Notes under the pieces: model-generated
Databases searched by the model: none
Told to the model about the DNA's origin: nothing
The model's input: only the letters and a program-made list of their open reading frames with translations
DNA from: an uncultured Eubacteriales bacterium
Lineage (GTDB): Bacteria > Bacillota > Clostridia > Saccharofermentanales > UBA5734
Reading direction: 5' to 3'
Length of the DNA stretch: 64,000 bases
NCBI GenBank assembly: GCA_903835065.1
Contig: CAILLO010000028.1
Coordinates: 42,471 to 106,470 of the forward strand
Position numbers and translations under genes: made by a program
Part shown: piece by piece, positions 1 through 64,000 of the stretch
Layout: every line of letters begins with the position of its first letter
How positions within the stretch are numbered: the first letter of the stretch is position 1

Positions 1-37
1 CACGGAGGCCGGAAGCGAAATCATCCTTCTTCACCAT
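1..37 (-). CDS. Possible start of translation initiation factor IF-2 (partial, runs off window)
   Basis: Minus-strand ATG at 37 reading MVKKDDFASGLR, preceded by GGAGGATG; position after ylxQ is where infB normally lies. Too short to confirm. Confidence 0.25.
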   Translation of the reverse strand, partial: MVKKDDFASGLR

Positions 38-140
38 TCTGTATCTGTCATCCTCCAGAATTCTGGCGAGACTCCGGTTCCCCGCGTCTCCCCTGTTCCC
101 TCGATCGGCTTGGCCAGCGGTCGTTCCGCGCTCGGGTCGT

Positions 141-482
141 TCAACCTCCCGGTTTTCCTTCTTGTGCGACGGCTTCGTCGATCAGTTCCGACAAGCGGGT
201 CGCGAATCCTTCGTCATTCACCGCGACCACCTTGCGGTCCGGTCTCCCGGTGAAGCGGCTGAGTCCATCCTTTGTACCATACACCCGATACCGGGTCTCG
301 AAGGTCTCGGACAGGGCCTTGAACTTGTCCTTAGTTCCCTGCGAGGCGTCCTCCGACACCACCAGCATCTTCGTCAGCCCCTTCTTCAGGGCGGCCCGGC
401 AGGCCTCGTCGCCGGACACCGTCTTCCCCGCGCGCGTCGCGAGGCCGAGGAACATCAGCGCGCGCTCATCCGGTCCGGGCAT
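141..482 (-). CDS. ylxQ: YlxQ-like L7Ae/L30e family RNA-binding protein
   Basis: 113 aa, MFLGLATRAGKTVSGDEAC...; located between ylxR and the end of the nusA operon. Confidence 0.85.
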   Translation of the reverse strand: MPGPDERALMFLGLATRAGKTVSGDEACRAALKKGLTKMLVVSEDASQGTKDKFKALSETFETRYRVYGTKDGLSRFTGRPDRKVVAVNDEGFATRLSELIDEAVAQEGKPGG

Positions 483-774
483 CCGGAACCTCCAGCATCT
501 GCGCCAGCGTCGCGGCGGCGGCGGGGTCGAGGGCCTTCTTGAGGGCCTTGTCGAGCCGCTTCCCCTTGAGCGCCTGTTCGAGGCACTTGCGGTCGGGGCA
601 CAGGTAGGCGCCCCGACCCTGCATGCGTCCGGTGCGGTCCACGGAGACGGGTCCCTCGGCCGGCGCGACGACGCGGATGAGCTCCTTCTTGGGCTTCATC
701 GCGCGGCAGCCGACGCACATGCGCTCGGGCACCTTCCTGGGCTTCGTCTCCGGCATCGCGGCGTCCTTCGTCAT
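466..774 (-). CDS. rnpM: YlxR/RnpM family nucleic-acid-binding protein
   Basis: RMCVGCRAMKPKKELIR motif and GRGAYLCPDRKCLEQA; overlaps the nusA stop. Confidence 0.9.
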   Translation of the reverse strand: MTKDAAMPETKPRKVPERMCVGCRAMKPKKELIRVVAPAEGPVSVDRTGRMQGRGAYLCPDRKCLEQALKGKRLDKALKKALDPAAAATLAQMLEVPDARTG

Positions 775-1985
775 TCGGCCTTCGTCTCTCCCTCGTCGTT
801 CGAATCCGGCACGGGGGCTTCGATTGCGGCGGCGTCCGCTTCTTCGGCCTCGGCGGGCTCACCGGTCGGCGCGAGTTCGTCGGCGGCCTGCTCGGCGGCG
901 GCGGTGAAGCGGGCCATCAGCTCCGCTTCCAGGGCTTCGCGGAACTGGGATTCGCTGCGGATGTCGATCCTCCAGCCGGTCAGGCGGGCGGCGAGCCGGG
1001 CGTTCTGGCCCTCGCGGCCGATCGCGAGCGAGAGCTGGTGGTCGGGGACCACGACGCGCGCCGTGCGCTCGTCCTCATTGACCTCCGCGCGGATCACCTT
1101 CGCGGGGTTGAGGCTGTTGGAGATGAACTGGATCACGTCCGGGCTCCACTGGATGATGTCGATCTTCTCGCCCATCAGTTCGTCCATGACGGCCTGCACG
1201 CGCAGTCCGCGCTGTCCGACGCAGCTGCCGACCGGGTCGATGTTCTCGTCGCGCGAGGCGACGGCCATCTTGGTGCGGGAGCCGGCTTCGCGGGAGATCG
1301 CGACGATTTCGACGATCCCGGAGGCGATCTCGGGGACTTCCTTCTCGAACAGCTTGCGGACGAGGTTCGGGTGGCTGCGCGAGACGTAGACGATCGGGCG
1401 GCCCTTCTTTTCGTCGACTTTGAGGATGAAGAACTTCATCCGCTGGTTGAAGTTGTACCCGTCGGTGCGGACCTGCTCGTTCAGCGGCAGGACGGCCTCG
1501 GCGCGGCCGATGTCGACCACGACCTCGCGGCGGTCCTTGCGCTGCACTACGCCGACGGCGATATCGCCGACGCGGCTGCTGAACTCGTTCTGGATCCGCT
1601 CGCGCTCGGCGCTGCAGAGCTTCTGGTTGATCACGTTCTTCGCGGTCTGGGCGGCGAGGCGGCCGAAGTCCTGCGGCGAGAGCTGGTATTCCATCTGGTC
1701 GCCGAGCTCGAAGTCCTCGGACAGGGCCTTGGCCTCCTCGATCGAGATCTCGGCGTTCGGGTCCTCGACGGCCTCGACGACCGTCTTCAGGAGGAACACG
1801 CGCATCTCGCCGGTCTCCCGGTCGACTTCCGCCTTGATGTTGTCGACGGTCTTGGCGTCGAATTCGCGCTTGTACGCTGCGACCAGCGCTTCCTCGATCG
1901 CCTGGAAGAGAACCTCCCCGTCGATTCCGCGTTCCTTCTCCAACATCTTGAGGGCCGCGATCAGTTCCGAGTTCATCTTATCCAA
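771..1985 (-). CDS. nusA: Transcription termination/antitermination protein NusA
   Basis: MNSELIAALKMLEKERGI..., S1/KH region DPVGSCVGQRGLRVQAVMDELMGEKIDIIQW. Confidence 0.97.
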   Translation of the reverse strand: MDKMNSELIAALKMLEKERGIDGEVLFQAIEEALVAAYKREFDAKTVDNIKAEVDRETGEMRVFLLKTVVEAVEDPNAEISIEEAKALSEDFELGDQMEYQLSPQDFGRLAAQTAKNVINQKLCSAERERIQNEFSSRVGDIAVGVVQRKDRREVVVDIGRAEAVLPLNEQVRTDGYNFNQRMKFFILKVDEKKGRPIVYVSRSHPNLVRKLFEKEVPEIASGIVEIVAISREAGSRTKMAVASRDENIDPVGSCVGQRGLRVQAVMDELMGEKIDIIQWSPDVIQFISNSLNPAKVIRAEVNEDERTARVVVPDHQLSLAIGREGQNARLAARLTGWRIDIRSESQFREALEAELMARFTAAAEQAADELAPTGEPAEAEEADAAAIEAPVPDSNDEGETKAE

Positions 1986-2006
1986 TTCCTCCTTGTAATC
2001 CTTGTT

Positions 2007-2498
2007 TCACTTGAACCGGACGGCCCTGTGGATCTTCGAGATCTCCGCGACGGCCAGTTCGCACGTCGCGCCTTTGGCGTCCTCGATCCACACTTTGCCA
2101 TCCCGGCAATCCTTCATCACGCCGTCGATCTTCTTCTTCCCGTCCTTCGCCTGGAAGAGCGAGGCCTCGACCTCGGTCCCGAGGTTCCGGAGAAAGTCGC
2201 GCTCCGTCTTGAACGGGCGCTCGAGTCCGGGCGACGACACCTCGAGGTTGTAGCGACCGGGAATCGTCAGCTTCTGGTCGAGGAGCGGGTCGATCGCCTT
2301 GCTCACGAGCTGGCAGTCCTCGATCCCGACGCCGCCGGCCTTGTCGATGTAGAAGCGCAGGAACCACTCGGGCCCTTCCTTTTTGTATTCGACTTCGACC
2401 AGTTCCAACCCGAGCCCTTCCACGACCGGAAGAACCAGTTCCTGGGCGTCCTGTGCGATCTTCGAGCCACCGCTCACGGAGCTTTCCTCCTCCAACAA
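2007..2498 (-). CDS. rimP: Ribosome maturation factor RimP
   Basis: LELVEVEYKKEGPEWFLRFYIDKAGGVGIEDCQLVSKAIDPLLD...YNLEVSSPGLERPFKTERDF. Confidence 0.95.
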   Translation of the reverse strand: MLEEESSVSGGSKIAQDAQELVLPVVEGLGLELVEVEYKKEGPEWFLRFYIDKAGGVGIEDCQLVSKAIDPLLDQKLTIPGRYNLEVSSPGLERPFKTERDFLRNLGTEVEASLFQAKDGKKKIDGVMKDCRDGKVWIEDAKGATCELAVAEISKIHRAVRFK

Positions 2499-2603
2499 AA
2501 AGAGTGGGTTGAGCCCACTCTTCCGCAGTCGAGTCCTGATGCACGGTGATTATAGCATTGAAGAGCCGCGCCGCGCAAGTTCCACGGATTTTCGCGGAGG
2601 GGG

Positions 2604-2631
2604 TTGACGCCGGAATAGAAAGTGCTATATT
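2604..2631 (+). promoter_or_regulatory. Sigma-A-like promoter of the padR operon
   Basis: TTGACG (2604-2609), 16-nt spacer, TATATT (2626-2631). Confidence 0.65.
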
Positions 2632-2638
2632 GGCAGTA

Positions 2639-2716
2639 GTGAACGATGTGCACTAGTTCTTCCGGAGCAGTACCTTGCATCGTTCACCGAACGGATCCAA
2701 GAAAGGGGCGATGCAA
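2639..2716 (+). promoter_or_regulatory. padR leader with two competing inverted repeats
   Basis: GTGAACGATG (2639-2648) complements CATCGTTCAC (2678-2687); TTGCATCG (2675-2682) complements CGATGCAA (2709-2716), which includes the A of the start codon. Confidence 0.5.
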
Positions 2717-3039
2717 TGAACATCCAGTTCAAGAAGGGCGTGCTCGAGCTCTGCGTCCTGTCGATGCTGCTGAAGGCGGACCGATACGGATACGACCTCT
2801 CCAGCAGCCTCACGGAGATCATCTCGATCTCCGACGGCACGATCTACCCGATCCTCCGCCGGCTGCGGACCGACGGGTACGTCACGACCTACCTCCAGGA
2901 GTCCTCCGGGGGTCCGCCCCGCAAGTACTACCAGCTCACCGACACCGGACGCAGCGAACAGAATTCCCTGGAACAGGAATGGAGCCATTTCGTCGGCAAG
3001 GTCCAGTCGATCGTCGCGGGAGGACAGGAAGATGAATAA
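2716..3039 (+). CDS. PadR family transcriptional regulator
   Basis: 107 aa: MNIQFKKGVLELCVLSMLLKADRYGYDLSSSL...SDGTIYPILRRLRTDGYVTTYLQESSGGPPRKYYQLT. Confidence 0.95.
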   Translation: MNIQFKKGVLELCVLSMLLKADRYGYDLSSSLTEIISISDGTIYPILRRLRTDGYVTTYLQESSGGPPRKYYQLTDTGRSEQNSLEQEWSHFVGKVQSIVAGGQEDE

Positions 3040-3631
3040 GGGTGAATTCATGGAGGCCATGCGGACGAATCTCTCCGCCTACGGCAAGTCGCCCCAGGAG
3101 GTCTCGGACATCCTCGCCGACTTCGAGGAGCACATCGCGACCGGCGTCGCCGGCGGGCGCGCCGAGGAGGAGATCGTGACCGGTCTCGGCGATCCGGCCG
3201 CCCTCGCCGCCCAGTACGCGGACGGTGCCGAGCCCCTGAAGCCTGCGCAGCCTGCGCAGCCGAAGCCGGCCCCCGTGACCGCGGGCGGCGTCGGGCGAGC
3301 GGTCTTCGCCGTGATCGCCCTGATTTTCTTCGACCTGATCCTCGGCATTCCGATCCTCGCGACCCTGTTCTCGGTCCTCGTCGCCTTCTGGGCCGTCGCC
3401 CTGTCCCTCGGCGTCGCCGGCCTGTCCTTGGCTGTCCTGTCCTTCTTCCTTCCCTCGGTCCTGCCCTTCTCGCTCCCGGGTCTCTTCCTCGTCCTCATCG
3501 GCATTTCCCTGCTCGCGCTGACCGTGCTCGCCTGCATCGGGATGGCCTATCTCACGAAGTACTTCTTCCTCGGCGTGAAGGCCTTCTTCGTGGCCCACGC
3601 GAAGATCGTCAAAGGAGGTTCCCGCTCATGA
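3032..3631 (+). CDS. DUF1700 (HAAS domain) membrane protein
   Basis: N-terminal DILADFEEHIATGVAGGRAEEEIVTGLGDP followed by TM segments; follows PadR as usual. Confidence 0.85.
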   Translation: MNKGEFMEAMRTNLSAYGKSPQEVSDILADFEEHIATGVAGGRAEEEIVTGLGDPAALAAQYADGAEPLKPAQPAQPKPAPVTAGGVGRAVFAVIALIFFDLILGIPILATLFSVLVAFWAVALSLGVAGLSLAVLSFFLPSVLPFSLPGLFLVLIGISLLALTVLACIGMAYLTKYFFLGVKAFFVAHAKIVKGGSRS

Positions 3632-4527
3632 ACGGAATGCGCTCCCGTCTCGGCAAGTCGACCCTCGCCGTCGTCGTCATCGTCTGCGCCGTGGTCTTCC
3701 TGGTCTTCGGCCTCGTCGGATCCGTCGGCCTCGTGTTCACGAACGGGATCCAGAAGCTCGTCGGTGCGGACTGGTCCGCGTTCCGGATCGGCGTCGGCAA
3801 GGACTACACGGTCGACGACGCTCTCTCGCACTCGCTCGACGGCGTCGAGAAGATCGTCATCTCCTCCGTGTCGACCGATCCGCAGATCCGATCCGGCGGC
3901 ACCGAACTCGTCTCGTCCTTGACCGGGACCTGCCGCTCCTTCACCGACCCCGTGAAGCTCAAGGTCGAGAAATCCGGCAGCACCCTCTCCGTCTCGATCC
4001 ATTACCCCGTCGGACTGGGGATCACGTCGGAGAATCTCGTCTACGCCATCACGATTCCCGCCACGTACGCGGGTGCCTTGGAGATCGACAGCATCTCCGC
4101 GGCCGCCAGGGTCGAGGACCCCGCGTTCCACCTGGGTTCCTTCCGGGCCTCGACGGTGTCCGGCGACATCACGGTCTCGGGGATCTCCGCGACGACGTAC
4201 GACCTGAACACGACGTCCGGGACCATCGAAGTCCACGACGCGACGGGCGCCGTGAAGGCCAACAGCGTATCCGGCGACCTGAAGGCCTGGATGACCGGCT
4301 CGGGCGACTTCACCGGCGACTCCGTGTCCGGAACGGCGACGCTCACGCTGGCCTCCGTCGCGGACTTCGACGTCTCCTTCCACACCGTCTCCGGCAGCCT
4401 GCGCTGCGATTTCGCCGTCGTCCTGGACAAGGACACCCGCACGGACATGTCCGGCAAGGTCGGCGCGGGCGGACCGTCCTACAAAGTGAACACCGTTTCC
4501 GGCGATTTCCGGATCCAGCAGGGCTGA
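3628..4527 (+). CDS. DUF4097 (putative adhesin/beta-helix) domain protein
   Basis: Repeated VSGDI/TSGTIEV/VSGDLKA/VSGDFRI motif; N-terminal TM; third gene of the PadR operon. Confidence 0.85.
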   Translation: MNGMRSRLGKSTLAVVVIVCAVVFLVFGLVGSVGLVFTNGIQKLVGADWSAFRIGVGKDYTVDDALSHSLDGVEKIVISSVSTDPQIRSGGTELVSSLTGTCRSFTDPVKLKVEKSGSTLSVSIHYPVGLGITSENLVYAITIPATYAGALEIDSISAAARVEDPAFHLGSFRASTVSGDITVSGISATTYDLNTTSGTIEVHDATGAVKANSVSGDLKAWMTGSGDFTGDSVSGTATLTLASVADFDVSFHTVSGSLRCDFAVVLDKDTRTDMSGKVGAGGPSYKVNTVSGDFRIQQG

Positions 4528-4683
4528 TCCGTTTCCCTCCCCTTACCGCCCGAGGCGCCTCCGAAAGGGGGCACCTCTTCGCGTCCTGCGCCCTCCGCCG
4601 TAACGCTCCCGCCCGGCGTCGAGGAGTATAATGGGCGGTGGAGCGGGCATCCGGGCCCGTGCACATCACAAGGAGGCATCCGA

Positions 4684-5634
4684 ATGGGTGACATCAATCT
4701 CGGTTCGATCCTCACGCTGGCGGTCTGCATCGAGGCGATCTGGTGGATCGTCTGGATCGGGCTCGCCGTCTCCCGCAAGATCTACGCGAACGCCGTCTTC
4801 CTGCTCGTCACCGGCGTGATCTGGGCCGGCATCGACCTCTACGCGCTGCTGACACTCGGCTCCGCGGCCTCGGTCGTCATCGCCGTCGCGATGGTCGTCG
4901 TGCCGTTCCTGCTGCTGCCCGGGATGGTCACGATCATCACCGAGTACCAGCGCGGCGTGCTGTTCCGCTTCGGCAAGCTCGTCAGCGAACTGCAGCCCGG
5001 CCTCAACATCATCTTCCCCTTCGGCATCGACCGCGTGGTCAAGATCGACCTGCGCACGTTCACGATCGACGTCTCCAAGCAGGAAGTGATCACCAAGGAC
5101 AACATCCCCGTCAACGTCGACGCGGTCGTCTACTTCAACGTCTTCTCCTCGACGCTCGCCGTCACCAAGGTCGCGAACTACACGCTCAGCACGACGCTGC
5201 TCGGTCAGACGACGCTGCGCTCGATCCTGGGCCAGCACGACCTCGACGAGATCCTGCAGAAGCGCACGGAACTGAACAAGCTGCTCACCGACCTGCTCGA
5301 CCGCGACACCGACCCGTGGGGCATCAAGGTCAGCACCGTCGAGATCAAGAGCATCGAGATCCCCGACTCGATGAAGCGGGCCATGGCCAAGCAGGCCGAG
5401 GCCGAGCGCGAGCGCCGCGCGAAGGTCATCGCCGCCGACGGCGAGTTCCAGGCCTCCCAGCGCCTGGCCGACGCCGCCGCCGTGATCGCGACGCAGCCCG
5501 CCTCCCTGCAGCTCCGCTACCTGCAGACGCTGAGCGAGATCGCCGTCGAGAAGAACTCGACGATCCTCTTCCCGCTGCCGATCGACCTGATCAGCATGTT
5601 CCTGAACAAGGGCAAGGACGAGGGCGGCAAGTAG
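4684..5634 (+). CDS. SPFH/band-7 (stomatin/slipin-like) membrane protein
   Basis: YQRGVLFRFGKLVSELQPGLNIIFPFGIDRVVKIDLRTFTIDVSKQEVITKDNIPVNVDAVVYFNV. Confidence 0.95.
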   Translation: MGDINLGSILTLAVCIEAIWWIVWIGLAVSRKIYANAVFLLVTGVIWAGIDLYALLTLGSAASVVIAVAMVVVPFLLLPGMVTIITEYQRGVLFRFGKLVSELQPGLNIIFPFGIDRVVKIDLRTFTIDVSKQEVITKDNIPVNVDAVVYFNVFSSTLAVTKVANYTLSTTLLGQTTLRSILGQHDLDEILQKRTELNKLLTDLLDRDTDPWGIKVSTVEIKSIEIPDSMKRAMAKQAEAERERRAKVIAADGEFQASQRLADAAAVIATQPASLQLRYLQTLSEIAVEKNSTILFPLPIDLISMFLNKGKDEGGK

Positions 5635-5662
5635 AAGCCGAGCGGCTCGCGACCCACAGAAA

Positions 5663-5694
5663 AGACGCCGTCGGGATTCCCGGCGGCGTTTTTT
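5663..5694 (+). terminator. Rho-independent terminator after SPFH gene
   Basis: ACGCCGtCGGGattCCCGgCGGCGT followed by TTTTTT. Confidence 0.85.
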
Positions 5695-5715
5695 CCATGC
5701 CGACGGGACCTGCGG

Positions 5716-6708
5716 CTACGTGCCGTCGCCCGGGAAGCGGATGCCGGCCTTGAGCCGGGCGGTCTCGAGCGTGCCGAGGACGTCGAGCGACGTCTGCAGC
5801 TGCCGGTCGAAGGCGCGCGGGTCGCCGGTCGCGACGAGGTCGCGAATGGCCCGCATCTCGTAGACGTACCGGTCCGGGTCGGGCTGCTCGTCGAAGGTCT
5901 CGTCCGAGGAACGCGTCACGACCCGCACGGAGGGGATCGCGTGGGGCGCTTCGGGAATCCGGAGGTGCCCCTCCTCCCCTTCGATCTGGACGAAGTTGTC
6001 GCCCCAGGTGTCCTTGGCGCCGGCGCAGCTGCAGACGAAGCCGTCGTAGCGGAGCAGCAGGACGCCGGACGTGTCGACGCCGCTCGCGTGCCGATTGGGC
6101 AGGTATTCGGCGTCGAGGGGCGGCCCGAACAGGGCGATGCAGAAATAGGCGTCGTAGAAGGTGATGTCCTGCAGGCAGCCGCCCGCATGCGCGAGGCTGA
6201 AGACGTTGGGCGTCTCCCCCGCGATCAGGAGGCCGTATCGGCTGGAAAGCTGGCTGAAGTTCGCCAGCACGAGCTTCACGCGGCCGAGCCGCGGCAGCTG
6301 GGCGCGCACCACGTCGAAATTCGGCTGGTACTCCGTCGTCACGGCGTCGATCAGGTACAGTCCCTTCTCCTTCGCCAGACGGACGAGCGCCTCGGCCTCC
6401 GAGCGGCGCGGCGTCATGGGCTTTTCGCAGATCACGTGCTTCCCGTGCTCGAGGGCCATCCGGGCGTGCTCGAAGTGCAGGTCGTTCGGGGACGCGACGT
6501 AGACGAAGTCCACGTCGAGGTCGTCGAGCAGGCCCTCGGGCCTCGCGTGGACCGTCGCGACGCCGAATTCGTCCGCAAGGGCGCGTCCCGTCGCTTCCGC
6601 GCGGGAGCAGACCGCCGTGCAGCGGACGCCCTCGGTGGCGGAGATGGCCCGGAGCATCCAGTGGACGATGGGGCCGGTGCCGATCGTGCCGATGCGCAGT
6701 TCGCTCAT
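5716..6708 (-). CDS. Gfo/Idh/MocA family oxidoreductase
   Basis: MSELRIGTIGTGPIVHWMLRAI...VASPNDLHFEHARMALEHGKHVICEKPMTPRRSEAEALV. Confidence 0.93.
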   Translation of the reverse strand: MSELRIGTIGTGPIVHWMLRAISATEGVRCTAVCSRAEATGRALADEFGVATVHARPEGLLDDLDVDFVYVASPNDLHFEHARMALEHGKHVICEKPMTPRRSEAEALVRLAKEKGLYLIDAVTTEYQPNFDVVRAQLPRLGRVKLVLANFSQLSSRYGLLIAGETPNVFSLAHAGGCLQDITFYDAYFCIALFGPPLDAEYLPNRHASGVDTSGVLLLRYDGFVCSCAGAKDTWGDNFVQIEGEEGHLRIPEAPHAIPSVRVVTRSSDETFDEQPDPDRYVYEMRAIRDLVATGDPRAFDRQLQTSLDVLGTLETARLKAGIRFPGDGT

Positions 6709-6791
6709 GAGGGCATCATACTCCAAAACGGGACCGGAGGGTGCCCTCGATGTGACGCCCTACGATTCCGTTCCGAGCCGTACGTCGCGGA

Positions 6792-7631
6792 CTAGCGAGC
6801 CCGCAGCCCCAGGATTTCGCGCGCCTCGTCCGGCGTCGCGACTTCCTTGTTGAATTCCTTCACGATGCGCTTGGAGCGTTCGACGAACTCGACGTTGGAC
6901 TTCGCGAGCACGCCCTTGGCGTAGTAGACATTGTCCTCCATGCCGACGCGGATGTGGCCGCCGAGGGCGAGCGCCGCGTAGAGGATCGGAAGGTGGCCGC
7001 TGCCGATGCCGAACGCACCCCAGGTGGAGCCGGCCGGGATCAGGCTCTTCAGGAAAACGAGGTTCTCGACGGTCGCCGCCATGCCGCCCGCCGCGCCCAG
7101 CACGAACTGGAAGTGCAGCGGCGCCGTGAGGACGCCCTTCTTCAGGTAATACAGGGCGTTGTAGACCATGCCGGCGTCGAAGATCTCGATCTCCGGCTTG
7201 ACGCCGACTTCGAGCATGGCGGGCCCCAGCTTCTCGAGGAAACGCGGGTGGTTCTCGAAGACGCTGTTGTGCAGCCAGTTCATCGAGCCGCAGTCATAGG
7301 AGGCCATCTCCGGCTTCAGCTCCCGGAAGGGCTTCATGCGCAGGTCGTCGTCGAAGCCCAGACCGCCGGACGTCGTCGTGTTGAGCACGATCGTGCAGTC
7401 CGTGGCGCGGATGTAGCCGAGCGTCTCCTTGAACTTCTCGTAGCTCATGGAGGCCTTGCCCTCGTCGTCGCGGACGTGGATGTGGGCGACGGACGCGCCG
7501 GCCTTCCAGCAGGCGTAGACCTCGTCGGCGATCTCTCGGGGCGTCAGGGGCACGGCCGGGTTTTCGTTCTTGGACGGCCAGGCGCCGGTCGTGGCGACGG
7601 TCAGGATGACCTTGTTGGACAGTTCCGCCAT
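6792..7631 (-). CDS. BKACE (beta-keto acid cleavage enzyme, DUF849) family; candidate triacetate acetoacetate-lyase
   Basis: MAELSNKVILTVATTGAWPSKNENPAVPLTPREIADEVYACWKAGASVAHIHVRDDEG...; family certain, substrate inferred from operon. Confidence 0.9.
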   Translation of the reverse strand: MAELSNKVILTVATTGAWPSKNENPAVPLTPREIADEVYACWKAGASVAHIHVRDDEGKASMSYEKFKETLGYIRATDCTIVLNTTTSGGLGFDDDLRMKPFRELKPEMASYDCGSMNWLHNSVFENHPRFLEKLGPAMLEVGVKPEIEIFDAGMVYNALYYLKKGVLTAPLHFQFVLGAAGGMAATVENLVFLKSLIPAGSTWGAFGIGSGHLPILYAALALGGHIRVGMEDNVYYAKGVLAKSNVEFVERSKRIVKEFNKEVATPDEAREILGLRAR

Positions 7632-7666
7632 GGTTCTCGCTTCCTTTCTCCCTCGGGGGTTCCCGA

Positions 7667-8848
7667 CTAGATCTTCTCGAAGACGACCGCCGTGCCCATG
7701 CCGCCGCCGATGCACAGCGTGGCGAGGCCGCGGTGCGCTCCGAGGCGCTGCATTCCATAGAGGAGGGTCGTCGCGATGCGGGCGCCGGACGCGCCGATGG
7801 GGTGGCCCAGGGCGATCGCGCCGCCGGAGACGTTGGTCTTCGCGGGGTCGAGTCCGAGCTCCTGCGCCACGGCCAGCGACTGGACGGCGAAGGCTTCGTT
7901 GGCCTCGACGAGGTCGAGGTCCGCGACGGTCAGGCCGGCCTGCGCGAGCGCCTTCCGGGTCGCGGGGATGGGCCCCAGGCCCATGACCTTCGGGTCGACG
8001 CCGGCGGAGCCCAGCCCGAGGATGCGGGCCATCGGCTTGACGCCCAGGCGGTCCGCCGCCTCGCGGGACATGAGCACGAGCATGGCGGCGCCGTCGTTGA
8101 TGCCGGACGCGTTGCCGGCCGTGACCGTGCCGTCCTTCTGGAAGGCGGGACGGAGCTTGGCGAGCGTCTCGGGCGTCGTACCCGCGCGCGGGAACTCGTC
8201 GACCGAGAACAGGACGGGGTCGCCCTTCCGCTGGGGAATCGGGACCGGGACGATCTCGGCGGCGAACCGGCCGTCCGCGAGGGCGGCCTCGGCGCGCTGC
8301 TGGCTCTGCGCCGCGAAGGCGTCCTGCGCCTCGCGTCCGATGCCCTTCTCCGCGGCGATGTTCTCCGCCGTGACGCCCATGTGGACGTCGTTGAACGCGT
8401 CCCACAGGCCGTCGGAGATCATGGTGTCGACCAGCTGGTCGTGGCCCATCTTGTAGCCGGTGCGCGCCTTCTTCAGGGCGTATGCAGCGTTGCTCATGCT
8501 CTCCGCGCCGCCGGCGAGGACCACGTCGGCCTCCCCGGAGCGGATCATCTGCGCGGCCAGCGAGATCGCTCGCAGGCCGGAGCCGCAGACCATGTTGAGG
8601 GTCATCGCCGGGACCTCGACCGGCAGACCGGCCTTCAGGGCGACCTGGCGGGCCACGTTCTGGCCCTGCCCGGCGTTGAGGACGTTGCCGACGATCACCT
8701 CGGAGACGTCGGTCGGGGCGATGCCGGCCCGCTTCAGGGCCTCCTTCGCGGCGAAGGCGCCGAGTTCCGCGGCGGAGAATCCCGAGAGGGACCCGCCGAA
8801 GCTGCCGATCGGGGTACGGACCGCCGAGGCGACCACTACTTCCGTCAT
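7667..8848 (-). CDS. Acetyl-CoA C-acetyltransferase (thiolase)
   Basis: [49 protein letters not shown] active-site motifs. Confidence 0.96.
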
Positions 8849-8864
8849 GTCGTTACGCTCTCCT

Positions 8865-9830
8865 TCATTCCTGCGGGTTTCCATCTTCGTCGGGTCCGAA
8901 GCCGCCGTACTTGTACTTGCGGGTCGGGACGGGGTTCATGTCGTCTTCGTCGATCTCCGCGACGCAGCGGGCCATCGAGCCGTCGCCGAGGTACCACCGG
9001 AGCGGGAAGCAGAAGAAGCGGAAGCGCTTGCCGGCGACCTTGTCCAGGTCGCCGCCGAGGTTCTCGACGCCGACGATGCCGTGGCCGAGCATCAGCTTGT
9101 GGCAGGGCTCCCAGGTGCCCCAGACGCCGATCTTCTCGAGATCGCCGAACTTCGCGTCGTAGGCGGCCTGGCCGTGCAGCCGGATGTACTCGAACTTGTC
9201 GAATTCGGCGTAGGCCTCTTCGCCGAACTGTTCGACGTATTCCTCGGTGATCGGCTTGCCGGAGGCGCCGATCAGGTTCATGCGGGTCATGCCGTTGTTG
9301 CCCATGGCGGTGTGCAGGGGGTGGTCCAGGGCCTGCATGTCCATCGCGACTGCCTTGACCTTGTGCTCGACGAACCAGCGACCGGCCTCGACGCCGGTGC
9401 CGCAGGAATAGTGGTAGTACTCCTTGGAGTCGTCGAACTGGCGGTGCATGCCGGTGCGCAGGCAGACGATCATTCCTTCGAGCTCGCTGGGCTTGATGCC
9501 GACCTTCGCGCACGCCGCCTCGAGGTGCTTCGGGCCGATCAGGCCCCAGCGCTCGACTTCGATCGGCAGGCAGACCGCGTCGCCCGTATAGGCGTCGACG
9601 GGCATTTCATGCGTGTAGCGGGCGCGCTTCCCGTTGAACTCGTTTTCCATGACGTGGCGGGGCGCGTCGCAGTGCGTGCCGGTGTGCATCGTGCAGGTGA
9701 TCTTCTGCGTCAGCACGCCGCCCTTGGCCATCGTGTGCGCATTGTCGATGATGGGCTTGTCGAAGTACGGCCAGCGCGGAATCTCGGCGCTGAAGGGGTG
9801 GGTCAGGTCGACGAAGACTTTCTTGCCCAT
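8865..9830 (-). CDS. Cyclase-family metal-dependent hydrolase; candidate dihydrophloroglucinol cyclohydrolase
   Basis: [12 protein letters not shown] matches the HxGTHxDxPxH metal motif of the kynurenine formamidase/cyclase family; substrate inferred from operon. Confidence 0.88.
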
Positions 9831-9857
9831 GAACTGGAAACCTCCTTGAAGTGTCGG

Positions 9858-10790
9858 CTACTTGCCGTACAGCATCTGGATAAGGTGCGCGTTCAGCTTG
9901 CGGCGGGATGCGTCCTTCTGCTCGTCGGTCCAGGTCTGGAAGCCCTTTCCGCTCTTGAACCCGAGGTCGCCCGCGGCGACCTTCTCCCGCAGCGCCGGGG
10001 ACGCCTTCTTCGCGTCCTCGAGGTACGGGAACAGGTAGTCGTGGATCGACAGCGCGAGGTCGGCGCCGACCATGTCGATGTTCTCCATGGGGCCGAGGAC
10101 CGGCAGGCGCAGCCCGAAGCTCGAGCGCACCGCCTCGTCCACGGTCGCGGCGTCGGCGATGCCGTTCTCGACGATCGAGACGGCCTCCCGCCACAGCGCG
10201 TGCTGCAGGCGGTTGGCGACGAAACCCGGCACGTCCTTGTTGACGCGGATCGGGCGCTTCCCCGCTTTCGCGAGGACCGCGAGGGTCGCGTCCATCGTGG
10301 CGTCCGATGTGCCCTCGGCCTTCACGACCTCGACCAGCGGGATCAGGGTCGGCGGGTTCCAGAAGTGCGTGCCGACGAGGCGGTCCTTCTTGACCGTCTT
10401 CTCGGCGATCGCGGTGATGCTCATGACCGAGGTGTTGGTCGCGAGGATCGCGTCCGGGCGGACCAGCGGCTCGAGGTCGCGGAAGAAGTCCTGCTTGAGC
10501 TGCAGGTTCTCGGGGATGCATTCGACGACCAGGTCCGCGTCGCCGACCGCGGCCGACAGGTCGGCGGTCGGGTGGATGCGCGACACGATCGCGTCGGCCT
10601 CCGCCTGCGGATAGACGCCCTTCTCCACGAACAGCGAGAGGCTCGACCGCACGCGGTCCAGCATCTGCGGGCCGCTCACGAAGGCGTCGAAGATGCGGAC
10701 CTCGAGGTCGCCGCACGCCGCGAACACCTGCGCGATGCCGCAGCCCATGAGGCCGCCGCCCGCGACGGCGACGATCCGGATGTCCGCCAC
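9858..10790 (-). CDS. 3-hydroxyacyl-CoA dehydrogenase superfamily; candidate 3-hydroxy-5-oxohexanoate dehydrogenase
   Basis: GTG start overlapping SDR end; VAVAGGGLMGCGIAQVFAACG Rossmann motif; THFWNPPTLIPLVEVV instead of the usual HFFNPAPVM of 3-hydroxybutyryl-CoA dehydrogenases. Confidence 0.87.
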   Translation of the reverse strand: MADIRIVAVAGGGLMGCGIAQVFAACGDLEVRIFDAFVSGPQMLDRVRSSLSLFVEKGVYPQAEADAIVSRIHPTADLSAAVGDADLVVECIPENLQLKQDFFRDLEPLVRPDAILATNTSVMSITAIAEKTVKKDRLVGTHFWNPPTLIPLVEVVKAEGTSDATMDATLAVLAKAGKRPIRVNKDVPGFVANRLQHALWREAVSIVENGIADAATVDEAVRSSFGLRLPVLGPMENIDMVGADLALSIHDYLFPYLEDAKKASPALREKVAAGDLGFKSGKGFQTWTDEQKDASRRKLNAHLIQMLYGK

Positions 10791-10791
10791 G

Positions 10792-11580
10792 TCAGTTGCC
10801 CCAGTATCCGCCGTCGGCCGCATAGTTGCCGGCGGTCAGGAAGGCGGCCGCGTCGGACGCGAGGAACGACGCGATGCCCACGAAGTCGGACGGCTCGCCG
10901 AGACGGCCGATGGGCAGGCGCTTGAGGAAGTTCTGGTAGACGTTGTCGTTGTGGAACATCCACTCGGTCAGGTCGGAGCGGAACACGGTCGGATTGAACG
11001 TGTTCACGAGAATCCCGTACTCGCCGAGGTCGCACGCCAGCGACTGCGCCAGCAGGTCGACGGCCGCCTTGGACGTCGAGTAGCCGGTGTAGCCCTTCAT
11101 GCCGCGCTTGGAGCGCGCGGAGGAGACCAGGATGATGCGGCCCTTCGTCTTGGCGGCCACCATCTGCTTGGCGGCGTATTTGCTCATCAGGTAGGCGCCG
11201 CGGACGTTGGCGTCCATCATGGCCTGCCAGGCGTCGGTCGGCTGCTCGAGGATCGAGCCGGGCTTGCTATAGCCGTGCGCGGTCAGGAGGATGTCGAGCG
11301 AGCCGAACTTCGCGACGGTCTCCGCCACGATGCGCTCGGCGTCGGCCTCGACGGCGGGGTCGCCCACGCTGCAGGCGCACGCGATGGCTTCCGCGGCGAA
11401 CTCCGCGGCCAGTTCCTTCAGTTTGTCCTCGTGGCGGCCGGTGACCATCACCTTCACGCCCTGGTATCCGTAGCCCTTGGCGATCGTGCTGCCGAGCGCG
11501 CCGGAGCCGCCGCTGACCAGCGCCACCTTGCCGGACAGGTTGAACATGTCCTTCACGAACGAACGTTCCAGTGCGACCAT
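10792..11580 (-). CDS. Short-chain dehydrogenase/reductase; candidate phloroglucinol reductase
   Basis: NLSGKVALVSGGSGALGSTIA, catalytic GYTGYSTSKAAV; substrate inferred from operon. Confidence 0.88.
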   Translation of the reverse strand: MVALERSFVKDMFNLSGKVALVSGGSGALGSTIAKGYGYQGVKVMVTGRHEDKLKELAAEFAAEAIACACSVGDPAVEADAERIVAETVAKFGSLDILLTAHGYSKPGSILEQPTDAWQAMMDANVRGAYLMSKYAAKQMVAAKTKGRIILVSSARSKRGMKGYTGYSTSKAAVDLLAQSLACDLGEYGILVNTFNPTVFRSDLTEWMFHNDNVYQNFLKRLPIGRLGEPSDFVGIASFLASDAAAFLTAGNYAADGGYWGN

Positions 11581-11593
11581 CTCGAAGGCCTCC

Positions 11594-11941
11594 TTACGCG
11601 GGGTAGTTGATGACGACCAGGACGGTCGCCGGCAGGTTGCTCTCGTTCATCATGGAGCGGGCCTCGTTGGGGCCGATGAAGATCGAATCGTTCTCCTTGA
11701 GGACGAATCTCTCGCCCGCGGCGTTCGTGATCACGATCTCGCCCTTCTTCACGAAGTAGATCTTCTCGGTCGGGCTGTTCTCGTAGTCGAGCTCGGCGCC
11801 GCCGCCCGGGAGGAAGTGGGACATGCCCATCCAGAACTTCGTCGCGCCCGACTCCTCCTTGCCCTGGAGACGGATCGCCACCATCTTGGAGTGCTTCGGC
11901 GGGTCGTACGGCTTGCAGTCCTTGAGTTCGCGCTTGATCAT
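11594..11941 (-). CDS. Small single-domain cupin protein
   Basis: 115 aa, FLPGGGAELDYENSPTEKIYFVKKGEIVIT...LKENDSIFIGPNEARSMMN. Confidence 0.8.
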   Translation of the reverse strand: MIKRELKDCKPYDPPKHSKMVAIRLQGKEESGATKFWMGMSHFLPGGGAELDYENSPTEKIYFVKKGEIVITNAAGERFVLKENDSIFIGPNEARSMMNESNLPATVLVVINYPA

Positions 11942-11978
11942 GGAATGTACCTCCCTTTCGGAACCCTTGCGGGTGGCT

Positions 11979-12641
11979 TCACAGGATCGGCATGGTCTTG
12001 AGGGCCGGGGACACGGCGACGTCGGCATCGATGCCGGCGAGCGCCTCCTCCTTCGTGACGTCGGGGGCGAGCTCCACGAGCTCGAGGCCGCCGCCCTTGT
12101 GCACGCGCAGCACAGCCATGTTGGTGACGATCAGGTCGACCTTGCAGGTCGCGGTCAGGGGCAGCCGGCACGCCTTGAGGATCTTGGCCGAGCCGTCCTT
12201 GTTCACGTGCTCCATCGCGACGATCACGCGCCGCGCGCCGCACACGAGGTCCATCGCGCCGCCCATGCCCGGGACCTTCTTGCCCGGGATCATCCAGCTC
12301 GCGAGGTTGCCGGTCTGGTCCACTTCCAGCGCGCCCAGCACGGTCTCGTCGACGTGGCCTCCGCGGATCAGCCCGAACGACGTCGCGCTGTCGAAGAACA
12401 TGCCGCCCGGGAGGATCGTGACCTGGTTGCCGCCGGCGTCCGTGACGTCGAAGGTGCCGTTCTCGGGGGTCGCGGCCGGGCCCATGCCCAGCATGCCGTT
12501 CTCGGACTGCAGCTGGATGTGCACGCCGTCCGGCAGGTAGTTGGCGGCGAGCGTGGGGATGCCGATGCCGAGGTTGACGACATCGCCGTCCTTGAATTCG
12601 AGCGCGACGCGACGGGCGATGACTTCGCGGCTGTTCATCAT
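11979..12641 (-). CDS. 3-oxoacid CoA-transferase subunit B
   Basis: [34 protein letters not shown] catalytic SENG motif. Confidence 0.95.
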
Positions 12642-13303
12642 GACTCGGTACCTCCCGCCAGGACCAGAGCGTCGATCAGCGCGCCGGGGATCGTGACGTC
12701 CTCGGGGTCGATCCCGCCGACCGGCACGATCGCGTCGACTTCGGCGATCACGTAGTCGCCCGCGGAAGCCATGACGACGTTGAAGTTCTTCGCGTTGCCG
12801 CGGATGAAGAGATTCCCGGACTCGTCGGCCAGGTGCGCCTTCACGAACGAGACGTTCGCCCGCAGCGCGGTCTCCAGCAGGTACTCCCGGCCGTCGACCT
12901 CGATCTTGCGCTTGCCGTTCTCGACGATCGTGCCGACGCCGACCGGCGTGAGCACGCCGCCCAGCCCGTACCCGCCGCAGCGGATCTTCTCGGCCAGCGT
13001 GCCCTGCGGATAGAGCGTCACCCGGTCGGGGTGCTCCATGAGCATGCGGCCGGTCTCCGGGTTCGCCCCGATGTAGGAGCCGTTGATGCGCGTGACGTGG
13101 CCCGAGGCCACCAGGTCGAAGACCGCGCAATCCGACCGGCCCGTGTCGTTCGACGTCAGGGTCAGGTCCTTCTGTCCCTGTCGGATCAGCTCGCGGATCG
13201 TCTTGTCCGGCGTGCCCCCCTTGAGGAAGCCGCCGACCATGACGTGGTCGCCGTCCTTGACGTGCGCGACCGCTTGCTGAGCGTCCAGAACCTTGTTCTT
13301 CAT
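12638..13303 (-). CDS. 3-oxoacid CoA-transferase subunit A
   Basis: [24 protein letters not shown]...[30 protein letters not shown]. Confidence 0.95.
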
Positions 13304-13367
13304 CGGCGGTTCCTCCTGGGGTTCTTCATTCGGCCTTCTTCTCGGGCTTCGAGTACGTCAGGCAGGT

Positions 13368-13523
13368 CTAGTACTTCTCGAGCTCGCCGCGCACTTCGGG
13401 CATGTTCTCCGGCGGGCGAAGGGACTTCGTGTCGAGGTCCTCGGCGTGGCCGGTACACCGGGTGATGCCCTTCTCGCTGTTCGGGGAGCCGATGAGGATG
13501 CCGTCGCACGCGAGGATCTTCAT
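13368..13523 (-). CDS. Small hypothetical protein (51 aa) at the head of the CoA-transferase/phloroglucinol-like operon
   Basis: MKILACDGILIGSPNSEKGITRCTGHAEDLDTKSLRPPENMPEVRGELEKY; AAGGAAAA ribosome-binding-like site upstream; frame stays open past its TAG to 13326. Confidence 0.45.
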   Translation of the reverse strand: MKILACDGILIGSPNSEKGITRCTGHAEDLDTKSLRPPENMPEVRGELEKY

Positions 13524-13538
13524 GGGTCTTTTCCTTAC

Positions 13539-13558
13539 GGATGGATTCCCTTCCATCC
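13539..13558 (-). promoter_or_regulatory. Perfect inverted repeat GGATGGA-N6-TCCATCC in operon leader
   Basis: 7-bp stem directly upstream of the 51-aa ORF. Confidence 0.45.
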
Positions 13559-13565
13559 TAGCAAC

Positions 13566-13622
13566 CTTTTCTGAAATCGTCACTCTTTTCTGAAACTATC
13601 CGGAGTGCAGGTTTCGAGTCAA
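13566..13622 (-). promoter_or_regulatory. Promoter with two operator-like TTTCAGAAAAG repeats
   Basis: Minus strand TTGACT (13622-13617), 16-nt spacer, GATAGT (13600-13595), then TTTCAGAAAAG at 13585-13595 and 13566-13576 (19-bp period; each contains palindrome TTTC-N-GAAA). Confidence 0.6.
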
Positions 13623-13635
13623 GTGTTGGAATCCG

Positions 13636-14115
13636 TCAGACGCGGCGCGCGTCGAGACAGCGGAGCATCGCGCCCTTCCCTTCTGTCTCGCCGGCGTGCT
13701 TCGCCAAGACGAAGCCGCGGTTCTTCTCGAGGGGGTCGTCGTTCAACGGAATCGCCGAGGAGCTGCCGCGTACGCCGAGGTCCGTCTTCTCCCACTGGTG
13801 CAGTCGGAAGGCGCTCGGCGCCTTGCCCACGGAGTCGTCCTTGTCGAACAGCGCGTGCCGGCGACGATCACGACGTAATCGTGGACGAGGACGTCCTTCT
13901 CGTCGGTCGACAGGTTCTCCACGTCCATGTTGGACAAGAACCAGTCGATCGGTCGGTCGCGCCCTCCTTGAAGCCGACCCGGCCGCGGGAGCGCAGTCCG
14001 GCATCGACGGGCTGGTTGGTGATTTCCATGAAGTCAGGGTCCCAGGATTCGGTCAACGCGAGGCCGCCGGCAGGTCGCTGTCGTCGCGGACGCAGTTCAT
14101 GATGATGCTTCTCAT
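13636..14115 (-). pseudogene. Unknown conserved-looking ORF broken by three -1 frameshifts
   Basis: Consecutive segments in three frames join into one ~160-aa product: MRSIIMNCVRDDSDLPA / LALTESWDPDFMEITNQPVDAGLRSRGRVGFKEGATD / IDWFLSNMDVENLSTDEKDVLVHDYVVIVAG / ALFDKDDSVGKAPSAFRLHQWEKTDLGVRGSSSAIPLNDDPLEKNRGFVLAKHAGETEGKGAMLRCLDARRV; 480 nt + 3 restores a multiple of three. Confidence 0.7.
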
Positions 14116-14156
14116 CGGCTCCTCTCGACGTCCCCATTCTTGCGATCGGTTCGCGC

Positions 14157-14732
14157 TTATCCCCGTGCCTGGGCCATGCCTTCGCGGAAGGCCTTGAGAT
14201 TGATCTCCACGGTTTCCTTCTTGACGTTCTCGGAGATCACGGTCTCCCAGTCGATGTCGGCGAGGCCCATCCCCGCGACCAGCGCGCCGAAGAGCACGAG
14301 GTTCATCGAGCGGGCGTTGCCCAGCCGCTTCGCGATGCCGGCGGCGTCGACGACGGTCGCGGCGACCTTGGACCGCAGTTCGTCGAGCACGCCCTTCGGA
14401 TAGAGCGACTTGCCGGCGAGGATCGGGGCGGACGGCAGCTCGAAGTCGTTGACGACCGCCTTGCCCTTCGGGTTCAGGTACGGCAGCCAGCGGAGGGCCT
14501 CCATCTTCTCGAAGGAGACCAGGATGTCGGCGCCGCCGATTTCGATCACGGGGGACTCGACCTTGTCGCCGTACCGGACCTGCGAGGACACGGAGCCGCC
14601 GCGCTGGCTCATCCCGTGGATCTCGCTCATCTTCACGTCGTAGCCGGCCTGCATCAGGCCTGTGGTCAGGATCTTGCTCGCGAGCAGGGTGCCCTGTCCG
14701 CCGACGCCCACCAGGAGGATGCTCCTAACCAT
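14157..14732 (-). CDS. iorB: Indolepyruvate ferredoxin oxidoreductase beta subunit
   Basis: MVRSILLVGVGGQGTLLASKILTTGLMQAGYDVKMSEIHGMSQRGGSVSSQVRYGDKV. Confidence 0.94.
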   Translation of the reverse strand: MVRSILLVGVGGQGTLLASKILTTGLMQAGYDVKMSEIHGMSQRGGSVSSQVRYGDKVESPVIEIGGADILVSFEKMEALRWLPYLNPKGKAVVNDFELPSAPILAGKSLYPKGVLDELRSKVAATVVDAAGIAKRLGNARSMNLVLFGALVAGMGLADIDWETVISENVKKETVEINLKAFREGMAQARG

Positions 14733-16518
14733 TCCTGCGTTCCTCCTTCACGATCGCGACCGGCTTGCACACCTGCAGGCACACGCCGCATCCGACGCAC
14801 TGCGCCGGGTCGATCCGCACCTTGTTCGTCGCCGCGTCGTACACCAGCGAGGAGCAGCCGGTGCGCAGGCACATCCTGCACCCGATGCAGGTCTCCTCGA
14901 TCACGCGGCACTGGGCCTTGAAGATGGTGGGAAACTCGGTCTTGTCGGCTTCGGTGAACTTCTTCAGAACGCAGGGCCAGCGGGTGATGATCACGGACGG
15001 CTCGTCGAGCGAGAACGCCCAATCGAAGGCGTTCTTCACAGCGGTCAGATCGTTGGGGTCGATCGACACGACGTGCTCGATGCCGATCGCCCGGACCAGC
15101 GCCTCGATGTCGACTACCTTCGTCGGCTTGCCCTGCAGGGTGAAGCCCGTGCCGGGGTTCTGCTGGTGGCCGGTCATGCCCGTGATCCGGTTGTCGAGGA
15201 TCACGTTGACCGTCCGGCTGCCGTTGTAGATCACGTCGAGCAGCGAGTTGAAGCCCGTGTGGAAGAACGTGGAGTCGCCCATGACGGACAGGACGCGGCG
15301 CTTGTCGTCCGGAATCATGTCGAGGACCTGCTGGAACCCGTGCCCCGAACTGATGCTCGCGCCCATGCAGACGTTGTAGTCCATCGCGTTGAACGGGTCC
15401 GAGAAGCCGAGCGTGTAGCAGCCGATGTCGCCGGCGACGATCACGTTCTTGCGCTTCCCGAGCTCGTAGAAGAAGCCTCGGTGCGGGCACCCGGCGCACA
15501 GCGACGGCGGGCGGGCCACGACGTTCTCGGCGGACGCGTCGAGGTGGGGCAGGGTCTCGCCGTACAGCGACTTGCGCAGGACGTCGGGGGTCAGCTCGCC
15601 GTACGGCGGGAAGACGTCCTTGCCGCTGCACGCGAAGCCGAGCATGCGCACGCGCTCCTCGACGATCGGGTCGTTCTCCTCGACGACGTAGATCTTCTCC
15701 ACGCCGGCGCAGAACTCGCGGATCCGCTCGTCCGGCAACGGGTTGGTGAAGCCGAGCTTCAGGTAGGAGGCCCTGTCGCCGAAGACCTCGCGGGCGAAGC
15801 GGTAGGCCGCGCCAGTCGCGACCACGCCGACCGCGCGGTCGTTCCACTCGATGTAGTTCAGCGGGGACGCGTCGGAGTACTCCAGCAGGCGGCCCATGCG
15901 GGCTTCGACCTTGACGCGCATCTTCTGAGCGAACGACGGGACGGTCATGTACTTCTGGACGTTCTTCACGAAGGGGCGGATCGGGACCTCGACGCGTCCG
16001 CCGACCTCGACGATGCCCTTGGAGTGGCAGACGCGCGTGGTCATGCGGACCAGCACGGGCGTGTCGAACTCCTCGCTGACGTCGTAGGCGACCTTCATCA
16101 TGTCGAGCGACTCCTGGCTGTCGGAGGGCTCGAGCAGCGGCACCTTGGCGAAGCGCGCGTACTGGCGGTTGTCCTGCTCGTTCTGCGAGGAGTGCTGTCC
16201 CGGCTCGTCCGCCGTGACCAGCACCATGCCGCCGTTGGTCCCGATGTAGGCCATCGTGAACAGCGGGTCCGCCGCCACGTTGACGCCGACGTGCTTCATG
16301 GCGGCCAGCGTGCGGGCGCCGGCGAAGGCACCGCCCATCGCGGCCTCGAACGCCACCTTCTCGTTGGGCGCCCATTCGGCGAGGACGTCGTCCTTGTACT
16401 CGGCGATCGTCTCGAGGATCTCGGTGCTCGGCGTCCCCGGATACGCGGAGGCGTAGCGCACCCCGGCCTCCCAGGCGCCGCGCGCCACCGCTTCGTTTCC
16501 GGTCAGAAGCATCTTCAT
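14725..16518 (-). CDS. iorA: Indolepyruvate ferredoxin oxidoreductase alpha subunit
   Basis: TPP-enzyme domains (GDIGCYTLG...MGDSTFFHTG) and C-terminal ferredoxin motifs CIGCRMCLRTGC and CVGCGVCLQVC. Confidence 0.95.
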   Translation of the reverse strand: MKMLLTGNEAVARGAWEAGVRYASAYPGTPSTEILETIAEYKDDVLAEWAPNEKVAFEAAMGGAFAGARTLAAMKHVGVNVAADPLFTMAYIGTNGGMVLVTADEPGQHSSQNEQDNRQYARFAKVPLLEPSDSQESLDMMKVAYDVSEEFDTPVLVRMTTRVCHSKGIVEVGGRVEVPIRPFVKNVQKYMTVPSFAQKMRVKVEARMGRLLEYSDASPLNYIEWNDRAVGVVATGAAYRFAREVFGDRASYLKLGFTNPLPDERIREFCAGVEKIYVVEENDPIVEERVRMLGFACSGKDVFPPYGELTPDVLRKSLYGETLPHLDASAENVVARPPSLCAGCPHRGFFYELGKRKNVIVAGDIGCYTLGFSDPFNAMDYNVCMGASISSGHGFQQVLDMIPDDKRRVLSVMGDSTFFHTGFNSLLDVIYNGSRTVNVILDNRITGMTGHQQNPGTGFTLQGKPTKVVDIEALVRAIGIEHVVSIDPNDLTAVKNAFDWAFSLDEPSVIITRWPCVLKKFTEADKTEFPTIFKAQCRVIEETCIGCRMCLRTGCSSLVYDAATNKVRIDPAQCVGCGVCLQVCKPVAIVKEERRNG

Positions 16519-17426
16519 TTCCGAACCCCCTTGTTGGCGACGAAGCAGGACATGACGATCGAGTTCATCTTGACGACGGCGTCGTCGGCGCGGGACATCA
16601 GGATGATGGGGTGCGTGGCGCCCACGATCAGCCCGCCCGCGTTGATGTTGGCGTAGTGCATCATCGACTTGCTCCAGATGTTGCCGGCCTCGACGGTCGG
16701 GAACAGGAAGACGTCGGTCTTGCCCGCGATCCGGCTCGCGATGCCCTTGTGCTTGGCGGCGTTGGCGCTGACGGCGACGTCGAGCGAGACGGGGCCCTCG
16801 ATCGTGCCGTGGAAGTCCGGGTCCGCCGTGAAGGCCTTCGCGATCTCGTCGGCCTCCACCGTCACGGGCATCTTGGGATTGACCAGCTCGTTGGCGGCCA
16901 GGATCCCGATGTAGGGGTGGTCGATGCCGAACGCCATCAGGGCGTCGATCGTGTTCCAGAGGATCTCCTTCTTCTCTTCGAGGTTCGGGCAGATGTTGAG
17001 CCCGGTGTCTGTCGCGAAGAGGAGCCGGTCGTCGCGCGGGATCTCGTAGGCGTGCAGCGTGCTGAACAGACGGCCGGTACGGAGCCCCTCCTCCTTGGCG
17101 AGCGCCGCGCGGAGGTAGAACGAGGTGTTGACGAGGCCCTTGAACAGGACCTGCGCGTCCCCCTTGCGGACCAGGAGCACGGCCTGGCGGCAGGCCTCGG
17201 CGTCGTCCGTCGCGTCGACGACGCGCATGTCGTCCGGCAGTCCGATCTTCTTCATGAGCGGCCGGATCTTCGCCTCGTCCCCGACGAGGATCGAATTCGC
17301 GAAGCCGCGGTCCAGCGCGCCCTTGACGCTCCGGAGGATCTCCTCGTCCTGGGCGACGGCCACGCTGATCGTGAGCATGGGGTGCTTCCGGACTTCGTCT
17401 TCCATCTGGCAGAAATGGCGGATCAT
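16515..17426 (-). CDS. ptb: Phosphate butyryltransferase-family enzyme
   Basis: PTA/PTB fold: ILVGDEAKIRPLM, EGPVSLDVAVSANAAKHKGI, FLFPTVEAGNIWSKSM; adjacent to buk. Confidence 0.92.
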   Translation of the reverse strand: MIRHFCQMEDEVRKHPMLTISVAVAQDEEILRSVKGALDRGFANSILVGDEAKIRPLMKKIGLPDDMRVVDATDDAEACRQAVLLVRKGDAQVLFKGLVNTSFYLRAALAKEEGLRTGRLFSTLHAYEIPRDDRLLFATDTGLNICPNLEEKKEILWNTIDALMAFGIDHPYIGILAANELVNPKMPVTVEADEIAKAFTADPDFHGTIEGPVSLDVAVSANAAKHKGIASRIAGKTDVFLFPTVEAGNIWSKSMMHYANINAGGLIVGATHPIILMSRADDAVVKMNSIVMSCFVANKGVRK

Positions 17427-17457
17427 GGTACCTCCTGGACTCTTCTGCGGGATCTTC

Positions 17458-18519
17458 TCAGTATTCCTTCGTCTTCTCTTCGCCGCGCAGGACCCGGAGG
17501 GCCCCCGCCGCGAGCGATTCCATCTCTTCCTCGCCCGGGTACAGGGCGACCGGACCGAGGAAGGAAATGCGTTCCGTGATATCGCGGACCAGGGATTCCG
17601 AGCGGGCGAGCCCGCCCGTCAGGGCGATCCGGTCGATCCTTCCCCGGAGAACGGTCGCCATGGCGCCGACTTCCTTGGCGGTCTGGTAGGCCATCACCTC
17701 GAGGACCAGCGCGGCCAGCGCGTCGCCGGCGTCGGCACGGGCCTTCGCCTCGCGCGCGTCCCGCGTGCCGAGGTAGGCGAACATGCCGCCTTCTCCGGCG
17801 ACCCGCTTCTGCATCTCCTTCTGCGAGTACTTCCCGGAGTAGCAGAGTTTCGCGAGGGCCTGGGAGGGAAGGGAGCCGCACCGGTCGGGCGAGAACGGAC
17901 CTTCCTCTGCCGCGTCGTTGACGTCGACCATGCGGCCGTGGCGGTGCGCCGTCACGGAGATCCCGGTGCCGAGGTGCACGACGATCATATCGACCTCGTC
18001 GTAGCGCTTCCCCATATCGGTCGCGGCACGGCGCGCGACGGCCTTGCAGTTGAGAGCGTGCGAGCGGCTCAGGCGCGGCAGGTCGGGCATGCCGGACAGG
18101 CGCGCGACGGGTTCGAACTCGTCGACGACCACCGGGTCGACGACGTAGGCCGGCACGCCGGCTTCGGCGGCCAAGGCGGACGCGAGCTGGGCCCCGAGGT
18201 TGGAGGCGTGGAGGCCGAACCGGGCGGTGCGGACGTCCTCGAGCATCGCCTCGTCGACGAGGTAGGTGCCGCCGGCGACGGGTTTCAGCAGCCCGCCGCG
18301 GCCGACGACCGCGGAGAGGGACGCGACGGCGACGCCGGCTTCGCGCAGGGCGCGCTCGACGAGGGAGCGGCGGTAAGGGAGCTGGTCCTGCAGGCCGTCG
18401 GACGGCGCGAGGTCGTCCCCCAGATGCTCGATCGTCCGTTTCAGGACGACCGACTCGTCGTCGAAGACGGCGATTTTGGTAGAGGTGGCACCGGGGTTGA
18501 TGGCGAGCACTCGATACAT
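17458..18519 (-). CDS. buk: Butyrate kinase
   Basis: MYRVLAINPGATSTKIAVFDDESVVLKRTIEH...VGRGGLLKPVAGGTYLVDEAML...VVHLGTGISVTAHRHGRMVDVNDA. Confidence 0.95.
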   Translation of the reverse strand: MYRVLAINPGATSTKIAVFDDESVVLKRTIEHLGDDLAPSDGLQDQLPYRRSLVERALREAGVAVASLSAVVGRGGLLKPVAGGTYLVDEAMLEDVRTARFGLHASNLGAQLASALAAEAGVPAYVVDPVVVDEFEPVARLSGMPDLPRLSRSHALNCKAVARRAATDMGKRYDEVDMIVVHLGTGISVTAHRHGRMVDVNDAAEEGPFSPDRCGSLPSQALAKLCYSGKYSQKEMQKRVAGEGGMFAYLGTRDAREAKARADAGDALAALVLEVMAYQTAKEVGAMATVLRGRIDRIALTGGLARSESLVRDITERISFLGPVALYPGEEEMESLAAGALRVLRGEEKTKEY

Positions 18520-18564
18520 GCGTCCTCCTCGGAGCGGAATGGCGTGGAAGGGCTCTATCCGTTC

Positions 18565-18593
18565 AGCATAACCGTCGAGGGGGGGTGTGTAAA
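18565..18593 (-). promoter_or_regulatory. Promoter of buk-ptb-iorAB unit
   Basis: Minus strand TTTACA (18593-18588), 17-nt spacer, TATGCT (18570-18565). Confidence 0.55.
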
Positions 18594-18673
18594 ATACCCA
18601 ATTGGCGATGGCATAGAGTTGACGCACTGTCCGGGGCAGCTGACGATGGGGCGACGCGCCGCCCGTCCGCGGA

Positions 18674-19963
18674 CTACGCCAGGTGGAATGCGACGTCGAT
18701 GTCGCGGATCTCCTGGTCGGCGATGTGCACGATGCGACCGAGACCGGTCGACGCGAGGATCGAGCGGGCGGTGAACTCGGCGACCTCGAGACGGTCGAAG
18801 GCATTCAGCAGGCTGCTTCCCGTCACGATCACGCAGTCGTTCTCGCACAGCAGGACAGGGTGGCGCGCCGACAGGCGATCGGCCGTGCCCGCGGGGTCGA
18901 GGAAGCTCGCGCCGAACGGGACGCGGACCGCCTCGCGCAGCAGGATGTAGCTCTCGGGGATCGTGCGGGCGTCGAAGCCGGCGTCGGTCACGAGGAAGGC
19001 CATCATGTGCGGCGGGTGCGCGACGAGGACCGACTGGACGTCGGGGTGCCGCGCGTAGATCTCCTCGTGGAGCCGCGCGGAGCGGCTGGGCTTCTTGCCC
19101 GCCTCCTTGTGCCCTTCGCGGACCCGCACGAGGTCCTCGACGTCGAGGTACATCCGGTCGAGACCGAACGGCGTGATCACGAAGGAGCCGTCCGCGAGCC
19201 GCGCCGAGTAGGTGCCCTGGGTGCTCCTGAACAGGTTCTGCTCGTAGGAGCGGTGGATCAGCTTCACGAGGTCGCGGCGGACCGCGTTCTCCTCGCTCGA
19301 GTGGGAGACGGGCGTGAAGTCGGGCAGGTCGGCGAAGTTCATCTTGTCGGAGTTCTCGATCTGCTCGTCGGACAGCGTGCGGACCCGGCCGACCTTGAGG
19401 GCGTTGATCTCGAGCAGCGCGCAGGACTCGAGGGTCTCGAAGGCCATGAAGGCCTGGAAGATGTCCTTCGCGCCGATCACGACGCCGTGGTTCTCGAGCA
19501 CGACGACGTTGCAGCCCCGGTCGAATTCCGCGGCGATGTTCCCGCCGAGCAGGCGGCTGCCGGGCAGCGCGTAGGGGGCCAGCGCGACCTCCCCGCACAC
19601 GAGCTTCATGTTGGGGATCAGGTTGACCTCGGGCAGGCGGCGCACGATGCTGAAGGCCACGAGGGAGGGCGAATGCGCGTGCAGCACGGCCTTGATGTCG
19701 GGGCGGCGTTCGTAGACGGAGCGGTGGAACGGGTGCTCGGAGGAGGGCTTGTGCCGGCCGACGAAGGTGCCGTCGGGCAGGATGCGCATGATGTCGTCGC
19801 GCGTCAGCAAGCCCTTGTCGATGCCGCTCGGCGTGATCCAGATATCACCGTTCTCGTCCCGGATCGACAGATTGCCGCCGGACGTGGTCGTCATCCCGCG
19901 GTAGTAGATGCGGTGCATCATCATGACCAGCTGGTCGGCCGGGTGCAGCAGTTCGAATCTCAT
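18674..19963 (-). CDS. Two-domain class II aldolase/adducin protein
   Basis: Domain 1: SGGNLSIRD, PSSEHPFH, VLHAHSP, ENHGVVIGA. Domain 2 starts near EENAVRRDLVKLIHRSYEQNLF and repeats the fold with altered metal site. Confidence 0.88.
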   Translation of the reverse strand: MRFELLHPADQLVMMMHRIYYRGMTTTSGGNLSIRDENGDIWITPSGIDKGLLTRDDIMRILPDGTFVGRHKPSSEHPFHRSVYERRPDIKAVLHAHSPSLVAFSIVRRLPEVNLIPNMKLVCGEVALAPYALPGSRLLGGNIAAEFDRGCNVVVLENHGVVIGAKDIFQAFMAFETLESCALLEINALKVGRVRTLSDEQIENSDKMNFADLPDFTPVSHSSEENAVRRDLVKLIHRSYEQNLFRSTQGTYSARLADGSFVITPFGLDRMYLDVEDLVRVREGHKEAGKKPSRSARLHEEIYARHPDVQSVLVAHPPHMMAFLVTDAGFDARTIPESYILLREAVRVPFGASFLDPAGTADRLSARHPVLLCENDCVIVTGSSLLNAFDRLEVAEFTARSILASTGLGRIVHIADQEIRDIDVAFHLA

Positions 19964-20014
19964 GGCGGGTCCTCCCCTTCGCTTCCCATCGTACAACGGC
20001 CGCGCGGAGGCGCG

Positions 20015-20836
20015 TCAGCGGATCCGGTCGGGGTCGTACACGAGGTTGCCGAGCCCGCCGTCGGCGCGGCGACCGGTCCGGCCCATCGCCTTCGCGACCG
20101 GGTGCACCTGCCCCATGAATTCGAACGGGTAGTCGTCCGTGCGCCCGGCCAGCAGGTCGTCGCAGACGTCGATGCAGCTCTCGAGGAGGGCCTTGGGGAG
20201 CGCGCCGAGGATGTGCGACAGCAGCGCCTCGTCGTAGAGCGCGTCGTAGCCGCGCAGTCCGACGAGCGTCGCGCGGTAGTCGGCCACCGTCGAGCTGTCC
20301 GAGTCGAACAGGAATACGAACGGGTTGCAGCCGTCTCCGAAGAGCAGCTTGCGGTCCTCTCGGAACAGGATGCCGGTCATTCCCTGCGTATGGCCCGGCA
20401 GGGCGACCGCCTCGAGCGTCGTGCCGCCGAGGTCGAACACCGCGCCGTGCACGAGCGGGCGCCAGTCGACCGTATGCTCCGGCGCGAGGTCGGCGTCGCC
20501 CAGGCGGTCGACGGCGTCGCCCAGGAAGATCCGCGCGTAGTCCTTCGTGAAGGCGCGCGAGACGTGGCGGTCTACGAGGTCGCGGTCGGCGTCCGCGAGG
20601 TACGCGGATCCGAACCAGGAGACACCGCCCGCGTGGTCGGCATGCCCGTGCGTCACGAGCACGGTCAGGGGCAGCGACGTCAGCGTCGAGACGAAGGCCG
20701 CGAGGTCGCCGATTCCGGTGCCGGTGTCGACGAGGGCGGCGCGGTCGCGCCCCTCCGCGAGATACATGTGGACGTTGGTGACGTCGGTGATCCGGCGCAG
20801 CGAATCCGTGACGCGTTCGACCTTGAAGAATTCCAT
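20015..20836 (-). CDS. Metallo-beta-lactamase fold hydrolase
   Basis: VTHGHADHAGGVSWF (HxHxDH) and LPGHTQGMTGILFREDRKLLFGDGC. Confidence 0.95.
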   Translation of the reverse strand: MEFFKVERVTDSLRRITDVTNVHMYLAEGRDRAALVDTGTGIGDLAAFVSTLTSLPLTVLVTHGHADHAGGVSWFGSAYLADADRDLVDRHVSRAFTKDYARIFLGDAVDRLGDADLAPEHTVDWRPLVHGAVFDLGGTTLEAVALPGHTQGMTGILFREDRKLLFGDGCNPFVFLFDSDSSTVADYRATLVGLRGYDALYDEALLSHILGALPKALLESCIDVCDDLLAGRTDDYPFEFMGQVHPVAKAMGRTGRRADGGLGNLVYDPDRIR

Positions 20837-20920
20837 GGCGGCTCCTCCTCGAATCGGATATGCGGAACATCCAGTCCATCGTACCGCTCTTCGGCGCCCG
20901 CGTCACCGGGTAACGCGGAA

Positions 20921-20950
20921 GGACCCCCGGAGCGTCGGCTCCGGAGGTCC
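20921..20950 (-). terminator. Hairpin downstream of xylA, probable weak terminator
   Basis: GGACctCCGGAGCC-gac-GctCCGGgggTCC with short TTCC tail on the minus strand. Confidence 0.5.
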
Positions 20951-21019
20951 ATGCAGGGATGCAGGGCGATGGGGCGGCGCTTCGGCGGGATGAACCGCGA
21001 TCCGCGCCAGCGCCCTCCC

Positions 21020-22339
21020 CTACCCTTCGGTCAGGTAGGCGTTGAGCAGCGACTCGAGCCACTCCTGGCGGCCGGAGACGTTGCGCACCTGGTCGTGTTC
21101 GAGCGCGTAGGCCTCGAGCTCCTTGAAGCCGACCCTGCCGTCGAGGATCTCCTTGCCGATGCCCTTCGTCCAGCTGTCGTAGCGCTTCGCCACGAAGGCG
21201 TCGAGCTTCCCGTCCTGCTGGATGCGGTACGCCGTGCGCAGGCCCTTCGCGAAGGCGTCCATGCCGGCGATGTGGCCGAGAAAGAGGTCGACGGGCTCGA
21301 ACGAGCCGCGGCGCACCTTGGCGTCGAAGTTGAGGCCGCCCTTCTTGAATCCGCCGTCCTTGAGGACCTCGAGCATCGCGAGCGTGGTGTCGTAGAGGTT
21401 GGTCGGGAACTGGTCCGTGTCCCAGCCGAGCATCGGGTCGCCCTGGTTGGCGTCGATGCTGCCGAGCATGCCGTTGAGGCGGGCGACGGCCAGGTCGTGC
21501 TGGAAGGTGTGGGCGGCAAGCGTCGCGTGGTTCGCTTCGATGTTGAGCTTGAAGTACTTGTCGAGGCCGTACTTCGTCAGGAACCCGACGACCGTGGCGG
21601 CGTCGAAATCGTACTGGTGCTTGGTGGGTTCCTTGGGCTTGGGCTCGATCAGGAACTGCCCGGTGAAGCCGATCTCCTTGGCATAGTCGACGGCCAAGCG
21701 CAGGAAGCGCGCCAGGTTGTCGAGTTCGAGCCCCATGTCGGTGTTGAGCAACGTCTCGTAGCCCTCGCGGCCACCCCAGAAGACATAGTTCTGGCCGCCG
21801 AGCTCCTTCGTCACTTCCATCGCCTTCTTGACCTGGGCGGCGGCGAATGCGAAGACGTCGGCGTTGGGGGAGGTCGAGGCGCCGTGGACGAAGCGCGGGT
21901 GGCTGAAGGCGTTGGTCGTGCCCCAGAGGAGCTTGACGTCGCTGTCCTTCATGAGGTCCTTGGTGTAGCGGACGATCGCGTCGAGGTTGCAGTTGGTCTG
22001 GGACAAGGTGTCGGCTTCCGGCGCGATGTCGCGGTCGTGGAAGCAGAAGAACGGCGCGCCGAGCTTGCCGCACAGTTCGAAGTTGGCCTCCATCTTGGAC
22101 TTCGCGAGGTCGAGCGGGTCGGTGACGTCGTGCCAGGGGCGGATCGCGGTGCCGCGGCCGAACGGGTCGGACCCTTCCGCCTGGTACGTGTGCCAGAAGG
22201 CCACGGCGAAGCGGAGGTGCTCCCGCATCGTCTTGCCGCCGATCTTCTCATCGGCCTTGTAGAACCGGAAGGCGAGAGGGTTGTCGGTCTTCGGGCCCTC
22301 GTACGGGATCTTCGGGACATCGGGGAAATACGTGCGCAT
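21020..22339 (-). CDS. xylA: Xylose isomerase
   Basis: [25 protein letters not shown]-like start, [61 protein letters not shown]. Confidence 0.97.
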
Positions 22340-22444
22340 GGGGAACCTCCTTGCGGCGGGGTCGGCCGCTGACGGGCGGATGTCATGGCACTATATTAAA
22401 TGAATTTACAAAGTTTGGGAAGGGGGGAATCGAGGTCGCGGTCG

Positions 22445-23467
22445 TCAGCAGATCCGGGGCAGGCCCTCGCCGGACAGCGCCTCGACGAAGCGCGTGGTGC
22501 CGAGGGCGGTGCGCATGCGCACGCCGGGGCGCTCCTCGAAGCACCCGACGCGGACGGCGCCGGCGGACAGCGGGTGCGAGCGCAGCGCCGCGAGCGCCTT
22601 CTCCTCGTCCGCCGCGGGGACGACGGCGACGAAGCGGCCCTCGCAACCCATGACCATCGGGTCGAGGCCGAGCAGGTCGCACAGCGCGCGGACCTCGGGG
22701 CGGACGGGAATCGATGCCTCGTCGAACAGCAGGCCGCAGCGCGAGGACGCGGCGATCTCGCCCGAGATCGTCGCCAGGCCGCCGCGGGTGACATCGCGCA
22801 TCGCGCGCACGTCGACGCCGCTCGCCAACAGGGCGTCCACGGGGCCGACCAGCGGGGCGCAGTCGCTCGGGACGGGCAGGTCCATTCCGCTGCGCGCCGC
22901 CAGGATGCAGGCGTGGTGGTCTCCGACGGGTCCCGAGACGAGCAGGACGTCGCCGGGGCGCGCGCAGGCGGCGGAGGGCGCGGGGCGACCGGGCTCGCGG
23001 ACGCCGAGGCCGCTGGTCGTGATATAGAGGCCGGGCGTTCCGGCGCGGGCGCCGATCACCTTGGTGTCGCCGGCGACGATGCGGACATCTGCCTCCCGAG
23101 CGGTCCGGGCCATCCCGTCGACCACCTCCTCGAGGTCTGCGACCGGCAGGCCCTCCTCGAGGATGAAGGCGGCCGTCAGCCAGAGGGGGCGGGCCCCCAT
23201 CATGAGCAGGTCGTTGACGGTGCCGCACACGGCGAGGCTCCCGATGGTGCCGCCGAGGAACCTGTAGGGGGTCACGACGAACGAGTCGGTCGTGAAGGCC
23301 AGTTCGGAGCCGGCGGCGCCCGGGACGGGCAGGACCGCGGCGTCCTCCATGCGGGCGAGGACGTCGTTCGACAAGCGGCTCGCGAACAGCTCCCCGATCA
23401 GCGCCGCGGACTCCTGGCCGCCTGCGCCGTGGACCATCCGGATCGCGTCGTCCCGCCGCGCGCTCAC
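22445..23467 (-). CDS. hypE: Hydrogenase maturation factor HypE
   Basis: GTG start overlapping hypD stop; HGAGGQES; conserved C-terminal PRIC. Confidence 0.96.
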   Translation of the reverse strand: MSARRDDAIRMVHGAGGQESAALIGELFASRLSNDVLARMEDAAVLPVPGAAGSELAFTTDSFVVTPYRFLGGTIGSLAVCGTVNDLLMMGARPLWLTAAFILEEGLPVADLEEVVDGMARTAREADVRIVAGDTKVIGARAGTPGLYITTSGLGVREPGRPAPSAACARPGDVLLVSGPVGDHHACILAARSGMDLPVPSDCAPLVGPVDALLASGVDVRAMRDVTRGGLATISGEIAASSRCGLLFDEASIPVRPEVRALCDLLGLDPMVMGCEGRFVAVVPAADEEKALAALRSHPLSAGAVRVGCFEERPGVRMRTALGTTRFVEALSGEGLPRIC

Positions 23468-24531
23468 GCCCGGTTCCCTTCGGCGCCGTGGAAACGGTGC
23501 CAGATCCCGCAGGCGCCTTCTGGGGACACCATGCAGGGGCCGATCGGCGTGCGCGGGGTGCAGGCCGTGCCGAACATCGGGCAGTCCTGCGGGTCGCAGC
23601 GGCCGCGGATCACCTCGCCGCAGCGGCAGCCCGGCGTTTCGTCCCGGTCGGGCGCGGCGTCGTCGAACGGCACCGCGAAGCCGGCGAATTCCGGACGCAG
23701 GCGCAGTCCGGAGCCGGGGATGACGCCGAGGCCGCGCCACCAGGCGTCGCAGGGCTCGTAGACGCGTCCGATGGCGGCGACCGCGCGCGGGTTCCCCTCG
23801 GGGCGGACCGCCGTCGGATAGAGGTTGTGGACTGCGTGGCGTCCGGCCTGGCGCTGCTCGAGCAGGTCGAGCACGCCGGCGAGGATCGACTCGGCGTCGA
23901 AGCCCGCGACCGCGAAGGGGCGGTGGTACTTCTCCGCCAGCGGCCGGTACGCGTCCGACCCGAGCACGACGCTGACGTGGCCGGGAGCGAGGAAGCCGTC
24001 GAGGCCGGGTTCATTGGCGAGCAGCCAGTCGAGGGCCGGGACGACCGTCTTGAGGGACGTGAGCAGGCGGAGGTTGCGGAGCCCGAGCCGGACCGCCTCG
24101 TCGAGCAGCAGCGCATAGGCCGGCGCGGTCGTCTCGAAGCCGACGGCGGCGATCACGTACGTGCGCTCGGGGTGGTCCGCGGCGAGCTTCAGGGAGTCCA
24201 TGGGGGACAGCATCAGCGCGACGTCCCCTCCCTGGGCGGCGGCGCCGGCGAGGTCGGTCGAGGCGCCCGGCACCTTGCGCATGTCGCCGAACGACAGCAG
24301 CGTCGTCGCGGGCGCGAGCGCGGCCTCCACGCAGCGGTCGATGTAGGAGGCGGACGTGACGCAGACGGGGCATCCGGGGCCGGATACGAGGCGGACCCCG
24401 GGAGGGAGCAGTTCGCGGATCCCGTTGCGGAAGATCGAAGCGGTGTGAGTGCCGCAGACCTCCATCAGCCGCGCGGGCGGGCCGTCGTAGGCGGCGAGGC
24501 TCGCGACGAGACGGTCAGGGGCGGCCGTCAT
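23464..24531 (-). CDS. hypD: Hydrogenase maturation factor HypD
   Basis: LMEVCGTHTASIFRNGIRELLPPGVRLVSGPGCPVCVTSASYID. Confidence 0.97.
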   Translation of the reverse strand: MTAAPDRLVASLAAYDGPPARLMEVCGTHTASIFRNGIRELLPPGVRLVSGPGCPVCVTSASYIDRCVEAALAPATTLLSFGDMRKVPGASTDLAGAAAQGGDVALMLSPMDSLKLAADHPERTYVIAAVGFETTAPAYALLLDEAVRLGLRNLRLLTSLKTVVPALDWLLANEPGLDGFLAPGHVSVVLGSDAYRPLAEKYHRPFAVAGFDAESILAGVLDLLEQRQAGRHAVHNLYPTAVRPEGNPRAVAAIGRVYEPCDAWWRGLGVIPGSGLRLRPEFAGFAVPFDDAAPDRDETPGCRCGEVIRGRCDPQDCPMFGTACTPRTPIGPCMVSPEGACGIWHRFHGAEGNRA

Positions 24532-24745
24532 TCGAGGCCTCCTCCAGTTCGCGGACCAGCTCGAGCAGGTCGCGGGCGCGCTCCGGCTCCATGACCTCGA
24601 TAGCGCAACCGGCGTGCACGAGCACGAAGTCGCCGGGCTTCGCGTCGACGAGTCCGAGGGCGACGGTGGTGCGGAGACCGGAGTAGTCGATTTCGGCCGT
24701 TTTGCCGTCGATGCGGACGACGAGGCCGGGCAGGGCGATGCACAT
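24515..24745 (-). CDS. hypC: Hydrogenase assembly chaperone HypC
   Basis: MCIALPGLVVRIDGKTAEIDYSGLRTTVALGLVDAKPGDFVLVHAGCAIEVM. Confidence 0.95.
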   Translation of the reverse strand: MCIALPGLVVRIDGKTAEIDYSGLRTTVALGLVDAKPGDFVLVHAGCAIEVMEPERARDLLELVRELEEASNDGRP

Positions 24746-24767
24746 GGTCGGACCTCTTCCCTTTCGT

Positions 24768-27119
24768 TCAGCGGGTGCCCGACAGGGCCACCCAGGCTTG
24801 CCCGAGGGCGATGCCGCCGTCGTTGGGCGGCACGTCCCGGTTGCAGTATACACGGAATCCGGCCTCCGCGAGGAGGTCGCGACAGCGGACGGACAGGACG
24901 CGATTCTGGAAGACCCCGCCCGTGAGGGCGGCGTCGGCGACGCCCGTGCGGTCGCGGACGCGCCCGCAGAGCGCGGCGGTCGCTCGGGCGAGCGACTCGT
25001 GGAAGTCGAGGGCGGCCTGGAGGACTTCGCCGGGCGCACGACCGGTCCCGGCGAGCCGGCGGACCAGCGGGCGGGTGTCCACGACGAGGCGGTCGTCGGA
25101 TCCGTCGAGCGGCAGCGGCACGGGGTCCGGGACCATCCCGGCGAGGAGGGCGTCGCGCGCGGCGGCCTCGAGGAGGATGGCCGCCTCGGCCTCGTAGCGG
25201 CTGACGAGGCAGAGCCCGAGCAGGGCGCTCGCGGCGTCGAACAGGCGGCCGGCGCTGGACGAGACGTGGACGGCGACGCCGGCGTCGAGCGCGCGCAGCA
25301 GCGCGGCGGCCGGGTCGGCGTCGAACCGGGTCGGGCCGGACGGAGCGGGGCCGTCGCGCCGCGCGAGGGCCGCGACCGCGGACGCGGCGTCGGCGCCGAA
25401 GGCGTCGCGGAGATACGAGACCGCGGCCTTCCAGCCCTCGCGGGAGGCGCTGTCGCCGCCGGCGAGGAGGACGGGGCGCAGGTGGCCGGCCCGCTCGAAC
25501 GAAGCGCCCGCGCACAGGAGGAACTCGCCGCCCCAGACGGTACCGTCCGTGCCGTAGCCGGTGCCGTCGAAGGCCACGCCGAGGACGGGGCCGAGGAGGC
25601 CGTGTTCGGCCTGGACGGAGGCGACGTGCGCGTGGTGGTGCTGGACGGGGACGAGCGGCAGGCCCGACGCGCGGGCGAAGCGGGTCGAGAGGTAGCCCGG
25701 GTGGAGGTCGTGCGCGACGAGGACCGGCCGGACGCCGAAGAGAGAGGCCATCCGGCCCGCTTCGGCGGCGTAGCGGTCGTAGGAGGCCTCGGACGCCAGG
25801 TCGCCGAAGAAGGGGCCGGGGTAGGCGTAGGGGCCGCGGGACAGGCAGAAGGACGCCTTGAGGTCGGCGCCGGCCGCGAGCAGGTCGGGCCCGGACGAGG
25901 CGAGGTAGACGGGCAGCGGGGCGTGGCCGCGGGCGCGGCGCAGGACCTGCGGGAGGCCGCCGGCGACCTGCGCGACCGAGTCGTCGAGTCCGGTGCGGAT
26001 GGGGCGGTCGTGGTGGAGGATGCCGTCGGGGCGGGAGCCGTCGACGCCGACGAGATCGAAAAGCTCGGATTCCGTGGTCATGATGGGCTGGTCGGAGGCG
26101 TTGGCGGAGGTGGCGACGAGGGGGCCGAGCTCGGCGAGCAGCAGCGCCTGCAGGGGGGTGTAGGGCAGGAAGGCGCCGACCTGGCGGCTGCCACGCGTCA
26201 CGGCGGCGACCAGAGGAGTCGCGCCGGGGTCGGCGGCGGCCAGACGGTCGAGGAGGACGATGGGGCGGGCGCGCGAGGCGAGCAGCGCGGCCTCGGGTCC
26301 GGAGACGGCGCAGAGGCAGCGGATCGACGCGAGGTCGGGGAACAGGACCGCGAAGGGCTTCTGGTCGCGGCCCTTCAGGCGACGCAGCCGTTCGACGGCG
26401 TCGGCGGAGTCGGTCCGGCAGCAGAGGTGGTAGCCGCCGATGCCCTTGACGGCGACGAGTCCGCCGGACCGCAGCGCGGCGACCGCCGCCACGAGCGCGG
26501 CCTCGCCGGTCGCGTCCGCTCCCCCGCCGCCCGGCGCGTTCGACCGATAGCCCAGCTGCGGGCCGCAGTGGTGGCAGGACACCGTCTGGGCATGGTAGCG
26601 CCGGTCCGAGCGCGACGAATATTCCGCGGCGCACGCGGGACACATCGGGAAGCCGGCCATGGCCGTGTTCTCCCGGTCGTAGGGCAGCCGGTCGAGAATC
26701 GTGTAGCGGGGTCCGCAGGACTGGCAGCTGATCATGGCGTGGCGGTAGCGGCGGTCGCCAGGGTCGGCGAGCTCGCGCAGGCAGTCGGGGCACACGGGCA
26801 GGTCGGGGGGGAACAGTGCCGCGCCCTCGTCGTCGGTCCCGCTCTCGACGACGCGGAAGCCGTGCACGAAGGGGTCGGAGGGTCCGTCGTAGGGCGCGGT
26901 CTCGAGGTGGACGATCTCGGCCTGGGGCGGCAGGAACCCGCGGAGGTCGGCCAGGAAGGCGTCGAGGATATCGGGTCCGGCTTCGGCGAGGATCTCGACG
27001 CGGCCGCCCAGGTTGCGCACCTCGCCGGCGACGCCGCGCGCCGCGGCCAGACGGGCTACGTAGGGACGGAATCCGACGCCCTGGACGATGCCGCGGACGG
27101 ACACCGAGAGGCGCTTCAC
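24768..27119 (-). CDS. hypF: Carbamoyltransferase HypF
   Basis: GTG start; N-terminal acylphosphatase VRGIVQGVGFRPYVARLA; zinc fingers CPDCLRELADPGDRRYRHAMISCQSCGPRYTI; VQHHHAHVASVQAEHG. Confidence 0.97.
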   Translation of the reverse strand: MKRLSVSVRGIVQGVGFRPYVARLAAARGVAGEVRNLGGRVEILAEAGPDILDAFLADLRGFLPPQAEIVHLETAPYDGPSDPFVHGFRVVESGTDDEGAALFPPDLPVCPDCLRELADPGDRRYRHAMISCQSCGPRYTILDRLPYDRENTAMAGFPMCPACAAEYSSRSDRRYHAQTVSCHHCGPQLGYRSNAPGGGGADATGEAALVAAVAALRSGGLVAVKGIGGYHLCCRTDSADAVERLRRLKGRDQKPFAVLFPDLASIRCLCAVSGPEAALLASRARPIVLLDRLAAADPGATPLVAAVTRGSRQVGAFLPYTPLQALLLAELGPLVATSANASDQPIMTTESELFDLVGVDGSRPDGILHHDRPIRTGLDDSVAQVAGGLPQVLRRARGHAPLPVYLASSGPDLLAAGADLKASFCLSRGPYAYPGPFFGDLASEASYDRYAAEAGRMASLFGVRPVLVAHDLHPGYLSTRFARASGLPLVPVQHHHAHVASVQAEHGLLGPVLGVAFDGTGYGTDGTVWGGEFLLCAGASFERAGHLRPVLLAGGDSASREGWKAAVSYLRDAFGADAASAVAALARRDGPAPSGPTRFDADPAAALLRALDAGVAVHVSSSAGRLFDAASALLGLCLVSRYEAEAAILLEAAARDALLAGMVPDPVPLPLDGSDDRLVVDTRPLVRRLAGTGRAPGEVLQAALDFHESLARATAALCGRVRDRTGVADAALTGGVFQNRVLSVRCRDLLAEAGFRVYCNRDVPPNDGGIALGQAWVALSGTR

Positions 27120-27772
27120 GCGCGCGCCCGGCTCTCCAGCCACGCGGCGAGCTCGGCGAAACCTTCGCCGGTCCGGGAGGAGACCTTGAAGACGGGGGCC
27201 GCGGGGTTGAGCGCCCGCAGGCCCTTCAGGAAGAATGCCTCGTCGAAGTCGACGTAGGGCAGCAGGTCGCACTTGTTGAGGACGACGGCGCTGGCCTTCT
27301 CGAAGGCGAGCGGGTACTTGTAGGGCTTGTCACTGCCCTCGGTCACCGTCGACACGAGCAGGATCGCGTGTTCTCCGATCGTGAATTCGGCCGGGCAGAC
27401 GAGGTTGCCGATGTTCTCGATGAAGAGGATGCCCTTCGCGTCGAGCGAGAGCTCCTCCACCGCTGCGGCGACGAGGGGCGCGTCGAGGTGGCAGGCGCCT
27501 CCGGTGTTGATCTGGATGGTCTCGATGCCGAGCGCGCGCATCGTCCGGGCATCGAGGTCGGATTCGATGTCGCCTTCGACGACGTAGGGGCGGTTCTCCT
27601 GGAAGTGCCGGACGGTCGAGACGATCGTCGACGTCTTGCCGGCGCCGGGGGCGCCCATGACGTTGACCATGAAGATGCGGCGGGGCGTGAGGTTCGCGCG
27701 CACGCCTTCCGCGATGCGGTCGTTCTCTCCGTGGACGGCTTCCTGGACCGAGATGCGGCGGATGTCCGCCAT
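27116..27772 (-). CDS. hypB: Hydrogenase nickel incorporation GTPase HypB
   Basis: NVMGAPGAGKTSTIVSTV, GDIESDLDARTM, QINTGGACHLDA; no His-rich N-terminus. Confidence 0.96.
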   Translation of the reverse strand: MADIRRISVQEAVHGENDRIAEGVRANLTPRRIFMVNVMGAPGAGKTSTIVSTVRHFQENRPYVVEGDIESDLDARTMRALGIETIQINTGGACHLDAPLVAAAVEELSLDAKGILFIENIGNLVCPAEFTIGEHAILLVSTVTEGSDKPYKYPLAFEKASAVVLNKCDLLPYVDFDEAFFLKGLRALNPAAPVFKVSSRTGEGFAELAAWLESRARA

Positions 27773-27799
27773 GTGGGCCTCCTTGCCGGAATCTGCCGG

Positions 27800-28141
27800 C
27801 TACTCGACGTCGATCGAGACGACGTCGAACTCCCGACCGATGCGGGTCGGTTCGCCCTCGCCTCCGCAGGCGGGGCAGTCGAAGGACAGCGGAATGCGTT
27901 CGAACAGGTCGCCGCAGGAGCGGCACCTCATCTTCACGCGGATGCGGCGGATCTCGAGCTCGGCGCCCTCGCAGAGGGTGCCTGCCGCGCAGGGGTCGAA
28001 GTACAGGTGGACGGAGTCGCCGACGTAGCCGGAGGCGTCGCCGACGTCGAGCCGTATTCGGACGACCCGCCGCGCGCCGGCGGCGCGGGCGCGCGCGTCG
28101 GCGACCTCGACGATCCTAAGCGTCGCCGGGTACTCGTGCAT
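27800..28141 (-). CDS. hypA: Hydrogenase nickel incorporation protein HypA
   Basis: MHEYPATLRIVEVADARA; zinc site CRSCG...CPACGG. Confidence 0.93.
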   Translation of the reverse strand: MHEYPATLRIVEVADARARAAGARRVVRIRLDVGDASGYVGDSVHLYFDPCAAGTLCEGAELEIRRIRVKMRCRSCGDLFERIPLSFDCPACGGEGEPTRIGREFDVVSIDVE

Positions 28142-28562
28142 CGTCCGCGGACGTCGGGGTCGTGGGGAGCGCGACGGCGGCCGGCTTCGCGGGGACGGCG
28201 GGCTTCGCGGCGCCCTCGGGCTTCGGCGCCTGCGTGAACGAGTCGCGCACGGATCCGAAGGACGGGTCGGTGTAGGCGGTGCCCATCGAGAGGCATTTCG
28301 TGGGGCACAGCTCCACGCAGCTGTTGCACTGGATGCAGCGCAGGCGCTCGATGGACCAGCTGCGCTCGGCCTTGGTCACCGAGATCGCCTGGGTCGGACA
28401 GCGGCGGTCGCAGATGCCGCACAGGATGCACTTCTCGATGTCGATCTCGATGTGGCCGCGGGTCTTCGGCTCGTAGACGCGGGGGACGAACGGATAGAGC
28501 CGGGTCGCCGCGGGGTGCGTCAGGCTCTTCAGGACGGTACCGGCAAGGTTGAAGATCTTCAT
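28116..28562 (-). CDS. echF: Ech hydrogenase ferredoxin-like subunit EchF
   Basis: Two 4Fe-4S motifs CILCGICDRRCP and CIQCNSCVELCP; last of six subunits in Ech order. Confidence 0.9.
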   Translation of the reverse strand: MKIFNLAGTVLKSLTHPAATRLYPFVPRVYEPKTRGHIEIDIEKCILCGICDRRCPTQAISVTKAERSWSIERLRCIQCNSCVELCPTKCLSMGTAYTDPSFGSVRDSFTQAPKPEGAAKPAVPAKPAAVALPTTPTSADDARVPGDA

Positions 28563-28566
28563 GCCG

Positions 28567-29646
28567 TCACCTCTCCGTGCAGCTGATGCACGGGTCGATC
28601 GTGAGCACCAGCATGGGAACGTCGGCGAGCTGGCAACCCTGCAGCGTCTGGACGAGCGCCGGGACGTTGGCGAAGGTGGGGGTCCGGACGCGGAAGCGGT
28701 CGAGGTGGCGCGTGCCGTTGCCGCGGACGTAATAGATCGCCTCGCCGCGGGGCTGTTCGAGGCGGGCGAAGAACTCGCCGCTGGGCGTGCCCTTGACCGG
28801 GGCGGCGATGTCGCCTTGCGGGAACTTCGGGACGGCCTGGCGGATCAGGTCGATCGACTGCAGCGTCTCGCGGATGCGGACCTGGGTGCGGGCCATGCAG
28901 TCGCCGGCGGTCTCGACGATGGGGTCGAAGGAGAGGTCGTTGTAAGCGGCGTAACCGAGCTTGCGGGTGTCGAGGGACCAGCCGCTCGCGCGCAGCATCG
29001 GCCCGAGCGCGCCGAGGTCGAGCGCGGCCTGCTTCGAGAGCACGCCGACGCCGGTCAGGCGGTGCAGGACGGTGTATTCCTGCGAGAAGGCCGAAATCAG
29101 CGGCTCGAGTTCCTTCTCGACTCGGTCGAGGGCGGTGAGCAGCATCTCGGCCTGCGCGGCGTCGATGTCCCTGCGCATGCCGCCGACCTTGCAGACGGAG
29201 AAAATCACGCGGCCGCCGGTGATGTTCTCGAACACGTCGAGGACGATTTCGCGGACGCGCCAGCTGTGCATGAAGAGGCTCTCGAAGCCGAACGCGTCGG
29301 CGAGGAGGCCCATCCACATCGTGTGGTTGTGGATGCGGGAGAGTTCGGCGAGTGTCGTGCGCAGGAAGTCCGCGCGGCGCGGGATCTCGATGCCCATGAC
29401 GTTCTCGACGGCCATACAGTAACCCATGCCGTGCATGAAGCTGCAGATGCCGCAGATGCGCTCCGCGACGTAGACGTAGTCGATGAAATCGCGCTTCTCG
29501 ACGAGCTTCTCGAGTCCGCGGTGGATGAAGCCGATCGAGGGGATGGCCTCGACGACCTTCTCGTCCTCGAGGACGAGGTCGAGGTGGATCGGCTCGGGCA
29601 GCACGGGGTGCTGCGGGCCGAAGGGGACGACGGTGCGGTTCGCCAT
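28567..29646 (-). CDS. echE: Ech-type [NiFe] hydrogenase large subunit EchE
   Basis: RICGIC and DPCISC NiFe ligand motifs; protein ends DPCISCTER. Confidence 0.94.
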   Translation of the reverse strand: MANRTVVPFGPQHPVLPEPIHLDLVLEDEKVVEAIPSIGFIHRGLEKLVEKRDFIDYVYVAERICGICSFMHGMGYCMAVENVMGIEIPRRADFLRTTLAELSRIHNHTMWMGLLADAFGFESLFMHSWRVREIVLDVFENITGGRVIFSVCKVGGMRRDIDAAQAEMLLTALDRVEKELEPLISAFSQEYTVLHRLTGVGVLSKQAALDLGALGPMLRASGWSLDTRKLGYAAYNDLSFDPIVETAGDCMARTQVRIRETLQSIDLIRQAVPKFPQGDIAAPVKGTPSGEFFARLEQPRGEAIYYVRGNGTRHLDRFRVRTPTFANVPALVQTLQGCQLADVPMLVLTIDPCISCTER

Positions 29647-29650
29647 GGCG

Positions 29651-30068
29651 CTAGCCCTCCTTCCCGGCCGCTTCGGGAGCGGCCGCGGTTCCGGCGTCGT
29701 CGCACGCGCCGGGGTGGTAGGGCGTCGCCGTCCTCAGCTTGTAGAACCTGCCCTTGTAGTCGACGGAGAGGTCGGTGACCCGGACGCCGAAGAGGTCCTG
29801 CATCTCGTTCTCGTAGAGGAACGCGCAGGAGAAGATGCCGGTCACGCTGGGCAGCGTGCCGCCGTCGGGGATCCTCGTGCGGAAGACCTGGAAGTCCCCC
29901 GCGAGGTCGAACGCGTAGTTCACCTCGGTCGCGTCGGCGAGGCGGGTGCAGTGCATCTCCACCATCCGGTACCCGGCGCTCTTCATGTGGTGCGCGCGCT
30001 CGACGACCGAGACGGGCTCGATCTCCGTGATGGTGCGCTTGACGTCCCGCTTCTCGTCCAGGGTCATG
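29651..30068 (-). CDS. echD: Ech hydrogenase subunit EchD (NuoC-like)
   Basis: SVTGIFSCAFLYENEMQDLFGVRVTDLSVDYKGRFYKL. Confidence 0.88.
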
Positions 30069-30546
30069 GGTTCCTTCCTTCCACCGCAGCGGCCGGGGCC
30101 TTGCGGGCCGCTCGGCGGGCTGCCTTCATGGCGGCGCGCTTCTCCTCGAGGATCGAGAGCGCCTTCACGACGCCGTCGATGATCGCCTCGGGGCGGGCGG
30201 CGCAGCCGGATACGTAGACGTCGACCGGGAGGACTTTGTCCACCCCGCCGAGGATGTTGTAGCACTCGCGGAAGATGCCGCCCGACGTGGCGCAGATTCC
30301 GACGGCGATGACGACCTTGGGGTCTGGCATCTGCTCGTAGATGTTGCGCACGACCGGGGCGTTCTGCTCGTTGATCGCGCCCGTGAGCAGGAACAGGTCG
30401 GCGTGCTTGGGGTTGCCGGTGTTGACCACGCCGAAGCGTTCGACGTCGTAGACCGGCGTCAGACAGGCGAGGACCTCGATGTCGCAGCCGTTGCAGCTGG
30501 ACCCGTCATAGTGGATCAGCCAGGGGGACTTCTTCAGGTAGGGCAT
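30064..30546 (-). CDS. echC: Ech hydrogenase small subunit EchC (NuoB-like)
   Basis: MPYLKKSPWLIHYDGSSCNGCDIEVLACLTP...YVSGCAARPEAIIDGV. Confidence 0.94.
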   Translation of the reverse strand: MPYLKKSPWLIHYDGSSCNGCDIEVLACLTPVYDVERFGVVNTGNPKHADLFLLTGAINEQNAPVVRNIYEQMPDPKVVIAVGICATSGGIFRECYNILGGVDKVLPVDVYVSGCAARPEAIIDGVVKALSILEEKRAAMKAARRAARKAPAAAVEGRNP

Positions 30547-31442
30547 CACTTGCCTCCGCGCATCAGGGTGAGCGCGAGCAGATTCAGGAATCCGAACACG
30601 CCGGCCACGATCCAGGCGGACCTGATCGCGAGCTGCCACTTGACGCGCGCGAACGTGTTGTCGACCAGGATCTCGAGGAAATAGACGAGAAGCGCGACGC
30701 CGATGCCCAGGGCGATCGACAGCGGGTTGCTCCAGACGAAGAACAGTGCTATCAGGGCGATCAGGAAGGTCGACTCGTACCAGTGCGCGATCTCGATCCA
30801 GGCGAGCGACGCGCCGGAGAATTCCGTGGTGATGCCCTTCACGATCTCCTGGTGCCCGTGGTGCGAGGTCGAGAGGTCGAAGGGGGACTTGCGGAACTTG
30901 AAGGTCAGCACATAGCAGAAACCGAGGAAGATCATGGGAATCAGCAGGATCGCGGGGCGGGGGGCGACGACGAGGTCCGAGACCTTGAAGCTGCCGTTCG
31001 CCATGTAGAACCCGACGGCCGTCAGCAGGACCATCGGCTCGTAGGCCATCATCTGCAGCAGCTCGCGCTCGGCGCCGATCGAGCTGTACGGGGAGTTCGC
31101 CGCGTAGGCCGCGGAGATGAAGAAGATCGCCGCAAGGGTGAAGGCGAAGATGAAGAGCAGGAGGTCGCCGCCCGAGAAGAACAGCGTTCCGGTGAAGACC
31201 AGGAAGACCAGGAAGAGCACGATGAAGAAGTTCTGCAGCTTGTTGACCGACACGCGCCGCTTCTCGAGGAGCTTGAGGACGTCGTAGAAGGGCTGGAGGA
31301 TCGGCGGGCCCTTCCTTCCCTGCATCCGTGCGGTGATCCTGCGGTCGACGCCGGCGAGGAGGCCGCCGAACAGCGGGGCGAGAAGGACGTAGAGGATGCC
31401 GGTCGCGACGCGGGTCCATTCCGAGGCGTTCAAGAGGATCAT
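30546..31442 (-). CDS. echB: Ech hydrogenase membrane subunit EchB (NuoH-like)
   Basis: GLLAGVDRRITARMQGRKGPPILQPFYDVLKLLEK; multi-TM. Confidence 0.93.
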   Translation of the reverse strand: MILLNASEWTRVATGILYVLLAPLFGGLLAGVDRRITARMQGRKGPPILQPFYDVLKLLEKRRVSVNKLQNFFIVLFLVFLVFTGTLFFSGGDLLLFIFAFTLAAIFFISAAYAANSPYSSIGAERELLQMMAYEPMVLLTAVGFYMANGSFKVSDLVVAPRPAILLIPMIFLGFCYVLTFKFRKSPFDLSTSHHGHQEIVKGITTEFSGASLAWIEIAHWYESTFLIALIALFFVWSNPLSIALGIGVALLVYFLEILVDNTFARVKWQLAIRSAWIVAGVFGFLNLLALTLMRGGK

Positions 31443-33352
31443 GCCAGCATCCCTCCCAGCGTCATGGCGACCACGGTCAGCATCACGAGAGTGCAGACCA
31501 CGCCGCTGATCTTCAGGAGCAGCTCCGGCTTGAAGAAGTCCTGCATGTACCAGTTGGTCAGGAACATGCGCTTCGGGTCCTGGTGCGCATCGACGAAGAA
31601 GCGGTTGTCGTCGGTGTTCGCGCCGGCCATGTACGCCGGGACGATCTTCTCCTTGCGCCCGTGCATGAAGAGGTAGAGCGCGGCGGGGATCACGACCACC
31701 ATCCCGAGCATCAGGGTCATCACGGTGATGTTGCCCTGGCTGATGATGTTGCCCGTCGCGGCGGGCCCGAAGACATAGAACAGGTAGGGCTCGATCAGGA
31801 ACTTCGACACGACCGGGAACAGGATGCACATCAGGGAGGTCATGCCGGCGTGGATCACGAGGGAGACGATCTCCTCGACGGTGAAGTTCTTGTCGACCGG
31901 CTCGATGTGGTTGAGCACCGCGACGATCTTGCCGAGCCACTTGGTCCAGAAGAACAGCGTCGCGGAACTGCCGAAGACGAGCAGGAGGACGATGAACACG
32001 TTGTTCGAGTCGATGAAGGCCTTCATGGCGGCCCACTTGGAGATCAGCATGCCGAACGGCGCGAGGAACATGCCGGCGATGCCGATCGTGATCAGGATGG
32101 CCATCATGGGCATCTTGGAGAGCAGCCCGTGCATGTCCTCGATGTCGCGGCTGTGGAGGTTGTGCTCGATCGTGCCCACGCTGAGGAACATCAGGGACTT
32201 GGCGACCGCGTGGAAGATCATCAGCAGGAAACCGGCCCAGACGGCCTCGGAGGTGCCGACTCCGGCGCAGGCCACGACCAGGCCGAGGTTGGCGACCGTC
32301 GAGTACGCGAGCACCTTCTTGGCGTCACTGTGGGTGATCGACACGATCGACCCGACCAGGAACGTGATGCCGCCGACCAGGATCACCATCGTGCCGGCGG
32401 GCTTGCCCGAGAGCACGGGGGCCAGGCGCAGCAGCAGGAAGACGCCGGCCTTGACCATCGTCGACGAGTGCAGCAGCGCGGAGGTCGGCGTCGGGGCCAC
32501 CATGGCGCCGAGCAGCCAGGAGGAGAAGGGCAGCTGGGCGGACTTCACCATGCCGGCGAAGGCGAGCAGCATCACGGGAATCATGATGTCCCAACCGGAG
32601 AGCCCCATCTGGAGGATGTGGCGCAGGTCGACGCTGTGCATCGTGAGGCCGGTGTAGAGGATCGCCCCGACGAAACCGAGGCCGCCGAGCAGGTTCATCC
32701 CGAGCGCGCGCTCGGAGTTGCGCTTGGCCTCCTCCGTGCCGGTGTAGCCGATCAGGAGGAAGGAGCAGAGCGTCGTGACCTCCCAGAAGAAGTACATCCA
32801 CTGGAGGTTGTTGGACGTCACGAGACCGAACATCGCCGAGAGGAAGACGAAGACCACGAAGTAGAACATCGGGCGGCGGTCCTTGATCTCCGCGTGCTGC
32901 TTGTGGTAGTTGCGCATGTACCCGACGGAGTAGAGGACGATCAGGCTCCCGATCACGCCGACGATCAGGACCATCGTCAGGGAGAGCTTGTCGACGTAGA
33001 GGTTGAGCGGGACATCGACCTGGTGGCCGGGCGCGAGCTCGAACCAGAGCGACGCGGCCTCCTGGAGCACGACCAGCCCGACGATCCACCAGCGGCGGCG
33101 GCGGACGGCGTAGACGACGACCGCGACCGCGAAGAGGGTCTTGAGGACCATCATCGCCGTGCCGACGTTCTCATGGGAGTCGAAGAGCGCGAAGTCGTTG
33201 CTGTAGTATCGGATGGCCATCCAGACCGAGCCGGCGGCCACGATCAGGGCGGAGGCCCATACCGTCGCGGTGCGCACCTTGTCGTTGCGGACGAGGAGCA
33301 GCAGCACGGCCGGGAGGAGCGGGAAGAGAAGCAGGAAGTAGACAGGATCCAA
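31439..33352 (-). CDS. echA: Ech hydrogenase membrane subunit EchA (NuoL/antiporter-like)
   Basis: Multi-TM; LLGAMVAPTPTSALLHSSTMVKAGVFLLLRLAP proton-pumping antiporter motif. Confidence 0.94.
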   Translation of the reverse strand: MDPVYFLLLFPLLPAVLLLLVRNDKVRTATVWASALIVAAGSVWMAIRYYSNDFALFDSHENVGTAMMVLKTLFAVAVVVYAVRRRRWWIVGLVVLQEAASLWFELAPGHQVDVPLNLYVDKLSLTMVLIVGVIGSLIVLYSVGYMRNYHKQHAEIKDRRPMFYFVVFVFLSAMFGLVTSNNLQWMYFFWEVTTLCSFLLIGYTGTEEAKRNSERALGMNLLGGLGFVGAILYTGLTMHSVDLRHILQMGLSGWDIMIPVMLLAFAGMVKSAQLPFSSWLLGAMVAPTPTSALLHSSTMVKAGVFLLLRLAPVLSGKPAGTMVILVGGITFLVGSIVSITHSDAKKVLAYSTVANLGLVVACAGVGTSEAVWAGFLLMIFHAVAKSLMFLSVGTIEHNLHSRDIEDMHGLLSKMPMMAILITIGIAGMFLAPFGMLISKWAAMKAFIDSNNVFIVLLLVFGSSATLFFWTKWLGKIVAVLNHIEPVDKNFTVEEIVSLVIHAGMTSLMCILFPVVSKFLIEPYLFYVFGPAATGNIISQGNITVMTLMLGMVVVIPAALYLFMHGRKEKIVPAYMAGANTDDNRFFVDAHQDPKRMFLTNWYMQDFFKPELLLKISGVVCTLVMLTVVAMTLGGMLA

Positions 33353-33422
33353 GATTCCCTCCTTGTCGCTCTGTTGCGGTCACCGACCGCGAGAACGGCT
33401 TTCGTCGCCTAGAACCGTCAAG

Positions 33423-33451
33423 AGTATAGCCTTCGCATCCTTCGACTTCAA
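33423..33451 (-). promoter_or_regulatory. Promoter of the ech-hyp operon
   Basis: Minus strand TTGAAG (33451-33446), 17-nt spacer, TATACT (33428-33423). Confidence 0.65.
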
Positions 33452-33509
33452 TCCGACAGATTCCACAGAAATCGCCAAGCAATTTCAACAGGAAACCGGG
33501 ACCGGACTT

Positions 33510-34193
33510 TCAGAAAGCCTGCGGGGCCAGGAGGTCCTCCACGATCCGGACGACGTCGGGCAGGCGGACGACGACGGGGGCGCCGCGCCCATCGAGCCGC
33601 TCCCGGCCCTGGTGCCCGCCGGCGAAGAGGACGCAGCGGCAACCGAGGGCCTGCGCCACTTCGAGGTCGTGGAGTGTGTCGCCGACGAGGACGGTTCGGT
33701 CCGGCGGCGCCCCGAGCCGCGCGACGAGCGCGATTCCGACTTCGGTCTTGCCGTGCGCGTTCTTGTCGTCGAGGCCGGCGAGGTCGACGAATCGGTCCCG
33801 GACGCCGAACCGGCGGAGCGCCTCGTCGAGGAAGCCGAGGTGGGAGGCCGAGAGGACGGCCTGGCGGCAGCCGAGGGCGTCGAGCCGGTCGAGCGTCTCC
33901 ACGGCGTCGGGGGTCAGCGAGCACTCGCCGATCGCGCCCTCGTACTCGCGGACGTATTCGTCGGACAGCGCGTCGAAGGGCTCCCGGTCGAAATCGAAGC
34001 CGATCGTGGCGTAGTAGTCCTTCACCGGGAAGCCGAAGGAGGCGAGGTATGAAGCGTGCGTGAGAAGCGGCAGGCCCCGCCGCGCGAGCAGGACGTTGGC
34101 GGAGCGCACCGCGAGCCAGAGGTCGTCGAGCAGGGCGCCGTTCCAGTCCCAGAGGACGGCCCATCCCCTGCCCTCGCCACCCGTCCGTTCCAT
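33510..34193 (-). CDS. HAD-superfamily phosphatase (phosphoglycolate phosphatase-like)
   Basis: VLWDWNGALLDDLWLAVRSAN, SASHLGFLDEAL, GKTEVGIALVARLG, VLVGDTLHDLEVAQALGC. Confidence 0.9.
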   Translation of the reverse strand: MERTGGEGRGWAVLWDWNGALLDDLWLAVRSANVLLARRGLPLLTHASYLASFGFPVKDYYATIGFDFDREPFDALSDEYVREYEGAIGECSLTPDAVETLDRLDALGCRQAVLSASHLGFLDEALRRFGVRDRFVDLAGLDDKNAHGKTEVGIALVARLGAPPDRTVLVGDTLHDLEVAQALGCRCVLFAGGHQGRERLDGRGAPVVVRLPDVVRIVEDLLAPQAF

Positions 34194-34412
34194 CCGTTCC
34201 GTGCCCTCCCTGCGCCGCGATTCTCCCGTCCGGTCCCTCCCTCCATCCTAGACGCCCGGCCGGGGCTCCGCAAGCCGGTTTCCTCACGGTCCGCCTCGTT
34301 GACAGCCGCAGGACGGAAGGCTACCTTTAGGGCAGAGGCCGTCGCGAACCCGGCGCCGCCTGTCCGCGAGGCCAGGCACGCTCCCCCGGAGTCTCCGGAG
34401 AAAGGCAGGATC

Positions 34413-35390
34413 ATGGATGACAACCTGACCCGGAGGCTCGATGCGGCCGGCGCGACGCTGGAGAGAATCCGGGAGGACTTCCCGTGGCAGCACGTCTATC
34501 TGCAGCACCTCGCCGCGCTTTCCTTCTCGGTCGCGGGCCGTTCTTACGATTCGAAGCGGATGCGCGCCATGACCGACCGGATCCGCACCTCGTTCGGCTT
34601 CTTCTCTCCGTTCCGGTCCGCGGCCTTCCAGCTGGCGATGTATTTCCTGACCGAATCCGAAGACGCCGACCAGTCCTTCCGTCGCCTGACCGCGCTCGAA
34701 CCGCTGCTCCGCCAGGAAGGGGTCCGTTCCTACGCCTACGCGCCGCTGCTCGCCGCCGTGCTCGTCCGGTCCGACGCGGACTCGACGCTGCAGGCGAAGG
34801 TGCAGCGCACGAAGGCGGTCTTCGAGGAACTCCACCGGAAGCACCCGTTCCTCACCGGAGCCGACGACTACCCCCTCGCCGCGATGGTCGCCACCGCGGG
34901 CGGTCCGCTCGCCCCCCGTCTCGCCGACGTCGAGTCCGTCTACTTCCTCCTCCACCTGAAGGGTCTCGCCAAGGGCAACGGCCTGCAGCTCCTGTCGCTG
35001 ATCCTCTCCCTCGGGAAGGATTCCGCCCAGCAGAAGGCCGAGCGGACGGCGGACCTCCACGAGCGCTTCGTCGCGCTCGGCATCCGGATCTGGCCGCAGT
35101 ACTACGGCGCGCTGGGCCTCCTCGCCCTTCTGCCCGACGAGAACGGAACCCTGGCGGAGAGGGCCGGCGGAATCGTCGAGGCACTCAAGCCGCGCAAGCG
35201 CTACAAGATGCTGGACAAGGGGATGCTGCTGCTCTTCGCCGCGATCCTGCTCGCCGACGAGGCCGTCGGGACGGCCGACGCGCCGGTCGCGGCCGGCGTC
35301 CTGCTGGAGGTCCTAATCGAGGCCCAGACGGCCGCCATGGTGGCCGCGACGGCGGCGGCGACCTCGGCCGCCGCGTCCGCCGGTTCCTGA
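34413..35390 (+). CDS. DUF4003 family protein
   Basis: Full-length 325 aa ORF with ...KHPFLTGADDYPLAAMVA...; family call by recollection of the pattern. Confidence 0.65.
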   Translation: MDDNLTRRLDAAGATLERIREDFPWQHVYLQHLAALSFSVAGRSYDSKRMRAMTDRIRTSFGFFSPFRSAAFQLAMYFLTESEDADQSFRRLTALEPLLRQEGVRSYAYAPLLAAVLVRSDADSTLQAKVQRTKAVFEELHRKHPFLTGADDYPLAAMVATAGGPLAPRLADVESVYFLLHLKGLAKGNGLQLLSLILSLGKDSAQQKAERTADLHERFVALGIRIWPQYYGALGLLALLPDENGTLAERAGGIVEALKPRKRYKMLDKGMLLLFAAILLADEAVGTADAPVAAGVLLEVLIEAQTAAMVAATAAATSAAASAGS

Positions 35391-35429
35391 CCCCGGTCGA
35401 ACGGCTCGGAGAAGCAAGGGGGAGGACGG

Positions 35430-36068
35430 TCAGTCCTCCCCTTCTTCGACCGCGAAGGCGCGGACGGGACTGCCGTCGGCGGCCGCGAGACGGAGAGGAA
35501 GCGCATAGAACCGGAAGGTCGCGCGCTGCAGGGCGTCGAGGCCGACCAGCCCCTCGACGAGAACGATGCCCGCCGACAGGAGCGCGACGTGCATCGCGCG
35601 CGGCTCGCCTTCCGAGACGACGGTCGGAAGGTCGACCCCCAGTGCCTTGATGCCGGACGCGACGAGGCGTTCCGGCACGTCGGCGGCGAAGACCGGGCAA
35701 TCCGTGAAGTAGCGGCTCGTGCCCGCCTCCCGCTCCCAGCCCGTCCGGACCACGAGAATCTCGTCGCGGCGGACGTCGTCCAGCGCCCCGTCCGGAATGC
35801 GGATCGGTTCGCCCGGGCGGTGCGGCAGGCGCAGAAGGCGCGCGGGGCCGCAGAAGCGGTCGAGCGGCAGTGCGTCGACCGCGGCCCCGTCGGACAGGAA
35901 ATGCCGGGGTACGTCGACGTGCGTGCCGACGTGCGTGCCGAAGGAAAGCGACAGGACGTTCATGCCATCCTTCTCCACGGACAGGAGGGGACGGGCCTGG
36001 AACGCGGGATCGCCGGGGTAGACCGGCATCCCTTCCTGGAGTTTCTGGGACAGGTCTCGCAGCACCAT
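35430..36068 (-). CDS. Cyclase/kynurenine-formamidase family hydrolase
   Basis: VLRDLSQKLQEGMPVYPGDP...HVGTHVDVPRHFLSDGAAVDALPLDRFCGPA. Confidence 0.92.
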   Translation of the reverse strand: MVLRDLSQKLQEGMPVYPGDPAFQARPLLSVEKDGMNVLSLSFGTHVGTHVDVPRHFLSDGAAVDALPLDRFCGPARLLRLPHRPGEPIRIPDGALDDVRRDEILVVRTGWEREAGTSRYFTDCPVFAADVPERLVASGIKALGVDLPTVVSEGEPRAMHVALLSAGIVLVEGLVGLDALQRATFRFYALPLRLAAADGSPVRAFAVEEGED

Positions 36069-36206
36069 CTGCGGGTACCTCCTCTGGCGCGGACTCGGGC
36101 CACACCCCGAGTATAGCATGGGCGCCGGACCCTCGCGGCGGGCCGGACGCTGTGGTATTCTTTGGAAAAGCGGGACCGGGCCGGAGCCACGGCGGGAGGA
36201 TGCGCG

Positions 36207-37415
36207 ATGATCTCGAAGAAGATGGCCGACAGTTTCAAGAACTCCTCCCTGATCCGGAAGATGTTCGAGGAGGGCGAGCGCCTCAAGGCGATCCACGGCG
36301 ACGCCAACGTCTACGACTTCAGCCTCGGGAATCCCGACCAGGAGCCGCCCCGCGAAGTGCTCGACGCGCTGAAGGAAGCCGTGAACGGCGACGCGCAGGG
36401 CCTCCACCGCTACATGAACAACGCGGGATACCCGCAGGTTCGCGCCACCGTCGCCGCGAAGCTCTCCCGCCAGTCCGGCGTGGCCGTCCCGCCCGCGAAC
36501 GTCGTGATGACCGTCGGCGCCGCCGGCGCCATGAACTGCGTCTTCAAGACGCTGCTGGATCCGGGAGACGAGGTCGTTGTCCTCGCTCCCTATTTCGTCG
36601 ACTACCTGAACTACGTCGACAACTACGGAGGGCGCCCCGTGGTCGTCCCCTGCGACCGCGAGACCTTCCAGCCGGACGTACCGGGCATCGCCGCCGCGCT
36701 CACGCCGCGCACCAAGGCGATCATCCTCAACTCGCCCAACAACCCGACCGGCGCCGTCTATCCGGAATCCGTGCTGCGCGCGCTCGACGCGGTCCTGCTG
36801 GAGGCCGGCGCCCGCTTCGGCACGACGATCCACGTCGTCTCCGACGAGCCCTATTCCGAGATCGTGTTCGACGGCGCCGTCGTCCCCGCGTCTTTCTCGA
36901 TCTTCCGCAACGGAATCGTCTGCAGTTCCTGGAGCAAGTCCCTCGCCCTGCCCGGCGAGCGGATCGGCTTCGTCGCCGTGCACCCGCAGGACGCCGACGC
37001 GGACCTCCTGCTCAAGGGCATCGTGTACTCCACCCGCGTCCTCGGCTTCATCAACGCGCCGGCGCTGTTCCAGACCGTCGTCGCCAGGGCGATCGACGCG
37101 CGCGTCGACATGGAGAGCTACATCGACCGGATGGACCTGCTGCACCGCGTGCTCGTGGAGAGCGGCTTCACCTGCCGCAAGCCGCAGGGCGCGCTTTATC
37201 TCTTCGCGAAGTCCCCCGAGCCGGACGACCTCGCCTTCGCGGAGAAGGCCAAGGCGCACCGGATCCTGGTCGTTCCGGGCGTCGGCTTCGGTTCGCCCGG
37301 GTTCTTCCGACTCACCTTCTGCGTGGACCGCAGGACGATCGAGTCGTCCCGCGCCGCCTGGGAGGCGCTGGGCGCCGAGTACGGGCTGGCCGCCGTCCGC
37401 TCCGGGAAGCGGTAG
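36207..37415 (+). CDS. PLP-dependent class I/II aminotransferase
   Basis: YDFSLGNPDQEPP, ILNSPNNPTGAVYPES, SSWSKSLALPGERIGF. Confidence 0.95.
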   Translation: MISKKMADSFKNSSLIRKMFEEGERLKAIHGDANVYDFSLGNPDQEPPREVLDALKEAVNGDAQGLHRYMNNAGYPQVRATVAAKLSRQSGVAVPPANVVMTVGAAGAMNCVFKTLLDPGDEVVVLAPYFVDYLNYVDNYGGRPVVVPCDRETFQPDVPGIAAALTPRTKAIILNSPNNPTGAVYPESVLRALDAVLLEAGARFGTTIHVVSDEPYSEIVFDGAVVPASFSIFRNGIVCSSWSKSLALPGERIGFVAVHPQDADADLLLKGIVYSTRVLGFINAPALFQTVVARAIDARVDMESYIDRMDLLHRVLVESGFTCRKPQGALYLFAKSPEPDDLAFAEKAKAHRILVVPGVGFGSPGFFRLTFCVDRRTIESSRAAWEALGAEYGLAAVRSGKR

Positions 37416-37455
37416 GAGCACGCGGGTCCGCCTCCGGAACCCCGGTGGGGCGGAG

Positions 37456-38139
37456 TTAGTCCGCCGGCGTGACGAGGACCAGAAGGGTACCCTTTCCCAC
37501 GTGCAGCAGCACGTCCTCGAGCGGTCCCGCGGGGCGGTTGCTCACGCCCAGCGTGCTGCCGAACTCCAACGCGGCGCTTTCGAGCGGATAGCGCAAGCCC
37601 CTGGCGTCGACGCCCTCGACGGTCGCAGACAGCGGGACCAGGGAAATCGCGAGGCCCGGCGTCGTCCCGCCGTAGTACGATCTGATTTCCGCGCCGCACA
37701 GCCCGTCCGCCTCGGTGCCGCCGCACAGGGGGACCTGCAGGGTCCGCCCGTCGAAGAGGCGTACCTTGACCCCGTCCGCGGCGATCCGGGCGACGAGCAG
37801 CTGGTTCGCGAGCCCATGGTCGGGCCGCGTGCCCAGCGCGCCTGCGACGAGAATCTCGTCGGCTCCCTCTTCCCTCGCCCGTCCGATGGCGAGCTCGGAG
37901 TCGGTGCGGTCCTTGTCCGTCGGATGCCGCTCCGTGGGGACGCCCTCGTTCCGCATCTTCTCGAGCAGGTTCCCGTCGATCGAGTCGAAGTCGCCGACCA
38001 GCAGGTCGGCGGTCCTTCCCAGGGCAGCCAGATGGCGGGCCCCGCCATCGGCGGCCACGACGAAGTCGCAGCCGCGCGCGGCGGCCGCCAGCGCGCCGGT
38101 GTCGGCGAGTCCGCCGCCGAGGAGGACGAGCGCCCTCAC
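37456..38139 (-). CDS. thiN: Thiamine pyrophosphokinase
   Basis: CDFVVAADGGARHLAALGRTADLLVGDFDSI...HPTDKDRTDSELAIGRA. Confidence 0.94.
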   Translation of the reverse strand: MRALVLLGGGLADTGALAAAARGCDFVVAADGGARHLAALGRTADLLVGDFDSIDGNLLEKMRNEGVPTERHPTDKDRTDSELAIGRAREEGADEILVAGALGTRPDHGLANQLLVARIAADGVKVRLFDGRTLQVPLCGGTEADGLCGAEIRSYYGGTTPGLAISLVPLSATVEGVDARGLRYPLESAALEFGSTLGVSNRPAGPLEDVLLHVGKGTLLVLVTPAD

Positions 38140-38146
38140 GTTCCGT

Positions 38147-38845
38147 TCACCGTCCCGTGACGGCGGCGGCGCGAAGCGCCTTCAGGGCGGCCACCGGATC
38201 GGCCGCGGCGAAGACCGAGTTGCCCGCCACGATCGCGTCCACACCGGCCGCGACGACCTCGCGCGCGTTCTTCACGGAGATGCCGCCGTCGATCTCGATG
38301 TAGGCCGATATGCCACGGCGCTCCATCATCCGGTGCAGGGCGGCGACCTTTTCGGTGACGGCCGGGATGTACTGCTGCCCGCCGAATCCGGGGTTGACGC
38401 TCATGAGCAGGACGAGGTCCACGTCGGGCAGGATCTCCTCCACGGCCGAGAGGGGCGTCGCCGGGTTCAGGGAGACGCCGGCGCGCATGCCGAGCGCATG
38501 GATGCTCTGCACGACTCGGTGGAGATGCACGCATGCCTCGACGTGGACCGTCAGCAGGTCGGCGCCGGCTTCCGCGAAGGCCTCGACGAAACGGCCGGGA
38601 TCGGCGACCATCAGGTGCACGTCGAGCGGCAGCGCCGTCCGCCTGCGCAGCGCCTTCACGACGGGCATGCCGATCGTGATGTTGGGGACGAACTGTCCGT
38701 CCATCACGTCCACGTGGATCCAGTCCGCGTCGTGCGACACGCGGTCGACCTCGGCTCCGAGGTCGGCGAAGTCGGCCGAAAGGATCGAGGGAGCCAGGAC
38801 CACGTGTCCGGCGGGAAGTTCGGAGCGGGGGCGGATCGCGGCCAT
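38147..38845 (-). CDS. rpe: Ribulose-phosphate 3-epimerase
   Basis: LAPSILSADFADLGAEVDRV...WIHVDVMDGQFVPNITIG...LVLLMSVNPGFGGQQYIP. Confidence 0.97.
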   Translation of the reverse strand: MAAIRPRSELPAGHVVLAPSILSADFADLGAEVDRVSHDADWIHVDVMDGQFVPNITIGMPVVKALRRRTALPLDVHLMVADPGRFVEAFAEAGADLLTVHVEACVHLHRVVQSIHALGMRAGVSLNPATPLSAVEEILPDVDLVLLMSVNPGFGGQQYIPAVTEKVAALHRMMERRGISAYIEIDGGISVKNAREVVAAGVDAIVAGNSVFAAADPVAALKALRAAAVTGR

Positions 38846-38850
38846 GGGGG

Positions 38851-39807
38851 TCACCTCCTGGATCTTGCGCCCGACGAGGGCGCGGGTCGGTCGTAGGAGT
38901 GGATCAGGTCGACGGCCCGGCGGAAGGCGCGGTACCGTTCGAGTCGTCCGGGGTCCACGGCGCCGTCCGCGAGGCGTGCGTCGATCGCGCAGTCCTTCTC
39001 GCCGATGTGGCGGCACCCCGTGAAGCGGCATTCCCCCTCGATCGCCGCGATCTCGGGAAACCCTTCCAGTACGCCTTGGGCATCGATGCCGGCGTCGGAC
39101 AGCTCCAGCTGGCTGAAACCCGGCGTGTCGGCCAGGAATCCGCCGTTCGGCAGCGGAAACAGTTCGGCGTGGCGGGTCGTGTGCCGGCCGCGGCCGATGC
39201 GGGCGCTCACGTCGCCCGTCGCCATGCGGTCGGAACCCAGCAGGTGGTTCAGCAGCGTCGACTTGCCGACGCCCGACTGACCGGCGAAGGCGACCGTCTT
39301 GTCCTTCAGGAGGTCCAGGAGGTCCTGCGGCGGCGTTCCCGAGGGGAATGCGAAGGTCCAGGTCGGGAAGCCCGCGGCCCGGTAGATCCGGGCGATTTCG
39401 TCCGACCGCTCCTGTCCGAGGTCGCCCTTGCCGATGCAGAGCACCGCGTCGATGCCCGACGCGGCGGCGATGCAGAGCAGCTTGTCGACGAGCGGGAGGT
39501 CGGGTTCGGGCGCGGCCGCCGAGACGACGATCACCAGGAGGTCCAGGTTCGCCATCGCGGGGCGCACGAGCTGGTTGCGCCGGGCGCCGATCGCGTCGAT
39601 CGTGCACGGGACGTCGGGGTCGCCCGACAGGCCCAGCGTCACCCGGTCCCCGGGGAGGGGCGAGTGACCCTCATTGCGGAGGATTCCGCGCGGCTTGGCG
39701 AAGCGCAGGCCTTCGGAAGCGCAGGACACGAGGTACTTGCCGCCGATGCCGCGGAGGATGACGCCCTCGAGCGCCAGGTCTCCGACGACGTCCGCGCGGT
39801 CGGTCAC
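38851..39807 (-). CDS. rsgA: Ribosome small subunit-dependent GTPase A
   Basis: GTG start overlapping kinase stop; VAFAGQSGVGKSTLLNHLLG, GRHTTRHAELF, DTPGFSQLEL, CRFTGCRHIGEKDCAI. Confidence 0.97.
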   Translation of the reverse strand: MTDRADVVGDLALEGVILRGIGGKYLVSCASEGLRFAKPRGILRNEGHSPLPGDRVTLGLSGDPDVPCTIDAIGARRNQLVRPAMANLDLLVIVVSAAAPEPDLPLVDKLLCIAAASGIDAVLCIGKGDLGQERSDEIARIYRAAGFPTWTFAFPSGTPPQDLLDLLKDKTVAFAGQSGVGKSTLLNHLLGSDRMATGDVSARIGRGRHTTRHAELFPLPNGGFLADTPGFSQLELSDAGIDAQGVLEGFPEIAAIEGECRFTGCRHIGEKDCAIDARLADGAVDPGRLERYRAFRRAVDLIHSYDRPAPSSGARSRR

Positions 39808-41642
39808 GGCGTCGTCACTGCAGACGTCGGCAAAGGCGTGGGCGCGGCGGTCGGCGCCGGCGTCTCGGTGGGGGCCGGAGTCGGCGAGAGCGTCGGAGCG
39901 GCGGTCGGCGTCAACGACGTGAAGTAGTCGGCCTGCGTGCCGAACGTGATGCTGACGGAGGTGTTCGCGTCGACCTGGGTGCCCTCGACGGGCAGCACGT
40001 AGACGACGTACTGCTGGTCCGCGGGCAGGCCGACCTCCATGACGGTCGTCAGGCCCAGCGACAGGTTCAGATTCGTCAGGGCCGCGAGGGCGTCGGCTCG
40101 CTTCAAGCCGACCAGCTTGGGAATGGCGACCTTGGTCAGACCGTTGCTGACGTAGACGGTCACCGTACCGCCGACTGCGACATCCTCGCCGGGGCCCGGC
40201 ACGGTCTTGATCACATGGTCCTTCTCGATGTCGGCGCTCATCTCGGTCACGATGTCGATCGTGAGGCCGAGCGTCTGGGTCAGCTCGAGCTCGACGAGAT
40301 TCGCGGTCTGTCCGGTATAATCGCTGAGCTTCAACGTGTCCTTGCCGCTGCTGACCGTCAGCACGATCGTGGAGGCGCCGCCGCGCTTGAGGCGCATGCC
40401 GGCCGAAATCGTCTGCGAGACGACGATGTTGGTCTTGACCGTGTCGGATTGGACGTACTTCAGTTCGTACGTGATCTCGCCCGCGTCGAGCGTCGCCTTC
40501 ACGGCGGCGATGTCCGAGCCGACGTAGTTCTCCACGAGGAAGTCGCCGGAGGTGGTCGGGGTCAGCACGCCGAGGATCCAGTTGTAGCCTCGGTAGCCGC
40601 CGTAGGCCAGACCGGCCAGCAGGACGAGGACGGCGAGGAGCACGAGCGTCACGTCGCGACTGCGGCTGCGGCGTCGGGACGTGATGTTCGATTCGATGTC
40701 GCGGAGGCGGGCGAAGTTGGACTCGTTCCGCATCGGGGCCATCACGGTGGTGTTGCCGCCGAGGTCGGAGCCGCCCTCGACAACGCCGTAGACGCCGTGG
40801 GGGTCGATCATCAGCCCGTCGAGTTCGTCGACCAGCGCGCGCACGTCGGAGTAGCGGTTCTCGGGGTTCTTCTGGATGCACTTGAGGACGATGTTCTCGA
40901 GGCCGGCGGGGATGTCGCGCTCGATCGACGTCGGGAGCGCCGGCGCATCCTGGATGTGCTTGATCGCGATCGAGACCGGGGAATCGCCGTCGAAGGGTAC
41001 CTTGCCGGTCAGCATCTCATAGAGCAGGATCCCGAGCGAGTAGATGTCGGATTTCTCGCCGACGATCGTGCCGCGGGCCTGCTCGGGCGAGAAGTAGTGG
41101 ACGGAGCCGAGCGCGGCGCCGCCGGTCACGGTGATCGTGTTCGCGGTCGCGGCGCGGGCGATGCCGAAGTCGGCGACCTTCGCCGTCATCTCCTTCGTGA
41201 TCAGGATGTTGTGCGGCTTGATGTCGCGGTGGATGATCCCGTTGCGGTGCGCGTGGTCGAGCGCGAGCCCGATCTGGATCGCGAGCGGCACGGCGGTCTC
41301 CCACGGGATCCTGCCCCGCTGCTGGATCAGCTGCTTGAGCGTCACGCCGTCGACGTACTCCATGACGATATAGCGCATCTCGTCATGCTGTCCGACATCC
41401 AGTACCTTCACGATGTTCTGGTGGGAAAGGCTCGAGGCGGCCTGCGCCTCGGTGTCGAAGCGGCGGATGAAGTCCGCGTCGCTCGTCAGCTCCGAGCGCA
41501 GGATCTTGACCGCGACCTGCCGTCCGTTCTCCTGCAGGTCCTCGGCGAGATATACGACGGCCATGCCGCCCTTGCCGATCTGGCGGACGATCCTGTAACG
41601 TTCGCCCAGGGTCATTCCAATCGGGGTCCCGGTCTCGTTCAT
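39804..41642 (-). CDS. prkC: PASTA-domain Ser/Thr protein kinase
   Basis: YRIVRQIGKGGMAVVYLAEDL, IIHRDIKPHNILITKEMTAKVADFGIARA, TM segment, PASTA repeats, P/T-rich C-tail. Confidence 0.97.
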   Translation of the reverse strand: MNETGTPIGMTLGERYRIVRQIGKGGMAVVYLAEDLQENGRQVAVKILRSELTSDADFIRRFDTEAQAASSLSHQNIVKVLDVGQHDEMRYIVMEYVDGVTLKQLIQQRGRIPWETAVPLAIQIGLALDHAHRNGIIHRDIKPHNILITKEMTAKVADFGIARAATANTITVTGGAALGSVHYFSPEQARGTIVGEKSDIYSLGILLYEMLTGKVPFDGDSPVSIAIKHIQDAPALPTSIERDIPAGLENIVLKCIQKNPENRYSDVRALVDELDGLMIDPHGVYGVVEGGSDLGGNTTVMAPMRNESNFARLRDIESNITSRRRSRSRDVTLVLLAVLVLLAGLAYGGYRGYNWILGVLTPTTSGDFLVENYVGSDIAAVKATLDAGEITYELKYVQSDTVKTNIVVSQTISAGMRLKRGGASTIVLTVSSGKDTLKLSDYTGQTANLVELELTQTLGLTIDIVTEMSADIEKDHVIKTVPGPGEDVAVGGTVTVYVSNGLTKVAIPKLVGLKRADALAALTNLNLSLGLTTVMEVGLPADQQYVVYVLPVEGTQVDANTSVSITFGTQADYFTSLTPTAAPTLSPTPAPTETPAPTAAPTPLPTSAVTTP

Positions 41643-41665
41643 TCCTGCTCCTCCAGCCATGTTCC

Positions 41666-42400
41666 CTAGAGATAGATCGCGACGACGGTGACGTTGTCCT
41701 CGCCCCCGCTGCGGTTCGCCAGTTCCACGAGCCGCTGCGCCGCCGCCTCGGGAGTCCGCTCCCTGCGGAGCACCGTCCGGATGTCTTCTTCGTCCGCTTC
41801 ATGGTGCAGGCCATCCGTGCACAGAAGGAAGCGGTCCCCCTTGCCTACGGCGACCGTGAAGCATTCCGGCGTCATGTATTCGGGCACGCCGAGCGCCCGG
41901 GTCAGGACGTTGCGCTTGGGGTGCGTGCGCACATCGTCGGGGTGCAGCGTGCCGGCGTCGATCAGCTCCTGCACGAGCGTATGGTCCACGGTGATGCGCA
42001 TCAGCGCCGGCCCGCGCAGGAGATACGCCCGCGAGTCGCCGACGTGCGCGACGACGACGGCGTCGCGCATCAAGACGGCCAGGGTCAGCGTCGTCCCCAT
42101 GCCGCGGTTCTCTTCGCTCTCGAGGGAACCGAGATAGACCTTCACGTTGGCCTTCTCGACGATCTCCTTCAGCAGGGCGGCGACCTCTTCCGGGTCATCC
42201 TGGCCGTCGAGGGACTCCTCCAGCCTCCGGGACACGTACTCGGCGGCGATCCGGCTCGCGAGCTCGCCCTTGCGGTGCCCGCCCATCCCGTCGGCGACGA
42301 GGAACGCGCACGGCAGGCGCTCGCCGTCCACGACGACGGCGAAACTGTCCTCGTTGTTGGTGCGTATGAGCCCCCTGTCGGTCGCCGTCCCGTATCTCAA
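41666..42400 (-). CDS. PP2C-family Ser/Thr phosphatase
   Basis: TTG start; TDRGLIRTNNEDSF, LVADGMGGHRKGELAS, GDSRAYLLR, CTDGLHHEADEE, SGGEDNVTVVAIYL. Confidence 0.96.
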   Translation of the reverse strand: MRYGTATDRGLIRTNNEDSFAVVVDGERLPCAFLVADGMGGHRKGELASRIAAEYVSRRLEESLDGQDDPEEVAALLKEIVEKANVKVYLGSLESEENRGMGTTLTLAVLMRDAVVVAHVGDSRAYLLRGPALMRITVDHTLVQELIDAGTLHPDDVRTHPKRNVLTRALGVPEYMTPECFTVAVGKGDRFLLCTDGLHHEADEEDIRTVLRRERTPEAAAQRLVELANRSGGEDNVTVVAIYL

Positions 42401-43431
42401 TCCGTCTCCGCCTCTTCCAGCCTGCGCCGCAATTGACCGCAGGCCGCCTCGATGTCGGTCCCCAGCTCCCTGCGGACCGTCGCGTTGATTCCTTCGCCGA
42501 CCAGGATCTCCTGGAAGGTGCGCACGTCCTCGGCGCGGGGCCGCTTGTACTGACCCCCCGCGAACTCGTTCGCCGGAATCAGGTTCACGTGGCATTGGAG
42601 GCCGCGAAGCCTCCGTGCGAGTTCCCGGGCGTGCTCGGGTCTGTCGTTCACGCCCGCGAACAGAGAATATTCGAAGGAAATGCGGCGACCCGTCCGTTCG
42701 ACGTGCCTTCTGCATGCGTCGAGAAGGCGATCGATCGGATAGGTCCGCGCAATCGGCATGAGCCGCCTGCGGATCTCGTCGTTCGGTGCATGCAGCGACA
42801 CGGACAGCGTGACCGGCAGACCTTCTTCGGTAAAGTCTATCATCTGGGGCACGCACCCGCAAGTTGATACGGAGATGTGGCGCATGCCGATTCCAAGGCC
42901 TCTTTCGTCGTTCGCGAGGCGCAGGAAGCGCACAAGATTCGCATAGTTGTCGAACGGTTCGCCGATGCCCATCACGACCACGTTGGAGATGCGGGTCCCG
43001 CAGTCGGCTCCGATCAGGGCCACCTGGGCGAGCATCTCGCCGGACGTGAGGTCCCGCCCGAACCCGGCCCCCGTCGAGGCGCAGAACGTGCAGCCCATGC
43101 GGCATCCGGCCTGCGAGGAGATGCAGACGGAGTAGCCGTGGTGGTATTTCATCAGGACGCTCTCGATGACGTTGCCGTCGTGCAGCCGGTAGACGTACTT
43201 GGTCGTGCCGTCGTCCGCGGAGACGAGGCGGCGCTCCAGGACCAGTCCGTCGAGCCGGAAATCGGCCGAGAGCTTCGCCCGCAGATCCTTCGAGAGGTCG
43301 GTCATCGCGTCGTACGAAGCCACGCCGCGCGCGAGCCACCGGAAGATCTGGGCGGTCCGGTAGGCGGGCTGGCCGTGTTCGTCCATCCATGCGGACAGCT
43401 CGTCGAACGTCGGATCGTAGAGATACATCAT
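42397..43431 (-). CDS. rlmN: 23S rRNA (adenine-2503-C2) methyltransferase, radical SAM
   Basis: GCRMGCTFCASTGAGFGRDLTSGEMLAQ; GIGEPFDNYANLVRFL. Confidence 0.96.
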   Translation of the reverse strand: MMYLYDPTFDELSAWMDEHGQPAYRTAQIFRWLARGVASYDAMTDLSKDLRAKLSADFRLDGLVLERRLVSADDGTTKYVYRLHDGNVIESVLMKYHHGYSVCISSQAGCRMGCTFCASTGAGFGRDLTSGEMLAQVALIGADCGTRISNVVVMGIGEPFDNYANLVRFLRLANDERGLGIGMRHISVSTCGCVPQMIDFTEEGLPVTLSVSLHAPNDEIRRRLMPIARTYPIDRLLDACRRHVERTGRRISFEYSLFAGVNDRPEHARELARRLRGLQCHVNLIPANEFAGGQYKRPRAEDVRTFQEILVGEGINATVRRELGTDIEAACGQLRRRLEEAETD

Positions 43432-44861
43432 GGGCAGGTCCTCCTGAAGCGGGCGATGAAAAATCCGTCGCACCCGTGGCGGTGCGGCAGCAGCTGGAGA
43501 CGGCCGGACGCCGCCTGCGTCCTCGAATCGGGATCGATCACCGCGAGGCGCGGAGGCAGCATCCCATCGAAGGGTTCGGGGACGAACCGCCCTGCCTGCT
43601 CCACCAGGAACGCGTCGACTACGCCGCCGTTCTCCGCCGGGAGGACCGTGCACGTGCTGTAGACCAGCCTCCCGCCGGGCGCGACGCTGTCGGCGGCCGC
43701 CGACAGGATCCGCAGCTGGAGGCCGGGCAGCGCGTCGGCGCGCTCCTCGGTCATGTGGAGGCGGATCTCCGGCTTCTTCGCGAGCAGTCCGATCCCGCTG
43801 CAGGGGACGTCGACGAGCACGACGGCGAACCGCGGCCCGCCGGAGTCCGGTTCAGTGGCGTCGCGGGCTTCGGTCTCGACGTTCCCGCAGCCGAGTCGCG
43901 CGCAGTTGTCGCGGATCAGGCCGAGCCGGCCCTCCTGGGAGTCGCGGGCGACGATCCGCCCCGTCCCTCCCATGAGCTGGGCCAGGTGCGTCGTCTTGCC
44001 GCCCGGCGCCGCGCAGGCGTCGAGCACGGCATCGCCGGCGCGGGGGTCGGCCACGTGCGACACGAGCATCGCGGCCTCGTCCTGCACGAAGAAGAGTCCC
44101 TGGCGGAAGGCGGCCAGGCCCGGGACGGGGTGCCCTTCGAGCGTCAGGGCGAGCGCCTCGTCCATGAACCGCCCGGGTTCCGTCTTCACGCCCTCCGCGG
44201 CGAGCGCGGCGGCCAGCCCGTCGACCGTCGTCCGGCCGAGGTTCGCCCGCACGGTCAGCCGGGGCGTCCTGAGGAAGGCCTCGGCCAGCGGCCCGGCATC
44301 GGTGCCGTACGTCTCGAGCAGGCGGCGGGCCATCCAGACGGGCAGCGACGCGCGCACGGACAATCCTGCAGCCCTCGCGGCGAGCGGCGCGGACGGGTCG
44401 TCCGGGGGAAAGGTCCCTGCGTCGGCGGCGCGCGCGGCGCTGCGGAGCACGGCGTTCACGTAGCCGGCGGCGCCCGCGTTCGCGAAGCGTCGGGCCAGCT
44501 CGACCGACGTGTCGCAGGCCGCGGACGGGGGCACCGACCGTGACCAGAGGAGCTGCCACAGGCCGAGCCGCAGGATCGTCCGGATCCAGGGCTGGAGCTT
44601 CGGGGGCGGCGTGCGGGAGAAGCGGGCGAGCACGGCGTCGATCGAGAGGATCCGGGCGAGCGTGCCGTAGACGGCGGCCGAGGCGAAGGCGCGGTCGCGC
44701 GCGTCCATGGCGCCCGGGAGGCGGGCCTCCGTCGCGGCGAGGTTCGAGTAGGCGCCCTTCTCGAGCACGTCGTACAGGATCCTCGCGGCGGCGGCGCGCG
44801 CGGGGTCCTGGTCCTTGCGGGGAGGGCGGGGGGCGGGATCCGGGCCCGGCTTCCCTTTCAG
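43428..44861 (-). CDS. rsmB: 16S rRNA (cytosine-967-C5) methyltransferase RsmB
   Basis: VLDACAAPGGKTTHLAQLM, VLVDVPCSGIGLLAKKPEIR, LVYSTCTVLPAENGGVVDAFL; N-terminal NusB-like part continues upstream of the first GTG, start probably CTG at 44861. Confidence 0.9.
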   Translation of the reverse strand: MKGKPGPDPAPRPPRKDQDPARAAAARILYDVLEKGAYSNLAATEARLPGAMDARDRAFASAAVYGTLARILSIDAVLARFSRTPPPKLQPWIRTILRLGLWQLLWSRSVPPSAACDTSVELARRFANAGAAGYVNAVLRSAARAADAGTFPPDDPSAPLAARAAGLSVRASLPVWMARRLLETYGTDAGPLAEAFLRTPRLTVRANLGRTTVDGLAAALAAEGVKTEPGRFMDEALALTLEGHPVPGLAAFRQGLFFVQDEAAMLVSHVADPRAGDAVLDACAAPGGKTTHLAQLMGGTGRIVARDSQEGRLGLIRDNCARLGCGNVETEARDATEPDSGGPRFAVVLVDVPCSGIGLLAKKPEIRLHMTEERADALPGLQLRILSAAADSVAPGGRLVYSTCTVLPAENGGVVDAFLVEQAGRFVPEPFDGMLPPRLAVIDPDSRTQAASGRLQLLPHRHGCDGFFIARFRRTCP

Positions 44862-44866
44862 CGGCG

Positions 44867-45598
44867 CTACCTCCGGCTCCGCCCGCCGCGGGCGAGGAGG
44901 ATCAGTCGGGCCATCGAGGCCAGCGCGGCGAGGGCCGACGCGATATAGGTGAAGGCGGCGGCGCGCAGGACCTTCTTCGCGCCGTCGAGTTCGTCGGAGG
45001 AGAGGAGACCCTGCTCCCCGATGATCAGGATCGCGCGACGACTCGCGTCGATCTCCACGGGCAGCGTGACGAGATAGAAGACGACGGCGGCCGCGTAGAG
45101 CAGGATGCCGAGATTGATCATCAGGGTGGAGTTCAGCACGATGCCGAAGATCGCGAGGTAGGGACCCGCCATGCTGCCGATGTTCGCGGCCGGGACGAGG
45201 GCCGAGCGGATCCGGTTCGGAAGGTATCCCTCCGCGTGCTGGATCGCGTGGCCCGCCTCGTGGGCGGCGACGCCGACGGCGGCGATCGAGGCGCTGCCGT
45301 AGGTGGACTGGGACAGGCTGAGCACCTCGTCGCGGGGGTCGTAGTGGTCGGACAGCGTGCCCTGCACCTTCGCGATCCGGACCTGCGCGAGTCCGCGCGA
45401 GGACAGCACGGCGTGCGCGGCGGCCTCTCCGGTCAGTCCGCGGGCGTTCGGGATCTTGTCGTACTTGCTGAACGTGGAGCGGACGAGCCCCTGGGCGACC
45501 AGTCCGAGGAGCAGCGCGGGGACGACGAACACGAGGAAGGACGTGTAGTAGTCGGACAGATTCAGCCCCGAAAGGCTGATGCCGGGCAGATACAGCAT
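44867..45598 (-). CDS. Membrane zinc metallopeptidase (YugP-like)
   Basis: SVSQSTYGSASIAAVGVAAHEAGHAIQHAEGY-like HEAGH site, multi-TM. Confidence 0.92.
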   Translation of the reverse strand: MLYLPGISLSGLNLSDYYTSFLVFVVPALLLGLVAQGLVRSTFSKYDKIPNARGLTGEAAAHAVLSSRGLAQVRIAKVQGTLSDHYDPRDEVLSLSQSTYGSASIAAVGVAAHEAGHAIQHAEGYLPNRIRSALVPAANIGSMAGPYLAIFGIVLNSTLMINLGILLYAAAVVFYLVTLPVEIDASRRAILIIGEQGLLSSDELDGAKKVLRAAAFTYIASALAALASMARLILLARGGRSRR

Positions 45599-45608
45599 GT
45601 CGCGCCTC

Positions 45609-46547
45609 CTAGCTTCCGAACCGGGTTCCGTGCGTGAGGTTGTGGCCGAAGTCGCGGGCCGCCATGCGCCGCCCGGAGTCCGGCTGCAGCTCGAGGACTT
45701 CGATCGTGCCCGTTCCGCAGGCGATCCCGATGCCATCGGCCAGAAGTCCGAGGAAGGCCCCCGGTTCGCCGCGACGGTCCGGGGAAACACCGGGGAGCCT
45801 CGTCCGGTGGATCTTCACGCGAGCGCCGCAGAGGGTCGTGTAGGCGCCCGGCCAGGGCCTCGTGCCCCGGACGAGGTCGTGGACCGCGCGGGCGGAGGCG
45901 TTCCAGTCGATCCGGCCGTCCTCGCGGTCGAGGGGGCGGACCACGGTCGCTTCGGATTCGTCCTGCTTCGAATAGGTCGCGGTGCCCGCGCGGATCCGGT
46001 CGAGCGCCTCGACCAGGGCGGCGGCGCCGAGGCGGGCCAGGTCGCCCGAGAGCTCCTCGGCGTCCATGTCGCCGGAAACGTCCATCGACCGCTGCAGGAT
46101 CACGTCGCCCGTGTCCATCCCGACGTCCATCCGCATGATCGTGACGCCGGCCTCGGAGACCCCGTCGATCAGGCAGCGCTGGATCGGCGAAGCGCCGCGG
46201 TACTTCGGGAGCAGGGACGCGTGGACGTTGAGCGGGGCGACCCGCGGGACGGCGAGCACGCCGGCGGGCAGGATCCGGCCATAGGCGGCAGTCACGAGGA
46301 AGTCGGGCGAAAGCGCGCGCAGCGCCTGCTCGAACTCCGGTGTGCGGACTTTTTCGGGCTGGAGGACGGGAATCCCGTAGGACTCGGCGACGGATTTCAC
46401 CGGGGGCGGAGTCGGGACCTGGTGGCGGCCGGTCGGGCGGTCAGGCTGCGTCACCACGGCGGCGACGTCGCATCCGGCTCCGACCAGGGCTTCGAGGCTG
46501 GGGACCGCGAAGGCGGGCGTCCCCATGAAGACGACGCGGAAGTTCAT
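45609..46547 (-). CDS. fmt: Methionyl-tRNA formyltransferase
   Basis: MNFRVVFMGTPAFAVPSLEALV; VAPLNVHASLLPKYRGASPIQRCLIDG. Confidence 0.97.
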   Translation of the reverse strand: MNFRVVFMGTPAFAVPSLEALVGAGCDVAAVVTQPDRPTGRHQVPTPPPVKSVAESYGIPVLQPEKVRTPEFEQALRALSPDFLVTAAYGRILPAGVLAVPRVAPLNVHASLLPKYRGASPIQRCLIDGVSEAGVTIMRMDVGMDTGDVILQRSMDVSGDMDAEELSGDLARLGAAALVEALDRIRAGTATYSKQDESEATVVRPLDREDGRIDWNASARAVHDLVRGTRPWPGAYTTLCGARVKIHRTRLPGVSPDRRGEPGAFLGLLADGIGIACGTGTIEVLELQPDSGRRMAARDFGHNLTHGTRFGS

Positions 46548-47005
46548 TGCTGCACCAGCTCGCCCCGTACCTTGTCCTTGAAGAGGATGCCCTCGAGGTG
46601 GTCGTATTCGTGGCAGAGGCAGACGGCCATCAGGCCCTCGCCCTGGATCGAGAAGGTCTGTCCGTAGCGGTCGGTCGCCTGGATCTCGACGACTTCGGGG
46701 CGTTCGACGTTGCCCCACACGCCGGGAATCGAGAGACACCCTTCCTGGCAGATCTGGCTGCCTTCCTTGCGGAGGAAGAAGGGGTCGATGAATTCGAACA
46801 GTCCGCTGCCGTCGCCGATGTCGACGACGAAGATGCGCTTGAGGACGCCGACCTGCGGAGCGGCGATCCCGATTCCGTGGGCCTCGTACATCGTGTCGGC
46901 CATGTCGTCGAGCAGCTCGATCACGCGCGCGTCGATCTTCTCGACGGCGCGGCTGGTCTTTCTCAGGGTTTCATCCCCATCCTTGAGGATTTCGCGGAGG
47001 GCCAT
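46544..47005 (-). CDS. def: Peptide deformylase
   Basis: GIGIAAPQVGVLKRIFVVD, EGCLSIPG, CLCHEYDHLEGILFKD. Confidence 0.97.
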   Translation of the reverse strand: MALREILKDGDETLRKTSRAVEKIDARVIELLDDMADTMYEAHGIGIAAPQVGVLKRIFVVDIGDGSGLFEFIDPFFLRKEGSQICQEGCLSIPGVWGNVERPEVVEIQATDRYGQTFSIQGEGLMAVCLCHEYDHLEGILFKDKVRGELVQQ

Positions 47006-47194
47006 CTGGTCGTACCTGCCTTTCATGCCGATGATACCACATGAGGACGGAACCCCAAAGAACCGTCGTGACGGATTCCAGTGCGCACAGGCCTCTGAAT
47101 GGTCGATTCAAGGGGGGGACGGATGATATACTCGCGGCAGGGACCCGGACGAAGGCGTCGGGACAGGGTCGACCCCCATGGGAGGTTGCACGTC

Positions 47195-48367
47195 GTGGCT
47201 GGAGGAAGTCGTTTCAGAACCCTGATCGCCCTTGGCCTCGCGCTCATGCTGCTCGCAGGCTGCGCGGTCCCCGTCGGACCCTCGCCGACGGCGCCGCCCA
47301 CGTCCACGCCGGCCCCGACCGACCCTCCCGCGACGCCCACGCCCGAAGCGACCTCCACACCGGCTCCGACTCCTACGCCCGCGCCGACGAGTGCGCCGAC
47401 GAGCGCGCCGACGTCCACGCCGGCCCCGACCGCCGCTCCGACCGCCGCGCTCGACGCGAAGTACCTGTTCACCGGCGTCGGCACCAACGTCGGGAGCCAC
47501 GATTCCGTCTTCTATGGAGGGATGTACTACTTCATCAATCCTGCGGCAGGAAGCCGGATCTACAGAATGGCCGCGGACGGATCCGACCAGACCCTCCTTG
47601 CGAGCCATTCCTGCGGGTATCTGAATGTCGTCGGGGGCTGGGTGTTCTATATCGACGACACCGATTCGAACCGTCTGTATCGAATGAAGACAGACGGGAC
47701 CGGAAAGACGAGGATCAGTTCGGTCCCGACCACCTTTCTGCTCGCCGTCGACGGCTGGCTGTACGTGGACCAGGGAGGGGACGGAGCCGGAGACAACTGG
47801 TACCGCATGCGGGCGGACGGAAGCTCGAAGACGACCTTCTGCAAGGCGTCGGGAGATCCCATGATCGCTTCCTACGACGCCGGCTGGTTCTATTTCGTGG
47901 ACTACACCCATACCACGGACCGCTTCCTGTACCGTTGCCACGGCGACGGATCGGGGCTGTCCCTCGTCAGCAAGGAATGGCCCCTGGGCATCGCCATTCA
48001 AGGCGGCTACATCTACTACGCCCGCCGACTCCTCGTGAGCGACGGCTGGGACAGCGAGAAGGCGCTCTGGCGCATGGCCGTGGACGGGTCGGGCGTGACG
48101 AAGCTCTTCGACCGCTTCCCGGGGACCCTGAGCACCGCGGGCGGATTCCTCTATTATTCGAACGGCGAATCGACCAGTCCCGTCATGAAGGACCACTTCT
48201 GCCGGGTCGATCTCTCCGACCCGACGTACACGGAACAGGAGCTCACGCTGGGCATTCCCTCCACGCTGTCCTTCGCAGGAGAGAAGATCTTCACGTCGTT
48301 CGACTACGACGCGCACTTCGGCTGGTCGAACCTGGACCTGACCGGCAGCCGGATGCTCGTCGGATGA
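47195..48367 (+). CDS. Lipoprotein with P/T-rich linker and DUF5050-like repeat domain
   Basis: Lipobox LALMLLAGC, then TPAPT-type linker, then repeated YRM..DGSG..L/I..VGGWVFYID units. Confidence 0.75.
   Translation: MAGGSRFRTLIALGLALMLLAGCAVPVGPSPTAPPTSTPAPTDPPATPTPEATSTPAPTPTPAPTSAPTSAPTSTPAPTAAPTAALDAKYLFTGVGTNVGSHDSVFYGGMYYFINPAAGSRIYRMAADGSDQTLLASHSCGYLNVVGGWVFYIDDTDSNRLYRMKTDGTGKTRISSVPTTFLLAVDGWLYVDQGGDGAGDNWYRMRADGSSKTTFCKASGDPMIASYDAGWFYFVDYTHTTDRFLYRCHGDGSGLSLVSKEWPLGIAIQGGYIYYARRLLVSDGWDSEKALWRMAVDGSGVTKLFDRFPGTLSTAGGFLYYSNGESTSPVMKDHFCRVDLSDPTYTEQELTLGIPSTLSFAGEKIFTSFDYDAHFGWSNLDLTGSRMLVG
47300..47432 (+). repeat. 22-bp direct repeat in lipoprotein linker
   Basis: ACGTCCACGCCGGCCCCGACCG at 47300-47321 and 47411-47432. 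Confidence 0.8.
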
Positions 48368-48371
48368 CGCC

Positions 48372-50855
48372 CTAGATCATGTTGTACGGGTCGATGTCGA
48401 GCGACAGGACGCAGTCCTTGAAGGTCCCTGCATCGGCCACCGCGGCGAACAGCGAGGCGATCGGCTCGGCCGAGGGCGCCTTCACGACGACCCGGTGGCG
48501 GTATCGCTCCCGGATCCGATAGACCGGCGCCTTGCCCGCCTCCGAGATCGTCGTCCGCTCGTACGCCTCGTTCTCCGAGCACTTCGCGCGCATCAGCGAC
48601 GCGACGGACCGGGCGGCGTCCAGCGAGGCGGGCGCGGACTTCGAGGACAGCGTGGCGATGCCGATCGAACCGAACGGCGGGTATCCCATGGCGCGGCGGA
48701 AGGACGCCTCCCGATCGTAGAACCCCTTGAAATCGAGTGTCTGCGCGCAGCGGACCGCATAGTCGTCCGTATTGTAGGCCTGGATCACGACCTGGCCGGG
48801 CGCCTCTCCCCTCCCCGCGCGGCCGGCGGCCTGCACGAGCAGCTGGAACGCACGCTCGGAGGCACGGAAGTCGGACATGCCGAGCATGAGGTCGGCGGCG
48901 AGGATGCCGACGACGGTGACATTCGGGAAATCGTGCCCCTTGGCGATCATCTGCGTGCCGACGAGCGCGTCGACGCCCTCGTCGCGGAAGCGGTCGAGGA
49001 TCGCCGCGTGCGACAGCCGGCCGGTCGTCGTGTCCTGGTCCATCCGCAACACGGTCCGCCCGGGGAACTCGCGCAGGAAGAGCTCCTCGATCTGCTGGGT
49101 CCCCACGCCCATGCGACCGATGCCCTTCGAACTACCGCAGCTCGGGCACTTCTGGGGGAGCTGCGTCGCGCGGCCGCAGTAGTGGCAGACGAGCATGCCC
49201 TCCGAGGGTCCGGAATGCGATCCGACGACGGCGTGGTAGGTCAGCGAGACGCTGCAGTTGCCGCAGCGCACGGTCTTGCCGCACTGGTAGCAGAGATAGA
49301 ACGACGAGTGGCCGCGGCGGTTGAGGAAGAGCATGGCCTGGTGCCTTTCGGCGAACGCGCGGTCGAGCAGGCCCCTGAGCGGCCGGCTGAAGACGCTGCG
49401 GTTGCCCGCGGCGAGCTCGTCGCGCATGTCGACCACCGAGACTTCCGGCAGCACCGCGCCACCGGGGCGTTCCGTCATCCGGAGCAGGCGCGACTTGCCG
49501 TCGACCGTGCGCAGCCAGCTCTCCACGGACGGCGTCGCCGAGCCGAGCAGCAGGACCGCGCAGGTGTCGCGGCAGCGCTGGCGGGCGATGTCGATCGCGT
49601 GGTAGCGAGGGTGCGTCTCGGACTTGTAGGACGCCTCCTGTTCCTCGTCGACCACCACGAGACCCAGGTTCTGCAGCGGGGCGAAGACCGCCGACCGTGC
49701 ACCGACCACCAGCCGGACGTCGCCGTCGAGGACCCGCTTCCACTGCCCGTAGCGCTCGACCGGCGTGAGGCGGCTGTGGAGGACGGCGACCTCGTCGCCG
49801 AAGCGAGCCTGGATGCGGCGGACCATCTGCGGCGTGAGAGCGATCTCGGGGACGAGGATGAGCACGCTGCGCCCGACGTCCAGCGTCTTGCGCGCAACCT
49901 GCAGGTACACTTCGGTCTTTCCGCTGCCCGTGATGCCGTGCAGGAGGAACTCGCGCGATTCGATCGCGCCGCAGGACGCGTCCTCGATGGCCCGGGACAG
50001 TTCCTTCACCGCCACGTCCTGGCCCGGCGTCGGGTCCTTGTCCTCGTCCGGCTCCGGCAGCACGTCGGCTTCGTCTCCGGGGCGCGCGGCGGCGACCGTG
50101 CCGTACGCGAGGTATCCCTTGTCCACGAGGGTCTTCAGGGTCGCCTTCGAGGCCTGGCAGGCGACGACCACGTCGTCGACGAGGCATTCGCCGAATTCGA
50201 GGACCATCTCGAGCACGCGGTACTGGTTGATGCGGCCGATGCGCCCCTCCTCGAGGAGGTCTGCCACAGCGTCGGGGTCCACGGCGTAGACGGTGCGCGC
50301 CGTGCGCGGCTTCACGGCCTGGCCCGTCTTCTCGACGATCCGCACGACGCCGGCCTTCTCGAGTCGCAGCAGCACGGCCCGCGACAGGCCCGACTCCTCG
50401 AGCAGTTCCGTTTCCTCCCTGCGCCCCTTCGGGGCGGCGGCCAGCAACGCGAGGACCTTGAGGGCGGCCTCGTCGGCGTCGGCCGGAGCATCCGGGGTCG
50501 CTGCCTCCACGAGGCGCGCCGTGTGCACCGCGATGCCGGACGGAATCATGCACTGCAGCGCGTCGCCGTAGGTGCAGGTGTAGCGGTGGCGCATGTGCGC
50601 GGCGAGCCGCAGCTGGTCGGTGCGCAGGACCGGCGCCTCGTCGAGGAGGCGGGCGATCGGCTTGACGTAGAAGTCGGAGGTCCCCTCCCGCATCACCGCG
50701 GACACGAAGGCCTCGACCTTGCGGTCGCCGGCGCCGAAGGGCACGAGCGCGCGGAACCCCGGCTCGATCCGGTCCGCCATCGACTCGGGCACGGCATACG
50801 TGTATTCGCGGTCGAACGACCGGGTCGCCTCCCGGAGGACGACCTTGGCGAGCAT
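48372..50855 (-). CDS. priA: Primosomal protein N' (replication restart helicase)
   Basis: LLHGITGSGKTEVYLQVA, DEEQEASYK, zinc-binding CYQCGKTVRCGNCSVSLTYH...CHYCGRATQLPQKCPSCGS. Confidence 0.97.
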   Translation of the reverse strand: MLAKVVLREATRSFDREYTYAVPESMADRIEPGFRALVPFGAGDRKVEAFVSAVMREGTSDFYVKPIARLLDEAPVLRTDQLRLAAHMRHRYTCTYGDALQCMIPSGIAVHTARLVEAATPDAPADADEAALKVLALLAAAPKGRREETELLEESGLSRAVLLRLEKAGVVRIVEKTGQAVKPRTARTVYAVDPDAVADLLEEGRIGRINQYRVLEMVLEFGECLVDDVVVACQASKATLKTLVDKGYLAYGTVAAARPGDEADVLPEPDEDKDPTPGQDVAVKELSRAIEDASCGAIESREFLLHGITGSGKTEVYLQVARKTLDVGRSVLILVPEIALTPQMVRRIQARFGDEVAVLHSRLTPVERYGQWKRVLDGDVRLVVGARSAVFAPLQNLGLVVVDEEQEASYKSETHPRYHAIDIARQRCRDTCAVLLLGSATPSVESWLRTVDGKSRLLRMTERPGGAVLPEVSVVDMRDELAAGNRSVFSRPLRGLLDRAFAERHQAMLFLNRRGHSSFYLCYQCGKTVRCGNCSVSLTYHAVVGSHSGPSEGMLVCHYCGRATQLPQKCPSCGSSKGIGRMGVGTQQIEELFLREFPGRTVLRMDQDTTTGRLSHAAILDRFRDEGVDALVGTQMIAKGHDFPNVTVVGILAADLMLGMSDFRASERAFQLLVQAAGRAGRGEAPGQVVIQAYNTDDYAVRCAQTLDFKGFYDREASFRRAMGYPPFGSIGIATLSSKSAPASLDAARSVASLMRAKCSENEAYERTTISEAGKAPVYRIRERYRHRVVVKAPSAEPIASLFAAVADAGTFKDCVLSLDIDPYNMI

Positions 50856-53800
50856 CAGGTCGCCCCCTGCATCAATCCGAAGAGGTCCATCTGGCTGCTC
50901 GCCGGCAGGTCGTCGAGGCAGCGGCTCGCGTCGAGGATGCCGAGCACCGAGGTGCCGACGCCGGCGCGGCGCGACAGGTCGTCGCGCGACTTGAAGGCGT
51001 TCTCGACGCGCGCAGCCGCAATGCCGCGGGCCGCGTTGTCGCCGAGTCCCGGCAGGGAACGCAGCGGCGGGCGGATGCGGCCGGCCTCGATCGTGAAGCG
51101 CACGGCGTCGCTCCTGTACAAGTCGACAGGCAGGAAGGAGATCCCGCGCGCCAGCATCTCCTCGACGATCTCGAGGATGTAGTAGATCTTCTCGTCGCGG
51201 TCCGTAAAGGTCTCGTCGCGCTGCATCTGGCGGCGGCGCAGGTTCTCGCGGTCGGTGCGGACGGCCTTCTCGTCGCGTCCCATGCGGGTCGCGTCGAACT
51301 CGTCGGCGCGCACCGTGAAGTAGGCGCAGTAGTACTCGATCGGGCGGTGCACCTTGAACCAGCCGATCCGCAGCGCCGAGATCGCATAGGCGGCCGCGTG
51401 GGACTTCGGGAACATGTACGAGATCTTCCTGCAGGACTCGATGTACCACTCGGGAATGCCGTGCTGGCGCATCTGGGCCTGGAACTCGTCCGAGACGCCC
51501 TTGCCGCGCCGCACCTTCTCCATGATGTCGAAGGCGGACTTGGGGGGAAGGCCGCGGTGGATCAGCCAGGTCATGATGCTGTCGCGGCACCCGATCACGT
51601 CGCCCAGCGTGCACGTGCCGCCGCGGATCAGGTCCTGCGCGTTGCCCTTCCAGACGTTGCGGCCGTGGGACAGCCCCATGAGTTGGACCAGGTCGAAGAA
51701 GTGCGTCGGCCGGGTCTCGCGGATCATGTCGCGGGCCATGTGCGTGCCGAGCTCGGGCAGGCCGAGCGTTCCGACCGAGCAGACCGGCCAGTCCCCGGGC
51801 AGCCCGAGGGCGCTCGTCGAGACGAACAGGGACATCACGTCGGGGTCCGGAATCGGGATCCGGCGCACGTCGACGCCGGTCATGTCGCCCAGCGTCTTGA
51901 GCATCGTCGGGTCGTCGTGGCCCAGGATGTCGAACTTCAGGATCGTCTCGTGCAGGGCGTTGAAGTCGAAGTGCGTCGTCACGGTCTGGCTGTCGGCGCG
52001 GTCGGCGGGGCGCTGGACCGGCGTGAAGTCGAAGATCTCCCTTTCCTTGGGCAGCACGACGATACCGCCGGGATGCTGGCCCGTCGTCCGCTTGACGCCG
52101 ACGAGGCCCTCCGACAGGCGGGTCTTCTCGGCGTTGGTCACGATGCGGCCGTTCTTCTCGTAGTAGCCGAGCACGAGCGCGATCGCGTTCTTCTCGGCGT
52201 AGCTCGACACCGTGCCGGCGCGGAATGTGTAGTCCTTGCCGAACATCTCCTCGATATAGGCATGCGCGCGCGGCTGGTAGTCGCCGGAGAAGTTCAGGTC
52301 GATGTCGGGCTGCTTGTCTCCGTTGAAGCCGAGGAAGGTCTCGAACGGGATATCCTGGCCCTCGCGGACGAAGGGCGTACCGCATTCCGGGCAGTCCTTC
52401 GGGGGCAGGTCGTAGCCCGAGCCGAAGGCACCGGTGTCGATGAACTCGGACGCGCGGCAGTTCGGACACATGTAGTGCGGCGGCAGGGGGTTGACCTCGG
52501 AGATGCCGAGGAAGGTCGCCACGACGGAAGAGCCGACGGAACCACGCGAACCGACGATGTAGCCGTCGTCGTTCGACTTCTTGACGAGGCGGTGGGCGAT
52601 GTAGTACATCACGGCGAAGTTGTGCTTGATGATCGCCTCGAGCTCGCGCTCCATGCGGACGCGCACCGGCGCGGGCAGGGCGCCGTCCCGCCCGTAGAGG
52701 CGGTGGGCGGTCTCCTGGGTGATCCGGGTGACCTCCGCGTCCGCGCCTTCGATGCGCGGCGGGAAGGAGCCGCCGGGGAAGGGGCGCAGGCCGGCCTGGA
52801 CCCGGTCGGCGATGCGGCGCGGGTTGGTCACGACGACCTCGTGCGCCTTCTCGGGCCCGAGGTAGGCGAACTCCTCGAGCATCTCGCCGGTCGTGCGGAA
52901 GTGCAGGGGCGGCTGGAGGTCGGCGTCGGCGTATTCCTTGGCGGTCAGCAGGATCTTGCGGAGCTCGGCGTCGCGCGGCTCGAGGTAGTGCGCGTCGCTC
53001 GTGGCGCAGACGGGCCGGCGGGCCGCGTCGCCCAGCGCCAGCACGAGGCGGTTGAGGTTGCGGAGGTCCTCCTCGTCGCGAAGCCGCGCATCCTTCTCGC
53101 GAAGCAGGAAGGCATTGTTGCCCGTCGGCTGCACTTCGAGGTAGTCGTAGAAGCGCGCCTTGGCGAGGAGCGGCTGCGCCCTGCAGGCGGCGAGCGCATC
53201 GGGGAAGGATCGGTCCGCGTTCTCGTACGCAGCGCGGACGGCCTTGAAGACCTCGCCCGCCTCGCAGGCGGCGCCGACCTGGAGGCCACTTCGGAAGTAG
53301 CGCAGCAGGCTCCTGGGGATGCGCGGCCGGTAGTGGAAGAACTTCGTATGCGACTCCGACACGAGGCGGTAGAGGCCGTAGAGTCCGACGACGTCCTTGA
53401 CGAGCAGGATGATGTGAAAGGTCTCGGGACCCTTTGCGACCAGCCGCGCCCGGGGAATCCGACCGACCTTCTCGTCGAGAGCGGCGAGGCCGTCGACGCC
53501 GGAGCGTGCATACAGTTCCCGGAAGATCAGTCCGCATGCCTCCGCGTCGTCGCTGGCGCGGTGGTGCCGCTCCATGGAGACGCCCAGCGCGGCGGCGACG
53601 GTCGGCAGCTTGTAGTTCGCGAGCCCCTTGAGCAGCAGCTGGGACAGGTTGAGCGTGTCGATCACAGGGGGGTTGAACTTGAGGCCCTTCGACGTGCGCG
53701 AGGCGCCGTAGCGCAGGAAGTCGAGGTCGAAGAAGGCGTTGTGCGCGACGAACGGGCGGTCGCCGAGGAAGTCGCGGAAACGTTCGAGGGCCTCTTCCGG

Positions 53801-55372
53801 CGTCGGGGCGCCCTGGACCATCTCCTGCGTGATGCCGGTGATGCGCGTGGACTCCTCGGGGACCGGGACGCCGGGGTCGACCATCAGCGAGAAGCGCTCG
53901 CCGGGCTCGAAGCCGCCGTGTCCGTCCGGCCGGAAGTGGACCGCGCCGATCTCGAGGAGGCGCTCTTTCGAGGGGTCGAGTCCGGTCGTCTCGACGTCCG
54001 CCGCGACGTATCCGTCGTCCAGCGATCCCATGTCCAGCGTGCCGTCCGCCTTCAGCTCGCCCGTTCCGAAGACCGCCACGTCGCCGTCGTCCACCAGGTA
54101 CCCTTCGATGCCGTACAGCAGTTTCAAGGGCCGTCCCGCTTTCTTCAGGTCGTCGGCGGCCTTCGCGGCGTCCGGGAAGGCCTGGACCACGCCGTGGTCC
54201 GTGATCGCGACGGCGTCGTGTCCGAAGGCGGCGGCGGTCTCGACCAGGGCCGCGATGTCGCAGACGGCGTCCATGGCGGACATCTTGGTGTGCACGTGCA
54301 GCTCGACCCGCTTCTCCGGGGCGTCGTCGGTGCGCGACGGCGGAGCTTCGGCGGGCAGCAGTCCCTCGGCCTGGATCGTCAGGTCCTTCGCGTACTTGTC
54401 GTCGAAGCTGACCGTGCCCGAGACGCCGATCCAGGTGCCGACCGCGAGGCGCTCGACGATCTCCGCGGACTCCTCGACGCGGAGGAACGCGCGGACGGCG
54501 ATCGAGCTCGTGAAGTCGGTCATCGAGAACTTGAGCAGGACCTTCGTGTTGCTGCTGATCGGCCGCGTCTCCTTGGACAGGATGCGGCCCTCGATGCGGA
54601 CCGAGCCCGATTCCGCGTCGAGCGAGGAGATCGGCACCACCAGCAGGCTCGCGTCGGATTTGCCCCAGAAAATCCCTTCGGCCTGCGGGCGGCGCCGGAA
54701 GGTCGTCTGCGGGCGGCCCCCGCTCCGACCCTCGCCGTGCGCGCGGTCGACCGGGGTCCTGGGCGTCTTCGGCAGCAGCGCCTGTTCGGAGGCGTTGCGG
54801 CGCCGGTCGTCGTTCGCCTGCCTGTCTGCAGACAGGCACAGGGCCTCGGCGTATCGGCCGAGGTCGGATTGCGCTTCGTCGGGAAGGACGACGGAGAAGG
54901 ATACGTCCGCGCCCACGTGGTCCTGGAAGAACCGGCGGAGCCAGCCCGCGAGGTCGGCCTCGCGCAACGGGTCGTGGCAAACGGAGGCGATCGACACGTC
55001 GACGCCGTTCTCGCGGGGATACCAGGCCGATGCGGCCGCGAGGGTCGCGAGGAGGGCGTCCTTCGCGCGCAGCCGGTGGACCGCCCAGTCCTTCAGGCGG
55101 CACGCGGCCGCCGCAGCGGCCTCCGCAGAAAGCGGTTCGGGCAGGTGCAGGGACAGGTGGACCTCCGGAATGCCGGCGGCTCGCTCCATCTCGGACTCCG
55201 CGCGGCACAGTGCCTCGGCGTCGGACGGCAGAGGCAGCAGCAGGTCGACGCGCAGAGCGCCGCAGGATTCGACGGCGACGGCCGTGACGAGCCCGTCGAG
55301 CGGCTTCGCGGCGACGCGGGCGCCTTCTTCCGGGACGATCGAGGAGAAGAAGTCGAGGAATCCGGACCGCAT
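50855..55372 (-). CDS. polC: DNA polymerase III PolC-type alpha subunit
   Basis: PHP HVHTKMSAMDAVCDIAALVE, exonuclease DVETTGLDPSKERLLEIGAVHF, polymerase GSRGSVGSSVVATFLGISEVNPLPPHYMCPNC. Confidence 0.98.
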   Translation of the reverse strand: MRSGFLDFFSSIVPEEGARVAAKPLDGLVTAVAVESCGALRVDLLLPLPSDAEALCRAESEMERAAGIPEVHLSLHLPEPLSAEAAAAAACRLKDWAVHRLRAKDALLATLAAASAWYPRENGVDVSIASVCHDPLREADLAGWLRRFFQDHVGADVSFSVVLPDEAQSDLGRYAEALCLSADRQANDDRRRNASEQALLPKTPRTPVDRAHGEGRSGGRPQTTFRRRPQAEGIFWGKSDASLLVVPISSLDAESGSVRIEGRILSKETRPISSNTKVLLKFSMTDFTSSIAVRAFLRVEESAEIVERLAVGTWIGVSGTVSFDDKYAKDLTIQAEGLLPAEAPPSRTDDAPEKRVELHVHTKMSAMDAVCDIAALVETAAAFGHDAVAITDHGVVQAFPDAAKAADDLKKAGRPLKLLYGIEGYLVDDGDVAVFGTGELKADGTLDMGSLDDGYVAADVETTGLDPSKERLLEIGAVHFRPDGHGGFEPGERFSLMVDPGVPVPEESTRITGITQEMVQGAPTPEEALERFRDFLGDRPFVAHNAFFDLDFLRYGASRTSKGLKFNPPVIDTLNLSQLLLKGLANYKLPTVAAALGVSMERHHRASDDAEACGLIFRELYARSGVDGLAALDEKVGRIPRARLVAKGPETFHIILLVKDVVGLYGLYRLVSESHTKFFHYRPRIPRSLLRYFRSGLQVGAACEAGEVFKAVRAAYENADRSFPDALAACRAQPLLAKARFYDYLEVQPTGNNAFLLREKDARLRDEEDLRNLNRLVLALGDAARRPVCATSDAHYLEPRDAELRKILLTAKEYADADLQPPLHFRTTGEMLEEFAYLGPEKAHEVVVTNPRRIADRVQAGLRPFPGGSFPPRIEGADAEVTRITQETAHRLYGRDGALPAPVRVRMERELEAIIKHNFAVMYYIAHRLVKKSNDDGYIVGSRGSVGSSVVATFLGISEVNPLPPHYMCPNCRASEFIDTGAFGSGYDLPPKDCPECGTPFVREGQDIPFETFLGFNGDKQPDIDLNFSGDYQPRAHAYIEEMFGKDYTFRAGTVSSYAEKNAIALVLGYYEKNGRIVTNAEKTRLSEGLVGVKRTTGQHPGGIVVLPKEREIFDFTPVQRPADRADSQTVTTHFDFNALHETILKFDILGHDDPTMLKTLGDMTGVDVRRIPIPDPDVMSLFVSTSALGLPGDWPVCSVGTLGLPELGTHMARDMIRETRPTHFFDLVQLMGLSHGRNVWKGNAQDLIRGGTCTLGDVIGCRDSIMTWLIHRGLPPKSAFDIMEKVRRGKGVSDEFQAQMRQHGIPEWYIESCRKISYMFPKSHAAAYAISALRIGWFKVHRPIEYYCAYFTVRADEFDATRMGRDEKAVRTDRENLRRRQMQRDETFTDRDEKIYYILEIVEEMLARGISFLPVDLYRSDAVRFTIEAGRIRPPLRSLPGLGDNAARGIAAARVENAFKSRDDLSRRAGVGTSVLGILDASRCLDDLPASSQMDLFGLMQGAT

Positions 55373-55375
55373 GGC

Positions 55376-56440
55376 CTACCCTTCTCCGGTCAGGCGCCGG
55401 ACCTCTTTCATGAGTTCATCGACGGCCTGGGCTTCCGGGACCTTGCGCAGCACCTCACCCTTCGCGAAGAGGAGGACCTCTCCTTCGCCGCCGGCCAGAC
55501 CGATGTCGGCCTCGCGCGCCTCGCCCGGACCGTTGACGGCGCAGCCCATCACGGCGACCCGGATCTGCGCGTGCACGTCCTCGAGCCGGCGCTCGACCTC
55601 CTCGGCGATTGCGACGAGGTCGACCTTCGTGCGTCCGCAGGTCGGGCAGGAAATCAATTCGGGACCATGGCGGCGGGACCCGGCGGCGCGCAGGATCGAC
55701 CAGGCGGCGCGGACCTCCTGGACGGGGTCGCCCGTCAGGGAGACGCGGATCGTGTCGCCGATGCCGTCCACGAGAAGGGCGCCGATGCCGACGGCGGACT
55801 TGATCGTGCCCTCGCGCGGTGTCCCGGCCTCGGTCACGCCGAGGTGCAGCGGGTAGCGCGTCCGCTTCGCCATCTCGCGGTAGCTCATCACGGTCAGCAG
55901 CGGGTCGGAGGCCTTGATCGACACCACGATGTCGTCGAAGTCGAAGGCCTCGAGTTCGGCGACGGCGCGGATGGCGCTCTCCACCATCGACTGGGCGTTC
56001 ACGCCGCCGAACTTCGCGAGCAGGTCCTTCGGGACCGAGCCCGAGTTCACGCCGACACGGATCGGGATGCCGCGCGCCTTCGCCGCATCGGCGACCTGGC
56101 GCACGCGGTCGGCGCCGCCGATGTTGCCGGGGTTGATGCGGATCTTGTCGGCTCCGGCCTCGAGGCTCGCGAGCGCGAGGCGGTAATCGAAGTGGATGTC
56201 GGCGACGAGGGGCACCGGGGAGTCCTTCCGGATGCGGGCGAAGGCCTCCGCCGCCTCGAGGTCGGGCACGGCGAGGCGGACGAGCTCGCAGCCGGCGGCC
56301 GCCAGCGCGCGGATCTGCGCGAGAGAGGAGGTCACGTCCCTCGTGTCGGTATTGGCCATCGACTGCACGACGACGGGGGCGCCGCCCCCGATCAGCACGC
56401 CGCCGACGTCGACGGGCCGCGTCACGTGCCGCGCGGTCAT
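55376..56440 (-). CDS. ispG: 4-hydroxy-3-methylbut-2-enyl diphosphate synthase
   Basis: VVVQSMANTDTRDV, CGRTKVDL, MGCAVNGPGEAREADIG. Confidence 0.97.
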   Translation of the reverse strand: MTARHVTRPVDVGGVLIGGGAPVVVQSMANTDTRDVTSSLAQIRALAAAGCELVRLAVPDLEAAEAFARIRKDSPVPLVADIHFDYRLALASLEAGADKIRINPGNIGGADRVRQVADAAKARGIPIRVGVNSGSVPKDLLAKFGGVNAQSMVESAIRAVAELEAFDFDDIVVSIKASDPLLTVMSYREMAKRTRYPLHLGVTEAGTPREGTIKSAVGIGALLVDGIGDTIRVSLTGDPVQEVRAAWSILRAAGSRRHGPELISCPTCGRTKVDLVAIAEEVERRLEDVHAQIRVAVMGCAVNGPGEAREADIGLAGGEGEVLLFAKGEVLRKVPEAQAVDELMKEVRRLTGEG

Positions 56441-57732
56441 CGGTTGACGATCCTCATGACGTCGAAGACGAGCCCGACGACCGCCAGGGCGATGATCAGG
56501 AAGAAACCGACCGCCACGATCGTGTTCTCGACCTTCTCGGGCAGGCGCTTGCCGCCGCGGACCGCCTCGACGCAGATCAGGACGAGCTGGCTGCCGTCGA
56601 GCGCAGGAATCGGCAGAAGGTTGAAGATCCCGAGATTGACCGAGATCAGGGCGAAGATCAGCAGCAGCGTGGACGCGGTCACGCCGAACGGCTGGTTCTG
56701 GGCGACGATGCCGCCGATCGTGTCGACGATCCCCACGGGTCCGGATAGCGCGTCCTGCGGCTTGATCGCGCCGCTGAACAGCATCGAGAGGCTGTGGAAC
56801 GTGAGCTTGACCACGGAGCCGCTGCTCTTGACCGCGGCGCCGATAGCGCCGAAGAAGCCGTGCCCGCCGGTGAACGAGACGCCGCGGTCGTTCACGAACT
56901 CGTAGGAGAGCGCCTTCATCGTGAGGGTCGTCTCCACGTCGGCGCGCTTGACGACGACCGTCATCTCCTTGTCCGCTCCGGCCGCGTTCACGGCAGCGGT
57001 CAGTGCGGTGCGGTCGCTGGCGGATACGCCATCGACGGACAGGAGCACGTCGTCCTTGAGGAGGACCGGCGAGCCACCGTTCGACGCCGCATCCACGGAC
57101 AGGACCAGGAGGCCGCCGTCGACGGACGCTCCTTGCGTCGTGATGCCGAGGCGGTACCCGTTCTGCTTCAGGGGGACGAGGTTCACGGTGCGGACCGCCG
57201 ACCCGTCGGCCGGTCGGACCCGGAGACTCACGGCCGCCGTGTTCGCGACGAATCCGTTCTCCACGTCGTAGTCCATCGTCGCCCAGAGGGCGTCGCCGTT
57301 CACGGACAGGACCCGGTCGCCGGCGGCGAGACCGGCGGCGGCCGCCTGGCTGCCCGCGGCAGGAGCCGCGATATAGGGCGTGAAGAAGCCGACCATCGAG
57401 AACAGGATCAGGAACGACAGAAGACCGGCCATCAGGTTGACCAGGGGGCCGGCGCCGATCACGAGGGCGCGGGCCCAGCGGGGACGGTGGAAGAAGGTCC
57501 CGGGGTCGTCGACGGTGCGGTCCTCTTCGCCGGCGAAGCGCACGAAGGCGCCGATCGGGAACAGGCGGACCGAGTAGACGATCTCCTTGCGGGTCCAGGA
57601 GAAGAGCTTGGGGCCCATGAAGATCGAGAATTCCTCGATCCGGAACTTCAGGGCGCGGCCCATCAGGAAGTGCCCGAGTTCGTGGACGATCATCAGGAGG
57701 CTGAGGATCAGGATTCCGATCACGATTCCCAT
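56437..57732 (-). CDS. rseP: RIP metalloprotease RseP (site-2 protease)
   Basis: MIVHELGHFLMGR; PDZ; NLLPIPALDGSQLVLI. Confidence 0.95.
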   Translation of the reverse strand: MGIVIGILILSLLMIVHELGHFLMGRALKFRIEEFSIFMGPKLFSWTRKEIVYSVRLFPIGAFVRFAGEEDRTVDDPGTFFHRPRWARALVIGAGPLVNLMAGLLSFLILFSMVGFFTPYIAAPAAGSQAAAAGLAAGDRVLSVNGDALWATMDYDVENGFVANTAAVSLRVRPADGSAVRTVNLVPLKQNGYRLGITTQGASVDGGLLVLSVDAASNGGSPVLLKDDVLLSVDGVSASDRTALTAAVNAAGADKEMTVVVKRADVETTLTMKALSYEFVNDRGVSFTGGHGFFGAIGAAVKSSGSVVKLTFHSLSMLFSGAIKPQDALSGPVGIVDTIGGIVAQNQPFGVTASTLLLIFALISVNLGIFNLLPIPALDGSQLVLICVEAVRGGKRLPEKVENTIVAVGFFLIIALAVVGLVFDVMRIVNR

Positions 57733-57750
57733 GTTCGATTCTTTCCTTCC

Positions 57751-58920
57751 CTACCGGTCGGTGCCGGCGCTGACGGCGAGTTCGGTGCGGGTCCGCGCGT
57801 CGAGGGCGAGGACCGCTTCGAGGTCGGGGTGCGCGACGAAGCCCGCGGCCATGTGGCGGTCCATGCTCTCCTCGACCAGGCGCGGGATGTCGAGGAAGCC
57901 GATGCGGCCGGCGAGGAAGAGCGCGACGGCCTCCTCGTTGGCGGAGTTCATGACGGCCGGGAGGCTCCCGCCCGTCCGTCCCGCTTCATAGGCCAGGGCG
58001 AGGCAGCGGAAGGTCTTCGAGTCGGGGCGGTCGAAGGTCAGTGGACCGCAGTCGAACGGGTCGAAGCGGACACAGTCCCCGGCGACGCGGTCCGGATAGG
58101 AGAGGGCGACCTGGATCGGCAGTTTCATGTCGGGTCGCCCGAACTGGGCGAGCACCGAGCCGTCGACGAACTCGACCATCGAGTGCACGACGCTCTGCGG
58201 GTGCACGACGACCGTCACGCGGTCCACCGGCACGTCGAAGAGCCAGGAGGCCTCGATCACCTCGAGTCCCTTGTTCATCAGCGTCGCGGAGTCGATCGTG
58301 ATCTTGCCGCCCATCTTCCACGTCGGGTGCGCGAGCGCCTGCTCCACGCCGATCCCCGCGAGGGACGCGCGGTCGCGACCGCGGAACGGGCCGCCCGACG
58401 CCGTCAGCAGGATCCGGGACAGGGACTTCTCCGGCGCGCCCCACAGGCACTGCCAGATCGCGGAATGCTCGCTGTCGACGGGGTGCAGCGCCAGGCCCTT
58501 CGCGCGGACGAGCGGCATCACGATCGAGCCGCCGGCGACCAGCGTCTCCTTGTTGGCGAGGGAGACGCCCTTTCCCGATTCCAGCGCGGCGAGCACGGGC
58601 ACGAGCCCCGCTACGCCGACCATCGCGGCGACGACCATTTCCGCGCCCGGACAGGACGCGACCGCGCAGGCCCCGTCCAGGCCGTGCACGACTTCGACCG
58701 GGAACCCGCAGCCCGCCAGTCGTCCGCGCAGGTCGGCGGCGCCCGATTCGGTCGCGACCGACACGAGGCGGGGCCGGAATTCCTTCGCCTGCTCGGCGAG
58801 GAGCGCGACGTTGCGGCCGGCGGCCAGCGCCTCGACGCGGAGCCCGAGGGAACGTGCCACGTCCAGCGTCTGGGTTCCAATCGAACCCGTCGAGCCGAGA
58901 AGGGAGAGGGAACGGACCAA
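57751..58920 (-). CDS. dxr: 1-deoxy-D-xylulose 5-phosphate reductoisomerase
   Basis: TTG start after GGAGGTG; LSLLGSTGSIGTQTLDVAR; ANKETLVAGG; HPTWKMGGKITIDSATLMNKGLEVIEA. Confidence 0.97.
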   Translation of the reverse strand: MVRSLSLLGSTGSIGTQTLDVARSLGLRVEALAAGRNVALLAEQAKEFRPRLVSVATESGAADLRGRLAGCGFPVEVVHGLDGACAVASCPGAEMVVAAMVGVAGLVPVLAALESGKGVSLANKETLVAGGSIVMPLVRAKGLALHPVDSEHSAIWQCLWGAPEKSLSRILLTASGGPFRGRDRASLAGIGVEQALAHPTWKMGGKITIDSATLMNKGLEVIEASWLFDVPVDRVTVVVHPQSVVHSMVEFVDGSVLAQFGRPDMKLPIQVALSYPDRVAGDCVRFDPFDCGPLTFDRPDSKTFRCLALAYEAGRTGGSLPAVMNSANEEAVALFLAGRIGFLDIPRLVEESMDRHMAAGFVAHPDLEAVLALDARTRTELAVSAGTDR

Positions 58921-58943
58921 GGGGGCACCTCCGGGGGAATGGC

Positions 58944-59897
58944 TCAGCCGAGGCCGGCGAACGGGCGGACGAGATAGTAGAGCAGGCTGGCGAGCAGCAT
59001 GATCGGCGCCGTGAACAGCACGCTGTCGAAGCGGTCGAGCACGCCGCCGTGTCCTGGCAGCACGTTCCCGAAATCCTTGACGCCGCAGTAGCGCTTGATC
59101 GCCGAAGCCAGCCAATCGCCGAACTGGGCGGTCGCACCGCACACGAGGCCGAGCGCGAGCCCGAACAGCAGGTTGGCGCGCGCCGTGACGACGACCGGCC
59201 AGCCCTTGCCGACGAAGAGCCAGAAGAAGAGGGCCATCACGAACATGCAACCGAGCAGACCGCCGAGGGCGCCCTCGATCGTCTTCTTCGGGCTGATGTT
59301 GGGAACGAGCTTGTTGCGGCCGAACAGCGAACCGGCGAAGTAGGCGAACACGTCGGTGATCCACGAGGCGATCGGAGCCGCGAGCATCCAGAGGAAGCCG
59401 TCCGGCACGGCATACAGGACCAGGATCGAGCAGGAGAGGGGGAACGCCACGTAGCCCACCATCGCCGTCGTCGCGACGCCGTCGATCAGGGAGCCCGGTC
59501 CGTGCGCGAGCACCGTCGACAGGATCAGCATCATCGCGAGCACCAGCATCAGGAAGGCCGTCACCGCCAGCCCTTCGCTCAGCAGCATCGTCATCCGGGA
59601 AGCCCAGTCGAGGAGCATGGGCGTGTCGAGGCCGCCCGCCGCGACGAGGCGCCATTGCGGCGCCTCGTGGAACAGCAGGGGAATCAGGGGCATCAGGACG
59701 CCGAAGCTGCCGATCACGGCCACCGGGCGGCTGGGTTTGAGGCCCTTCGCCTCGAGGGCGGCGGTCAGTTCGAGCACGCAGACCACGGCGCTCGCGACGA
59801 AGAGGACCACGGGCGCCAGCGGCCAGCGGAAACCGGGCAGCAGAAGGAGCGCGACGGCGAGCGTGAAGACGACGCCGGTGACGATGCGGCGGATCAC
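58944..59897 (-). CDS. cdsA: Phosphatidate cytidylyltransferase
   Basis: GTG start overlapping uppS stop; SPKKTIEGALGGLLG, KDFGNVLPGHGGVLDRFDSVLFTAP. Confidence 0.96.
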   Translation of the reverse strand: MIRRIVTGVVFTLAVALLLLPGFRWPLAPVVLFVASAVVCVLELTAALEAKGLKPSRPVAVIGSFGVLMPLIPLLFHEAPQWRLVAAGGLDTPMLLDWASRMTMLLSEGLAVTAFLMLVLAMMLILSTVLAHGPGSLIDGVATTAMVGYVAFPLSCSILVLYAVPDGFLWMLAAPIASWITDVFAYFAGSLFGRNKLVPNISPKKTIEGALGGLLGCMFVMALFFWLFVGKGWPVVVTARANLLFGLALGLVCGATAQFGDWLASAIKRYCGVKDFGNVLPGHGGVLDRFDSVLFTAPIMLLASLLYYLVRPFAGLG

Positions 59898-60691
59898 CCC
59901 TTCACCCCCCCGTACCTCCGGTCGCGCGCCGTGTAGGCGCGGAAGGCCTCGACCAGGTCCTTTTCGGAGAAGTCGGGCCAGAGCACGTTCGAGAACCAGA
60001 ATTCGGAATAGGCGGACTCCCAGAGGAGGAAGTTCGAGATGCGCTGTTCGCCGCTCGGGCGGATCACGAGGTCCGGATCCGGGACGTCCGGCAAGTAGAG
60101 GCGCGACGCGAAGAACGCCTCGTCGATCCGGGCGGGGTCGAGGCGTCCGGCGGCTGCCTCCCGCGCGAGCGCGGCGGCGGCCTGCACGATCTCGCGGCGG
60201 CCTCCGTAGTTCAGGGCGATCACGAGTTGCAGGCTCGTCCGCTCCCTCGACCGCTCCTCGGCGGCCGAGAGCGCCGCGCGGATCCGCTCGGGCAGCGCTT
60301 CGCGGTCCCCGGAGAAGCGGAGCCGGATCCCGACCTCCTTCATCTCCTCGTCGAACCGGTCGAGGAATTCGAGGAACAGGTCCATCAGCGCGTGGACCTC
60401 GTCGTCGGGGCGGGACCAGTTCTCGGTCGAGAACGCGTAGACGGTGAGGTACTTCACGCCGAAGTGTCCGCACGCGTCGACGACGCGGTAGAGGTTCTCG
60501 GCGCCCTGCCGGTGTCCGGCCTGTCTCGGCAGGCCGCGGCGACGGGCCCAGCGACCGTTCCCGTCCATGATCACGGCCAGGTGCGCGGGCACGGAGACGC
60601 CGGCCGGCAGGACGGTCTTCGTCTTCCGCCTCTTCCCGCCCGGCCGCGGAAGAATCCGCGCGAGCCGGCCGGTCCAGGTCCCGTTTCCCAT
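59894..60691 (-). CDS. uppS: Isoprenyl (undecaprenyl) diphosphate synthase
   Basis: HLAVIMDGNGRWARRRGLPRQAGHRQG; LTVYAFSTENWSRP; PDLVIRPSGEQRISNFLLWESAYSE. Confidence 0.97.
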   Translation of the reverse strand: MGNGTWTGRLARILPRPGGKRRKTKTVLPAGVSVPAHLAVIMDGNGRWARRRGLPRQAGHRQGAENLYRVVDACGHFGVKYLTVYAFSTENWSRPDDEVHALMDLFLEFLDRFDEEMKEVGIRLRFSGDREALPERIRAALSAAEERSRERTSLQLVIALNYGGRREIVQAAAALAREAAAGRLDPARIDEAFFASRLYLPDVPDPDLVIRPSGEQRISNFLLWESAYSEFWFSNVLWPDFSEKDLVEAFRAYTARDRRYGGVKG

Positions 60692-60781
60692 CGTCAGCCT
60701 GCTTTCATATGAGCGCCGGGCTCCTCGACGGAGCCCGGGCATCGGAGCGGAGAGTCCTTTTCCCGACGTCCACGGGGACGG

Positions 60782-61348
60782 CTAGACCTCCATCAGGTCC
60801 TTTTCCTTGTCGCAGATCTGCTTTTCGATCTCGACGATATGCGCGTCGGTCAGCCGCTGCATTTCCTTCTCGGCCTCCGCAAGCGCGTCCTCGGTCAGCT
60901 CGTGCTTCTTCTCGAGGTCCTTGAAGTGGTCGACGCCCTCGCGGCGGAGGTTGCGGATCGCGATCCTGGCTTCCTCGCCGAGCTTGTGGACCTGCTTGAC
61001 CAGGTCCTTGCGGCGGTCCTCGGTCAGGGCCGGGAAGACCAGGCGGATCGACTTGCCGTCGTTGTTCGGGTTGATCCCGAGGTCGGACATGTTGATCGAT
61101 TTGACGATCTCCTTGAGCGTGGTCGGGTCCCAGGGGGTGATCAGGATGATGCGCGCCTCGGGGACCTGGATGTTGGCGACCTGCTGGATCGGCGTCTTGG
61201 TGCCGTAGTACTCGATCGTGAGCTTGTCGAGGACGTGCGGGTTCGCGCGGCCGGCGCGGATCGCGTGGAACTCCTCGCGCAGCACGTTCAGGGTCTTGTT
61301 CATACGCTCTTCGTACGTGCTGTAGCTTTCGTGGGTCAGAACGATCAT
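60782..61348 (-). CDS. frr: Ribosome recycling factor
   Basis: EERMNKTLNVLREEFHAIRAGRANPHVLDKLTIEYYG. Confidence 0.97.
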   Translation of the reverse strand: MIVLTHESYSTYEERMNKTLNVLREEFHAIRAGRANPHVLDKLTIEYYGTKTPIQQVANIQVPEARIILITPWDPTTLKEIVKSINMSDLGINPNNDGKSIRLVFPALTEDRRKDLVKQVHKLGEEARIAIRNLRREGVDHFKDLEKKHELTEDALAEAEKEMQRLTDAHIVEIEKQICDKEKDLMEV

Positions 61349-61459
61349 GGGCGACCTCCTCATCTAGCGGGGTGCAGTCCATCCGTTGAAGGTAGGTTCA
61401 TTATATGCCAACCGGAATGCAACTTTCCAGAGAAATGGGCGGCACCGTCGAAGTCGCAA

Positions 61460-61486
61460 GGAAAAGGCCTTCCGTCGAGGAAGGCC
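61460..61486 (-). terminator. Intrinsic terminator between pyrH and frr
   Basis: GGCCTTCC-tcgac-GGAAGGCC-TTTTCCTT on minus strand. Confidence 0.75.
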
Positions 61487-61520
61487 CCTTCGATGCGGTC
61501 GAAGCCGAAGACGGATCCGC

Positions 61521-62228
61521 TCAGCGCACGATCGTGCCGATGGGTTCGCCGCAGGCCATCCGGAGGATGTTCTCGGGGTCCTCCAGGCTGAAGACGGCGA
61601 TCGGGACCTTGTTGTCGCGGCACAACGACGCGGCTGCGGCGTCCATCACGCCGAGGTTCTTCGCGAGAACCTCGTCGAAGCCGACCGTCTCGTACTTCAC
61701 GGCGTCTTCGTACTTGTTGGGGTCCTTGTCGTAGACGCCGTCGCACATCGTCGCCTTGAAGAAGATGTCGGCCTCGATTTCGGCGGCGCGCAGCGCGGCG
61801 GCGGTGTCGGTCGTGAAGAACGGATTCCCGGTGCCGCAGGCGAAGATCACGATGCGGCCCTTCTCGAGGTGCCGGACGGCGCGCGCGCGGATATAGGGCT
61901 CGCAGAACTGGCGCATCTCGATCGCGGACAGCACGCGGGTCACGGCGCCGACCCGGTCGAGCGCGTCCTGCAGCGCCAGCGAGTTCATCGCGGTGGCGAG
62001 CATGCCCATGTGGTCCGCGGTGACGCGGTCCATCCCCGCGCTCGTGCGGCCGCGCCAGAAATTGCCGCCGCCGACGACGACCGCGACCTGGACGCCCATG
62101 CCGGACAGTGTGTGGATCGCCGCGCCGATGCGGCCGAGGACGTCGTTGTCGATGCCGAATCCCTTGTCGCCCGAGAGGGCTTCGCCGCTCAGCTTCAGTA
62201 GGATGCGCCGATAGACGGGTTCCTGCAT
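61521..62228 (-). CDS. pyrH: UMP kinase
   Basis: [22 protein letters not shown]...[11 protein letters not shown]. Confidence 0.97.
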
Positions 62229-62243
62229 GGCCCTGCCTCCCCT

Positions 62244-62274
62244 AGAAGAAAGGGACATGCACTGCATGTCCCTT
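62244..62274 (-). terminator. Intrinsic terminator between tsf and pyrH
   Basis: AAGGGACATGCA-G-TGCATGTCCCTT followed by TCTTCT on minus strand. Confidence 0.7.
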
Positions 62275-62281
62275 CCGGCGT

Positions 62282-62932
62282 CTAGTTCTTGATCTGCTTC
62301 ATCACTTCGTCCGCGAAATTCTCTTCCTTCTTCTGCAGCCCCTCGCCCATCTCGAAGCGGACGAACCGCCGGATGGAGATGTTCTCGCCGATCTTGGCGA
62401 TCTTCTCCTTGAGGAGCGACCCGATCGTCGTGCTGTCATCGCGGATGAAGGCCTGCTCGAGCAGGCAGTTGTCGTTGTAGAACTTGGCGAGCTTGCCGTC
62501 CGCGATGCGGTCGACGATCTTCTCGGGCTTGCCCTCGTTCAGCGCCTCGGTACGGTAGATCGCGCGCTCGGCGTCGAGGACGGCGGCGGGCACTTCTTCC
62601 TTGGTCACCCACTTCGGGTTCATCGCCGCGATCTGCATCGCGACGTCCTTGACGAAGCCCTTGAACTCGGCGCTGGCGGCGGCGAAGTCGGTCTCGATGT
62701 TGACCTCGACCAGGACGCCGATGCGGCCGCCGGCGTGGATGTAGGCCTCGACGAGGCCTTCCGCGGCGACGCGGCTCGCCTTCTTGGCAGCGGAGGCCAT
62801 GCCCTTTTCGCGCAGCCAGACGACGGACTTCTCCAAGTCGCCTCCGCACTCCGTCAGGGCCTTCTTGCAGTCCATCATGCCGGCGCCGGTCTTCTCGCGC
62901 AGGCTCTTGATCATGTCGGTGGTGACGTCCAT
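62282..62932 (-). CDS. tsf: Elongation factor Ts
   Basis: [38 protein letters not shown]. Confidence 0.98.
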
Positions 62933-62947
62933 GTCGGATTCTCCTCC

Positions 62948-63709
62948 TTATTCGGCGGTCGTCTCTTCGACCTTGGCGGTCTCTTCGGCCATCACGGGAG
63001 CCGCGGGGTCGACGGCGAGGGTCTGGACGCCCTGGTGGGCCTCGATCACGGCGTCGGCCATCTTGCCGGCGATCAGCTTGACGGCGCGGATCGCGTCGTC
63101 GTTGCCGGGGATGATGTAGTCCACTTCATCGGGGTCGCAGTTGGTATCGACGATGCCGACGATCGGGATGCCCAGCTTGCGGGCCTCGAGTACGGCGATG
63201 TGCTCCTTCTTGGGGTCGACGACGAACATGCAGCCCGGCAGGCCGGTCATGTCCTTGATGCCGCCGAGGTTCTTCTCGAGCTTGTCCATCTCGAGCTTGA
63301 GCTTGGCGACTTCCTTCTTGGGCAGGACGCTGAAGGTGCCGTCCTCTTCCATGCGCTGGAGCGCGGTCAGGCGGTCGATGCGGCGACGGATCGTGCGGAA
63401 GTTGGTGAGCGTGCCGCCGAGCCAGCGGTTGTTCACGAAGTACATCCCGCAGCGCTCCGCTTCCTCGCGGACGGAGTCCTGGGCCTGCTTCTTGGTGCCG
63501 ACGAAGAGGACGGTGCCGTGGCCCGCCGCGACGGTGCGCACGAACATGTACGCGTCGTCGACCTTCTTCACGGTCTTCTGCAGGTCGATGATGTAGATCC
63601 CGTTGCGCTCCGTGTAGATATAAGGCGCCATCTTCGGATTCCACCGACGAGTCTGGTGGCCGAAGTGGACGCCCGCTTCCAGGAGCTGTTTCATGCTGAT
63701 GACACCCAT
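62948..63709 (-). CDS. rpsB: 30S ribosomal protein S2
   Basis: [41 protein letters not shown]. Confidence 0.98.
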
Positions 63710-63803
63710 GAGAATAAGACCCTCCCTTTTAACTTCCGCGGACCCTGATACGGCTCTCTGGCCGAAGGCAGGATGGTCCGCGTGCAAAATATGAACCGGG
63801 GGA

Positions 63804-63833
63804 ATTGTACCACGGGGCGGCGGCCGCGCGCAA
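63804..63833 (-). promoter_or_regulatory. Promoter of the rpsB operon
   Basis: Minus strand TTGCGC (63833-63828), 18-nt spacer, TACAAT (63809-63804). Confidence 0.55.
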
Positions 63834-63896
63834 CTATGGCGCCGCGACGCTCCTGCGGCGGGTCATTTGCAATCCTTAACTCCCGTGAGGTCGGGA

Positions 63897-63937
63897 GATT
63901 CGTCCTGCAAACCGGCGGCGGGCGATTCGTCCTGCAA
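63897..63937. repeat. 14-bp direct repeat GATTCGTCCTGCAA
   Basis: Identical copies at 63897-63910 and 63924-63937. Confidence 0.8.
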
Positions 63938-64000
63938 GCGGAAACCCTCTGCTACACTGGTCGGTAGACTTCTCCGGGCCAATCGAAGGAGGTAGGACAA

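Follow-up and report, generated by a model that had tools for sequence, protein, structure and literature searches.

What coding region once stood on the minus strand between positions 14115 and 13636 of the stretch analysed here, a window of 64,000 nucleotides from an uncultured Eubacteriales bacterium, and does it belong with the genes around it? The original prediction had described a single gene of unknown family, destroyed by exactly three -1 frameshifts, with three segments in successive frames and the ending LRCLDARRV. This layout is confirmed on the minus strand, where protein-like segments abut near 14065, ~13955 and 13857, the last of them closing with ...LRCLDARRV and a stop at 13636. 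GC at codon position 3 is 0.85-0.94 per segment, in a single frame only. In a codon log-odds model trained on the neighbouring genes, the segments reach +0.45 to +0.88 bits/codon in that frame (intact neighbouring genes, 0.42-1.14) and -0.9 to -2.1 in the others, so the coding signal is real and not a product of chance. All relic pieces share the codon usage of the neighbouring genes; such near-native usage together with few stops, which is unusual for old pseudogenes, implies that the decay must be recent, as had been supposed.

The family libraries were blank for the repaired protein whose database search had been suggested: Pfam and NCBIfam gave no match to the read-through of 14115-13636, its pieces being too short. 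The same read-through led, in a scan of 84,980 species genomes, to two loci, L002 in a Holophagaceae metagenome-assembled genome (MAG) and L003 in a Desulfobacteraceae MAG, and to two separate genes, since the N-terminal part of the read-through matches one L003 gene and its middle-to-C-terminal part another. Rfam yielded no structured RNA, and no terminator was found between the relic and the promoter-like element of Table 1.

Table 1. Features of the locus and its neighbours, in window coordinates
Feature	Coordinates	Strand	Remarks
Thiolase-like protein	7667-8884		Beyond Cyclase-family gene; named by sequence
Cyclase family, probable dihydrophloroglucinol cyclohydrolase (DPGC)	8865..9830	-	PF04199; neighbourhood as in PMC10470551
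3-Hydroxyacyl-CoA-dehydrogenase-like (3HCDH), probable 3-hydroxy-5-oxohexanoate dehydrogenase	9858..10823	-	PF02737, PF00725
SDR, probable phloroglucinol reductase (PGR)	10792..11580	-	PF13561; neighbourhood as in PMC10470551
CoA-transferase subunit B (CtfB)	Within ORF ending 11979	-	Downstream of ctfA
CoA-transferase subunit A (ctfA), intact	12638..13303	-	PF01144; syntenic in L030, L031, L032
Probable flavone-reductase (FLR) relic	13326..13523	-	TAG at 13370-13368; in ctfA leader, after promoter-like element
Promoter/operator-like element	13551..13595	-	Two TTTCAGAAA-type repeats, then GCTAGGATGGAA
Hydrolase-like relic, piece 2	13636..13857	-	HALFDKDD...FRLHQWEKTDLGVRGSSSAI..., degenerate tail, stop; family C-terminal ~40 codons absent
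Hydrolase-like relic, piece 1b	13857..13922	-	VENLSTDEKDVLVHDYVVIVAG; hydrolase profile positions 95-118
Hydrolase-like relic, piece 1a	13923..13958	-	RPIDWFLSNMD; hydrolase profile positions 35-45
Chalcone-isomerase relic, piece 2	13961..14066	-	GLALTESWDPDFMEITNQP...FKEG; ~62 family codons missing before
Chalcone-isomerase relic, piece 1	14056..14115	-	Start codon and upstream Shine-Dalgarno-like GAGAGGAG, then MRSIIMNCVRDDSDLPAA
IorB-type 2-oxoacid:ferredoxin oxidoreductase beta subunit, intact	14157..14732	-	PF01558; L050 homologue
IorA-type alpha subunit, intact	14725..16518	-	PF02775, PF01855; L050 homologue
Phosphate acyltransferase (PTB/PTA), intact	16515..17426	-	PF01515; L050 homologue
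Acyl (butyrate-type) kinase (BUK)	17458..18804	-	PF00871; L050 homologue; true start probably further downstream than listed ORF start

Two gene relics and the gaps between their pieces

The family that the original prediction could not name resolves into two: chalcone isomerase (PF18232) for the first ~150 nt (14115 to ~13961), and a short relative of the DAPG/phloretin hydrolases (PF18089-like) for the other ~320 nt (13958 to 13636). Piece 1 of the first relic is identical at 19 of 24 positions to residues 3-26 of L003:9882-10706, the Desulfobacteraceae chalcone-isomerase-family protein, with MRSIIMNCVRDDSDLPAA unchanged over the 18 residues 7-24, and piece 2 (GLALTESWDPDFMEITNQP...) matches the chalcone isomerase (CHI) profile and residues 89-123 of that protein (18/35 identical). 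Their gap-tolerant alignment scores 163.7, a value reached by 0/500 shuffles (maximum 69.2). The comparator itself carries PF18232, the chalcone isomerase N-terminal domain, at 99.6 bits and matches the E. ramulus chalcone isomerase 3ZPH at E 2e-61. The relic is assigned to the L003 branch because it aligns without significance to the Eubacterium-type enzymes of L010, L011 and L050; its closest relative thus sits in a MAG labelled Desulfobacteraceae, which is no close relative. Chalcone isomerase has a catalytic His33 (PMC9694015), whose equivalent we placed by matching the L003 protein to 3ZPH, and the region around it (family residues 27-88) is absent. Since this region and a complete domain are missing, we regard the first relic as a relic and not a working member of the family; the lost enzyme would, to judge from its relatives, have acted as a chalcone isomerase.

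The second relic belongs to a separate protein of ~210 aa (L003:7758-8387, L002:7716-8369), which is matched by IDWFLSNMD, VENLSTDEKDVLVHDYVVIVAG and FRLHQWEKTDLGVRGSSSAI. Piece 2 alone matches a profile of four hydrolase homologues with 31.6 bits (E 6e-9 over all six window frames), and the whole relic, aligned with gaps to each of the four, scores 144-175 where the shuffle maxima are 76-86 (0/500 each). Cross-controls, in which each relic was compared with the other's family, were not significant. The relic is without the W.P..H segment, and its HxxxE reads H-A-G-E-T.

With the first of its intact relatives as reference, the others are 65-69% identical to it, and the two relatives that were scanned match PF18089 at E 0.0003-0.0009, just below the curated Pfam cut-off. 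Profile-profile comparison by hhalign makes them colinear with five canonical PF18089 members over 155 columns (P 4e-4), with VT..MI.W...W.P..H and HxxxE...FLP.lY as shared motifs; Foldseek, given a low-confidence model (pLDDT 55), returned PhlG 3HWP and phloretin hydrolase 5XE5 as best matches, and a search of PDB sequences with the hydrolase profile returned nothing useful. The predicted function is thus phloretin-hydrolase-like. These proteins form a short, divergent DAPG/phloretin-hydrolase-like subfamily of ~206-225 aa (L050:8747-9367, L051:8302-8979, L003:7758-8387, L002:7716-8369), and in distant bacteria its members have genes of the chalcone-isomerase type or for flavone reductase close by.

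Set against the homologues, two of the junctions are of a very different size from the three frameshifts first proposed. The one at ~14065 marks the loss of ~62 family codons inside the chalcone-isomerase gene, and that at ~13955 fuses gene 1 to gene 2, with the C-terminal ~150 codons of the former and the N-terminal ~25-35 codons of the latter gone. A further ~49 codons were lost in frame between NMD and VEN, near 13922, inside the hydrolase-like gene, whose C-terminal ~40 codons are replaced by a degenerate tail with no homologue match; a small indel is conceivable only at the junction near 13857. Restoring three single bases cannot give back an ancestral protein from which >250 codons are absent relative to intact relatives, and the three-base repair is, on this comparison, a coincidence of deletion scars.

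The downstream scrap, the promoter-like element and the intact neighbours

Closer to ctfA lies an ORF with the same coding signal as the upstream segments, which continues beyond its TAG. The best match of this scrap is FLR, KILACDGILIGSPNSEKG pairing with KMLDADGIIISSPIFVKG and ELEKY*TCLTYSKP with MIEKYKSFISPSKP. Gap-tolerant alignment to five FLRs gave scores that 0-9 of 500 shuffles reached, compared with no significance against FLR paralogues, and the FLR profile alone matches weakly (E 6 over the window). The FLR from L050 that was used in the comparison matches the Flavonifractor plautii flavone reductase 7D38 (PMC7862272) at 1e-134, and the third scrap is probably, from these alignments, a flavone reductase. 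The FMN reductase that occupies the same position upstream of ctfA in genome G008 was considered as its parent and rejected: it is a paralogue with no significant match to the scrap, and an ortholog-like copy survives elsewhere in the source genome (contig C9). Pyrrolysine read-through of the TAG was likewise rejected; no PylS was found above cut-off, and the codon is therefore taken as an ordinary stop.

The 45-bp element between scrap and relics is 36/45 (80%) identical to the ctfA leader of the congener G001 (L030), and is likely to be the promoter/operator of the phloroglucinol operon. It is conserved between the congeners, although its flanks have been deleted or have diverged on either side.

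Downstream of the relics, CtfA, CtfB, a cupin, the SDR, the 3HCDH protein and the Cyclase-family protein follow in this order, all intact. The phloroglucinol reductase, 3-hydroxy-5-oxohexanoate dehydrogenase and dihydrophloroglucinol cyclohydrolase of Clostridium scatologenes belong to these families (PMC10470551). The clustering of PGR, DPGC and hydroxyacid dehydrogenase genes here is read from Pfam families and gene order compared with that work, with orthology at family level, and the intact genes around the relics look, by sequence, like a phloroglucinol operon. The IorAB-type genes cluster with flavonoid/phloroglucinol genes in two distant lineages (window 14157-16518; L050:3396-5750), with no obvious role in the pathway. 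Adjoining the cluster at 18674-22339 are a two-domain class II aldolase (Pfam), an MBL-fold-like protein and a xylose-isomerase-like reading (the latter two named by eye), genes that possibly serve the sugar part of plant glycosides.

Elsewhere the same enzymes are found whole. In L050 (G600, same class), intact chalcone isomerase, FLR and hydrolase genes cluster with homologues of IorA, IorB, PTB and BUK, the IorB homologue adjoining the three, and in L051 (G660) an FLR, a chalcone-isomerase-like gene and a hydrolase are adjacent. In the congener G001 the iorB-ctfA spacing is only ~250 bp, against ~850 bp in the window; the relics are gone and the promoter-like element is kept. The 22 other genomes of the family yielded no chalcone isomerase, and the source genome (G000) gave neither one over cut-off nor a PF18089 hydrolase elsewhere; the pair of long FLR-like genes that it carries on contig C9 are paralogues at 34-37%. 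Searches of same-order relatives, of the remaining family members and of 194 genomes sampled around L003 gave no closer intact source; the best comparators are distant genomes, and close relatives yielded no intact copy. A second cluster on contig C9, at ~38386-49310 (L082), holds a CocE-like hydrolase, an MFS transporter, an FLR paralogue and an amidohydrolase; a cluster of this type is joined to the phloroglucinol operon in G008:C1 (L031), which suggests that an aromatic-degradation island has been rearranged.

Origin of the relics and competing explanations

Flavones are converted to phloroglucinol by flavone reductase, chalcone isomerase, enoate reductase and phloretin hydrolase, in this order (PMC10470551). 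We consider it highly probable that 14115-13636 is what remains, as a pseudogene, of the flavonoid-opening steps in a pathway from flavonoids to phloroglucinol. That the two relics correspond to two different intact families, where their deletions lie and that their codon usage is retained are all established by sequence comparison. The earlier suggestion that the locus belongs with the neighbouring phloroglucinol system is borne out; the predicted lost enzymes act between flavones and phloroglucinol. From the comparisons we infer the enzyme functions and an order of events: an ancestor would have carried a chalcone isomerase, a short phloretin-hydrolase-like enzyme and probably a flavone reductase between iorAB and ctfAB. 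Once selection on flavonoid opening was lost, one deletion after another may have taken out most of each gene, the His33 region and the hydrolase W.P..H motif among the losses, joining what was left of the first two genes and leaving the third as a TAG-interrupted scrap downstream of the promoter. The phloroglucinol genes would have stayed under selection, the back end being kept as the front end was lost, and the bacterium presumably now uses only phloroglucinol released by others. It is rather unlikely, in our judgement, that transcribed pieces retain a residual role, for example in the ctfA leader or in regulation, or that the genus is midway in a conversion from flavonoid degrader to obligate phloroglucinol cross-feeder.

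An artefact, in which chalcone isomerase, hydrolase and FLR are all intact in the cells and metagenome assembly has collapsed the region, would fit a fragmented draft of 82 contigs as well as pieces with native-like codon usage and deletions close together. We think it improbable: it needs at least three separate deletions and a TAG within 0.8 kb while ~20 kb of flanking genes are full length, and the congener G001 is independently without these genes at the same place. Sequencing indels, the cause allowed for by the original prediction, are unlikely, as the junctions coincide with large gaps against homologues and IorA, IorB, PTB, PGR and DPGC are full length against relatives. There is very little likelihood that the truncated ORFs still give rise to small functional proteins or are expressed through frameshifting, for although the start codon, the Shine-Dalgarno-like sequence and the codon usage are kept, the catalytic regions are gone (the His33 equivalent, and the W.P..H motif by which the hydrolase lines up with its canonical family), the TAG is an ordinary stop and 0/22 relatives in the family show a match. 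A single ~160-aa gene with three single-base deletions is scarcely credible, in spite of segments that abut smoothly by eye to a total of 480 nt, as its halves are two families with separate intact genes in L002, L003, L050 and L051, two of its junctions fall where tens to hundreds of codons are missing, and neither the genome scan nor 58 relatives contain an intact 160-aa homologue.

The decay of a pseudogene is in itself ordinary, but here a pathway appears to be caught losing its front half, with three stages open to comparison: an intact flavonoid cluster (G600), scarred relics (the source genome) and a clean gap in which the promoter-like element persists (G001). This suggests that lineages can lose the flavonoid-opening enzymes yet keep the phloroglucinol enzymes, and consequently a phloroglucinol operon by itself would be no sign of flavonoid degradation in metagenomes. 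A further outcome is a short, divergent subfamily of phloretin-hydrolase-like proteins that escapes standard models.

Comparison with known systems

The Eubacterium ramulus CHI (PF18232, PDB 3ZPH/4D06) is the nearest described counterpart of the first relic, which, start codon included, matches a PF18232 member over residues 7-26 and 89-123 but is without ~80% of the gene and stands nearer the L003 branch than the Eubacterium type. The intact relatives of the second relic share the core motif order with PHY/PhlG (PF18089, PDB 3HWP, 5XE5) and apparently, by the structural model, the fold, although they are short (~206-217 aa) and lack a ~70-residue N-terminal part. The downstream scrap resembles, with moderate support, the F. 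plautii FLR (PDB 7D38) in its DGI...P..EKG segment and the C-terminal EKY...SKP, whereas it keeps only ~50 codons before the interrupting TAG. The phloroglucinol cluster of C. scatologenes (PGR, DPGC, dehydrogenase and TAL) finds its parallel in the SDR, Cyclase-family, 3HCDH, thiolase-like and CoA-transferase genes that stand together and intact in the window. No gene for TAL, a beta-keto acid cleavage enzyme, was noticed there; CtfAB with a thiolase may substitute for it, and the flavonoid front end, in contrast, has decayed.
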